Of a stretch of 64,000 bases of DNA, positions 1 to 64,000 are shown piece after piece. The stretch is from Rhynochetos jubatus (Eukaryota > Chordata > Aves > Eurypygiformes > Rhynochetidae). The stretch is taken from assembly GCA_027574665.1 (NCBI GenBank), contig CM050672.1, positions 11,454,001-11,518,000 on the forward strand, given 5' to 3'. The translations under genes and the position numbers were made by a program. Within the stretch, counting starts at the first letter, position 1. Each line of letters starts with the position of its first letter. The notes below the pieces were generated by a model. It had not been told where the DNA came from and searched no databases. It saw only the letters and a program-made list of their open reading frames with translations.

Positions 1-931
1 GCCAGGCCTCAAACCATGAGAAGCTCCAGCCCCAAAGGCAGCCAAAATGCAGCCCACATCCGGGAGAATCTCAAGAGCAGGGGGTGGAGCAAGCCAGGCC
101 TCAAACCACGAGAAGCTCCAGCCCAAAAGGCAGCCAAAATGCAGCCCACCTCCGGGAGAATCTCAAGAGCAGGGGGTGGAGCAAGCCAGGCCTCAAACCA
201 CGAGAAGCTCCAGCCCAAAAGGCAGCCAAAATCCAGCCCACCTCCGGGAGAATCTCAAGAGCAGGGGGTGGAGCAAGCCAGGCCTCAAACCACGAGAAGC
301 TCCAGCCCAAAATGCAGCCAAAATCCAGCCCACCTCCGGGAGAATCTCAAGGGCAGGGGGTGGAGCAAGCCAGGCCTCAAACCACGAGAAGCTCCAGCCC
401 AAAATTCAGCCAAAATGCAGCCCACATCCAGGAGAATATCAAGAGCAGGGGGTGGAGCAAGCCAGGCCTCAAACCACGAGAAGCTCCAGCCCAAAAGGGA
501 GCCAAAAGACAGCCCACATCCGGGAGAATCTCAAGAGCAGGGGCTGGAGCAAGCCAGGCCTCAAACCACGAGAAGCTCCAGCCCAAATGGCAGCCAAAAT
601 GCAGCCCACATCCGGGAGAATATCAAGAGCAGGGGTTGGAGCGAGCCAGGCCTCAAACCACGAGAAGCTCCAGCCCAAAATGCAGCCAAAATGCAGCCCA
701 CCTCCGGGAAAATCTCAAGAGCAGGGGGTGGAGCAAGCCAGGCCTCAAACCACGGGAAGCTCCAGGGCAAGAATCAGCCAAAATGCATCCCACATCCGGG
801 AGAATCTCAAGAGCAGGGGCTGGAGCAAGCCAGGCCTCAAACCACGAGAAGCTCCAGCCCAAAAGGCAGCCAAAATCCATCCCACCTCCGGGAGAATCTC
901 AAGAGCAGGGGGTGGAGCAAGCCAGGCCTCA

Positions 932-1712
932 AACCACGAGAAGCTCCAGCCCAAAATGCAGCCAAAATGCAGCCCACCTCCGGGAGAATCTCAAGGGCAG
1001 GGGGTGGAGCAAGCCAGGCCTCAAACCACGAGAAGCTCCAGCCCAAAATGCAGCCAAAATGCAGCCCACATCCGGGAGAATCTCAAGAGCAGGGGGTTGA
1101 GCAAGCCAGGCCTCAAACCACGAGAAGCTCCAGCCCAAAATGCAGCCAAAATGCAGCCCACGTCCAGGAGAATCTCAAGAGCAGGGGGTGGAGCAAGCCA
1201 GGCCTCAAACCACGGGAAGCTCCAGCCCAAAAGGCAGCCAAAATGCAGCCCACATCCAGGAGAATCTCAAGAGCAGGGGGTGGAGCAAGCCAGGCCTCAA
1301 ACCACGAGAAGCTCCAGCCCAAGAATCAGCCAAAATGCAGCCCACATCCGGGAGAATCTCAAGAGCAGGGGGTGGAGCAAGCCAGGCCTCAAACCACGAG
1401 AAGCTCCAGCACAAAAGGCAGCCAAAATCCAGCCCAACTCCGGGAGAATCTCAAGAGCAGGGGGTGGAGCAAGCCAGGCCTCAAACCACAAGAAGCTCCA
1501 GCCCAAAAGGCAGCCAAAATGCAGCCCACATCCGGGAGAATCTCAAGAGCAGGGGGTGGAGCAAGCCGGGCCTCAAACCACGAGAAGCTCCAGCCCAAAA
1601 GGCAGCCAAAATACAGCCCACATGCGGGAGAATCTCAAGAGCAGGGGGTGGAGCAAGCCAGGCCCCAAACCACGAGAAGCTCCAGCCCAAAAGACAGCCA
1701 AAATGCAGCCCA
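932..1712 (+). repeat. 8.5-monomer segment, first copy (second copy 2,300 bp downstream)
   Basis: This stretch matches 3232-4012 at an offset of exactly 25 monomers, sharing ordered variants such as AAGGGCAGG, cacGTCCAGG, AAGAATCAGCC, CCAACTCC and CATGCGGG. The main difference is a five-base cluster at 1532-1536 against 3832-3836. Homology fades at CCTCAAACC against CCTCCAACC on the left and at cacATCC against cacCTCC on the right. Confidence 0.85.
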
Positions 1713-3231
1713 CATCCGGGAGAATCTCAAGAGCAGGGGGTTGAGCAAGCCAGGCCTCAAACCACGAGAAACTGTAGCCCAAAGGGCAGCCAAAATGCAG
1801 CCCACATCCGGGAGAATCTCAAGAGCAGGGGGTGGAGCAAGGCAGGCCTCAAACCACGAGAAGCTCCAGCCCAAAAGGCAGCCAAAATGCAGCCCACATC
1901 CGGGAGAACCTCAAGAGCAGGGGGTGGAGCAAGGCAGGCCTCAAACCACGAGAAGCTCCAGCCCAAAAGGCAGCCAAAATGCAGCCCACATCCGGGAGAA
2001 TCTCAAGAGCGGTGGGTGGAGCAAGCCAGGCCTCAAACCACGAGAAGCTCCAGCCCAAAAGGCAGCCAAAATGCAGCCCACCTCCGGGAGAATCTCAACA
2101 GCAGGGGGTGGAGCAAGCCAGGCCTCAAACCACGAGAAGCTCCAGCCCAAGAATCAGCCAAAATGCAGACCACATCAGGGAGAATCTCAGGAGCAGGGGA
2201 TGGAGCAAGCCAGGCCTCAAACCACGAGAAGCTCCAGCCCAAGAATCGGCCAATATGCAGCCCACATCCGGGAGAATCTCAAGAGCAGGGGGTGGAGCAA
2301 GCCAGGTCTCAAACCACGAGAAGCTCCAGCCCAAAATTCAGCCAAAATGCAGCCCACATCGGGCAGAATCTCAAGAGCAGGGGGTGGAGCAAGCCAGGCC
2401 TCAAACCACGAGAAGCTCCAGCCCAAGAATCACTCAAAATGCAGCCCACATCCGGGAGAATCTCAAGAGCAGGGGGTGGAGCAAGCCAGGCCTCAAACCA
2501 CGAGAAGCTCCAGCCCAAAAGGCAGCCAAAATGCAGCCCACATCTGGGAGAATCTCAAGAGCAGGGGGTGGAGCAAGCCAGGCCTCAAACCACGAGAAGC
2601 TCCAGCCCAAAAGGCAGCCAAAATCCAGCCCACATCCGGGAGAATCTCAAGAGCAGGGGGTGGAGCAAGCCAGGCCTCAAACCATGAGAAGTTCCAGCCC
2701 AAAATTCAGCCAAAATGCAGCCCACATCCGGGAGAATATCAAGAGCAGGGGGTGGAGCAAGCCAGGCCTCAAACCACGAGAAGCTCCAGCCCAAGAATCA
2801 GTCAATATGCAGCCCACATCCGGGAGAATCTCAAGAGCAGGGGGTGGAGCAAGCCAGGCCTCAAACCTCGAGAAGCTCCAGCCCAAAAGGCAGCCAAAAT
2901 GCAGCCCACCTCCGGGAGAATCTCAAGAGCAGGTGGTGGAGCAAGCCAGGCCTCAAACCACGAGAAGCTCCAGCCCAAAAGGCAGCCAAAATGCAGCCCA
3001 CATCCGGGAGAATCTCAAGAGCAGGGTGTGGAGCAAGGCAGGCTTCAAACCTCGAGAAGCTCCAGCCCAAAAGGCAGCCAAAATGCAGCCCACCTCCGGG
3101 AGAATCTCAAGAGCAGGGGGTGGAGCAAGCCAGGCCTCAAACCTCGAGAAGCTCCAGCCCAAAATGCAGCCAAAATGCAGCCCACCTCCGGGAGAATCTC
3201 AAGAGCAGGGGGTGGAGCAAGCCAGGCCTCC

Positions 3232-4012
3232 AACCACGAGAAGCTCCAGCCCAAAATGCAGCCAAAATGCAGCCCACCTCCGGGAGAATCTCAAGGGCAG
3301 GGGGTGGAGCAAGCCAGGCCTCAAACCACGAGAAGCTCCAGCCCAAAATGCAGCCAAAATGCAGCCCACATCCGGGAGAATCTCAAGAGCAGGGGGTTGA
3401 GCAAGCCAGGCCTCAAACCACGAGAAGCTCCAGCCCAAAATGCAGCCAAAATGCAGCCCACGTCCAGGAGAATCTCAAGAGCAGGGGGTGGAGCAAGCCA
3501 GGCCTCAAACCACGGGAAGCTCCAGCCCAAAAGGCAGCCAAAATGCAGCCCACATCCAGGAGAATCTCAAGAGCAGGGGGTGGAGCAAGCCAGGCCTCAA
3601 ACCACGAGAAGCTCCAGCCCAAGAATCAGCCAAAATGCAGCCCACATCCGGGAGAATCTCAAGAGCAGGGGGTGGAGCAAGCCAGGCCTCAAACCACGAG
3701 AAGCTCCAGCACAAAAGGCAGCCAAAATCCAGCCCAACTCCGGGAGAATCTCAAGAGCAGGGGGTGGAGCAAGCCAGGCCTCAAACCACAAGAAGCTCCA
3801 GCCCAAAAGGCAGCCAAAATGCAGCCCACATTTAAAAGAATCTCAAGAGCAGGGGGTGGAGCAAGCCGGGCCTCAAACCACGAGAAGCTCCAGCCCAAAA
3901 GGCAGCCAAAATACAGCCCACATGCGGGAGAATCTCAAGAGCAGGGGGTGGAGCAAGCCAGGCCCCAAACCACGAGAAGCTCCAGCCCAAAAGACAGCCA
4001 AAATGCAGCCCA
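3232..4012 (+). repeat. 8.5-monomer segment, second copy
   Basis: Partner of 932-1712. Its first six or so monomers (3232 to about 3790) recur again 828 bp (nine monomers) downstream at about 4060-4618, with a few extra changes there (AGAAGGGG, CATTCAAAATG). The same order of variants is seen once more, with a monomer missing, at about 5080-5370. The segment has therefore been copied at least twice within zone A at different distances. Confidence 0.82.
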
Positions 4013-4059
4013 CCTCCGGGAGAATCTCAAGAGCAGGGTGTGGAGCAAGCCAGGCCTCA

Positions 4060-4618
4060 AACCACGAGAAGCTCCAGCCCAAAATGCAGCCAAAATGCAG
4101 CCCACCTCCGGGAGAATCTCAAGGGCAGGGGGTGGAGCAAGCCAGGCCTCAAACCACGAGAAGCTCCAGCCCAAAATGCAGCCAAAATGCAGCCCACATC
4201 AGGGAGAATCTCAAGAGAAGGGGGTTGAGCAAGCCAGGCCTCAAACCACGAGAAGCTCCAGCCCAAAATGCATTCAAAATGCAGCCCACGTCCAGGAGAA
4301 TCTCAAGAGCAGGGGGTGGAGCAAGCCAGGCCTCAAACCACGGGAAGCTCCAGCCCAAAAGGCAGCCAAAATGCAGCCCACATCCAGGAGAATCTCAAGA
4401 GCAGGGGGTGGAGCAAGCCAGGCCTCAAACCACGAGAAGCTCCAGCCCAAGAATCAGCCAAAATGCAGCCCACATCCGGGAGAATCTCAAGAGCAGGGGG
4501 TGGAGCAAGCCAGGCCTCAAACCACGAGAAGCTCCAGCACAAAAGGCAGCCAAAATCCAGCCCAACTCTGGGAGAATCTCAAGAGCAGGGGGTGGAGCAA
4601 GCCAGGCCTCAAACCACG
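4060..4618 (+). repeat. Six-monomer segment duplicated at 828 bp
   Basis: Matches 3232-3790 at a nine-monomer offset. Shared ordered markers are CTCAAGGGCAGG, cacGTCCAGG, CCACGGGAAG, AAGAATCAGCC and CCAACTC. It carries private changes near 4201, 4218 and 4272, so it is older than, or less homogenised than, the core repeats of zone C. Confidence 0.75.
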
Positions 4619-6172
4619 AGAAGCTCCAGCCCAAAATGCAGCCAAAATGCAGCCCACATCCGGGAGAATCTCAAGAGCAGGGGGTGGAGCAAGCCAGGCC
4701 CCAAACCACGAGAAGCTCCAGCCCAAAAGGCAGCCAAAATGCAGCCCACATCCGGGAGAATCTCAAGAGGAGGGGGTTGAGCAAGCCAGGCCTCAAACCA
4801 CGAGAAGCTGTAGCCCAAAGGGCAGCCAAAATGCAGCCCACATCTGGGAGAATATCAAGAGCAGGGGGTGGAGCAAGGCAGGCCTCAAACCACGAGAAGC
4901 TCCAGCCCAAAATGCAGCCAAAATGCAGCCCACATCCAGGAGAATCTCAAGAGCAGGGGGTGGAGCAAGGCAGGCCTCAAACCACGAGAATTTCCATCCC
5001 AAAAGGCAGCCAAAATGCAGCCCACCTCCGGGAGAATCTCAAGAGCAGGGGGTGGAGCAAGCCAGGCCTCAAACCACGAGAAGCTCCAGCCCAAAATGCA
5101 GCCAAAATGCAGCCCACCTCCGGGAGAATCTCAAGGGCAGGGGGTGGAGCAAGCCAGGCCTCAAACCACGAGAAGCTCCAGCCCAAAATGCAGCCAAAAT
5201 GCAGCCCACGTCCAGGAGAATCTCAAGAGCAGGGGGTGGAGCAAGCCAGGCCTCAAACCACGGGAAGCTCCAGCCCAAAAGGCAGCCAAAATGCAGCCCA
5301 CATCCAGGAGAATCTCAAGAGCAGGGGGTGGAGCAAGCCAGGCCTCAAACCACGAGAAGCTCCAGCCCAAGATTCAGCCAAAATGCAGCCCACATCCGGG
5401 AGAATCTCAAGAGCAGGGGGTGGAGCAAGGCAGGCCTCAAACCACGAGAAGCTCCAGCCCAAAAGGCAGCCAAAATGCAACCCACATCCAGGAGAATCTC
5501 AAGAGCAGGGGGTGGAGCAAGCCAGGCCTCAAACCACGAGAAGCTCCAGCCCAAGAATCAGCCAAAATGCAGCCCACATCCGGGAGAATCTCAAGAGCAG
5601 GGGGTGGAGCAAGGCAGGCCTCAAACCACGAGAAGCTCCAGCCCAAAAGGCAGCCAAAATGCAGCCCACATCCGGGAGAATATCAAGAGCAGGGTGTGGA
5701 GCAAGCCAGGCCCCAAACCACGAGAAGCTCCAGCCCAAAAGGGAGCCAAAAGACAGCCCACATCCGGGAGAAACTCAAGAGCAGGGGCTGGAGCAAGCCA
5801 GGCCTCAAACCACGAGAAGCTCCAGCCCAAATGGCAGCCAAAATGCAGCCCACATCCGGGAGAATATCAAGAGCAGGGGGTGGAGCAAGACAGGCCTCAA
5901 ACCACGAGAATCTAGAGCCCAAAGGGCAGCGAAAATCCAGCCAACATCCGGGAGAATCTCAAGAGCAGGGGGTGGAGCAAGCCAGGCCTCAAACCACGAG
6001 AAGCTCCAGCCCAAAACGCAGCCAAAATACAGCCCACCTCCGGAAGAATATCAAGAGCAGGGGGTGGAGCAAGCCAGGCCTCAAACCACGAGAAGCTCCA
6101 GCCCAAAAGGCAGCCAAAATGCAGCCCACATCTGGGAGAATATCAAGAACAGGGGGTGGAGCAAGCCAGGCC

Positions 6173-7540
6173 TCAAACCACGAGAAGCTCCAGCCCAAAA
6201 GGCAGCCAAAATGCAGCCCACATCCGGGAGAATCTCAAGAGCAGGGGGTGGAGCAAGCCAGGCCTCAAACCACGAGAAGCTCCAGCCCAAAAGGCAGCCA
6301 AAATGCAGCCCACATCCGGGAGAATCTCAAGAGCAGGGGGTGGAGCAAGCCAGGCCTCAAACCACGAGAAGCTCCAGTCCAAAAAGCAGCCAAAATGCAG
6401 CCCACATCCGGGAAAATATCAAGAGCGGGGGGTGGAGCAAGCCAGGCCTCAAACCACGAGAAGCTCCAGCCCAAAATGCAGCCAAAATGCAGCCCACATC
6501 TGGGAGAATATCAAGAGAAGGGGGTGGAGCAAGCCAGGCCTCAAACCACGAGAATCTAGAGCCCAAAGGGCAGCGAAAATCCAGCCAACATCCAGGAGAA
6601 TCTCAAGAGCAGGGGGTGCAGCAAGCCAGGCCTCAAACCACGAGAAGCTCCAGCCCAAAATGCAGCCAAAATACAGCCCACATCCGGGAGAATCTCAAGA
6701 GCAGGGGGTGGAGCAAGCCAGGCCTCAAACCACGAGAAGCTCCAGCCCAAAAGGCAGCCAAAATGCAGCCCACATCCGGGAGAATCTCAAGAGCAGGGGG
6801 TGGAGCAAGCCAGGCCTCAAACCACGAGAAGCTCCAGTCCAAAAAGCAGCCAAAATGCAGCCCACATCCGGGAAAATATCAAGAGCGGGGGGTGGAGCAA
6901 GCCAGGCCTCAAACCACGAGAAGCTCCAGCCCAAAATGCAGCCAAAATGCAGCCCACATCTGGGAGAATATCAAGAGAAGGGGGTGGAGCAAGCCAGGCC
7001 TCAAACCACGAGAAGCTCCAGCCCTAAAGGCAGCCAAAATGCAGCCCACATCCGGGAGAATCTCAAGAGCAGGGGGTGGAGCAAGCCAGGCCTCAAACCA
7101 CGAGAAGCTCCAGCCCAAAAGGCAGCCAAAATGCAGCCCACATCCGGGAGAATCTCAAGAGCAGGGGGTGGAGCAAGCCAGGCCTCAAACCACGAGAAGC
7201 TCCAGCCCAAAAGGGAACCAAAATGCAGCCCACATCCGGGAGAATCTCAAGAGCAGGGGGTGGAGCAAGCCAGGCCTCAAACCACGAGAAGCTCCAGTCC
7301 AAAAAGCAGCCAAAATGCAGCCCACATCCGGGAGAATATCAAGAGCGGGGGGTGGAGCAAGCCAGGCCTCAAACCACGAGAAGCTCCAGCCCAAAATGCA
7401 GCCAAAATGCAGCCCACATATGGGAGAATATCAAGAGCAGGGGGTGGAGCAAGCCAGGCCTCAAACCACGAGAAGCTCCATCCCAAAAGGCAGCCAAAAT
7501 GCAGCCCACCTCTGGGAGAATCTCAAGAGCAGGGGGTGGA
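6173..7540 (+). repeat. 460-bp (5-monomer) higher-order repeat, about three copies
   Basis: A diagnostic pair (GTCCAAAAAGCAGCC followed by GGGAAAATATC or GGGAGAATATC and AGCGGGGGG) sits near 6376, 6836 and 7296, exactly 460 bp apart. Flanking monomers repeat with it. The first copy alone carries the TCTAGA-bearing variant near 6552. The same GTCC-AAAAAGCAG monomer type reappears in zone B near 9138, 14571, 15768, 18440 and 21482. Confidence 0.75.
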
Positions 7541-9119
7541 GCAAGCCAGGCCTCAAACCACGAGAAGCTCCAGCCCAAAAGGCGGCCAAAATGCAGCCCA
7601 CATCCGGGAGAATCTCAAGAGCACGGGATGGAGCAAGCCAGGCCTCAAACCATGAGAAGCTCCAGCCCAAAAGGCAGCCAAAATGCAGCCCACATCCGGG
7701 AGAATCTCAAGAGCAGGGGGTGGAGCAAGCCAGGCCTCAAACCACGAGAAGCTCCAGCCCAAAAAGGCAGCCAAAATGCAGCCCACATCCGGGAGAATAT
7801 CATGGGCTGGGGGTGGAGCAAGCCAGGCCTCAAACCACGAGAATTTCCAGCCCAACTGTCAGCCAAAATGCAGCCCACATGTGGGAGAATCTCAAGAGCA
7901 GGGGGTGGAGCAAGCCAGGCCCCAAACCACGAGAAGCTCCAGCCCAAAAGGCAGCCAAAATGCAGCCCACATGCAGGAGAATCTCAAGAGCAGGGGGTTG
8001 AGCAAGCCAGGCCTCAAACCACGAGAAGCTGTAGCCCAAAGGGCAGCCAAAATGCAGCCCACATCTGGGAGAATATCAAGAGCAGGGGGTGGAGCAAGGC
8101 AGGCCTCAAACCACGAGAAGCTCCAGCCCAAAAGGCAGCCAAAATGCAGCCCACATCCAGGAGAATCTCAAGAGCAGGGGGTGGAGCAAGGCAGGCCTCA
8201 AACCACGAGAAGCTCCAGCCCAAAAGGCAGCCAAAATGCAGCCCACATCCGGGAGAATATCAAGAGCAGCGGGTGGAGCAAGCCAGGCCTCAAACCACGA
8301 GAAGCTCCAGCCCAAAATGGAGCCAAAAGACAGCCCACATCCGGGAGAATCTCAAGAGCAGGGGCTGGAGCAAGCCAGGCCTCAAACCACGAGAAGCTCC
8401 AGCCCAAATGGCAGCCAAAATGCGGCCCACATCCGGGAGAATATCAAGAGCAGGGGGTGGAGCAAGACAGGCCTCAAACCACGATAATCTAGAGCCCAAA
8501 GGGCAGCGAAAATCCAGCCAACATCCGGGAGAATCTCAAGAGCAGGGGGTGGAGCAAGCCAGGCCTCAAACCATGAGAAGCTCCAGCCCAAAAAGAAGTC
8601 AAAATGCAGCCCACATCCGGGAAAATATCAAGAGCAGGGGGTGGAGCAAGCCAGGCCTCAAACCACGAGAAGCTCCAGCCCAAAACACAGCCAAAATACA
8701 GCCCACCTCCGGAAGAATATCAAGAGCAGGGGGTGGTGCAAGCCAGGCCTCAAACCACGAGAAGCTCCAGCCCAAAGGGCAGCCAAAATGCAGCCCACAT
8801 CTGGGAGAATATCAAGAGAAGGGGGTGGAGCAAGCCAGGCCTCAAACCACGAGAAGCTCCAGCCCAAAAGGCAGCCAAAATGCAGCCCACATCCGGGAGA
8901 ATCTCAAGAGCAGGGGGTGGAGCAAGCCAGGCTTCAAACCACGAGAAGCTCCAGCCCAAAAGGCAGACAAAATCCAGCCCACATCCGGGAGAATCTCAAG
9001 AGCAGGGGCTCGAGCAAGCCAGGCCTCAAACCACGAGAAGCTCCAGCCCAAAATGTAGCCAAAATGCAGCCCACATCCGGGAGAATCTCAAGAGCAGGGG
9101 GTGGAGCAAGCCAGGCCTC

Positions 9120-10740
9120 AAACCACGAGAAGCTCCAGTCCAAAAAGCAGCCAAAATGCAGCCCACATCCGGGAAAATATCATGAGCGGGGGGTGGAGCA
9201 AGCCAGGCCTCAAACCACGAGAAGCTCCAGCCCAAAATGCAGCCAAAATGCAGCCCACATATGGGAGAATCTCAAGAGCAGGGGGTGGAGCAATCCAGGC
9301 CTCAAAGCATGAGAACCTCAAGCCCAAAAGGCAGCCAAAATGCAGCCCACATCCGGGAGAATCTCAAGAGTAGGGGGTGGAGCAAGCCAGGCCTCAAACC
9401 ACGAGAATTTCCACCCCAAATGTCAGCCAAAATCCAGCCCACATCCAGGAGAATAGCAAGAGCTGGGGTTGGAGGAAGGCAGGCCTCAAAACACGAGAAG
9501 CTCCCGCCCAAAAGGCAGCCAAACTCCAGCCCAAATCCGGGAGAATTTCAAAACCAGGGGATGAAGCAAGCCAGGCCTCAAACCACGAGAAGCTCCATCC
9601 CAAAAGGCAGCCAAAATGCAGCCCACCTCTGGAAGAATATCAAGAGCAGGGGGTGGAGCAAGGCAGGCCTCAAACCACGAGAAGCTCCAGCCCAAAAGGC
9701 AGCCAAAATGCAGCCCACATCCGGGAGAATCTCAAGAGCAGGGGGTGGAGCAAGCCAGGCCTCAAACCACGAGAAGCTCCAGCCCAAAAAGGCAGCCAAA
9801 ATGCAGCCCACATCCGGGAGAATATCATGGGCTGGGGGTGGAGCAAGGCAGGCCTCAAACCACGAGAATTTCCAGCCCAAATGTCAGCCAAAATGCAGCC
9901 CACATCCGGGAGAATCTCAAGAGCAGGGGGTGGAGCAAGCCAGGCCCCAAACCACGAGAAGCTCCAGCCCAAAAGGCAGCCAAAATGCAGCCCACATCCG
10001 GGAGAATCTCAAGAGCAGGGGGTGGAGCAAGCCAGGCCCCAAACCATGAGAAGCTCCAGCCCAAAAGGCAGCCAAAATGCAGCCCACATCCGGGAGAATC
10101 TCAAGAGCAGGGGGTCGAGCAAGCCAGGCCTCAAACCACGAGAAGCTCCAGCCCAAAATGCGGTAAAAATGCAGCCCACATCAGGGAGAATCTCAGGAGC
10201 AGGGGGTGGAGCAAGCCAGGCCTCAAACCACGAGAAGCTCCAGCCCAAAAGGCATCCAAACTCCAGACCAAATCCGGGAGAATTTCAAAACCAGGGGCTG
10301 GAGCAAGCCAGGCCTCAAACCACGAGAAGCTCCAGCCCAAAAGGCAGCCAAAATGCAGCCCACATCCGGGAGAATCTCAAGAGCAGGGGGTGGAGCAAGC
10401 CAGGCCTCAAACCACGAGAAGCTCCAGCCCAAAAGGCAGCCAAAATGCAGCCCACATCCGGGAGAATCTCAAGAGCAGGGAGTGGAGCAAGCGAGGCCTC
10501 AAACCACGAGAATTTCCAGCCCAAAAATGCAGCCAAAATGCAGCCCACATCCGGGAGAATATCATGGGCAGGGGGTGGAGGAAGCCAGGCCTCAAACCAC
10601 GAGAAGCTCCAGCCCAAAATGCAGCCAAAATGCAGCCCACATCAGGGAGAATCTCAAGAGTAGGGGGTGGAGCAAGCCAGGCCTCAAACCACGAGAAGCT
10701 CCAGCCCAAAATGGCAACCAAAATGCAGCCCACATCCGGG
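9120..10740 (+). repeat. About 1.5-kb composite module, copy 1 of 3
   Basis: Ordered markers: GTCCAAAAAGCAG (9138), CAATCCAGG with AGCATGAG (9294), CACCCCAAATGTCAGCC, AGAGCTGGGGTTGGAGGAA, AAACTCCAGCCCAAATCC, the AAAAAGGCAGCC monomer (9785), CATGGGCTGGGGG, and GGCATCCAAACTCCAGACC (10252). The same order recurs at about 15750-17280 and 21465-23080. Marker offsets are 6,630 bp (72 monomers plus 6) and 5,714 bp (62 plus 10). Copies differ by whole-monomer gains and losses. Confidence 0.7.
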
Positions 10741-10824
10741 AGAATCTCAAGAGCAGGGGGTGGAGGAAGCCAGGCCTCAAACCACGAGAAGCTCCAGCCC
10801 AAAATGCAGCCAAAATGCAGCCCA

Positions 10825-12389
10825 CATCCGGGAGAATATCAAGAGCAGGGGATGGAGCAAGGCACGCCTCAAACCACGAGAAGCTCCAGCCCAAAAGGCA
10901 GCCAAAATGCAGCCCACATCCGGGAGAATCTCAAGAGCAGGGGGTGGAGCAAGGCAGGCCTCAAACCACGAGAAGCTCCAGACCAAAATGCAGCCAAAAT
11001 GCAGCCCACATCCGGGAGAATATCATGGGCAGGGAGTGGAGCAAGCCAGGCCCCAAACCACGAGAAGCTCCAGCCCAAAAGGCAGCCAAAATGCAGCCCA
11101 CATCCGGGAGAATCTCAAGAGCAGGGGGTGGAGCAAGCCAGGCCCCAAACCATGAGAAGCTCCAGCCCAAAAGGCAGCCAAAATGCAGCCCACATCCGGG
11201 AGAATCTCAAGAGCAGGGGGTGGAGCAAGCCAGGCCTCAAACCACGAGAAGCTCCAGCCCAAAATGCAGCCAAAATGCAGCCCACATCCGGGAGAATCTC
11301 AAGAGCAGGGGGTGGAGCAAGCCAGGCCTCAAACCACGAGAAGCTCCAGCCCAAAAGGCATCCAAACTCCAGACCAAATCCGGGAGAATTTCAAAACCAG
11401 GGGGTGGAGCAAGCCAGGCCTCAAACCACGAGAAGCTCCAGCCCAAAAGGCAGCCAAAATGCAGCCCACATCCGGGAGAATCTCAAGAGCAGGGGGTGGA
11501 GCAAGCCAGGCCTCAAACCACGAGAAGCTCCAGCCCAAAAGGCAGCCAAAATGCAGCCCACATCCGGGAGAATCTCAAGAGCAGGGGGTGGAGCAAGCGA
11601 GGCCTCAAACCACGAGAATTTCCAGCCCAAAAATGCAGCCAAAATGCAGCCCACATCCGGGAGAATATCATGGGCAGGGGGTGGAGGAAGCCAGGCCTCA
11701 AACCACGAGAAGCTCCAGCCCAAAATGCAGCCAAAATGCAGCCCACATGCGGGAGAATCTCAAGAGTAGGGGGTGGAGCAAGCCAGGCCTCAAACCACGA
11801 GAAGCTCCAGCCCAAAATGGTAACCAAAATGCAGCCCACCTCCTGGAGAATCTCAAGAGCAGGGGGTGGAGGAAGCCAGGACTCAAACCACGAGAAGCTC
11901 CAGCCCAAAATGCAGCCAAAATGCAGCCCACATCCGGGAGAATATCAAGAGCAGGGGATGGAGCAAGGCACGCCTCAAACCACGAGAAGCTCCAGCCCAA
12001 AAGGCAGCCAAAATGCAGCCCACATCCGGGAGAATCTCAAGAGCAGGGGGTGGAGCAAGGCAGGCCTCAAACCACGAGAATCTCCAGCCCAAAAGGCAGC
12101 CAAAATCCAGCCCACATCCGGGAGAATAGCAAGAGCAGGGTGTGGAGCAAGCCAGGGCTCAAACCATGAGAAGCTCCAGCCCAAAAGGCAGCCAAATCCA
12201 GCCCACATCTGGGAGAATATCAAGAGCAGGTGGTGGAGCAAGGCAGGCCTCAAACCACGAGAAGCTCCAGCCCAAAAAGCAGCCAAAATCCATCCCACAT
12301 CCCAGAGAATCTCAATAGCAAGGGGTGGAGCAAGGCAGGCCTCAAACCACGAGAAGCTCCAGCCCAAATGGCAGCCAAAATGCCGCCCA
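10825..12389 (+). repeat. 17-monomer (1,565-bp) tandem duplication, first copy
   Basis: Matches the next 1,565 bp nearly base for base. Shared private marks include GGGATGGAGCAAGGCACGCC (10848 and 12413), AAAATGGTAACC with CACCTCCTGG (near 11818 and 13383), and the 91-bp CAGCCAAATCC monomer (12199 and 13760). The unit length is 17 x 92 + 1. The left breakpoint is bracketed by AAAATGCAGCC in copy 1 against AAATGGCAGCC at the matching site. Within it, monomers from about 11246 also match an upstream stretch from about 10140, 1,106 bp away. Confidence 0.9.
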
Positions 12390-13975
12390 CATCCGGGAGA
12401 ATATCAAGAGCAGGGGATGGAGCAAGGCACGCCTCAAACCACGAGAAGCTCCAGCCCAAAAGGCAGCCAAAATGCAGCCCACATCCGGGAGAATCTCAAG
12501 AGCAGGGGGTGGAGCAAGGCAGGCCTCAAACCACGAGAAGCTCCAGACCAAAATGCAGCCAAAATGCAGCCCACATCCGGGAGAATATCATGGGCAGGGA
12601 GTGGAGCAAGCCAGGCCCCAAACCACGAGAAGCTCCAGCCCAAAAGGCAGCCAAAATGCAGCCCACATCCGGGAGAATCTCAAGAGCAGGGGGTGGAGCA
12701 AGCCAGGCCCCAAACCATGAGAAGCTCCAGCCCAAAAGGCAGCCAAAATGCAGCCCACATCCGGGAGAATCTCAAGAGCAGGGGGTGGAGCAAGCCAGGC
12801 CTCAAACCACGAGAAGCTCCAGCCCAAAATGCAGCCAAAATGCAGCCCACATCCGGGAGAATCTCAAGAGCAGGGGGTGGAGCAAGCCAGGCCTCAAACC
12901 ACGAGAAGCTCCAGCCCAAAAGGCATCCAAACTCCAGACCAAATCCGGGAGAATTTCAAAACCAGGGGGTGGAGCAAGCCAGGCCTCAAACCACGAGAAG
13001 CTCCAGCCCAAAAGGCAGCCAAAATGCAGCCCACATCCGGGAGAATCTCAAGAGCAGGGGGTGGAGCAAGCCAGGCCTCAAACCACGAGAAGCTCCAGCC
13101 CAAAAGGCAGCCAAAATGCAGCCCACATCCGGGAGAATCTCAAGAGCAGGGGGTGGAGCAAGCGAGGCCTCAAACCACGAGAATTTCCAGCCCAAAAATG
13201 CAGCCAAAATGCAGCCCACATCCGGGAGAATATCATGGGCAGGGGGTGGAGGAAGCCAGGCCTCAAACCACGAGAAGCTCCAGCCCAAAATGCAGCCAAA
13301 ATGCAGCCCACATGCGGGAGAATCTCAAGAGTAGGGGGTGGAGCAAGCCAGGCCTCAAACCACGAGAAGCTCCAGCCCAAAATGGTAACCAAAATGCAGC
13401 CCACCTCCTGGAGAATCTCAAGAGCAGGGGGTGGAGGAAGCCAGGACTCAAACCACGAGAAGCTCCAGCCCAAAATGCAGCCAAAATGCAGCCCACATCC
13501 GGGAGAATATCAAGAGCAGGGGATGGAGCAAGGCACGCCTCAAACCACGAGAAGCTCCAGCCCAAAAGGCAGCCAAAATGCAGCCCACATCCGGGAGAAT
13601 CTCAAGAGCAGGGGGTGGAGCAAGGCAGGCCTCAAACCACGAGAATCTCCAGCCCAAAAGGCAGCCAAAATCCAGCCCACATCCGGGAGAATAGCAAGAG
13701 CAGGGTGTGGAGCAAGCCAGGGCTCAAACCATGAGAAGCTCCAGCCCAAAAGGCAGCCAAATCCAGCCCACATCTGGGAGAATATCAAGAGCAGGTGGTG
13801 GAGCAAGGCAGGCCTCAAACCACGAGAAGCTCCAGCCCAAAAAGCAGCCAAAATCCATCCCACATCCCAGAGAATCTCAATAGCAAGGGGTGGAGCAAGG
13901 CAGGCCTCAAACCACGAGAAGCTCCAGCCCAAATGGCAGCCAAAATGCCGCCCACATCCGGGAGAATATCAAGAG
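12390..13975 (+). repeat. 17-monomer (1,565-bp) tandem duplication, second copy
   Basis: Near-identical to 10825-12389. Homology ends near 13975, where this copy runs into GGGGGTGGAGCAAGACAGG while the first runs into GGGATGGAGCAAGGCACG. I saw no certain difference inside the compared stretches, so the duplication is recent relative to the monomer divergence around it. Confidence 0.9.
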
Positions 13976-15749
13976 CAGGGGGTGGAGCAAGACAGGCCTC
14001 AAACCACGAGAATCTAGAGCCCAAAGGGCAGCGAAAATCCAGCCAACATCCGGGAGAATCTCAAGAGCAGGGGGTGGAGCAAGCCAGGGCTCAAACCATG
14101 AGAAGCTCCAGCCCAAAAAGAAGTCAAAATGCAGCCCACATCTGGGAGAATATCAAGAGCACGGGGTGGAGCAAGCCAGGCCTCAAACCACGAGAAGCTC
14201 CAGCCCAAAACGCAGCCAAAATACAGCCCACCTCCGGAAGAATATCAAGAGCAGGGGGTGGAGCAAGCCAGGCCTCAAACCAACGAGAAGCTCCAGCCCA
14301 AAGGGCAGCCAAAATGCAGCCCACATCTGGGAGAATATCAAGAGAAGGGGGTGGAGCAAGGCAGGCCTCAAACCACGAGAAGCTCCAGCCCAAAAGGCAG
14401 CCAAAATGCAGCCCACATCCGGGAGAATCTCAAGAGCAGGGGGTGGAGCAAGCCAGGCCTCAAACCACGAGAAGCTCCAGCCCAAAATGCAGCCAAAATG
14501 CAGCCCACATCCGGGAGAATCTCAAGAGCAGGGGGTGGAGCAAGGCAAGCCTCAAACCACGAGAAGCTCCAGTCCAAAAAGCAGCCAAAATGCAGCCCAC
14601 ATCCGGGAAAATATCAAGAGCGGGGGGTGGAGCAAGCCAGGCCTCAAACCACGAGAAGCTCCAGCCCAAAGGGCAGCCAAAATGCAGCCCACATCTGGGA
14701 GAATATCAAGAGAAGGGGGTGGAGCAAGGCAGGCCTCAAACCACGAGAAGCTCCAGACCAAAATGCAGCTAAAATGCAGCCCACATCCGGGAGAATATCA
14801 TGGGCAGGGGGTGGAGCAAGCCAGGACTCAAACCACGAGAATCTCCAGCCCAAAAGGCAGCCAAAATCCAGCCCACATCCGGGAGAATAGCAAGAGCAGG
14901 TTGTGGAGCAAGCCAGGCCTCAAACCACGAGAAGCTCCAGTCCAAAAGGCAGCCAAACTCCAGCCCACATCCGGGAGAATCTCAAGAGCAGGGGGTGGAG
15001 CAAGGCAGGCCTCAAACCACGAGAATTTCCAGCCCAAAAGGCAGCCAAAATGCAGCCCACATCCGGGAGAATCTCAAGAGCAGGGGGTGGAGCAAGCCAG
15101 GGCTCAATCCATGAGAAGCTCCAGCCCAAAAGGCAGCCAAAATGCAGCCCACATCCGGGAGAATATCAAGAGCAGGTGGTGGAGCAAGGCAGGCCTCAAA
15201 CCACGAGAAGCTCCAGCCCAAAAAGCAGCCAAAATCCAGCCCACATCCCAGAGAATCTCAATAGCAAGGGGTGGAGCAAGGCAGGCCTCAAACCACGAGA
15301 AGCTCCAGCCCAAAGGGCAGCCAAAATGCCGCCCACATCCGGGAGAATATCAAGAGCAGGGGGTGGAGCAAGACAGGCCTCAAACCACGAGAATCTAGAG
15401 CCCAAAGGGCAGCCAAAATGCAGCCCACATCCGGGAGAATCTCAAGAGCAGGGGGTGGAGCAAGCCAGGCCTCAAACCATGAGAAGCTCCAGCCCAAAAG
15501 GAAGTCAAAATGCAGCCCACATCTGGGAGAATATCAAGAGCAGGGGGTGGAGCAAGCCAGGCCTCAAACCACGAGAAGCTCCAGCCCAAAACGCAGCCAA
15601 AATACAGCCCACCTACGGAAGAATATCAAGAGCAGGGGGTGGAGCAAGCCAGGCCTCAAACCACGAGAAGCTCCAGCCCAAAAGGCAGCCAAAATGCAGC
15701 CCACATCCGGGAGAATCTCAAGAGCAGGGGGTGGAGCAAGCCAGGCCTC

Positions 15750-17280
15750 AAACCACGAGAAGCTCCAGTCCAAAAAGCAGCCAAAATGCAGCCCACATCC
15801 GGGAAAATATCAAGAGCGGGGGGTGGAGCAAGCCAGGCCTCAAACCACGAGAAGCTCCAGCCCAAAAGGCAGCCAAAATGCAGCCCACATATGGGAGAAT
15901 ATCAAGAGCAGGGGGTGGAGCAATCCAGGCCTCAAAGCATGAGGACCTCAAGCCCAGAATGCAGCCAAAATGCAGCCCACATCCAGGAGAATCTCAAGAG
16001 CAGGGGGTGGAGCAAGCCAGGCCTCAAACCACGAGAATTTCCACCCCAAATGTCAGCCAAAATGCAGCCCACATCCGGGAGAATAGCAAGAGCTGGGGTT
16101 GGAGGAAGGCAGGCCTCAAACCACGAGAAGCTCCAGCCCAAAAGGCAGCCAAACTCTAGCCCAAATCCAGGAGAATTTCAAAACCAGGGGATGAAGCAAG
16201 CCAGGCCTCAAACCTCGAGAAGCTCCAGCCCAAAAGGCAGCCAAAATGCAGCCCACATCCGGGAGAATCTCAAGAGCAGGGGGTGGAGCAAGCCAGGCCT
16301 CATACCACGAGAAGCTCCAGCCCAAAAAGGCAGCCAAAATGCAGCCCACATCCGGGAGAATATCATGGGCTGGGGGTGGAGCAAGGCAGGCCTCAAACCA
16401 CGAGAATTTCCAGCCCAAATGTCAGCCAAAATGCAGCCCACATCCGGGAGAATCTCAAGAGCAGGGGGTGGAGCAAGCCAGGCCCCAAACCACGAGAAGC
16501 TCCAGCCCAAAAGGCAGCCAAAATGCAGCCCACATCCGGGACAATCTCAAGAGCAGGGGGTGGAGCAAGCCAGGCCTCAAACCACGAGAAGCTCCAGCCC
16601 AAAAGGCAGCCAAAATGCAGCCCACATCAGGGAGAATCTCAGGAGCAGGGGGTGGAGCAAGCCAGGCCTCAAACCACGAGAAGCTCCAGCCCAAAAGGCA
16701 TCCAAACTCCAGACCAAATCCGGGAGAATTTCAAAACCAGGGGTTGGAGCAAGCCAGGCCTCAAACCACGAGAAGCTCCAGCCCAAAAGGCAGCCAAAAT
16801 GCAGCCCACATCCGGGAGAATCTCAAGAGCAGGGGGTGGAGCAAGCCAGGCCTCAAACCACGAGAAGCTCCAGCCCAAAAGGCAGCCAAAATGCAGCCCA
16901 CATCCGGGAGAATCTCAAGAGCAGGGGGTGGAGCAAGCGAGGCCTCAAACCACGAGAATTTCCAGCCCAAAAATGCAGCCAAACTGCAGCCCACATCCGG
17001 GAGAATATCATGGGCAGGGGGTGGAGGAAGCCAGGCCTCAAACCACGAGAAGCTCCAGCCCAAAATGCAGCCAAAATGCAGCCCACATCCGGGAGAATCT
17101 CAAGAGTAGGGGGTGGAGCAAGCCAGGCCTCAAACCACGAAAAGCTCCAGCCCAAAAGGCAGCCAAAATGCAGCCCACATCCGGGAGAATCTCAAGAGCG
17201 GGGGGTGGAGCAAGCCAGGCCTCAAACCACGAGAAGCTCCAGCCCAAAATGGCAACCAAAATGCAGCCCACATCAGGGAG
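15750..17280 (+). repeat. About 1.5-kb composite module, copy 2 of 3
   Basis: Matches the module at 9120-10740 in marker order: GTCC variant at 15768, CAATCC at 15924, extra-A monomer near 16323, GGCATCCAAACTCC near 16697, AAAAATGCAGCC near 16970, and AAAATGGCAACC near 17249. It is one monomer shorter than copy 1 between the first marker and the extra-A monomer. Confidence 0.7.
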
Positions 17281-18555
17281 AATCTCAAGAGCAGGGGGTG
17301 GAGCAAGCCAGGCCTCAAACCACGAGAAGCTCCATGCCCAAAATGCAGCTAAACTCCAGCCCACATCCGGGAGAATTTCAAGAGCAGGGGGTGGAGCAAG
17401 GCAGGCCTCAAACCACGAGAAGCTCCAGCCCAAAAAGCAGCCAAAATCCATCCCACATCCCAGAGAATCTCAATAGCAAGGGGTGGAGCAAGGCAGGCCT
17501 CAAACCACGAGAAGCTCCAGCCCAAAGGGCAGCCAAAATGCAGCCCACATCTGGGAGAATATCAAGAGAAGGGGGTGGAGCAAGGCAGGCCTCAAACCAC
17601 GAGAAGCTCCAGCCCAAAAGGCAGCCAAAATGCAGCCCACATCCGGGAGAATCTCAAGAGCAGGGGGTGGAGCAAGCCAGGCTTCAAACCACGAGAAGCT
17701 CCAGCCCAAAAGGCAGCCAAAATGCAGCCCACATCCGGGAGAATCTCAAGAGCAGGGGGTGGAGCAAGGCAGGCCTCAAACCTCGAGAAGCTCCATGCCC
17801 AAAATGCAGCTAAACTCCAGCCCACATCCGGGAGAATCTCAAGAGTAGGGGATGGAGCAAGGCAGGCCTCAAACCATGAGAAGCTCCAGCCCAAAAAGCA
17901 GCCAAAATGCAGCCCACATCCGGGAGAATCTCAAGAGCAGGGGGTGGAGCAAGCCAGGGCTCAAACCATGAGAAGCTCCAGCCCAAAAGGCAGCCAAATC
18001 CAGCCCACATCCGGGAGAATATCAAGAGCAGGTGGTGGAGCAAGGCAGGCCTCAAACCACGAGAAGCTCCAGCCCAAAAAGCAGCCAAAATCCAGCCCAC
18101 ATCCCAGAGAATCTCAATAGCAAGGGGTGGAGCAAGGCAGGCCTCAAACCACGAGAAGCTCCAGCCCAAAGGGCAGCCAAAATGCAGCCCACATCTGGGA
18201 GAATATCAAGAGAAGGGGGTGGAGCAAGGCAGGCCTCAAACCACGAGAAGCTCCAGCCCAAAAGGCAGCCAAAATGCAGCCCACATCCGGGAGAATCTCA
18301 AGAGCAGGGGGTGGAGCAAGCCAGGCCTCAAACCACGAGAAGCTCCAGCCCAAAAGGCAGCCAAAATGCAGCCCACATCCGGGAGAATCTCAAGAGCAGG
18401 GGGTGGAGCAAGCCAGGCCTCAAACCACGAGAAGCTCCAGTCCAAAAAGCAGCCAAAATGCAGCCCACATCCGGGAAAATATCAAGAGCGGGGGGTGGAG
18501 CAAGCCAGGCCTCAAACCACGAGAAGCTCCAGCCCAAAATGCAGCCAAAATGCAG

Positions 18556-19754
18556 CCCACATATGGGAGAATATCAAGAGCAGGGGGTGGAGCAATCCAG
18601 GCCTCAAAGCATGAGGACCTCAAGCCCAAAATGCAGCCAAAATGCAGCCCACATCCAGGAGAATCTCAAGAGCAGGGGGTGGAGCAAGCCAGGCCTCAAA
18701 CCACGAGAATTTCCAGCCCAAAAATGCAGCCAAAATGCAGCCCACATCCGGGAGAATATCATGGGCAGGGGGTGGAGGAAGCCAGGCCTCAAACCACGAG
18801 AAGCTCCAGCCCAAAATGCAGCCAAAATGCAGCCCACATCCGGGAGAATCTCAAGAGTAGGGGGTGGAGCAAGCCAGGCCTCAAACCACGAAAAGCTCCA
18901 GCCCAAAAGGCAGCCAAAATGCAGCCCACATCCGGGAGAATCTCAAGAGCAGGGGGTGGAGCAAGCCAGGCCTCAAACCACGAGAAGCTCCAGCCCAAAA
19001 TGGCAACCAAAATGCAGCCCACATCAGGGAGAATCTCAAGAGCAGGGGGTGGAGCAAGCCAGGCCTCAAACCACGAGAAGCTCCATGCCCAAAATGCAGC
19101 TAAACTCCAGCCCACATCCGGGAGAATTTCAAGAGCAGGGGGTGGAGCAAGGCAGGCCTCAAACCACGAGAAGCTCCAGCCCAAAAAGCAGCCAAAATCC
19201 ATCCCACATCCCAGAGAATCTCAATAGCAAGGGGTGGAGCAAGGCAGGCCTCAAACCACGAGAAGCTCCAGCCCAAAGGGCAGCCAAAATGCAGCCCACA
19301 TCTGGGAGAATATCAAGAGAAGGGGGTGGAGCAAGGCAGGCCTCAAACCACGAGAAGCTCCAGCCCAAAAGGCAGCCAAAATGCAGCCCACATCCGGGAG
19401 AATCTCAAGAGCAGGGGGTGGAGCAAGCCAGGCTTCAAACCACGAGAAGCTCCAGCCCAAAAGGCAGCCAAAATGCAGCCCACATCCGGGAGAATCTCAA
19501 GAGCAGGGGGTGGAGCAAGGCAGGCCTCAAATCACGAGAAGCTCCAGACCAAAATGCAGCCAAAATGCAGCCCACATCCGGGAGAATATCATGGGCAGGG
19601 AGTGGAGCAAGCCAGGACTCAAACCACGAGAATCTCCAGCCCAAAAGGCAGCCAAAATCCAGCCCATATCCGGGAGAATAGCAAGAGCAGGGGGTGGAGC
19701 AAGCCAGGCCTCAAACCACGAGAAGCTCCATGCCCAAAAGGCAGCCAAATCCAG
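18556..19754 (+). repeat. 13-monomer (1,199-bp) tandem duplication, first copy
   Basis: Matches 19755-20938 at an offset of 1,199 bp (13 x 92 + 3). Shared marks are CAATCCAGG with AGCATGAGG (18596 and 19795), AAAAATGCAGCC (near 18719 and 19918), CACGAAAAGC, AAAATGGCAACC (near 18998 and 20197), CCATGCCC (near 19085 and 20284), and the AATCACGAG variant. An older relative of part of this unit lies 1,751 bp upstream at about 17040-17480. Confidence 0.9.
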
Positions 19755-20938
19755 CCCACATATGGGAGAATATCAAGAGCAGGGGGTGGAGCAATCCAGG
19801 CCTCAAAGCATGAGGACCTCAAGCCCAAAATGCAGCCAAAATGCAGCCCACATCCAGGAGAATCTCAAGAGCAGGGGGTGGAGCAAGCCAGGCCTCAAAC
19901 CACGAGAATTTCCAGCCCAAAAATGCAGCCAAAATGCAGCCCACATCCGGGAGAATATCATGGGCAGGGGGTGGAGGAAGCCAGGCCTCAAACCACGAGA
20001 AGCTCCAGCCCAAAATGCAGCCAAAATGCAGCCCACATCCGGGAGAATCTCAAGAGTAGGGGGTGGAGCAAGCCAGGCCTCAAACCACGAAAAGCTCCAG
20101 CCCAAAAGGCAGCCAAAATGCAGCCCACATCCGGGAGAATCTCAAGAGCAGGGGGTGGAGCAAGCCAGGCCTCAAACCACGAGAAGCTCCAGCCCAAAAT
20201 GGCAACCAAAATGCAGCCCACATCAGGGAGAATCTCAAGAGCAGGGGGTGGAGCAAGCCAGGCCTCAAACCACGAGAAGCTCCATGCCCAAAATGCAGCT
20301 AAACTCCAGCCCACATCCGGGAGAATTTCAAGAGCAGGGGGTGGAGCAAGGCAGGCCTCAAACCACGAGAAGCTCCAGCCCAAAAAGCAGCCAAAATCCA
20401 TCCCACATCCCAGAGAATCTCAATAGCAAGGGGTGGAGCAAGCCAGGCCTCAAACCACGAGAAGCTCCAGCCCAAAGGGCAGCCAAAATGCAGCCCACAT
20501 CTGGGAGAATATCAAGAGAAGGGGGTGGAGCAAGGCAGGCCTCAAACCACGAGAAGCTCCAGCCCAAAAGGCAGCCAAAATGCAGCCCACATCCGGGAGA
20601 ATCTCAAGAGCAGGGGGTGGAGCAAGCCAGGCTTCAAACCACGAGAAGCTCCAGCCCAAAAGGCAGCCAAAATGCAGCCCACATCCGGGAGAATCTCAAG
20701 AGCAGGGGGTGGAGCAAGGCAGGCCTCAAATCACGAGAAGCTCCAGACCAAAATGCAGCCAAAATGCAGCCCACATCCGGGAGAATATCATGGGCAGGGA
20801 GTGGAGCAAGCCAGGACTCAAACCACGAGAATCTCCAGCCCAAAAGGCAGCCAAAATCCAGCCCATATCCGGGAGAATAGCAAGAGCAGGGGGTGGAGCA
20901 AGCCAGGCCTCAAACCACGAGAAGCTCCATGCCCAAAA
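19755..20938 (+). repeat. 13-monomer (1,199-bp) tandem duplication, second copy
   Basis: Nearly one full period of the unit at 18556-19754. Homology stops near 20938, where this copy reads AAAATGCAGCTAAACTCC and the first reads AAAAGGCAGCCAAATCC. One visible difference is GCAAGGCAGG near 19250 against GCAAGCCAGG near 20449. Confidence 0.9.
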
Positions 20939-21464
20939 TGCAGCTAAACTCCAGCCCACATCCGGGAGAATTTCAAGAGCAGGGGATGGAGCAAGGCAGG
21001 CCTCAAACCACGAGAAGCTCCAGCCCAAAAAGCAGCCAAAATGCAGCCCACATCCGGGAGAATCTCAAGAGCAGGGGGTGGAGCAAGCCAGGGCTCAAAC
21101 CATGAGAAGCTCCAGCCCAAAAGGCAGCCAAATCCAGCCCACATCCGGGAGAATATCAAGAGCAGGTGGTGGAGCAAGGCAGGCCTCAAACCACGAGAAG
21201 CTCCAGCCCAAAAAGCAGCCAAAATCCAGCCCACATCCCAGAGAATCTCAATAGCAAGGGGTGGAGCAAGGCAGGCCTCAAACCACGAGAAGCTCCAGCC
21301 CAAAGGGCAGCCAAAATGCAGCCCACATCTGGGAGAATATCAAGAGAAGGGGGTGGAGCAAGGCAGGCCTCAAACCACGAGAAGCTCCAGCCCAAAAGGG
21401 AGCCAAAATGCAGCCCACATCCGGGAGAATCTCAAGAGCAGGGGGTGGAGCAAGCCAGGCCTCA

Positions 21465-23080
21465 AACCACGAGAAGCTCCAGTCCAAAAAGCAGCCAAAA
21501 TGCAGCCCACATCCGGGAAAATATCAAGAGCGGGGGGTGGAGAAAGCCAGGCCTCAAACCACGAGAAGCTCCAGCCCAAAATGCAGCCAAAATGCAGCCC
21601 ACATATGGGAGAATATCAAGAGCAGGGGGTGGAGCAATCCAGGCCTCAAAGCATGAGAACCTCAAGCCCAAAAGGCAGCCAAAATGCAGCCCACATCCAG
21701 GAGAATCTCAAGAGCAGGGGGTGGAGCAAGCCAGGCCTCAAACCACGAGAATTTCCATCCCAAATGTCAGCCAAAATCCAGCCCACATCCGGGAGAATAG
21801 CAAGAGCTGGGGTTGGAGGAAGGCAGGCCTCAAACCACGAGAAGCTCCAGCCCAAAAGGCAGCCAAACTCCAGCCCAAATCCGGGAGAATTTCAAAACCA
21901 GGGGATGAAGCAAGCCAGGCCTCAAACCTCGAGAAGCTCCAGCCCAAAAGGCAGCCAAAATCCAGCCCACCTCCGGGAGAATCTCAAGAGCAGGGGGTGG
22001 AGCAAGCCAGGCCTCAAACCATGAGAAGCTCCAGCCCAAAAAGGCAGCCAAAATGCAGACCACATCCAGGAGAATATCATGGGCTGGGGGTGGAGCAAGC
22101 CAGGCCTCAAACCACGAGAAGCTCCAGCCCAAATGTCAGCCAAAATGCAGCCCACATCCGGGAGAATCTCAAGAGCAGGGGGTGGAGCAAGCCAGGCCCC
22201 AAACCACGAGAAGCTCCAGCCCAAAAGGCAGCCAAAATGCAGCCCACATCCGGGACAATCTCAAGAGCAGGGGGTGGAGCAAGCCAGGCCCCAAACCATG
22301 AGAAGCTCCAGCCCAAAAGGCAGCCAAAATGCAGCCCACATCCGGGAGAATCTCAAGAGCAGGGGGTCGAGCAAGCCAGGCCTCAAACCACGAGAAGCTC
22401 CAGCCCAAAATGCAGTAAAAATGCAGCCCACATCAGGGAGAATCTCAGGAGCAGGGGGTGGAGCAAGCCAGGCCTCAAACCACGAGAAGCTCCAGCCCAA
22501 AATGCATCCAAACTCCAGACCAAATCCGGGAGAATTTCAAAACCAGGGGGTGGAGCAAGCCAGGCCTCAAACCACGAGAAGCTCCAGCCCAAAAGGCAGC
22601 CAAAATGCAGCCCACATCCGGGAGAATCTCAAGAGCAGGGGGTGGAGCAAGCCAGGCCTCAAACCACGAGAAGCTCCAGCCCAAAAGGCAGCCAAAATGC
22701 AGCCCACATCCGGGAGAATCTCAAGAGCAGGGGGTGGAGCAAGCCAGGCCTCAAACCACGAGAATTTCCAGCCCAAAAATGCAGCCAAAATGCAGCCCAC
22801 ATCCGGGAGAATATCATGGGCAGGGGGTGGAGGAAGCCAGGCCTCAAACCACGAGAAGCTCCAGCCCAAAATGCAGCCAAAATGCAGCCCACATCCGGGA
22901 GAATCTCAAGAGTAGGGGGTGGAGCAAGCCAGGCCTCAAACCACGAAAAGCTCCAGCCCAAAAGGCAGCCAAAATGCAGCCCATATCCGGGAGAATCTCA
23001 AGAGCAGGGGGTGGAGCAAGCCAGGCCTCAAACCACGAGAAGCTCCAGCCCAAAATGGCAACCAAAATGCAGCCCACATC
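21465..23080 (+). repeat. About 1.5-kb composite module, copy 3 of 3
   Basis: Marker order as in the two earlier copies: GTCC variant 21482, CAATCC 21638, extra-A monomer near 22037, GCATCCAAACTCCAGACC near 22502, AAAAATGCAGCC near 22774, AAAATGGCAACC near 23055. Spacing from the first marker to the extra-A monomer (555 bp) equals copy 2, so copies 2 and 3 look more closely related to each other than to copy 1. Confidence 0.7.
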
Positions 23081-23199
23081 CGGGAGAATCTCAAGAGCAG
23101 GGGGTGGAGGAAGCCAGGACTCAAACCACGAGAAGCTCCAGCCCAAAATGCAGCCAAAATGCAGCCCACATGCGGGAGAATATCAAGAGCAGGGGGTGG

Positions 23200-26150
23200 A
23201 GCAAGGCAGGCCTCAAACCACGAGAAGCTGCAGCCCAAAAAGCAGCCAAAATGCAGACCACATCCGGAAGAATCTCAAGAGCAGGGGGTGGAGCAAGCCA
23301 GGCCTCAAAGCATGAGAAGCTCCAGCCCAAAAGGCAGCCAAAATGCAGCCCACATCCGGGAGAATCTCAAGAGCAGGGGGTGGAGCAAGCCAGGCCTCAA
23401 ACCACGAGAAACTCCAGCCCAAAAAGGCAGCCAAAATGCAGCCCACATCCGGGAGAATATCATGGGCAGGGGGTGGAGCAAGCCAGGCCTCAAACCACGA
23501 GAAGCTCCAGCCCAAAATGCAGCCAAAATGCAGCCCACATCCGGGAGAATATCAAGAGCAGGGGATGGAGCAAGCCAGGCCTCAAACCACGAGAAGCTCC
23601 AGCCCAAAAGGCAGCCAAAATGCAGCCCACATCCGGGAGAATCTCAAGAGCAGGGGGTGGAGCAAGCCAGGCCTCAAACCATGAGAAGCTCCAGCCCAAT
23701 AGGCAGATAAAATGCAGCCCACATCCGGGAGAATCTCAAGAGCAGGGGGTGGAGCAAGCCAGGCCTCAAACCACGAGAAGCTCCAGCCCAAAAGGCAGCC
23801 AAAATGCAGCCCACATCCGGGAGAATCTCAAGAGCAGGGGGTGGAGCAAGCCAGGCCTCAGACCACGAGAATCTCCAGCCCAAAAGGCAGCCAAAATGCA
23901 GCCCACATCCGGGAGAATCTCAAGAGCAGGGGGTGGAGCAAGCCAGGCCTCAGACCACGAGAATCTCCAGCCCAAAAGGCAGCCAAAATGCAGCCCACAT
24001 CCGGGAGAATCTCAAGAGCAGGGGGTGGAGCAAGCGAGGCCTCAAACCACGAGAATTTCCAGCCCAAAAAGGCAGCCAAAATGCAGCCCACATCCGGGAG
24101 AATATCAAGAGCAGGGGGTGGAGCAAGACAGGCCTCAAACCACGAGAATCTAGAGCCCAAAGAGCAGCGAAAATCCAGCCAACATCCGGGAGAATCTCAA
24201 GAGCAGGGGGTGGAGCAAGCCAGGCCTCAAACCATGAGAAGCTCCAGCCCAAAAAGAAGTCAAAATGCAGCCCACATCTGGGAGAATATCAAGAGCAGGG
24301 GGTGGAGCAAGCCAGGCCTCAAACCACGAGAAGCTCCAGCCCAAAACGCAGCCAAAATACAGCCCACCTCCGGAAGAATATCAAGAGCAGGGGGTGGAGC
24401 AAGCCAGGCCTCAAACCACGAGAAGCTCCAGCCCAAAGGGCAGCCAAAATGCAGCCCACATCTGGGAGAATCTCAAGAGAAGGGGGTGGAGCAAGCCAGG
24501 CCTCAAACCACGAGAAGCTCCATCCCAAAAGGCAGCCAAAATGCAGCCCACCTCTGGAAGAATATCAAGAGCAGGGGGTGGAGCAAGGCAGGCCTCAAAC
24601 CACGAGAAGCTCCAGCCCAAAAGGCAGCCAAAATGCAGCCCACATCCGGGACAATCTCAAGAGCAGGGGGTCGAGCAAGCCAGGCCTCAAACCACGAGAA
24701 GCTCCAGCCCAAAAGGCAGTAAAAATGCAGCCCACATCAGGGAGAATCTCAGGAGCAGGGGGTGGAGCAAGCCAGGCCTCAAACCACGAGAACCTCCAGC
24801 CCAAAAGGCAGCCAAAATGCAGCCCACCTCTGGGAGAATCTCAAGAGCAGGGGGTGGAGCAAGCCAGGCCTGAAACCACGAGAAGCTCCAGCCCAAAAGG
24901 CAGCCAAAATGCAGCCCACATCCGGGAGAATCTCAAGAGCAGGGGGTGGAGCAAGCGAGGCCTCAAACCACGAGAATTTCCAGCCCAAAAATGCAGCCAA
25001 AATGCAGCCCACATCCGGGAGAATATCATGGGCAGGGGGTGGAGGAAGCCAGGCCTCAAACCACGAGAAGCTCCAGCCCAAAATACAGCCAAAATGCAGC
25101 CCACATCCGGGAGAATCTCAAGAGTAGGGGGTGGAGCAAGCCAGGCCTCAAACCACGAAAAGCTCCAGCCCAAAAGGCAGCCAAAATGCAGCCCACCTCC
25201 GGGCGAATCTCAAGAGCAGGGGGTGGAGCAAGCCAGGCCTCAAACCATGAGAAGCTCCAGCCCAAAATGGCAACCAAAATGCAGCCCACATCCGGGAGAA
25301 TCTCAAGAGCAGGGGGTGGAGGAAGCCAGGACTCAAACCACGAGAAGCTCCAGCCCAAAATGCAGCCAAAATGCAGCCCACATCCGGGAGAATATCAAGA
25401 GCAGGGCATGGAGCAAGGCACGCCTCAAACCACGAGAAGCTCCAGCCCAAAAGGCAGCCAAAATCCAGCCCACATCCGGGAGAATCTCAAGAGCAGGGGG
25501 TGGAGCAAGGCAGGCCTCAAAGCACGAGAAGCTCCAGCCCAAAAGGCAGCCAAAATGCAGCCCACATCCGGGAGAATATCATGGGCAGGGAGTGGAGCAA
25601 GCCAGGACTCAAACCACGAGAATCTCCAGCCCAAAAGGCAGCCAAACTCCAGCCCACATCCGGGAGAATAGCAAGAGCAGGGTGTGGAGCAAGCCAGGCC
25701 TCAAACCACGAGAAGCTCCAGCCCAAAAGGCAGCCAAACTCCAGCCCACATCCGGGAGAATCTCAAGAGCAGGGGGTGGAGCAAGCCAGGCCTCAAACCA
25801 CGAGAAGCTCTATGCCCAAAATGCAGCTAAACTCCAGCCCACATCCGGGAGAATTTCAAGAGCAGGGGATGGAGCAAGGAAGGCCTCAAACCACGAGAAT
25901 TTCCAGCCCAAAAGGCAGCCAAAATGCAGCCCACATCCAGGAGAATCTCAAGAGCAGGGGGTGGAGCAAGCCAGGGCTCAAACCATGAGAAGCTCCAGCC
26001 CAAAAGGCAGCCAAATCCAGCCCACATCCGGGAGAATATCAAGAGCAGGTGGTGGAGCAAGGCAGGCCTCAAACCACGAGAAGCTCCAGCCCAAAAAGCA
26101 GCCAAAATGCAGCCCACATCCCAGAGAATCTCAATAGCAAGGGGTGGAGC
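23200..26150 (+). repeat. 32-34-monomer imperfect higher-order unit, copy 1
   Basis: The marker monomer GCTGCAGCCCAAAAAGCAG starts at 23227, 26175 and 29307, giving unit lengths of 2,948 bp (32 x 92 + 4) and 3,132 bp (34 x 92 + 4). Marker order inside is extra-A monomer (23420), AATAGGCAGATAA (near 23700), TCTAGA variant (24148), AGAAGTCAAAATGC, CGGAAGAATATC, AAAAATGCAGCC (24986), AAAATGGCAACC (25269), CTATGCCC (25813), and the 91-bp monomer (26010). Confidence 0.75.
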
Positions 26151-29100
26151 AAGGCAGGCCTCAAACCACGAGAAGCTGCAGCCCAAAAAGCAGCCAAAAT
26201 GCAGACCACATCCGGGAGAATCTCAAGAGCAGGGGGTGGAGCAAGCCAGGCCTCAAACCACGAGAAGCTCCAGCCCAAAATGCAGCCAAAATGCAGCCCA
26301 CATCCGGGAGAATATCAAGAGCAGGGGGTGGAGCAAGCCAGGCCTCAAAGCATGAGAAGCTCCAGCCCAAAAGGCAGCCAAAATGCAGCCCACATCCGGG
26401 AGAATCTCAAGAGCAGGGGGTGGAGCAAGCCAGGACTCAAACCACGAGAAACTCCAGCCCAAAAAGGCAGCCAAAATGCAGCCCACATCCGGGAGAATAT
26501 CATGGGCAGGGGGTGGAGCAAGCCAGGCCTCAAACCACGAGAAGCTTCAGCCCAAAATGCAGCCAAAATGCAGCCCACATCCGGGAGAATATCAAGAGCA
26601 GGGGATGGAGCAAGCCAGGCCTCAAACCACGAGAAGCTCCAGCCCAAGTATCAGCCAAAATGCAGCCCACATCCGGGAGAATCTCAAGAGCAGGGGGTGG
26701 AGCAAGCCAGGCCTCAAACCATGAGAAGCTCCAGCCCAATAGGCAGATAAAATGCAGCCCACATCCGGGAGAATCTCAAGAGCAGGGGGTGGAGCAAGCC
26801 AGGCCTCAAACCACGAGAAGCTCCAGCCCAAAAGGCAGCCAAAATGCAGCCCACATCCGGGAGAATCTCAAGAGCAGGGGGTGGAGCAAGCCAGGCCTCA
26901 GACCACGAGAATCTCCAGCCCAAAAGGCAGCCAAAATGCAGCCCACATCCGGGAGAATCTCAAGAGCAGGGGGTGGAGCAAGCGAGGCCTCAAACCACGA
27001 GAATTTCCAGCCCAAAAGGCAGCCAAAATGCAGCCCACATCCGGGAGAATATCAAGAGCAGGGGGTGGAGCAAGACAGGCCTCAAACCACGAGAATCTAG
27101 AGCCCAAAGAGCAGCGAAAATCCAGCCAACATCCGGGAGAATCTCAAGAGCAGGGGGTGGAGCAAGCCAGACCTCAAACCATGAGAAGCTCCAGCCCAAA
27201 AAGAAGTCAAAATGCAGCCCACATCTGGGAGAATATCAAGAGCAGGGGGTGGAGCAAGCCAGGCCTCAAACCACGAGAAGCTCCAGCCCAAAACGCAGCC
27301 AAAATACAGCCCACCTCCGGAAGAATATCAAGAGCAGGGGGTGGAGCAAGCCAGGCCTCAAACCACGAGAAGCTCCAGCCCAAAGGGCAGCCAAAATGCA
27401 GCCCACATCTGGGAGAATATCAAGAGAAGGGGGTGGAGCAAGCCAGGCCTCAAACCACGAGAAGCTCCATCCCAAAAGGCAGCCAAAATGCAGCCCACCT
27501 CTGGAAGAATATCAAGAGCAGGGGGTGGAGCAAGGCAGGCCTCAAACCACGAGAAGCTCCAGCCCAAAAGGCAGCCAAAATGCAGCCCACATCCGGGAGA
27601 ATCTCAAGAGCAGGGGGTGGAGCAAGCCAGGCCTCAAACCACGAGAAGCTCCAGCCCAAAAAGGCAGCCAAAATGCAGCCCACATCCGGGAGAATATCAT
27701 GGGCTGGGGGTGGAGCAAGGCAGGCCTCAAACCACGAGAATTTCCAGCCCAAATGTCAGCCAAAATGCAGCCCACATCCAGGAGAATCTCAAGAGCAGGG
27801 GGTGGAGCAAGCCAGGCCCCAAACCACGAGAAGCTCCAGCCCAAAAGGCAGCCAAAATGCAGCCCACATCCGGGACAATCTCAAGAGCAGGGGGTGGAGC
27901 AAGCCAGGCCTCAAACCACGAGAAGCTCCAGCCCAAAAGGCAGTAAAAATGCAGCCCACATCCGGGAGAATCTCAAGAGCAGGGGGTGGAGCAAGCCAGG
28001 CCTCAAACCACGAGAACCTCCAGCCCAAAATGCAGCCAAAATGCAGCCCACATACGGGAGAATCTCAAGAGCAGGGGGTGGAGCAAGCCAGGCCTGAAAC
28101 CACGAGAAGCTCCAGCCCAAAAGGCAGCCAAAATGCAGCCCACATCCGGGAGAATCTCAAGAGCAGGGGGTGGAGCAAGCGAGGCCTCAAACCACGAGAA
28201 TTTCCAGCCCAAAAATGCAGCCAAAATGCAGCCCACATCCGGGAGAATATCATGGGAAGGGGGTGGAGGAAGCCAGGCCTCAAACCACGAGAAGCTCCAG
28301 CCCAAAATGCAGCCAAAATGCAGCCCACATCCGGGAGAATCTCAAGAGTAGGGGGTGGAGCAAGCCAGGCCTCAAACCACGAGAAGCTCCAGCCCAAAAG
28401 GCAGCCAAAATGCAGCCCACGTCCAGGAGAATCTCAAGAGCAGGTGGTGGAGCAAGCCAGGCCTCAAACCATGAGAAGCTCCAGCTCAAAATGGCAACCA
28501 AAATGCAGCCCACATCCGGGAGAATCTCAAGAGCAGGGGGTGGAGGAAGCCAGGACTCAAACCACGAGAAGCTCCAGCCCAAAATGCAGCCAAAATGCAG
28601 CCCACATCCGGGAGAATCTCAAGAGCAGGGCATGGAGCAAGGCACGCCTCAAACCACGAGAAGCTCCAGCCCAAAAGGCAGCCAAAATCCAGCCCACATC
28701 CGGGAGAATCTCAAGAGCAGGAAATGGAGAAAGCCAGGCCTCAAAGCACGAGAAGCTCCAGCCCAAAAGGCAGCCAAAATGCAGCCCACATCCGGGAGAA
28801 TATCATGGGCAGGGAGTGGAGCAAGCCAGGACTCAAACCACGAGAATCTCCAGCCCAAAAGGCAGCCAAACTCCAGCCCACATCCGGGAGAATCTCAAGA
28901 GCAGGGGGTGGAGCAAGGCAGGCCTCAAACCACGAGAAGCTCCATGCCCAAAATGCAGCTAAACTCCAGCCCACATCCGGGAGAATTTCAAGAGCAGGGG
29001 ATGGAGCAAGGCAGGCCTCAAACCACGAGAATTTCCAGCCCAAAAGGCAGCCAAAATGCAGCCCACATCCGGGAGAATCTCAAGAGCAGGGGGTGGAGCA

Positions 29101-29306
29101 AGCCAGGGCTCAAACCATGAGAAACTCCAGCCCAAAAGGCAGCCAAATCCAGCCCACATCCGGGAGAATATCAAGAGCAGGTGGTGGAGCAAGGCAGGCC
29201 TCAAACCACGAGAAGCTCCAGCCCAAAAAGCAGCCAAAATCCAGCCCACATCCCAGAGAATCTCAATAGCAAGGGGTGGAGCAAGGCAGGCCTCAAACCA
29301 CGAGAA
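26151..29306 (+). repeat. 32-34-monomer imperfect higher-order unit, copy 2
   Basis: Repeats the order of 23200-26150. The local offset shifts between 2,947, 3,040, 3,132 and 3,224 bp as whole monomers are gained or lost, so this is an older, edited duplicate. A third start at 29307 lasts about one monomer, and zone C types then take over. Confidence 0.75.
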
Positions 29307-32300
29307 GCTGCAGCCCAAAAAGCAGCCAAAATGCAGCCTACATGCAGGAGAATCTCAAGAGCAGGGGGTGGAGCAAGCCAGGCCTCAAACCACGAGAAGC
29401 TCCAGCCCAAAATGCAGCCAAAATCCAGCCCACATCCGGGAGATTCTCAAGAGCAGGGGGTGGAGCAAGCCAGGCCTCAAACCATGAGAAGCTCCAGCCC
29501 AAAAGGAAGTCAAAATGCAGCCCACATCCGGGAGAATCTCAAGAGCAGGGGGTGGAGCAAGCCAGGCCTCAAACCTCGAGAAGCTCCAGCCCTAAAGGGA
29601 GCCAAAATGCAGCCCACATCCGGGAGAATCTCAAGAGCAGGGGGTGGAGCAAGCCAGGCCTCAAACCACGAGAAGCTCCAGCCCAAAAGGCAGCCAAAAT
29701 GCAGCCCACATCCAAAAGAATATGAAGAGCAGGGGGTGGAGCAAGGCAGGCCTCAAACCACGAGAAGCTCCAGCCCAAATGGCAGCCAAAATCCAGCCCA
29801 CGTCCAGGAGAATTTCAAGAGCAGGGGGTGGAGCAAGCCAGGCCTCAAACCACGAGAAGCTCCAGCCCAAAATGCAGCCAAAATGCAGCCCACATCCGGA
29901 AGATTCTCAAGAGCAGGGGGTGGAGCAAGCCAGGCCTCAAACCTCGAGAAGCTCCAGCCCAAAATGCAGCCAAAATGCAGCCCACATCCGGGAGATTCTC
30001 AAGAGCGGTGGGTGGAGCAAGCCAGGCCTCAAACCACGAGAAGCTCCAGCCCTAAAGGCAGCCAAAATCCAGCCCACATCCGGGAGAATCTCAAGAGCAG
30101 GGGGTGCAGCACGCCAGGCCTCAAACCTCGAGAAGCTCCAGCCCAAAAGGCAGCCAAAATGCAGCCCACATCCGGGAGAATCTCAAGAGCAGGGGGTGGA
30201 GCAAGCCAGGCCTCAAACCACGAGAAGCTCCAGCCCAAGATTCACCCAGAATGCAGCCCACATCCGGGAGAATCTCAAGAGCAGGGGGTGGAGCAAGGCA
30301 GGCCTCAAACCACGAGAAGCTCCAGCCCAAAATGTAGCCAAAATCCATCCCACATCCAGGAGAAGCTCAAGAGCAGGGGGTGGAGCAAGCCAGGCCTCAA
30401 ACCACGAGAAGCTCCAGCCCAAGTATCAGCCAAAATGCAGCCCACATCCGGGAGAATATCAAGAGCAGGGGGTGGTGCAAGCCAGGCCTCAAACCACGAG
30501 AAGCTCCAGCCCAAAATGCAGCCAAAATCCAGCCCACATCCGGGAGATTCTCAAGAGCAGGGGGTGGAGCAAGCCAGGCCTCAAACCTCGAGAAGCTCCA
30601 GCCCAAAATGCAGCCAAAATCCAGCCCATATCCGGGAGATTCTCAAGAGCAGGGGGTGGAGCAAGCCAGGCCTCAAACCTCGAGAAGCTCCAGCCCAAAA
30701 GGCAGCCAAAATGCAGCCCACATCCGGGAGAATCTCAAGAGCAGGGGGTGGAGCAAGCCAGGCCTCAAACCTCGAGAAGCTCCAGCCCAAAAGGCAGCCA
30801 AAATGCAGCCCACATCCGGGAGAATATCAAGAGTAGGAGGTGGAGCAAGCCAGGCCTCAAACCTCGAGAAGCTCCAGCCCAAAAGGCAGCCAAAATGCAG
30901 CCCACATCCAGGAGAATCTCAAGAGCAGTGGGTGGAGCAAGCCAGGCCTCAAACCACGAGAAGCTCCAGCCCAAAAGGCAGCCAAAATGCAGCCCACATC
31001 CGGGAGAATCTCAAGAGCAGGGGGTGGAGCAAGCCAGGCCTCAAACCACGAGAAGCTCCAGCCCAAAATGCAGCCAAAATACAGCCCACCTCCGGGAGAA
31101 TCTCAAGAGCAGGGGTTGGAGAAAGCCAGGCCTCAAACCACGAGAAGCTCCAGCCCAAAAGGCAGCCAAAATGCAGCCCACATCCGGGAGAATATCAAGA
31201 GTAGGGGGTGGAGCAAGCCAGGCCTCAAACCATGAGAAGCTCCAGCCCAAAAGGCAGCCAAAATGCAGCCCACATCCGGGAGAATCTCAAGAGCAGGGGG
31301 TGGAGCAAGCCAGGCCTCAAACCTCGAGAAGCTCCAGCCCAAAAGGCAGCCAAAATGCAGCCCACATCCGGGAGAATCTCAAGAGCAGGGGGTGGAGCAA
31401 GCCAGGCCTCAAACCACGAGAAGCTCCAGCCCAAGAATCACCCAGAATGCAGCCCACATCCGGGAGAATCTCAAGAGCAGGGGGTGGAGCAAGCCAGGCC
31501 TCAAACCACGAGAAGCTCCAGCCCAAAAGGCAGCCAAAATCCAGCCCACATCCAGGAGTATTTCAAGAGCAGGGGATGGAGCAAGCCAGGCCTCAAACCA
31601 CGAGAAGCTCCAGCCCAAGTATCAGCCAAAATGCAGCCCACATCCAGGAGCATATGAAGAGCAGGGTGTGGAGCAAGCCAGGCCTCAAACCACGAGAAGC
31701 TCCAGCCCAAAATGCAGCCAAAATCCAGCCCACATCCGGGAGAATCTCAAGAGCAGGGGGTGGAGCAAGCCAGGCCTCAAACCACGAGAAGCTCCAGCCC
31801 AAAAGGCAGCCAAAATGCAGCCCACATCCGGGAGAATCTCAAGAGCAGGGGGTGGAGCAAGCCAGGCCTCAAACCACGAGAAGCTCCAGCCCAAAATGTA
31901 GCCAAAATGCAGCCCACATCCGGGAGAATCTCAAGAGCAGGGGGTGGAGCAAGCCAGGCCTCAAACCTTGAGAAGCTCCAGCCCAAAAGGCAGCCAAAAT
32001 GCAGCCCACATCCAGGAGAATATCAAGAGCAGGGGGTGGAGCAAGCCAGGCCTCAAACCACGAGAAGCTCCAGCCCAAAAGGCAGCCAAAATGCAGCCCA
32101 CATCCGGGAGAATATCAAGAGCAGGGGGTGGAGCAAGCCAGGCCTCAAACCACGAGAAGCTCCAGCCCAAAAGGCAGCCAAAATGCAGCCCACCTCCGGG
32201 AGAATCTCAAGAGCAGGGGGTGGAGCAAGCCAGGCCTCAAACCACGAGAAGCTCCAGCCCAAAATTCAGCCAAAATTCAGCCCACATCGGGGAGAATCTC

Positions 32301-32399
32301 AAGAGCAGGGGGTGGAGCAAGCCAGGCCTCAAACCACGAGAAGCTCCAGCCCAAAAGGCAGCCAAAATCCAGCCCACATCCGGGAGAATCTCAAGAGCA

Positions 32400-33060
32400 G
32401 GGGGTGGAGCAAGCCAGGCCTCAAACCACGAGAAGCTCCAGCCCAAAAGGCAGCCAAATGCAGCCCACATCCGGGAGAATCTCAAGAGCAGGGGGTGGAG
32501 CAAGCCAGGCCTCAAACCACGAGAAGCTCCAGCCCAAGTATCAGCCAAAATGCAGCCCACATCTAGGAGAATCTCAAGAGCAGGGGGTGGAGCAAGCCAG
32601 GCCTCAAACCACGAGAAGCTCCAGCCCAAAAGGCAGCCAAATGCAGCCCACATCCGGGAGAATCTCAAGAGCAGGGGGTGGAGCAAGCCAGGCCTCAAAC
32701 CACGAGAAGCTCCAGCCCAAAATGCAGCGAAAATCCAGCCCACATCCGGGAGAATCTCAAGAGCAGGGGGTGGAGCAAGCCAGGCCTCAAACCACGAGAA
32801 GCTCCAGCCCAAAAGGCAGCCAAATGCAGCCCACATCCGGGAGAATCTCAAGAGCAGGGGGTGGAGCAAGCCAGGCCTCAAACCACGAGAAGCTCCAGCC
32901 CAAGTATCAGCCAAAATGCAGCCCACATCTAGGAGAATCTCAAGAGCAGGGGGTGGAGCAAGCCAGGCCTCAAACCACGAGAAGCTCCAGCCCAAAAGGC
33001 AGCCAAATGCAGCCCACATCCGGGAGAATCTCAAGAGCAGGGGGTGGAGCAAGCCAGGCC
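32400..33060 (+). repeat. 183-bp dimeric array with a 366-bp tetramer (pattern a-b-a-c-a-b-a)
   Basis: A 91-bp monomer (a, GGCAGCCAAATGCAG) alternates with 92-bp monomers; its marker ends at 32460, 32643, 32826 and 33009, exactly 183 bp apart. The partners are b (AAGTATCAGCC with CATCTAGGAG, 32535 and 32901) and c (TGCAGCGAAAATCC, 32718). The a-b-a-c order reappears inside each 42-monomer unit downstream, so this dimer block looks like a relative or donor of part of that unit. Confidence 0.85.
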
Positions 33061-34239
33061 TCAAACCACGAGAAGCTCCAGCCCAAAAGACAGCCAAAAT
33101 GCAGGACACATCCGGGAGAATCTCAAGAGTAGGGGGTCGAGCAAGCCAGGCCTCAAACCACGAGAAGCTCCAGCCCAAAAAGCAGCCAAAATGCAGCCCA
33201 CATCCAAAAGAATATGAAGAGGAGGGGGTGGAGCACGCCAGGCCTCAAACCACGAGAATCTCCAGCCCAAAATGCAGCCAAAATCCAGCCCACATCCGGG
33301 AGAATCTCAAGAGCAGGGGGTGGAGAAAGCCAGGCCTCAAACCACGAGAAGCTCCAGCCCTAAAGGCAGCCAAAATGCAGCCCACATCCGGGAGAATCTC
33401 AAGAGCAGGGGGTGGAGAAAGCCAGGCCTCAAACCACGAGAAGCTCCAGCCCTAAAGGCAGCCAAAATGCAGCCCACATCCGGGAGAATCTCAAGAGCAG
33501 GGGGTGGAGCAAGCCAGGCCTCAAACCACGAGAAGCTCCAGCCCAAAAGGCAGCCAAAATGCACGCCACATGCGGGAGAATTTCAAGAGCAGGGGGTGGA
33601 GCAAGGCAGGCCTCAAACCACGAGAAGCTCCAGCCCAAATGGCAGCCAAAATCCAGCCCACATCCAGGAGAATTTCAAGAGCAGGGGGTGGAGCAAGCCA
33701 GGCCTCAAACCATGAGAAGCTCCAGCCCAAGATTCACCCAGAATGCAGCCCACATCCGGGAGAATCTCAAGAGCAGGGGGTGGAGCAAGGCAGGCCTCAA
33801 ACCACGAGAAGCTCCAGCCCAAAATGTAGCCAAAATCCAGCCCACATCCAGGAGAATATCAAGAGCAGGGGGTGGAGCAAGCCAGGCCTCAAACCACGAG
33901 AAGCTCAAGCCCAAGTATCAGCCAAAATGCAGCCCACATCCGGGAGAATATCAAGAGCAGGGGGTGGTGCAAGCCAGGCCTCAAACCACGAGAAGCTCCA
34001 GCCCAAAATGCAGCCAAAATGCAGCCCACATCCGGGAGAATATCAAGAGCAGGGGGTGGAGCAAGCCAGGCCTCAAACCTCGAGAAGCTCCAGCCCAAAA
34101 GGCAGCCAAAATCCAGCCCACATCCGGGAGAATCTCAAGAGCAGGGGGTGGAGCAAGCCAGGCCTCAAACCACGAGAAGCTCCAGCCCAAAAGGCAGCCA
34201 AAATGCAGGTCACCTCCGGGAGAATCTCAAGAGCAGGGG

Positions 34240-35420
34240 GTGGAGCAAGCCAGGCCTCAAACCTCGAGAAGCTCCAGCCCAAAAGGCAGCCAAAATGCAG
34301 CCCACATCCGGGAGAATCTCAAGAGCAGGGGGTGGAGCAAGCCAGGCCTCAAACCTCGAGAAGCTCCAGCACAAAATGTAGCCAAAATGCAGCCCACATC
34401 CGGGAGAATCTCAAGAGCAGGGGGTGGAGTAAGCCAGGCCTCAAACCACGAGAAGCTCCAGCCCAAAAGGCAGCCAAAATGCAGCCCACATCCGGGACAA
34501 TTTCAAGAGCAGGGGGTGATGCAAGCCAGGCCCCAAACCACGAGAATCTCCAGCCCAAGTATCAGAAAAAATGCAGCCCACATCCGGGAGAATATCAAGA
34601 GCAGGGGGTGGAGCAAGCCAGGCCTCAAACCATGAGAAGCTCCAGCCCAAAATGCAGCCAAAATGCAGCCCACATCCGGGAGAATCTCAAGAGCAGGGGG
34701 TGGAGCAAGCCAGGCCTCAAACCACGAGAAGCTCCAGCCCAAAAGGCAGCCAAAATGCAGCCCACATCCAGGAGAATCTCAAGAGCAGTGGGTGGAGCAA
34801 GCCAGGCCTCAAACCATGAGAAGCTCCAGCCCAAAAGGCAGCCAAAATGCAGCCCACATCCGGGAGAATCTCAAGAGCAGGGGGTGGAGCAAGCCAGGCC
34901 TCAAACCACGAGAAGCTCCAGCCCAAAAGGCAGCCAAAATGCAGCCCACATCCGGGAGAATCTCAAGAGCAGGGGTTGGAGAAAGCCAGGCCTCAAACCA
35001 CGAGAAGCTCCAGCCCAAAAGGCAGCCAAAATGCAGGTCACCTCCGGGAGAATCTCAAGAGCAGGGGGTGGAGCAAGCCAGGCCTCAAACCTCGAGAAGC
35101 TCCAGCCCAAAAGGCAGCCAAAATGCAGCCCACATCCGGGAGAATCTCAAGAGCAGGGGGTGGAGCAAGCCAGGCCTCAAACCTCGAGAAGCTCCAGCAC
35201 AAAATGTAGCCAAAATGCAGCCCACATCCGGGAGAATCTCAAGAGCAGGGGGTGGAGTAAGCCAGGCCTCAAACCACGAGAAGCTCCAGCCCAAAAGGCA
35301 GCCAAAATGCAGCCCACATCCGGGACAATTTCAAGAGCAGGGGGTGATGCAAGCCAGGCCCCAAACCACGAGAATCTCCAGCCCAAGTATCAGAAAAAAT
35401 GCAGCCCACATCCGGGAGAA
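34240..35420 (+). repeat. Nine-monomer (828-bp) duplication
   Basis: The stretch from about 34200 to 34590 recurs at about 35030-35420 at an offset of exactly 828 bp. Shared marks are TGCAGGTCACCTCC, CACAAAATGTAGCC, GGAGTAAGCC, GGGACAATTTC, GGTGATGCAAGCC and AAGTATCAGAAAAAATG. The downstream copy contributes the left edge of the 8,274-bp unit. Confidence 0.8.
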
Positions 35421-35808
35421 TATCAAGAGCAGGGGGTGGAGCAAGCCAGGCCTCAAACCACGAGAAGCTCCAGCCCAAAAGGCAGCCAAAATGCAGCCCA
35501 CATCCGGGAGAATATCAAGAGTAGGGGGTGGAGCAAGCCAGGCCTCAAACCACGAGAAGCTCCAGCCCAAAAGGCAGCCAAAATGCAGCCCACATCCGGG
35601 AGAATCTCAAGAGCAGTGGGTGGAGCAATCCAGGCCTCAAACCATGAGAAGCTCCAGCCCAAAAGGCAGCCAAAATGCAGGCCACATCCGGGAGAATCTC
35701 AAGAGCAGGGGGTGGAGCAAGCCAGGCCTCAAACCACGAGAAGCTCCAGCCCAAGAATCACCCAGAATGCAGCCCACATCCGGGAGAATCTCAAGAGCAG
35801 GGGGTGGA

Positions 35809-38800
35809 ACAAGCCAGGCCTCAAACCACGAGAATCTCCAGCCCAAAAGGCAGCCAAAATCCAGCCCACATCCAGGAGTATTTCAAGAGCAGGGGATGGA
35901 GCAAGCCAGGCCTCAAACCACGAGAAGCTCCAGCCCAAGTATCAGCCAAAATGCAGCCCACATCCAGGAGCATATGAAGAGCAGGGTGTGGAGCAAGCCA
36001 GGCCTCAAACCACGAGAAGCTCCAGCCCAAAATGCAGCCAAAATCCAGCCCACATCGGGGAGAATCTCAAGAGCAGGGGGTGGAGCAAGCCAGGTCTCAA
36101 ACCACGAGAAGCTCCAGCCCAAAAGGCAGCCAAAATCCAGCCCACATCCGGGAGAATCTCAAGAGCAGGGGGTGGAGCAAGCCAGGCCTCAAACCACGAG
36201 AAGCTCCAGGCCAAAAGGCAGCCAAATGCAGCCCACATACGGGAGAATCTCAAGAACAGGGGGTGGAGCAAGCCAGGCCTCAAACCACGAGAAGCTCCAG
36301 CCCAAGTATCAGCCAAAATGCAGCCCACATACAGGAGAATCTCAAGAGCAGGGGGTGGAGCAAGCCAGGCCTCAAACCACGAGAAGCTCCAGGCCAAAAG
36401 GCAGCCAAATGCAGCCCACATCCGGGAGAATCTCAAGAGCAGGGGGTGGAGCAAGCCAGGCCTCAAACCACGAGAAGCTCCAGCCCAAAATGCAGCGAAA
36501 ATGCAGCCCACATCCGGGAGAATCTCAAGAGCAGGGGGTGGAGAAGCCAGGCCTCAAACCACGAGAAGTTCCAGCCCAAAAGTCATCCAAATTGCAGCCC
36601 ACATCCGGGAGAATCTGAAGAGCAGGGGGTGGAGCAAGCCAGGCCTCAAACCATGAGAAGCTCCAGCCCAAAAGGCAGCCAAAATGCAGCCCACATCCAA
36701 AAGAATATGAAGAGCTAGGGGTGGAGCACGACAGGCCTCAAGCCACGAGAAGCTCCAGCCCAAAATGCAGCCAAAATCTAGCCCACATCCGGGAGAATCT
36801 CAAGAGCAGGGGGTGGAGCAAGCCAGGCCTCAAACCACGAGCAGCTCCAGCCCAAAAGGCAGCCAAAATGCAGCGCACATCCGGGAGAATCTCAAGAGCA
36901 GGGGGTGGAGCAAGCCAGGCCTCAAACCACGAGAAGCTCCAGCCCAAAAGGCAGCCAAAATGCAGCCCACATCCAGGACAATTTCAAGAGCAGGGGGTGG
37001 AGCAAGCCAGGCCTCAAACCACGAGAAGCTCCAGCCCAAAAGGCAGCCAAAATGCAGCCCACATCCAGGACAATTTCAAGAGCAGGGGGTGGAGCAAGCC
37101 AGGCCTCAAACCACGAGAAGCTCCAGCCCAAAAGGCAGCCAAAATGCAGCCCACATCCGGGAGAATCTCAAGAGCAGGGGGTGGAGCAAGCCAGGCCTCA
37201 AACCACGAGAAGCTCCAGCCCAAAAGGCAGCCAAAATCCAGCCCACATCCGGGAGAATCTCAAGAGCAGGGGGTGGAGCAAGCCAGGCCTCAAACCACGA
37301 GAAGCTCCAGCCCTAAAGGCAGCCAAAATCCAGCCCACATCCGGGAGAATATCAAGAGTAGGGGGTGGAGCAAGCCAGGCCTCAAACCATGAGAAGCTCC
37401 AGCCCAAAAGGCAGCCAAAATGCAGGCCACATCCGGGAGAATCTCAAGAGCAGGGGGTGGAGCAAACCAGGCTTCAAACCACGAGAAGCTCCAGCCCAAA
37501 ATGCAGCCAAAATCCAGCCCACATCCGGGAGATTCTCAAGAGCAGGGGGTGGAGCAAGCCAGGCCTCAAACCTCGAGAAGCTCCAGCCCAAAATTCAGCC
37601 AAAATCCAGCCCACCTCCGGGAGAATCTCAAGAGCAGGGGGTGGAGCAAGCCAGGCCTCAAACCACGAGAAGCTCCAGCCCAAAAGGCAGCCAAAATCCA
37701 GCCCACATCCGGGAGAATCTCAAGAGCAGGGGGTGGAGCAAGCCAGGACTCAAACCACGAGAAGCTCCAGCCCAAAAGGCAGCCAAAATCCAGCCCACAT
37801 CCGGGAGAATCTCAAGAGCAGGGGGTGGAGCAAGCCAGGCCCCAAACCACGAGAATCTCCAGCCCAAGTGTCAGTCAAAATGCAGCCCACATCCGGGAGA
37901 ATCTCAAGAGCAGGGGGTGGAGCAAGGCAGGCCTCAAACCACGAGAAGCTCCAGCCCAAAAGGCAGCCAAAATCCAGCCCACATCCGGGAGAATCTCAAG
38001 AGCAGGGGGTGCAGCAAGCCAGGCCTCAAACCACGAGAAGCTCCAGCCCAAGTATCAGCCAAAATGCAGCCCACATCCAGGAGCATATGAAGAGCAGGGT
38101 GTGGAGCAAGGCAGGCCTCAAACCACGAGAAGCTCAAGCCCAAGTATCAGCCAAAATCCAGCCCACATCCGGGAGATTCTCAAGAGCAGGGGGTGGAGCA
38201 AGCCAGGCCTCAAACCTCGAGAAGCTCCAGTCCAAAATGCAGCCAAAATCCAGCCCACATCCGGGAGATTCTCAAGAGCAGGGGGTGGAGCAAGCCAGGC
38301 CTCAAACCTCGAGAAGCTCCAGCCCAAAAGGCAGCCAAAATCCAGCCCACATCCGGGAGAATCTCAAGAGCAGGGGGTGGAGCAAGCCAGGCCTCAAACC
38401 ACGAGAAGCTCCAGCCCAAAAGGCAGCCAAAATGCAGCCCAGATCCAGGAGAATATCAAGAGCAGGGGGTGGAGCAAGCCAGGCCTCAAACCACGAGAAG
38501 TTCCAGCCCTAAAGGCAGCCAAAATGCAGCCCACATCCGGGACAATCTCAAGAGCAGGGGGTGGAGCAAGCCAGGCCTCAAACCACGAGAAGCTCCAGCC
38601 CAAGAATCACCCAGAATGCAGCCCACATCCAGGAGAATCTCAAGAGCAGGGGGTGGAGCAAGCCAGGCTTCAAACCTCGAGAAGCTCCAGCCCAAAAGGC
38701 AGCCAAAATCCAGCCCACATCCGGGAGATTCTCAAGAGTAGGAGGTGGAGCAAGCCAGGCCTCAAACCTCGAGAAGCTCCAGCCCAAAAGGCAGCCAAAA

Positions 38801-39669
38801 TGCAGCCCAAATCCGGGAGATTCTCAAGAGCAGGAGGTGGAGCAAGCCAGGCCTCAAACCTCGAGAAGCTCCAGCCCAAAATGCAGCCAAAATCTAGCCC
38901 ACATCCGGGAGAATCTCAAGAGCAGGGGGTGGAGCAAGCCAGGCCTCAAACCTCGAGAAGCTCCAGCCCAAAATTCAGCCAAAATCCAGCCCACCTCCGG
39001 GAGAATCTCAAGAGCAGGGGGTGGAGCAAGCCAGGCCTCAAACCACGAGAAGCTCCAGCCCAAAAGGCAGCCAAAATCCAGCCCACATCCGGGAGAATCT
39101 CAAGAGCAGGGGGTGGAGCAAGCCAGGACTCAAACCACGAGAAGCTCCAGCCCAAAAGGCAGCCAAAATCCAGCCCACATCCGGGAGAATCTCAAGAGCA
39201 GGGGGTGGAGCAAGCCAGGCCCCAAACCACGAGAATCTCCAGCCCAAGTATCAGTCAAAATGCAGCCCACATCCGGGAGAATCTCAAGAGCAGGGGGTGG
39301 AGCAAGCCAGGCCTCAAACCACGAGAAGCTCCAGCCCAAAAGGCAGCCAAAATCCAGCCCACATCCGGGAGAATCTCAAGAGCAGGGGGTGCAGCAAGCC
39401 AGGCCTCAAACCACGAGAAGCTCCAGCCCAAGTATCAGCCAAAATGCAGCCCACATCCAGGAGCATATGAAGAGCAGGGTGTGGAGCAAGCCAGGCCTCA
39501 AACCACGAGAAGCTCAAGCCCAAGTATCAGCCAAAATCCAGCCCACATCCGGGAGATTCTCAAGAGCAGGGGGTGGAGCAAGCCAGGCCTCAAACCTCGA
39601 GAAGCTCCAGTCCAAAATGCAGCCAAAATCCAGCCCACATCCGGGAGAATCTCAAGAGCAGGGGGTGGA
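35809..39669 (+). repeat. 42-monomer subunit U1 (3,861 bp)
   Basis: Delimited by the unique GGTGGAACAAGCC marker, which stands at 35809, 39670, 44083 and 47944. Length is 42 x 92 - 3. Order inside: CATATG monomer, a-b-a-c tetramer (36200-36500), AAAAGTCATCCAAATTGC, GAGCTAGGGG, CCAGGACAATTTC twice, then the two eight-monomer segments 1,380 bp apart. U1 has C at 38831 where U2-U4 have T. Confidence 0.93.
37535..39650 (+). repeat. Internal duplication of eight monomers at 1,380 bp (15 monomers) within the 42-mer
   Basis: 37535-38270 matches 38915-39650. Markers are AAAATTCAGCC, CAGGACTC, AAGTGTCAGTC or AAGTATCAGTC, GGGTGCAGC (38010 and 39390), CATATG, and GTCCAAAATGC. A few differences (GTGTC/GTATC, GCAAGGCAGG/GCAAGCCAGG) show it is older than the 42-mer amplification. 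It is carried in U2 (41871/43251), U3 (46284/47664) and U4 (50145/51525). Confidence 0.9.
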
Positions 39670-42600
39670 ACAAGCCAGGCCTCAAACCACGAGAATCTCC
39701 AGCCCAAAAGGCAGCCAAAATCCAGCCCACATCCAGGAGTATTTCAAGAGCAGGGGATGGAGCAAGCCAGGCCTCAAACCACGAGAAGCTCCAGCCCAAG
39801 TATCAGCCAAAATGCAGCCCACATCCAGGAGCATATGAAGAGCAGGGTGTGGAGCAAGCCAGGCCTCAAACCACGAGAAGCTCCAGCCCAAAATGCAGCC
39901 AAAATCCAGCCCACATCGGGGAGAATCTCAAGAGCAGGGGGTGGAGCAAGCCAGGTCTCAAACCACGAGAAGCTCCAGCCCAAAAGGCAGCCAAAATCCA
40001 GCCCACATCCGGGAGAATCTCAAGAGCAGGGGGTGGAGCAAGCCAGGCCTCAAACCACGAGAAGCTCCAGGCCAAAAGGCAGCCAAATGCAGCCCACATA
40101 CGGGAGAATCTCAAGAACAGGGGGTGGAGCAAGCCAGGCCTCAAACCACGAGAAGCTCCAGCCCAAGTATCAGCCAAAATGCAGCCCACATACAGGAGAA
40201 TCTCAAGAGCAGGGGGTGGAGCAAGCCAGGCCTCAAACCACGAGAAGCTCCAGGCCAAAAGGCAGCCAAATGCAGCCCACATCCGGGAGAATCTCAAGAG
40301 CAGGGGGTGGAGCAAGCCAGGCCTCAAACCACGAGAAGCTCCAGCCCAAAATGCAGCGAAAATGCAGCCCACATCCGGGAGAATCTCAAGAGCAGGGGGT
40401 GGAGAAGCCAGGCCTCAAACCACGAGAAGTTCCAGCCCAAAAGTCATCCAAATTGCAGCCCACATCCGGGAGAATCTGAAGAGCAGGGGGTGGAGCAAGC
40501 CAGGCCTCAAACCATGAGAAGCTCCAGCCCAAAAGGCAGCCAAAATGCAGCCCACATCCAAAAGAATATGAAGAGCTAGGGGTGGAGCACGACAGGCCTC
40601 AAGCCACGAGAAGCTCCAGCCCAAAATGCAGCCAAAATCTAGCCCACATCCGGGAGAATCTCAAGAGCAGGGGGTGGAGCAAGCCAGGCCTCAAACCACG
40701 AGCAGCTCCAGCCCAAAAGGCAGCCAAAATGCAGCGCACATCCGGGAGAATCTCAAGAGCAGGGGGTGGAGCAAGCCAGGCCTCAAACCACGAGAAGCTC
40801 CAGCCCAAAAGGCAGCCAAAATGCAGCCCACATCCAGGACAATTTCAAGAGCAGGGGGTGGAGCAAGCCAGGCCTCAAACCACGAGAAGCTCCAGCCCAA
40901 AAGGCAGCCAAAATGCAGCCCACATCCAGGACAATTTCAAGAGCAGGGGGTGGAGCAAGCCAGGCCTCAAACCACGAGAAGCTCCAGCCCAAAAGGCAGC
41001 CAAAATGCAGCCCACATCCGGGAGAATCTCAAGAGCAGGGGGTGGAGCAAGCCAGGCCTCAAACCACGAGAAGCTCCAGCCCAAAAGGCAGCCAAAATCC
41101 AGCCCACATCCGGGAGAATCTCAAGAGCAGGGGGTGGAGCAAGCCAGGCCTCAAACCACGAGAAGCTCCAGCCCTAAAGGCAGCCAAAATCCAGCCCACA
41201 TCCGGGAGAATATCAAGAGTAGGGGGTGGAGCAAGCCAGGCCTCAAACCATGAGAAGCTCCAGCCCAAAAGGCAGCCAAAATGCAGGCCACATCCGGGAG
41301 AATCTCAAGAGCAGGGGGTGGAGCAAACCAGGCTTCAAACCACGAGAAGCTCCAGCCCAAAATGCAGCCAAAATCCAGCCCACATCCGGGAGATTCTCAA
41401 GAGCAGGGGGTGGAGCAAGCCAGGCCTCAAACCTCGAGAAGCTCCAGCCCAAAATTCAGCCAAAATCCAGCCCACCTCCGGGAGAATCTCAAGAGCAGGG
41501 GGTGGAGCAAGCCAGGCCTCAAACCACGAGAAGCTCCAGCCCAAAAGGCAGCCAAAATCCAGCCCACATCCGGGAGAATCTCAAGAGCAGGGGGTGGAGC
41601 AAGCCAGGACTCAAACCACGAGAAGCTCCAGCCCAAAAGGCAGCCAAAATCCAGCCCACATCCGGGAGAATCTCAAGAGCAGGGGGTGGAGCAAGCCAGG
41701 CCCCAAACCACGAGAATCTCCAGCCCAAGTGTCAGTCAAAATGCAGCCCACATCCGGGAGAATCTCAAGAGCAGGGGGTGGAGCAAGGCAGGCCTCAAAC
41801 CACGAGAAGCTCCAGCCCAAAAGGCAGCCAAAATCCAGCCCACATCCGGGAGAATCTCAAGAGCAGGGGGTGCAGCAAGCCAGGCCTCAAACCACGAGAA
41901 GCTCCAGCCCAAGTATCAGCCAAAATGCAGCCCACATCCAGGAGCATATGAAGAGCAGGGTGTGGAGCAAGGCAGGCCTCAAACCACGAGAAGCTCAAGC
42001 CCAAGTATCAGCCAAAATCCAGCCCACATCCGGGAGATTCTCAAGAGCAGGGGGTGGAGCAAGCCAGGCCTCAAACCTCGAGAAGCTCCAGTCCAAAATG
42101 CAGCCAAAATCCAGCCCACATCCGGGAGATTCTCAAGAGCAGGGGGTGGAGCAAGCCAGGCCTCAAACCTCGAGAAGCTCCAGCCCAAAAGGCAGCCAAA
42201 ATCCAGCCCACATCCGGGAGAATCTCAAGAGCAGGGGGTGGAGCAAGCCAGGCCTCAAACCACGAGAAGCTCCAGCCCAAAAGGCAGCCAAAATGCAGCC
42301 CAGATCCAGGAGAATATCAAGAGCAGGGGGTGGAGCAAGCCAGGCCTCAAACCACGAGAAGTTCCAGCCCTAAAGGCAGCCAAAATGCAGCCCACATCCG
42401 GGACAATCTCAAGAGCAGGGGGTGGAGCAAGCCAGGCCTCAAACCACGAGAAGCTCCAGCCCAAGAATCACCCAGAATGCAGCCCACATCCAGGAGAATC
42501 TCAAGAGCAGGGGGTGGAGCAAGCCAGGCTTCAAACCTCGAGAAGCTCCAGCCCAAAAGGCAGCCAAAATCCAGCCCACATCCGGGAGATTCTCAAGAGT

Positions 42601-44082
42601 AGGAGGTGGAGCAAGCCAGGCCTCAAACCTCGAGAAGCTCCAGCCCAAAAGGCAGCCAAAATGCAGCCCAAATCCGGGAGATTCTCAAGAGTAGGAGGTG
42701 GAGCAAGCCAGGCCTCAAACCTCGAGAAGCTCCAGCCCAAAATGCAGCCAAAATCTAGCCCACATCCGGGAGAATCTCAAGAGCAGGGGGTGGAGCAAGC
42801 CAGGCCTCAAACCTCGAGAAGCTCCAGCCCAAAATTCAGCCAAAATCCAGCCCACCTCCGGGAGAATCTCAAGAGCAGGGGGTGGAGCAAGCCAGGACTC
42901 AAACCACGAGAAGCTCCAGCCCAAAAGGCAGCCAAAATCCAGCCCACATCCGGGAGAATCTCAAGAGCAGGGGGTGGAGCAAGCCAGGACTCAAACCACG
43001 AGAAGCTCCAGCCCAAAAGGCAGCCAAAATCCAGCCCACATCCGGGAGAATCTCAAGAGCAGGGGGTGGAGCAAGCCAGGCCCCAAACCACGAGAATCTC
43101 CAGCCCAAGTATCAGTCAAAATGCAGCCCACATCCGGGAGAATCTCAAGAGCAGGGGGTGGAGCAAGCCAGGCCTCAAACCACGAGAAGCTCCAGCCCAA
43201 AAGGCAGCCAAAATCCAGCCCACATCCGGGAGAATCTCAAGAGCAGGGGGTGCAGCAAGCCAGGCCTCAAACCACGAGAAGCTCCAGCCCAAGTATCAGC
43301 CAAAATGCAGCCCACATCCAGGAGCATATGAAGAGCAGGGTGTGGAGCAAGCCAGGCCTCAAACCACGAGAAGCTCAAGCCCAAGTATCAGCCAAAATCC
43401 AGCCCACATCCGGGAGATTCTCAAGAGCAGGGGGTGGAGCAAGCCAGGCCTCAAACCTCGAGAAGCTCCAGTCCAAAATGCAGCCAAAATCCAGCCCACA
43501 TCCGGGAGATTCTCAAGAGCAGGGGGTGGAGCAAGCCAGGCCTCAAACCTCGAGAAGCTCCAGCCCAAAAGGCAGCCAAAATGCAGCCCACATCCGGGAC
43601 AATTTCAAGAGCAGGGGGTGATGCAAGCCAGGCCCCAAACCACGAGAATCTCCAGCCCAAGTATCAGAAAAAATGCAGCCCACATCCGGGAGAATATCAA
43701 GAGCAGGGGGTGGAGCAAGCCAGGCCTCAAACCACGAGAAGCTCCAGCCCAAAAGGCAGCCAAAATGCAGCCCACATCCGGGAGAATATCAAGAGTAGGG
43801 GGTGGAGCAAGCCAGGCCTCAAACCACGAGAAGCTCCAGCCCAAAAGGCAGCCAAAATGCAGCCCACATCCGGGAGAATCTCAAGAGCAGTGGGTGGAGC
43901 AATCCAGGCCTCAAACCATGAGAAGCTCCAGCCCAAAAGGCAGCCAAAATGCAGGCCACATCCGGGAGAATCTCAAGAGCAGGGGGTGGAGCAAGCCAGG
44001 CCTCAAACCACGAGAAGCTCCAGCCCAAGAATCACCCAGAATGCAGCCCACATCCGGGAGAATCTCAAGAGCAGGGGGTGGA
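39670..44082 (+). repeat. 42+6-monomer subunit U2 (4,413 bp)
   Basis: Same as U1 for 42 monomers, followed by six extra monomers (about 43574-44082) that are the lead monomers of the next 8,274-bp unit. A private substitution is A at 42897 (CAGGACTC), where U1 has C at 39036. Confidence 0.93.
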
Positions 44083-47000
44083 ACAAGCCAGGCCTCAAAC
44101 CACGAGAATCTCCAGCCCAAAAGGCAGCCAAAATCCAGCCCACATCCAGGAGTATTTCAAGAGCAGGGGATGGAGCAAGCCAGGCCTCAAACCACGAGAA
44201 GCTCCAGCCCAAGTATCAGCCAAAATGCAGCCCACATCCAGGAGCATATGAAGAGCAGGGTGTGGAGCAAGCCAGGCCTCAAACCACGAGAAGCTCCAGC
44301 CCAAAATGCAGCCAAAATCCAGCCCACATCGGGGAGAATCTCAAGAGCAGGGGGTGGAGCAAGCCAGGTCTCAAACCACGAGAAGCTCCAGCCCAAAAGG
44401 CAGCCAAAATCCAGCCCACATCCGGGAGAATCTCAAGAGCAGGGGGTGGAGCAAGCCAGGCCTCAAACCACGAGAAGCTCCAGGCCAAAAGGCAGCCAAA
44501 TGCAGCCCACATACGGGAGAATCTCAAGAACAGGGGGTGGAGCAAGCCAGGCCTCAAACCACGAGAAGCTCCAGCCCAAGTATCAGCCAAAATGCAGCCC
44601 ACATACAGGAGAATCTCAAGAGCAGGGGGTGGAGCAAGCCAGGCCTCAAACCACGAGAAGCTCCAGGCCAAAAGGCAGCCAAATGCAGCCCACATCCGGG
44701 AGAATCTCAAGAGCAGGGGGTGGAGCAAGCCAGGCCTCAAACCACGAGAAGCTCCAGCCCAAAATGCAGCCAAAATGCAGCCCACATCCGGGAGAATCTC
44801 AAGAGCAGGGGGTGGAGAAGCCAGGCCTCAAACCACGAGAAGTTCCAGCCCAAAAGTCATCCAAATTGCAGCCCACATCCGGGAGAATCTGAAGAGCAGG
44901 GGGTGGAGCAAGCCAGGCCTCAAACCATGAGAAGCTCCAGCCCAAAAGGCAGCCAAAATGCAGCCCACATCCAAAAGAATATGAAGAGCTAGGGGTGGAG
45001 CACGACAGGCCTCAAGCCACGAGAAGCTCCAGCCCAAAATGCAGCCAAAATCTAGCCCACATCCGGGAGAATCTCAAGAGCAGGGGGTGGAGCAAGCCAG
45101 GCCTCAAACCACGAGCAGCTCCAGCCCAAAAGGCAGCCAAAATGCAGCGCACATCCGGGAGAATCTCAAGAGCAGGGGGTGGAGCAAGCCAGGCCTCAAA
45201 CCACGAGAAGCTCCAGCCCAAAAGGCAGCCAAAATGCAGCCCACATCCAGGACAATTTCAAGAGCAGGGGGTGGAGCAAGCCAGGCCTCAAACCACGAGA
45301 AGCTCCAGCCCAAAAGGCAGCCAAAATGCAGCCCACATCCAGGACAATTTCAAGAGCAGGGGGTGGAGCAAGCCAGGCCTCAAACCACGAGAAGCTCCAG
45401 CCCAAAAGGCAGCCAAAATGCAGCCCACATCCGGGAGAATCTCAAGAGCAGGGGGTGGAGCAAGCCAGGCCTCAAACCACGAGAAGCTCCAGCCCAAAAG
45501 GCAGCCAAAATCCAGCCCACATCCGGGAGAATCTCAAGAGCAGGGGGTGGAGCAAGCCAGGCCTCAAACCACGAGAAGCTCCAGCCCTAAAGGCAGCCAA
45601 AATCCAGCCCACATCCGGGAGAATATCAAGAGTAGGGGGTGGAGCAAGCCAGGCCTCAAACCATGAGAAGCTCCAGCCCAAAAGGCAGCCAAAATGCAGG
45701 CCACATCCGGGAGAATCTCAAGAGCAGGGGGTGGAGCAAACCAGGCTTCAAACCACGAGAAGCTCCAGCCCAAAATGCAGCCAAAATCCAGCCCACATCC
45801 GGGAGATTCTCAAGAGCAGGGGGTGGAGCAAGCCAGGCCTCAAACCTCGAGAAGCTCCAGCCCAAAATTCAGCCAAAATCCAGCCCACCTCCGGGAGAAT
45901 CTCAAGAGCAGGGGGTGGAGCAAGCCAGGCCTCAAACCACGAGAAGCTCCAGCCCAAAAGGCAGCCAAAATCCAGCCCACATCCGGGAGAATCTCAAGAG
46001 CAGGGGGTGGAGCAAGCCAGGACTCAAACCACGAGAAGCTCCAGCCCAAAAGGCAGCCAAAATCCAGCCCACATCCGGGAGAATCTCAAGAGCAGGGGGT
46101 GGAGCAAGCCAGGCCCCAAACCACGAGAATCTCCAGCCCAAGTGTCAGTCAAAATGCAGCCCACATCCGGGAGAATCTCAAGAGCAGGGGGTGGAGCAAG
46201 GCAGGCCTCAAACCACGAGAAGCTCCAGCCCAAAAGGCAGCCAAAATCCAGCCCACATCCGGGAGAATCTCAAGAGCAGGGGGTGCAGCAAGCCAGGCCT
46301 CAAACCACGAGAAGCTCCAGCCCAAGTATCAGCCAAAATGCAGCCCACATCCAGGAGCATATGAAGAGCAGGGTGTGGAGCAAGGCAGGCCTCAAACCAC
46401 GAGAAGCTCAAGCCCAAGTATCAGCCAAAATCCAGCCCACATCCGGGAGATTCTCAAGAGCAGGGGGTGGAGCAAGCCAGGCCTCAAACCTCGAGAAGCT
46501 CCAGTCCAAAATGCAGCCAAAATCCAGCCCACATCCGGGAGATTCTCAAGAGCAGGGGGTGGAGCAAGCCAGGCCTCAAACCTCGAGAAGCTCCAGCCCA
46601 AAAGGCAGCCAAAATCCAGCCCACATCCGGGAGAATCTCAAGAGCAGGGGGTGGAGCAAGCCAGGCCTCAAACCACGAGAAGCTCCAGCCCAAAAGGCAG
46701 CCAAAATGCAGCCCAGATCCAGGAGAATATCAAGAGCAGGGGGTGGAGCAAGCCAGGCCTCAAACCACGAGAAGTTCCAGCCCTAAAGGCAGCCAAAATG
46801 CAGCCCACATCCGGGACAATCTCAAGAGCAGGGGGTGGAGCAAGCCAGGCCTCAAACCACGAGAAGCTCCAGCCCAAGAATCACCCAGAATGCAGCCCAC
46901 ATCCAGGAGAATCTCAAGAGCAGGGGGTGGAGCAAGCCAGGCTTCAAACCTCGAGAAGCTCCAGCCCAAAAGGCAGCCAAAATCCAGCCCACATCCGGGA

Positions 47001-50000
47001 GATTCTCAAGAGTAGGAGGTGGAGCAAGCCAGGCCTCAAACCTCGAGAAGCTCCAGCCCAAAAGGCAGCCAAAATGCAGCCCAAATCCGGGAGATTCTCA
47101 AGAGTAGGAGGTGGAGCAAGCCAGGCCTCAAACCTCGAGAAGCTCCAGCCCAAAATGCAGCCAAAATCTAGCCCACATCCGGGAGAATCTCAAGAGCAGG
47201 GGGTGGAGCAAGCCAGGCCTCAAACCTCGAGAAGCTCCAGCCCAAAATTCAGCCAAAATCCAGCCCACCTCCGGGAGAATCTCAAGAGCAGGGGGTGGAG
47301 CAAGCCAGGCCTCAAACCACGAGAAGCTCCAGCCCAAAAGGCAGCCAAAATCCAGCCCACATCCGGGAGAATCTCAAGAGCAGGGGGTGGAGCAAGCCAG
47401 GACTCAAACCACGAGAAGCTCCAGCCCAAAAGGCAGCCAAAATCCAGCCCACATCCGGGAGAATCTCAAGAGCAGGGGGTGGAGCAAGCCAGGCCCCAAA
47501 CCACGAGAATCTCCAGCCCAAGTATCAGTCAAAATGCAGCCCACATCCGGGAGAATCTCAAGAGCAGGGGGTGGAGCAAGCCAGGCCTCAAACCACGAGA
47601 AGCTCCAGCCCAAAAGGCAGCCAAAATCCAGCCCACATCCGGGAGAATCTCAAGAGCAGGGGGTGCAGCAAGCCAGGCCTCAAACCACGAGAAGCTCCAG
47701 CCCAAGTATCAGCCAAAATGCAGCCCACATCCAGGAGCATATGAAGAGCAGGGTGTGGAGCAAGCCAGGCCTCAAACCACGAGAAGCTCAAGCCCAAGTA
47801 TCAGCCAAAATCCAGCCCACATCCGGGAGATTCTCAAGAGCAGGGGGTGGAGCAAGCCAGGCCTCAAACCTCGAGAAGCTCCAGTCCAAAATGCAGCCAA
47901 AATCCAGCCCACATCCGGGAGAATCTCAAGAGCAGGGGGTGGAACAAGCCAGGCCTCAAACCACGAGAATCTCCAGCCCAAAAGGCAGCCAAAATCCAGC
48001 CCACATCCAGGAGTATTTCAAGAGCAGGGGATGGAGCAAGCCAGGCCTCAAACCACGAGAAGCTCCAGCCCAAGTATCAGCCAAAATGCAGCCCACATCC
48101 AGGAGCATATGAAGAGCAGGGTGTGGAGCAAGCCAGGCCTCAAACCACGAGAAGCTCCAGCCCAAAATGCAGCCAAAATCCAGCCCACATCGGGGAGAAT
48201 CTCAAGAGCAGGGGGTGGAGCAAGCCAGGTCTCAAACCACGAGAAGCTCCAGCCCAAAAGGCAGCCAAAATCCAGCCCACATCCGGGAGAATCTCAAGAG
48301 CAGGGGGTGGAGCAAGCCAGGCCTCAAACCACGAGAAGCTCCAGGCCAAAAGGCAGCCAAATGCAGCCCACATACGGGAGAATCTCAAGAACAGGGGGTG
48401 GAGCAAGCCAGGCCTCAAACCACGAGAAGCTCCAGCCCAAGTATCAGCCAAAATGCAGCCCACATACAGGAGAATCTCAAGAGCAGGGGGTGGAGCAAGC
48501 CAGGCCTCAAACCACGAGAAGCTCCAGGCCAAAAGGCAGCCAAATGCAGCCCACATCCGGGAGAATCTCAAGAGCAGGGGGTGGAGCAAGCCAGGCCTCA
48601 AACCACGAGAAGCTCCAGCCCAAAATGCAGCGAAAATGCAGCCCACATCCGGGAGAATCTCAAGAGCAGGGGGTGGAGAAGCCAGGCCTCAAACCACGAG
48701 AAGTTCCAGCCCAAAAGTCATCCAAATTGCAGCCCACATCCGGGAGAATCTGAAGAGCAGGGGGTGGAGCAAGCCAGGCCTCAAACCATGAGAAGCTCCA
48801 GCCCAAAAGGCAGCCAAAATGCAGCCCACATCCAAAAGAATATGAAGAGCTAGGGGTGGAGCACGACAGGCCTCAAGCCACGAGAAGCTCCAGCCCAAAA
48901 TGCAGCCAAAATCTAGCCCACATCCGGGAGAATCTCAAGAGCAGGGGGTGGAGCAAGCCAGGCCTCAAACCACGAGCAGCTCCAGCCCAAAAGGCAGCCA
49001 AAATGCAGCGCACATCCGGGAGAATCTCAAGAGCAGGGGGTGGAGCAAGCCAGGCCTCAAACCACGAGAAGCTCCAGCCCAAAAGGCAGCCAAAATGCAG
49101 CCCACATCCAGGACAATTTCAAGAGCAGGGGGTGGAGCAAGCCAGGCCTCAAACCACGAGAAGCTCCAGCCCAAAAGGCAGCCAAAATGCAGCCCACATC
49201 CAGGACAATTTCAAGAGCAGGGGGTGGAGCAAGCCAGGCCTCAAACCACGAGAAGCTCCAGCCCAAAAGGCAGCCAAAATGCAGCCCACATCCGGGAGAA
49301 TCTCAAGAGCAGGGGGTGGAGCAAGCCAGGCCTCAAACCACGAGAAGCTCCAGCCCAAAAGGCAGCCAAAATCCAGCCCACATCCGGGAGAATCTCAAGA
49401 GCAGGGGGTGGAGCAAGCCAGGCCTCAAACCACGAGAAGCTCCAGCCCTAAAGGCAGCCAAAATCCAGCCCACATCCGGGAGAATATCAAGAGTAGGGGG
49501 TGGAGCAAGCCAGGCCTCAAACCATGAGAAGCTCCAGCCCAAAAGGCAGCCAAAATGCAGGCCACATCCGGGAGAATCTCAAGAGCAGGGGGTGGAGCAA
49601 ACCAGGCTTCAAACCACGAGAAGCTCCAGCCCAAAATGCAGCCAAAATCCAGCCCACATCCGGGAGATTCTCAAGAGCAGGGGGTGGAGCAAGCCAGGCC
49701 TCAAACCTCGAGAAGCTCCAGCCCAAAATTCAGCCAAAATCCAGCCCACCTCCGGGAGAATCTCAAGAGCAGGGGGTGGAGCAAGCCAGGCCTCAAACCA
49801 CGAGAAGCTCCAGCCCAAAAGGCAGCCAAAATCCAGCCCACATCCGGGAGAATCTCAAGAGCAGGGGGTGGAGCAAGCCAGGACTCAAACCACGAGAAGC
49901 TCCAGCCCAAAAGGCAGCCAAAATCCAGCCCACATCCGGGAGAATCTCAAGAGCAGGGGGTGGAGCAAGCCAGGCCCCAAACCACGAGAATCTCCAGCCC

Positions 50001-51847
50001 AAGTGTCAGTCAAAATGCAGCCCACATCCGGGAGAATCTCAAGAGCAGGGGGTGGAGCAAGGCAGGCCTCAAACCACGAGAAGCTCCAGCCCAAAAGGCA
50101 GCCAAAATCCAGCCCACATCCGGGAGAATCTCAAGAGCAGGGGGTGCAGCAAGCCAGGCCTCAAACCACGAGAAGCTCCAGCCCAAGTATCAGCCAAAAT
50201 GCAGCCCACATCCAGGAGCATATGAAGAGCAGGGTGTGGAGCAAGGCAGGCCTCAAACCACGAGAAGCTCAAGCCCAAGTATCAGCCAAAATCCAGCCCA
50301 CATCCGGGAGATTCTCAAGAGCAGGGGGTGGAGCAAGCCAGGCCTCAAACCTCGAGAAGCTCCAGTCCAAAATGCAGCCAAAATCCAGCCCACATCCGGG
50401 AGATTCTCAAGAGCAGGGGGTGGAGCAAGCCAGGCCTCAAACCTCGAGAAGCTCCAGCCCAAAAGGCAGCCAAAATCCAGCCCACATCCGGGAGAATCTC
50501 AAGAGCAGGGGGTGGAGCAAGCCAGGCCTCAAACCACGAGAAGCTCCAGCCCAAAAGGCAGCCAAAATGCAGCCCAGATCCAGGAGAATATCAAGAGCAG
50601 GGGGTGGAGCAAGCCAGGCCTCAAACCACGAGAAGTTCCAGCCCTAAAGGCAGCCAAAATGCAGCCCACATCCGGGACAATCTCAAGAGCAGGGGGTGGA
50701 GCAAGCCAGGCCTCAAACCACGAGAAGCTCCAGCCCAAGAATCACCCAGAATGCAGCCCACATCCAGGAGAATCTCAAGAGCAGGGGGTGGAGCAAGCCA
50801 GGCTTCAAACCTCGAGAAGCTCCAGCCCAAAAGGCAGCCAAAATCCAGCCCACATCCGGGAGATTCTCAAGAGTAGGAGGTGGAGCAAGCCAGGCCTCAA
50901 ACCTCGAGAAGCTCCAGCCCAAAAGGCAGCCAAAATGCAGCCCAAATCCGGGAGATTCTCAAGAGTAGGAGGTGGAGCAAGCCAGGCCTCAAACCTCGAG
51001 AAGCTCCAGCCCAAAATGCAGCCAAAATCTAGCCCACATCCGGGAGAATCTCAAGAGCAGGGGGTGGAGCAAGCCAGGCCTCAAACCTCGAGAAGCTCCA
51101 GCCCAAAATTCAGCCAAAATCCAGCCCACCTCCGGGAGAATCTCAAGAGCAGGGGGTGGAGCAAGCCAGGCCTCAAACCACGAGAAGCTCCAGCCCAAAA
51201 GGCAGCCAAAATCCAGCCCACATCCGGGAGAATCTCAAGAGCAGGGGGTGGAGCAAGCCAGGACTCAAACCACGAGAAGCTCCAGCCCAAAAGGCAGCCA
51301 AAATCCAGCCCACATCCGGGAGAATCTCAAGAGCAGGGGGTGGAGCAAGCCAGGCCCCAAACCACGAGAATCTCCAGCCCAAGTATCAGTCAAAATGCAG
51401 CCCACATCCGGGAGAATCTCAAGAGCAGGGGGTGGAGCAAGCCAGGCCTCAAACCACGAGAAGCTCCAGCCCAAAAGGCAGCCAAAATCCAGCCCACATC
51501 CGGGAGAATCTCAAGAGCAGGGGGTGCAGCAAGCCAGGCCTCAAACCACGAGAAGCTCCAGCCCAAGTATCAGCCAAAATGCAGCCCACATCCAGGAGCA
51601 TATGAAGAGCAGGGTGTGGAGCAAGCCAGGCCTCAAACCACGAGAAGCTCAAGCCCAAGTATCAGCCAAAATCCAGCCCACATCCGGGAGATTCTCAAGA
51701 GCAGGGGGTGGAGCAAGCCAGGCCTCAAACCTCGAGAAGCTCCAGTCCAAAATGCAGCCAAAATCCAGCCCACATCCGGGAGATTCTCAAGAGCAGGGGG
51801 TGGAGCAAGCCAGGCCTCAAACCTCGAGAAGCTCCAGCCCAAAAGGC
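43574..51847 (+). repeat. 8,274-bp (90-monomer) higher-order unit, copy 2
   Basis: Near-identical tandem copy of 35300-43573. The right edge is at about 51850: this copy reads AAAATCCAG where the first copy, entering copy 2, reads AAAATGCAG. Beyond the edge, 51790-52050 instead continues as the sequence 1,380 bp upstream (50410-50670), so the end has been extended by the internal 15-monomer step. Confidence 0.92.
44083..47943 (+). repeat. 42-monomer subunit U3 (3,861 bp)
   Basis: Same length and order as U1. A private substitution is C at 44771 (TGCAGCCAAAATG), where U1, U2 and U4 have G (36497 in U1). Confidence 0.93.
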
Positions 51848-52050
51848 AGCCAAAATCCAGCCCACATCCGGGAGAATCTCAAGAGCAGGGGGTGGAGCAA
51901 GCCAGGCCTCAAACCACGAGAAGCTCCAGCCCAAAAGGCAGCCAAAATGCAGCCCAGATCCAGGAGAATATCAAGAGCAGGGGGTGGAGCAAGCCAGGCC
52001 TCAAACCACGAGAAGTTCCAGCCCTAAAGGCAGCCAAAATGCAGCCCACA
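47944..52050 (+). repeat. 42-monomer subunit U4 with right-end extension
   Basis: Matches U1-U3 from the GGAACAAG marker at 47944 through about 51790. It then follows the internal 1,380-bp period for about 260 bp instead of starting a new subunit, ending where GGGACAATCTC (near 50670) is replaced by AGGACAATTTC (near 52050). Past this point the array returns to mixed, more diverged monomers. Confidence 0.88.
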
Positions 52051-55000
52051 TCCAGGACAATTTCAAGAGCAGGGGGTGGAGCAAGCCAGGCCTCAAACCA
52101 CGAGAAGCTCCAGCCCAAAATGCAGCCAAAATCTAGCCCACATCCGGGAGAATCTCAAGAGCATTGGGTGGAGCAAGCCAGGCCTCAAACCACGAGAAGC
52201 TCCAGCCCAAAAGGCAGCCAAAATCCAGCCCACCTCCTGGAGAATCTCAAGAGCAGGGGGTGGAGCAAGCCAGGCCTCAAACCACGAGAAGCTCCAGCCC
52301 AAAAGGCAGCCAAAATTCAGCCCACATCCGGGAGAATCTCAAGAGCAGGGGGTGGAGCAAGCCAGGCCTCAAACCACGAGAAGCTCCAGCCCAAAAGGCA
52401 GCCAAAATCCAGCCCACATCCGGGAGAATCTCAAGAGCAGGGGGTGGAGCAAGCCAGGCCTCAAACCACGAGAAGCTCCAGCCAAAAAGGCAGCCAAAAT
52501 CCAGCCCACATCCGGGAGAATATCAAGAGTAGGGGGTGGAGCAAGCCAGGCCTCAAACCATGAGAAGCTCCAGCCCAAAAGGCAGCCAAAATGCAGGCCA
52601 CATCCGGGAGAATCTCAAGAGCAGGGGGTGGAGCAAACCAGGCTTCAAACCACGAGAAGCTCCAGCCCAAAATGCAGCCAAAATCCAGCCCACATCCGGG
52701 AGATTCTCAAGAGCAGGGGGTGGAGCAAGCCAGGCCTCAAACCACGAGAAGCTCCAGCCCAAAATTCAGCCAAAATCCAGCCCACATCCGGGAGAATCTC
52801 AAGAGCAGGGGGTGGAGCAAGCCAGGCCTCAAACCACGAGAAGCTCCAGCCCAAAATGTAGCCAAAATGCAGCCCACATCCAGGAGAATCTCAAGAGCAG
52901 GGGGTGGAGCAAGCCAGGCCTCAAACCACGAGAAGCTCCAGCCCAAAATGTAGCCAAGATGCAGCCCACATCCGGGACAATTTCAAGAGCAGGGGGTGGA
53001 GCAAGCCAGGCCCCAAACCACGAGAATCTCCAGCCCAAGTATCAGCCAAAATGCAGCCCACATTTAGGAGAATATCAAGAGCAGGGGGTGGAGCAAGCCA
53101 GGCCTCAAACCTCGAGAAGCTCCAGCCCAAAATGCAGCCAAAATCCAGCCCACCTCCGGGAGAATCTCAAGAGCAGTGGGTGGAGCAAGCCAGGCCTCAA
53201 ACCCCGAGAAGCTCCAGCCCAAAAGGCAGCCAAAATCCAGCCCACATCCGGGAGAATCTCAAGAGCAGTGGGTGGAGCAAGCCAGGACTCAAACCACGAG
53301 AAGCTCCAGCCCAAAAGGCAGCCAAAATCCAGCCCACATCCGGGAGAATCTCAAGAGCAGGGGGTGGAGCAAGCCAGGCCTCAAACCACGAGAAGCTCCA
53401 GCCCAAAAGGCAGCCAAAATGCAGCCCACATCCAAAAGAATATGAAGAGCAGGGGATGGAGCACGACAGGCCTCAAGCCACGAGAAGCTCCAGCCCAAAA
53501 TGCAGCCAAAATCTACCCCACATCCGGGAGAATCTCAAGAGCAGGGGGTGGAGCAAGCCAGGCCTCAAACCACGAGCAGCTCCAGCCCAAAAGGCAGCCA
53601 AAATGCAGCCCACATCCGGGAGAATCTCAAGAGCAGGGAGTGGAGCAAGCCAGGCCCCAAACCACGAGAATCTCCAGCCCAAGTATCAGTCAAAATGCAG
53701 CCCACATCCGGGAGAATCTCAAGAGCAGGGGGTGGAGCAAGCCAGGCCTCAAACCACGAGAAGCTCCAGCCCAAAAGGCAGCCAAAATCCAGCCCACATC
53801 CGGGAGAATCTCAAGAGCAGGGGGTGCAGCAAGCCAGGCCTCAAACCACGAGAAGCTCCAGCCCAAGTATCAGCCAAAATGCAGCCCACATCCAGGAGCA
53901 TATGAAGAGCAGGGTGTGGAGCAAGCCAGGCCTCAAACCACGAGAAGCTCCAGCCCAAAAGGCAGCCAAAATCCAGCCCAAATCCAGGAGAATTTCAAGA
54001 GTAGGGGGTGGAGCAAGCCAGGCCTCAAACCACGAGAAGCTCCAGCCCAAGTATCAGCCAAAATGCAGCCCACATCCAGGAGCATATGAAGAGCAGGGTG
54101 TGGAGCAAGGCAGGCCTCAAACCACGAGAAGCCCCAGCCCAAGTATCAGCCAAAATCCAGCCCACATCCGGGAGATTCTCAAGAGCAGGGGGTGGAGCAA
54201 GCCAGGCCTCAAACCTCGAGAAGCTCCAGTCCAAAATGCAGCCAAAATCCAGCCCACATCCGGGAGATTCTCAAGAGCAGGGGGTGGAGCAAGCCAGGCC
54301 TCAAACCACGAGAAGCTCCAGCCCAAAAGGCAGCCAAAATGCAGCCCACATCCGGGAGAATATCAAGAGCAGGGGGTGGAGGAAGCCAGGCCTCAAACCA
54401 CGAGAAGCTCCAGCCCAAAAGGCAGCCAAAATGCAGCCCACATCCGGGACAATTTCAAGAGCAGGGGGTGGAGCAAGCCAGGCCTCAAACCACGAGAAGC
54501 TCCAGCCCAAGAATCACCCAGAATGCAGCCCACATCCAGGAGAATCTCAAGAGCAGGGGGTGCAGCAAGCCAGGCTTCAAACCATGAGAAGCTCCAGCCC
54601 AAAAGGCAGCCAAAAAGCAGCCCACATCCGGGAGAATATCAAGAGCAGGGTATGGAGCAAGCCAGGCCTCAAACCTCGAGAAGCTCCAGCCCAAAATGCA
54701 GCCAAAATCCAGCCCACATCCGGGAGATTCTCAAGAGTAGGAGGTGGAGCAAGCCAGGCCTCAAACCTCGAGAAGCTCCAGCCCAAAATGCAGCCAAAAT
54801 GCAGCCCACATCCGGGAGAATCTCAAGAGCAGGGGGTGGAGCAAGCCAGCCCTCAAACCACGAGAAGCTGCAGCCCAAAAGGCAGCCAAAATGCAGGCCA
54901 CATCCGGGAGAATCTCAAGAGAAGGGGTCGAGCAAGCCAGGCCTCAAACCACGAGAAGCTCCAGCCCAAAAGGCAGCCAAAATCCAGCCCACATCCAAAA

Positions 55001-55600
55001 GAATATGAAGAGCAGGGGGTGGAGCACGACAGGCCTCAAACCACGAGAAGCTCCAGCCCAAAAGGCAGCCAAAATGCAGCCCACATCCGGGAGAATCTCA
55101 AGAGCAGGGGGTGGAGCAAGCCAGGCCTCAAACCTCGAGAAGCTCCAGCCCAAAATGCAGCCAAAATCCAGCGTACATCCGGGAGATTCTCAAGAGCAGG
55201 GGGTGGAGCAAGCCAGGCCACAAACCACGAGAAGCTCCAGCCCAAAAGGCAGCCAAAATGCAGCCCACATCCGGGAGAATCTCAAGAGCAGGGGGTGGAG
55301 CAAGCCAGGCCTCAAACCACGAGAAGCTCCAGCCCAAAAGGCAGCCAAAATCCAGCCCACATCCGGGAGAATATCAAGAGTAGGGGGTGGAGTAAGCCAG
55401 GCCACAAACCACGAGAAGCTCCAGCCCAAAAGGCAGCCAAAATGCAGCCCACATCCGGGAGAATCTCAAGAGCGGTGGGTGGAGCAAGCCAGGCCTTAAA
55501 CCACGAGAAGCTCCAGCCCAAAAGGCAGACAAAATGCAGCCCACATCCGGGAGAATCTCAAGAGCAGGGGGTGGAGCAAGCCAGGCCTCAAACCATGAGA
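52051..55600 (+). repeat. Mixed zone C monomers flanking the young core
   Basis: Ordinary satellite with mosaic similarity to the core: the GGGTGCAGC and CATATG monomers recur near 53826 and 53900, CCAAAAGAATATG near 53430 and 54990, and AGCAGCTCC near 53575. I could not define a clean tandem unit. A private one-base deletion lies near 54928 (AGAAGGGGTCG). Confidence 0.75.
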
Positions 55601-56095
55601 AGCTCCAGCCCATGAAACACCCAGAATGCAGCCCACATCCGGGAGAATCTCAAGAGCAGGGGGTGGAGCAAGCCAGGCCTCAAACCACAAGAAGCTCCAG
55701 CCCAAAAGGCAGCCAAAATGCAGCCCACATCCGGGAGAATCTCAAGAGCAGGGGGTGGAGCAAGCCAGGCCTAAAACCACGAGAAGCTCCAGCCCAAAAG
55801 GCAGCCAAAATCCAGCCCACATCCAGGAGAATCTCAAGAGCAGGGGGTGGAGCAAGCCAGGCTTCAAACCACGAGAATCTCCAGCCCAAAAGGCAGCCAA
55901 AATGCAGGCCCAGCTCCGGAAGAATCTCAAGAGCAGGGTGTGGAGCAAGCCAGGCCTCAAACCTCGAGAAGTTCCAGCCCAAAAGGCAGCCAAAATCCAG
56001 CCGACATCCGGGAGAATCTCAAGAGTAGGAGGTGGAGCAAGCCAGGCCTCAAACCTCGAGAAGCTCCAGCCCAAAATGCAGCCAAAATCCAGCCC
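55600..56095 (+). repeat. About 5.4-monomer segment, copy 1 of 3
   Basis: Shares with 56889-57384 (offset 1,289 bp) the ordered marks AAACACCCAGAATGC, AACCACAAG, AGGCCTAAAACC, AGGCTTC, and the 93-bp GCAGGCCCAGCTCC/GCAGGCCCACCTCC monomer. The final part recurs a third time at about 60977-61250. Confidence 0.78.
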
Positions 56096-56888
56096 ACATC
56101 CGGCAGAATCTCAAGAGCAAGGGGTGGAGCAAGGCAGGCCTCAAACCTCGAGAAGCTCAAGCCCAAGTATCAGCCAAAATGCAGCCCACATCCAGGAGCA
56201 TATGAAGAGCAGGGTGTGGAGCAAGCCAGGCCTCAAACCACGAGAAGCTCCAGCCCAAAAGGCAGCCAAAATCCAGCCCACCTCCGGGAGAATCTCAAGA
56301 GCAGGGTATGGAGCAAGCCAGGCCTCAAACCTCGAGAACCTCCAGCCCAAAAGGCAGCCAAAATGCAACCCACATCCGGGAGAATATCAAGAGTAGGAGG
56401 TGGAGCAAGCCAGGTCTCAAACCTCGAGAAGCTCCAGCCCAAAAGGCAGCCAAAATCCAGCCCACATCCGGGAGATTCTCAAGAGCAAGGGGTGGAGCAA
56501 GCCAGGACTCAAACCTCGAGAAGCTCCAGCCCAAAAGGCAGTCAAAATGCAGCCCACATCGGGCAGAATCTCAAGAGCAGGGGGTGGAGCAAGCCAGGCC
56601 TCAAACCACGAGAAGCTCCAGCCCAAAAAGCCACCAAAATGCAGCCCACATCCGGGACAATTTCAAGAGCAGGGGGTGGAGCAAGCCAGGCCCCAAACCA
56701 CGAGAATCTCCAGCCCAAGTATCAGTCAAAATGCAGGCCACATCCGGGAGAATCTCAAGAGCAGGGGATGGAGCAAGCCAGGCCTCAAACCACGAGAAGC
56801 TCCAGCCCAAAAGGCAGCCAAAATGCAGGCCACATCCGGGAGAATCTCAAGAGCAGGGGGTGGAGCAAGCCAGGCCTCAAACCACGAG

Positions 56889-57384
56889 AAGCTCCAGCCC
56901 AAGAAACACCCAGAATGCAGCCCACATCCGGGAGAATCTCAAGAGCAGGGGGTGCAGCAAGCCAGGCCTCAAACCACAAGAAGCTCCAGCCCAAAAGGCA
57001 GCCAAAATGCAGCCCACATCCGGGAGAATCTCAAGAGCAGGGGGTGGAGCAAGCCAGGCCTAAAACCTCGAGAAGCTCCAGCCCAAAAGGCAGCCAAAAT
57101 CCAGCCCACATCCAGGAGAATCTCAAGAGCAGGGGGTGGAGCAAGCCAGGCTTCAAACCACGAGAATCTCCAGCCCAAAAGGCAGCCAAAATGCAGGCCC
57201 ACCTCCGGAAGAATCTCAAGAGCAGGGTGTGGAGCAAGCCAGGCCTCAAACCTCGAGAAGTTCCAGCCCAAAAGGCAGCCAAAATCCAGCCCACATCCGG
57301 GAGAATATCAAGAGTAGGAGGTGGAGCAAGCAAGGCCTCAAACCTCGAGAAGCTCCAGCCCAAAATGCAGCCAAAATCCAGCCC
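56889..57384 (+). repeat. About 5.4-monomer segment, copy 2 of 3
   Basis: Partner of 55600-56095. It also begins the large imperfect duplication in which 57115-57690 matches 60977-61552 (offset about 3,862 bp), including the GCAGGCCC 93-bp monomer and the 91-bp AAAATCCACCCAC monomer. Confidence 0.78.
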
Positions 57385-59454
57385 ACATCCATGAGATTCT
57401 CAAGAGCAGGGGGTGGAGCAAGCCAGGCCTCAAACCACGAGAAGCTCCAGCCCAAAAGGCAGCCAAAATGCAGCCCACATCCGGGAGAATATCAAGAGCA
57501 GGGGGTGGAGCAAGGCAGGCCTCAAACCTCGAGAAGCTCCAGCCCAAGTATCAGCCAAAATGCAGCCCACATCCAGGAGCATATGAAGAGCAGGGTGTGG
57601 AGCAAGCCAGGCCTCAAACCACGAGAAGCTCCAGCCCAAAAGGCAGCCAAAATCCACCCACATCCGGGAGAATCTCAAGAGCAGGGGGTGGAGCAAGCCA
57701 GGCTTCAAACCACGAGAAGCTCCAGCCCAAAAGGCAGCCAAAAAGCAGCCCACCTCCGGGAGAATCTCAAGAGCAGGGTATGGAGCAAGCCAGGCCTCAA
57801 ACCTCGAGAAGCTCCAGCCCAAAAGGCAGCCAAAAAGCAGCCCACCTCCGGGAGAATCTCAAGAGCAGGGTATGGAGCAAGCCAGGCCTCAAACCTCGAG
57901 AAGCTCCAGCCCAAAAGGCAGCCAAAATGCAGCCCACATCCGGGAGAATATCAAGAGTAGGAGGTGGAGCAAGCCAGGCCTCAAACCTCGAGAAGCTCCA
58001 GCCCAAAAGGCAGCCAAAATCCAGCCCACATCCGGGAGATTCTCAAGAGCAAGGGGTGGAGCAAGCCAGGCCTCAAACCTCGAGAACCTCCAGCCCAAAA
58101 GGCAGCCAAAATGCAGCCCACATCCGGGAGAATCTCAAGAGCAGGGGGTGGAGCAAGCCAGGCCTCAAACCACGAGAAGATCCAGCCCAAAAAGCCACCA
58201 AAATGCAGCCCACATCCGGGACAATTTCAAGAGCAGGGGGTGGAGCAAGCCAGGCCCCAAACCACGAGAATCTCCAGCCCAAGTATCAGTCAAAATGCAG
58301 CCCACATCCGGGAGAATCTCAAGAGCAGGGGGTGGAGCAAGCCAGGCCTCAAACCATGAGAAGCTCCAGCCCAAGTATCAGCCAAAATGCAGCCCACATC
58401 CAGGAGCATATGAAGAGCAGGGTGTGGAGCAAGCCAGGCCTCAAACCACGAGAAGCTCCAGCCCAAAATGCAGCGAAAATCCAGCCCACATCCGGGAGAT
58501 TCTCAACAGCAGGGGGTGGAGCAAGCCAGGCCTCAAACCTCGAGAAGCTCCAGTCCAAAATGCAGCCAAAATCCAGCCCACATCCGGGAGATTATCAAGA
58601 GCAGGGGGTGGAGCAAGCCAGGCCTCAAACCTCGAGAAGCTCCAGCCCAAAAGGCAGCCAAAATGCAGCCCACATCCGGGAGAATCTCAAGAGCAGGGTG
58701 TGGAGCAAGGCAGGCCTCAAACCACGAGAAGCTCCAGCCCAAAAGGCAGCCAAAATGCAGCCCACATCCGGGAGAATCTCAACAGCAGGGGGTGGAGCAA
58801 GCCGGGCCTCAAACCACGAGAAGCTCCAGCCCAAAATGTAGCCAAAATGCAGCCCACATCCGGGAGAATCTCAAGAGCAGGGGGTGGAGCAAGCCAGGCC
58901 TCAAACCATGAAAAGCTCCAGCCCAAAATGCAGCCAACATCCAGCCCACATCCGGGAGATTCTCAAGAGCAGGGGGTGGAGCAAGCCAGGCCTCAAACCT
59001 CTAGAAGCTCCAGCCCAAAAGGCAGCCAAAATGCAGCCCACATCCGGGAGAATCTCAAGAGCAGTGCGTGGAGCAAGCCAGGCCTCAAACCACGAGAAGC
59101 TCCAGCCCAAAATGCAGCCAAAATGCAGGCCACATCCGGGAGAATATCAAGAGTAGGAAGTGGAGCAAGCCAGGCCTCAAACCACGAGAAGCTCCAGCCC
59201 AAAAGGCAGCCAAAATGCAGCCCACATCCGGGAGAATCTCAAGAGCAGTGGGTGGAGAAAGCCAGGCCTCAAACCACGAGAAGCTCCAGCCCAAAAGGCA
59301 GCCAAAATGCAGGACACATCCGGGAGAATCTCAAGAGGAGGGGGTGGAGCACGCCAGGCCTCAAACCACGAGAAGCTCCAGCCCAAGATTCAGCCAGGAT
59401 GCAGCCCACATCCGGGAGAATCTCAAGAGCAGGGTTTGGAGCAAGGCAGGCCTC

Positions 59455-60391
59455 AAACCACGAGAAGCTCCAGCTCAAAATGTAGCCAAAATCCAGCCCA
59501 CATCCAGGAGAATATCAAGAGCAGGGGGTGGAGCAAGCCAGGCCTCAAACCACGGGAAGCTCCAGCCCAAGTATCAGCCAAAATGCAGCCCACATCCGGG
59601 AGAATATCAAGAGCGGGGGGTGGTGCAAGCCAGGCCTCAAACCACGAGAAGCTCCAGCCCAAAATGCAGACAAAATCCAGCCCACATCCGGGAGATTCTC
59701 AAGAGCAGGGGTTGGAGCAAGCCAGGCCTCAAACCTCGAGAAGCTCCAGCCCAAAATGCAGCCAAAATCCAGCCCACATCTGGGAGATTCTCAAGAGCAG
59801 GGGGTGGAGCATACCAGGCCTCAAACCACGAGAAGCTCCAGCCCAAAAGGCAGCCAAATGCAGCCCACATCCGGGAGAATCTCAAGAGCAGGGGGTGGAG
59901 CAAGCCAGGCCTCAAACCACGAGAAGCTCCAGCTCAAAATGTAGCCAAAATCCAGCCCACATCCGGGAGAATATCAAGAGCAGGGGGTGGAGCAAGCCAG
60001 GCCTCAAACCACGGGAAGCTCCAGCCCAAGTATCAGCCAAAATGCAGCCCACATCCGGGAGAATATCAAGAGCAGGGGGTGGTGCAAGCCAGGCCTCAAA
60101 CCACGAGAAGCTCCAGCCCAAAATGCAGACAAAATCCAGCCCACATCCGGGAGATTCTCAAGAGCAGGGGTTGGAGCAAGCCAGGCCTCAAACCTCGAGA
60201 AGCTCCAGCCCAAAATGCAGCCAAAATCCAGCCCACATCTGGGAGATTCTCAAGAGCAGGGGGTGGAGCATACCAGGCCTCAAACCACGAGAAGCTCCAG
60301 CCCAAAAGGCAGCCAAATGCAGCCCACATCCGGGAGAATCTCAAGAGCAGGGGGTGGAGCAAGCCAGGCCTCAAACCACGAGAAGCTCCAG
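59455..60391 (+). repeat. 459-bp (5-monomer) tandem duplication
   Basis: The block from CTCAAAATGTAGCC through the 91-bp GCAGCCAAATGC monomer occurs at about 59473 and again at 59933, offset 459 bp (5 x 92 - 1). Shared marks are CCACGGGAAG, GGTGGTGCAAGCC, AATGCAGACAAAATCC, CATCTGGGAGATTC and GAGCATACCAGG. The second copy ends where CTCAAAATG gives way to CCCAAAATGCAGCG. Confidence 0.9.
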
Positions 60392-60531
60392 CCCAAAATG
60401 CAGCGAAAATCCAGCCCACATCCGGGAGAATCTCAAGAGCAGGGGGTGGAGCAAGGCAGGCCTCAAACCACGAGAAGCTCCAGCCCAAAAGGCAGCCAAA
60501 ATGCAGCCCACATCCGGGAGAATCTCAAGAG

Positions 60532-60900
60532 CAGGGGGTGGAACAAGCCAGGCCTCAAACCACGAGAAGCTCCAGCCCAAAAGACAGCCAAAATGCAGCC
60601 CACATCCGGTAGAATCTCATGAGCAGGGGTTGGAGCAAGCCAGGCCTCAAACCACGAGAAGCTCCAGCCCAAAAGACAGCCAAAATGCAGCCCACATCCG
60701 GGACAATCTCAAGAGCAGGGGGTGGAACAAGCCAGGCCTCAAACCACGAGAAGCTCCAGCCCAAAAGGCAGCAAAAATGCAGCCCACATCCGGTAGAATC
60801 TCATGAGCAGGGGTTGGAGCAAGCCAGGCCTCAAACCACGAGAAGCTCCAGCCCAAAAGACAGCCAAAATGCAGCCCACATCCGGGACAATTTCAAGAGC
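60532..60900 (+). repeat. 184-bp dimer, two copies
   Basis: The monomer pair with CCGGTAGAATCTCATGAGC then AAGACAGCC and GGGACAAT occurs with marker starts near 60607 and 60791, exactly two monomers apart. The second copy has GCAGCAAAAATG in place of ACAGCCAAAATG. Confidence 0.85.
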
Positions 60901-60976
60901 AGGGGGTGGAGCAAGCCAGGCCCCAAACCACGAGAATCTCCAGCCCAAGTATGAGCCAAAATGCAGCCCACATTCG

Positions 60977-63900
60977 GGAGAATCTCAAGAGCAGGGGGTG
61001 GAGCAAGCCAGGCTTCAAACCACGAGAATCTCCAGCCCAAAAGGCAGCCAAAATGCAGGCCCACCTCCGGAAGAATCTCAAGAGCAGGGTGTGGAGCAAG
61101 CCAGGCCTCAAACCTCGAGAAGTTCCAGCCCAAAAGGCAGCCAAAATCCAGCCCACATCCGGGAGAATATCAAGAGTAGGAGGTGGAGCAAGCCAGGCCT
61201 CAAACCTCGAGAAGCTCCAGCCCAAAATGCAGCCAAAATCCAGCCCACATCCATGAGATTCTCAAGAGCAGGGGGTGGAGCAAGCCAGGCCTCAAACCTC
61301 GAGAAGCTCCAGCCCAAAAGGCAGCCAAAATGCAGCCCACATCCGGGGGAATATCAAGAGCAGGGGGTGGAGCAAGGCAGGCCTCAAACCTCGAGAAGCT
61401 CCAGCCCAAGTATCAGCCAAAATGCAGCCCACATCCAGGAGCATATGAAGAGCAGGGTGTGGAGCAAGCCAGGCCTCAAACCACGAGAAGCTCCAGCCCA
61501 AAAGGCAGACAAAATCCACCCACATCCGGGAGAATCTCAAGAGCAGGGGGTGGAGCAAGCCAGGCCTCAAACCTCGAGAACCTCCAGCCCAAAAGGCAGC
61601 CAAAATGCAGCCCACATCCGGGAGAATCTCAAGAGCAGGGGGTGGAGCAAGGCAGGATTCAAACCACGAGAAGCTCCAGCCCAAAAGGCAGCCAAAATCC
61701 AGCCCACATCCAGGAGAATTTCAAGAGCAAGGGGTGGAGCAAGCCAGGCCTCAAATCACGAGAAGCTCCAGCCCAAGTATCAGCCAAAATGCAGCCCACA
61801 TCCAGGAGCATATGAAGAGCAGGGTGTGGAGCAAGCCAGGCCTCAAACCACGAGAAGCTCCAGCCCAAAATGCAGCGAAAATCCAGCCCACATCCGGGAG
61901 ATTCTCAACAGCAGGGGGTGGAGCAAGCCAGGCCTCAAACCTCGAGAAGCTCCAGTCCAAAATGCAGCCAAAATCCAGCCCACATCCGGGAGATTCTCAA
62001 GAGCAGGGGGTGGAGCAAGCCAGGCCTCAAACCTCTAGAAGCTCCAGCCCAAAAGGCAGCCAAAATGCAGCCCACATCCGGGAGAATCTCAAGAGCAGGG
62101 GGTGGAGCAAGCCAGGCCTCAAACCACGAGAAGCTCCAGCCCAAAAGGCAGCCAAAATGCAGCCCACATCCGGGAGAATCTCAAGAGCAGGGGGTGGAGC
62201 AAGCCAGGCCTCAAAGCACGAGAAGCTCCAGCCCAAAAGGCAGCCAAAATGCAGCCCACATCGGGGAGAATCTCAAGAGCAGGGGGTGGAGCAAGCCAGG
62301 CCTCAAACCACGAGAAGCTCCAGCCCAAAAGGCAGCCAAAATGCAGCCCACATCCGGGAGAATCTCAAGAGCAGGGGGTGGAGCAAGCCAGGCCTCAAAC
62401 CATGAAAAGCTCCAGCCCAAAATGCAGCCAACATCCAGCCCACATCCGGGAGATTCTCAAGAGGAGGGGGTGGAGCAAGCCAGGCCTCAAAGCATGAGAA
62501 GCTCCAGCCCAAAAGGCAGCCAAAATGCAGCCCACATCCGGGAGAATCTCAAGAGCAGGGGGTGGAGCAAGCCAGGCCTCAAACCACGAGAAGCTCCAGC
62601 CCAAAATGCAGCCAAAATGCAGGCCACATCCGGGAGAATCTCAAGAGCAGTGGGTGGAGAAAGCCAGGCCTCAAACCACGAGAAGCTCCAGCACAAAAGG
62701 CAGCCAAAATGCAGGACACATCCGGGAGAATCTCAAGAGGAGGGGGTGGAGCAAGCCAGGCCTCAAACCACGAGAAGCTCCAGCCCAAGATTCAGCCAGG
62801 ATGCAGCCCACATCCGGGAGAATCTCAAGAGCAGGGGGTGGAGCAAGGCAGGCCTCAAACCACGAGAAGCTCCAGCTCAAAATGTAGCCAAAATCCAGCC
62901 CACTACCGGGAGAATATCAAGAGCAGGGGGTGGAGCAAGCCAGGCCTCAAACCACGGGAAGCTCCAGCCCAAGTATCAGCCAAAATGCAGCCCACATCCG
63001 GGAGAATATCAAGAGCAGGGGGTGGTGCAAGCCAGGCCTCAAACCACGAGAAGCTCCAGAGCAAAATGCAGACAAAATCCAGCCCACATCCGGGAGATTC
63101 TCAAGAGCAGGGGTTGGAGCAAGCCAGGCCTCAAACCTCGAGAAGCTCCAGCCCAAAATGCAGCCAAAATGCAGCCCACATCTGGGAGATTCTCAAGAGC
63201 AGGGGGTGGAGCAAGCCAGGCCTCAAACCACGAGAAGCTCCAGGCCAAAAGGCAGCCAAATGCAGCCCACATCCGGGAGAATCTCAAGAGCAGGGGGTGG
63301 AGCAAGCCAGGCCTCAAACCACGAGAAGCTCCAGCCCAAAAGACAGCCAAAATGCAGCCCACATCCGGGACAATTTCAAGAGCAGGGGGTGGAGCAAGCC
63401 AGGCCCCAAACCACGAGAATCTCCAGCCCAAGTATGAGCCAAAATACAGCCCACATTCGGGAGAATCTCAAGAGCAGGGGGTGGAGCAAGCCAGGCCTCA
63501 AACCATGAGAAGCTCCAGCCCAAAATGCAGCCAAAATGCAGCCCACATCCGGGAGAATATCAAGAGCAGGGGGTGGAGCAAGCCAGGCCCTAAACCACGA
63601 GAATCTCCAGCCCAAGTATCAGTCAAAATGCAGCCGACATCCGGGAGAATCTCAAGAGCAAGGGGTGGAGCAAGGCAGGCCTCAAACCTCGAGAAGCTCC
63701 AGCCCAAGTATCAGCCAAAATGCAGCCCACATCCAGGAGCATATGAAGATCAGGGTGTGGAGCAAGCCAGGCCTCAAACCACGAGAAGCTCCAGCCCAAA
63801 AGTCAGCCAAAATGCAGCCCACCTCCGGGAGAATCTCAAGAGCAGGGTGTGGAGCAAGCCAGGCTTCAAACCATGAGAAGCTCCAGCCCAAAAGGCAGCC

Positions 63901-64000
63901 AAAAAGCAGCCCACCTCCGGGAGAATCTCAAGAGCAGGGTATGGAGCAAGCCAGGCCTCAAACCTCGAGAAGCTCCAGCCCAAAAGGCAGCCAAAAAGCA
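60977..64000 (+). repeat. 3.4-3.9-kb imperfect higher-order unit, copy 2 (runs off the window)
   Basis: Partner of 57115-60900. It lacks some monomers, including one of the two 459-bp blocks, and ends at the window edge among CAGGGTATGG/GTGTGG monomers (AAAAAGCAGCCC near 63901 and 63991) that resemble 57740-57860. The array continues beyond 64000. Confidence 0.72.

What the first reader, a model, noticed from the sequence alone, without database searches (positions are those of the whole stretch)
35300..51847. Nested, very recently amplified higher-order repeat: 90-mer containing two 42-mers containing a 15-mer step
Four copies of a 42-monomer unit, paired into two 8,274-bp copies, span 16.5 kb. 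In them I noticed only three substitutions (38831 C against T; 42897 A private; 44771 C private), while neighbouring monomers commonly differ at several sites. Three levels of period (1,380; 3,861; 8,274 bp) are readable, and their order of formation can be inferred: the 15-mer step is oldest because its copies differ most, then the 42-mer, then the 90-mer. Near-identity marks this as the youngest, possibly still-evolving core of the array.
Basis: seen in the sequence. Interest (0 to 1): 0.72.

Follow-up and report, generated by a model that had tools for sequence, protein, structure and literature searches.

The report
Young nested duplications in 92-bp satellite
A long stretch of simple repeated DNA has copied a 42-unit piece of itself and then copied the pair again, so recently that the copies are almost identical; this is real but is the ordinary way such repeat arrays grow.

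Summary
The whole window is one head-to-tail array of a 92-bp, GC-rich, T-poor satellite. A tandem duplication of period 8,274 bp (90 monomers) spans 35277-51856: 3 mismatches in 8,306 bp, no indel. Each half holds a 3,861-bp (42-monomer) tandem duplication; all three substitutions are private to one of the four 42-mers. Shuffling monomer order gives identical runs of 2-3 monomers; 44 are observed. The interpretation needs three corrections. (1) The order 42-mer then 90-mer follows from nesting (both halves carry the same 42-mer junction), not from divergence: no substitution falls between the two events. (2) The '15-mer step' is older, but only 1,005 of 1,380 bp is well conserved. (3) The block is not demonstrably the youngest: 10820-13981 holds a 1,565-bp tandem duplication with 0 mismatches in 1,597 bp. 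Best explanation: successive in-register unequal exchange or break-induced replication, with breakpoints in 18-32 bp of perfect identity; incipient higher-order repeat formation, a known process. Species, chromosomal position and centromere function could not be determined. Interest is low.

The parts
1..64000 (+). 92-bp satellite array, head to tail, about 695.6 copies; monomer lengths 92 (630), 93 (37), 91 (28), plus one partial of 51
   Evidence: TRF; monomer walk
35277..43550 (+). first copy of the 8,274-bp (90-monomer) tandem unit
   Evidence: 3 mismatches in 8,306 bp to the second copy
43551..51824 (+). second copy of the 8,274-bp unit; homology runs on to 51856 (32-bp exact overlap at the junction)
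35770..39630 (+). 42-monomer (3,861-bp) copy 1; private C at 38831
39631..43491 (+). 42-monomer copy 2; private A at 42897
44044..47904 (+). 42-monomer copy 3; private C at 44771
47905..51765 (+). 42-monomer copy 4; no private substitution
49669..50673 (+). left part of the older 15-monomer (offset 1,380) duplication in its most complete form
   Evidence: 3 mismatches in 1,005 bp to 51049-52053
51049..52053 (+). right part of the offset-1,380 duplication, extending past the end of the 8,274-bp unit
10820..13981 (+). separate young tandem duplication, period 1,565 bp (17 monomers), 0 mismatches in 1,597 bp
18553..20938 (+). separate young duplication, offset 1,199 bp (13 monomers), 1 mismatch in 1,187 bp; the shared block is 12 bp shorter than the offset, so no junction tract could be read

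Best explanation
A 92-bp satellite array, most likely heterochromatic and in a eukaryotic genome with methylated CpG (inferred). It grew locally by at least three successive duplications: an offset-1,380 (15-monomer) event, then a 3,861-bp (42-monomer) tandem event, then an 8,274-bp (90-monomer) tandem event that copied the 42-mer pair whole. Each of the two larger duplications joined two in-register places, whose flanks are about 86-94% identical to each other, within an 18- or 32-bp stretch of perfect identity. That is what out-of-register sister exchange or break-induced replication between misaligned monomers would leave. Shown: the nesting, the junctions, the identities and the private substitutions. 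Inferred: the molecular pathway, the host type and the absence of sequence-specific function. The result is an incipient higher-order repeat of two to four copies, not an established HOR array.
For: Nested blocks at 99.95-99.97% identity with the same 18-bp 42-mer junction in both halves. Breakpoint tracts of 32, 18 and (the 17-mer event) 32 bp fall within the random in-register distribution: median 23, 5-95% range 3-73, 5,000 points. Computationally removing one 8,274- and one 3,861-bp copy leaves the 1,380 relation intact. Other duplications of similar youth occur elsewhere in the window, so the process is array-wide. CpG transitions are 7.0-8.3% per site against 1.4-1.9% at non-CpG C and G, the pattern expected of a methylated genome. 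[quoted passage not shown]
Against: Unequal exchange cannot be separated from break-induced replication, rolling-circle reinsertion or conversion with this sequence alone. Zero substitutions between the 42-mer and 90-mer events would also suit one compound episode. The offset-1,380 and offset-1,199 relations are not clean tandem duplications now. No reads were available to confirm copy number. The host is unknown; the own-genome search did not complete.
Confidence: 0.85

Rival explanations
1. Assembly artefact: the assembler duplicated an 8.3-kb piece or placed two haplotypes in tandem.
For: Copies differ at only 3 of 8,306 sites, a level at which haplotypes can differ; arrays of this kind are hard to assemble.
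Against: The 8,274-bp junction occurs once and rests on only 32 bp of identity, with flanks 92% and 86% identical. An overlap-based misjoin would normally need a much longer identical overlap, so at least one read probably carries the junction (inference). There is no N in the window and no indel between copies.
Confidence: 0.1
2. One replication-based episode (break-induced replication with repeated template switching, or rolling-circle reinsertion) made all four 42-mers together, rather than two separated exchanges. This is a narrower version of the best explanation, not exclusive of it.
For: No substitution separates the 42-mer step from the 90-mer step: 0 of 3,861 aligned columns. [quoted passage not shown]
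Against: The same 18-bp 42-mer junction in both halves means the 42-mer duplication existed before or during the copying of the 90-mer. The limit on the interval is loose: 0 changes has a 95% upper bound of about 0.95 per kb.
Confidence: 0.3
3. The repeats are part of a very large coding region with a 92-residue repeat.
For: One + frame is open for 2,661 aa (16-8001). In 1-7728 the three + frames hold 0, 10 and 4 stops; 20 of 2,000 monomer shuffles of that stretch gave a stop-free frame. Over the whole window the longest stop-free stretch was reached by 1 of 300 shuffles on the + strand and 0 of 300 on the - strand.
Against: Differences from consensus in 1-7728 fall evenly over codon positions (90, 90, 96) and synonymous changes are no commoner in the open frame (64) than in the other two (63, 59). 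65 monomers are 91 or 93 bp. Whole-window stops are 67, 94 and 91 per + frame. The first 500 aa of that frame gave one Pfam family, SspN (25.3 bits, just over its cut-off of 25), but with 0 stretches passing on their own, which I read as a chance match summed over repeats.
Confidence: 0.01

Closest known systems
Alpha-satellite higher-order repeats and layered expansions in primate centromeres (PMC11062924 and PMC12321929: passages seen)
   Same: Multi-monomer units copied in tandem at near identity inside an array of diverged monomers; recent layers distinguished by sequence.
   Different: The monomer is 92 bp, 57% GC and T-poor, not 171-bp alpha satellite. There are two to four copies in the window, not long arrays. 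No link to a centromere was shown here.
Cascading HORs of human chromosome 15 (PMC11050224: abstract and passages seen)
   Same: Subunits repeat inside the larger repeat unit, giving several nested periods.
   Different: There the 15mer HOR has 429 copies and defined monomer types; here the 90-mer occurs twice.
Soybean CentGm-1 / SB92 centromeric satellite, 90-92 bp (PMC11447526: abstract and passages seen; PMC4053949: passages seen)
   Same: Monomer length of about 92 bp with 91- and 93-bp variants.
   Different: Sequence relation was not tested, because no CentGm-1 sequence was at hand; my recollection, from no call, is that CentGm-1 is AT-richer. In the passages seen of PMC11447526, HORs are described for the unrelated 413-bp CentGm-4.

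Membership tests
Satellite DNA (long head-to-tail array) | Long tandem array of one monomer in one orientation | tested here: met
   TRF: 1-64000, period 92, 695.6 copies, 92% matches
Higher-order repeat (HOR) | Multi-monomer unit repeated in tandem, copies far more alike than the monomers inside | tested here: met
   42-mer copies differ at 1 or 2 of 3,879 sites in the four pairs listed against 92.2% identity for adjacent equal-length monomers
Higher-order repeat (HOR) | Extended array with many copies of the unit | tested here: not met
   Within the window the 42-mer occurs 4 times (2+2) and the 90-mer twice; what lies outside is unknown
Primate alpha satellite | About 171-bp monomer | tested here: not met
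   Period 92
Satellite with a CENP-B box | NTTCGNNNNANNCGGGN (motif recalled, from no call) | tested here: not met
   No site with 8 or 9 of the 9 core bases on either strand; the best is 7 of 9, at 63 sites on + and 8 on -
Centromeric satellite | CENP-A / CENH3 occupancy or primary-constriction location | not testable with these tools
   No chromatin, FISH or chromosome context
Soybean CentGm-1 (SB92) | Sequence similarity to the CentGm-1 consensus | not tested
   No CentGm-1 sequence was in the passages read
Protein-coding repeat | Codon-position bias of substitutions in the open frame | tested here: not met
   90/90/96 over the three positions in 1-7728

The most novel reading that the evidence does not exclude
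An undescribed GC-rich, strongly strand-asymmetric 92-bp satellite caught in the first steps of making a higher-order repeat: three ordered duplications, two of them with base-resolved junctions, in which identity tracts of only 18-32 bp were enough for exchange between places about 90% identical.
Probability: 0.3. Interest if true: 0.35.

Novelty: new member of a known kind. Interest (0 to 1): 0.17.

Why it matters
It gives a clean, base-resolved example of how a monomeric satellite begins to form higher-order repeats, with junctions and an order of events readable from one sequence. It changes no accepted view: nested, local tandem duplication is the expected behaviour of satellite arrays.

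Tried and rejected
Identification of the host: exact-pattern scans of GTDB genome contigs (0 matches) and IMG/VR (0 matches), blastn of 35656-36300 against plasmids (no match), Rfam at gathering threshold on 35000-44000 (0 matches). A full-text paper search for six 14-15-base pieces of the monomer gave one paper, PMC11804790; only its search listing was seen, and from its title (on exercise and liver interferon) I take the match to be incidental. Searches on '92 bp' wording gave 203 papers (20 listed) and 5 papers (two of them on soybean, one on the human Y duplication cited in the evidence), and on 46 + 92 bp one barley paper, PMC11447152, listing only. In those listings, and in the passages I read of PMC11447526, PMC4053949 and PMC6790999, I saw nothing that identified this satellite. 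One paper search with six mechanism terms returned nothing; one search gave 127 papers (15 listed), of which PMC12321929 was read in passages.

Coding rejected: see the rivals. The longest stop-free stretches exceed nearly all monomer shuffles on both strands. I put this down to local similarity of neighbouring monomers, since the codon-position test on 1-7728 of the + strand is flat; the - strand was not tested further.

G-quadruplex motifs: 0 on each strand. 'Uniquely youngest block' rejected because of the duplications at 10820-13981 and 18553-20938.

Full report
What is there. Tandem Repeats Finder reads the whole window as a single array of a 92-bp unit, 695.6 copies, 92% matches, 0% indels after rounding. 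A monomer walk gave 696 pieces: 630 of 92 bp, 37 of 93, 28 of 91 and one partial of 51. Base composition is strand-asymmetric: A 21,726, C 18,990, G 17,333, T 5,951. The consensus matches itself at a shift of 46 better than shuffles of it do (46 of 92 positions; p 0.0012 in 5,000 shuffles), so the monomer may be an old dimer of a 46-bp unit.

The nested duplication. A scan of offsets from 92 to 63,499, screened for an exact run of at least 140 bases, listed 40 blocks. The longest is 35277-43582 against 43551-51856 (offset 8274, 3 mismatches in 8,306 bp, no indel). Four blocks of 3,879 bp relate the four 42-monomer copies, which begin at 35770, 39631, 44044 and 47905, with 1 or 2 mismatches each. 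8274 = 2 x 3861 + 552, so the 90-mer is 42 + 42 + 6 monomers. Only 3 of 3,861 columns vary among the four copies, each by one private base: 44771 C, 38831 C and 42897 A. By contrast adjacent equal-length monomers (578 of 694 neighbouring pairs) average 92.2% identity, and 38 of the 45 monomers in 35277-39500 are distinct. Shuffling monomer order 60 times gave identical runs of 2 (58 times) or 3 (twice) monomers against 44 observed.

Order of events. Both 8,274-bp halves carry the same 42-mer junction, so the 42-mer duplication precedes, or belongs to, the 90-mer one; that is shown by nesting. Divergence does not show it: no site separates copies 1 and 3 from copies 2 and 4. The 95% upper bound on this split is about 0.95 changes per kb, while the divergence of the 90-mer copies themselves is 0.36 per kb (0.07-1.06). 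The offset-1,380 relation is older by structure: its three differences are identical in all four 42-mers, and its most complete form, 49669-50673 against 51049-52053, continues to 52053, beyond the end of the 8,274-bp unit. By rate it is 3 in 1,005 bp (2.99 per kb; 0.62-8.72); this interval overlaps that of the 90-mer, and a direct comparison gives one-sided p 0.02. It is not a clean 15-monomer duplication now: a full 1,380-bp period has 29 or 31 mismatches.

Not uniquely young. At 10820-13981 a 1,565-bp (17-monomer) tandem duplication shows 0 mismatches in 1,597 bp. At 18553-20938 an offset-1,199 duplication shows 1 mismatch in 1,187 bp; its block is 12 bp shorter than the offset. Neither differs from the 90-mer rate (chance of 0 in 1,597 is 0.59; p 0.41 for 1 in 1,187). 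The finding's block is the longest recent duplication in the window, not demonstrably the youngest, and the array runs off both ends of the window, so 'core' is undefined.

How it probably works. The recombining sites can be placed for three events. The 8,274-bp event joined sequences sharing exactly 32 bp (flanking 92 bp 92.4% and 85.9% identical). The 3,861-bp event shared 18 bp (flanks 89.1% and 91.3-93.5%). The 1,565-bp event shared 32 bp (89.1% both sides). Exact tracts at 5,000 random in-register matching points have median 23 and a 5-95% range of 3-73. The breakpoints therefore look like random crossover points between aligned, imperfectly matching monomers, with no sign that long perfect identity was needed; three events are few. 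[quoted passage not shown] Unequal sister exchange and break-induced replication would both do this. PMC12321929 (abstract and passages) favours break-induced replication as the main route; PMC11062924 (passages) argues for mechanisms beyond simple unequal crossover in human arrays. I cannot separate the two here.

Setting. Transitions at the two CpGs of the consensus are 7.0% (C) and 8.3% (G) per copy against 1.4% and 1.9% at other C and G (the 630 monomers of 92 bp, the other 66 pieces dropped). This fits a genome with CpG methylation. No CENP-B-like box reaches 8 of 9 core bases. No Rfam match reached the gathering score in 35000-44000. The long open frames look like a by-product of few T's: in 1-7728 differences fall 90/90/96 over codon positions and synonymous changes are not enriched. 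Against that, one frame there has no stop where the other two have 10 and 4, which happened in some frame in 20 of 2,000 shuffles, and the longest stop-free stretches of both strands exceed nearly all shuffles.

Assembly artefact. No reads are available. The 8,274-bp junction occurs once and is defined by only 32 bp of identity, too short for a typical overlap misjoin (inference), so I rate an artefact at about 10%.

Known context. HORs are widespread: PMC4053949 (passages) reports clear cases in 76 of 171 species with Sanger data and GC-rich centromere repeats in some species. Nested periods have been named cascading HORs in human arrays (PMC11050224, abstract and passages).

Verdict. It is ordinary satellite evolution, a well-resolved example of incipient higher-order repeat formation. 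The host and any centromere role are undetermined. My searches did not find this satellite described, but the sequence collections searched are prokaryotic, viral and plasmid ones and the papers are open-licence only, so this does not show that it is new.

Noticed in passing
26614-63674: A monomer subtype with AAGTATC in place of AAAAGGC (four adjacent changes moving together, pairwise r 0.56-0.84) occurs in 54 monomers, none starting before 26614; 30 of the 54 are in 35277-51856. The window seems to cross from a subtype-free part to a subtype-bearing part.
   Followed up: partly
7729-29192 and 29193-64000: 93-bp monomers lie mostly left (34 of 37 start at or before 29192) and 91-bp monomers mostly right (22 of 28 start after it; 12 of these are in 35277-51856), another sign of two zones in the array.
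   Followed up: partly
10820-13981: Perfect 1,565-bp (17-monomer) tandem duplication, 0 mismatches in 1,597 bp, with a 32-bp junction tract.
   Followed up: yes
1-64000: Strong strand asymmetry: A 34%, T 9%; long stop-free frames appear on the + strand without codon-position signal where tested (1-7728).
   Followed up: partly
1-64000: At non-CpG A, C and G of the consensus, transversions outnumber transitions by copy count (for G 4.9% against 1.9%); at T it is the other way (0.5% against 0.8%). Counting distinct changes at non-CpG sites, 119 transversions and 62 transitions are seen, near the ratio of possible changes.
   Followed up: partly
57115-57703 and 60977-61565: Another pair at offset 3,862, close to the 42-mer period, but 589 bp long with 4 mismatches and outside the nested block; not examined further.
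   Followed up: no
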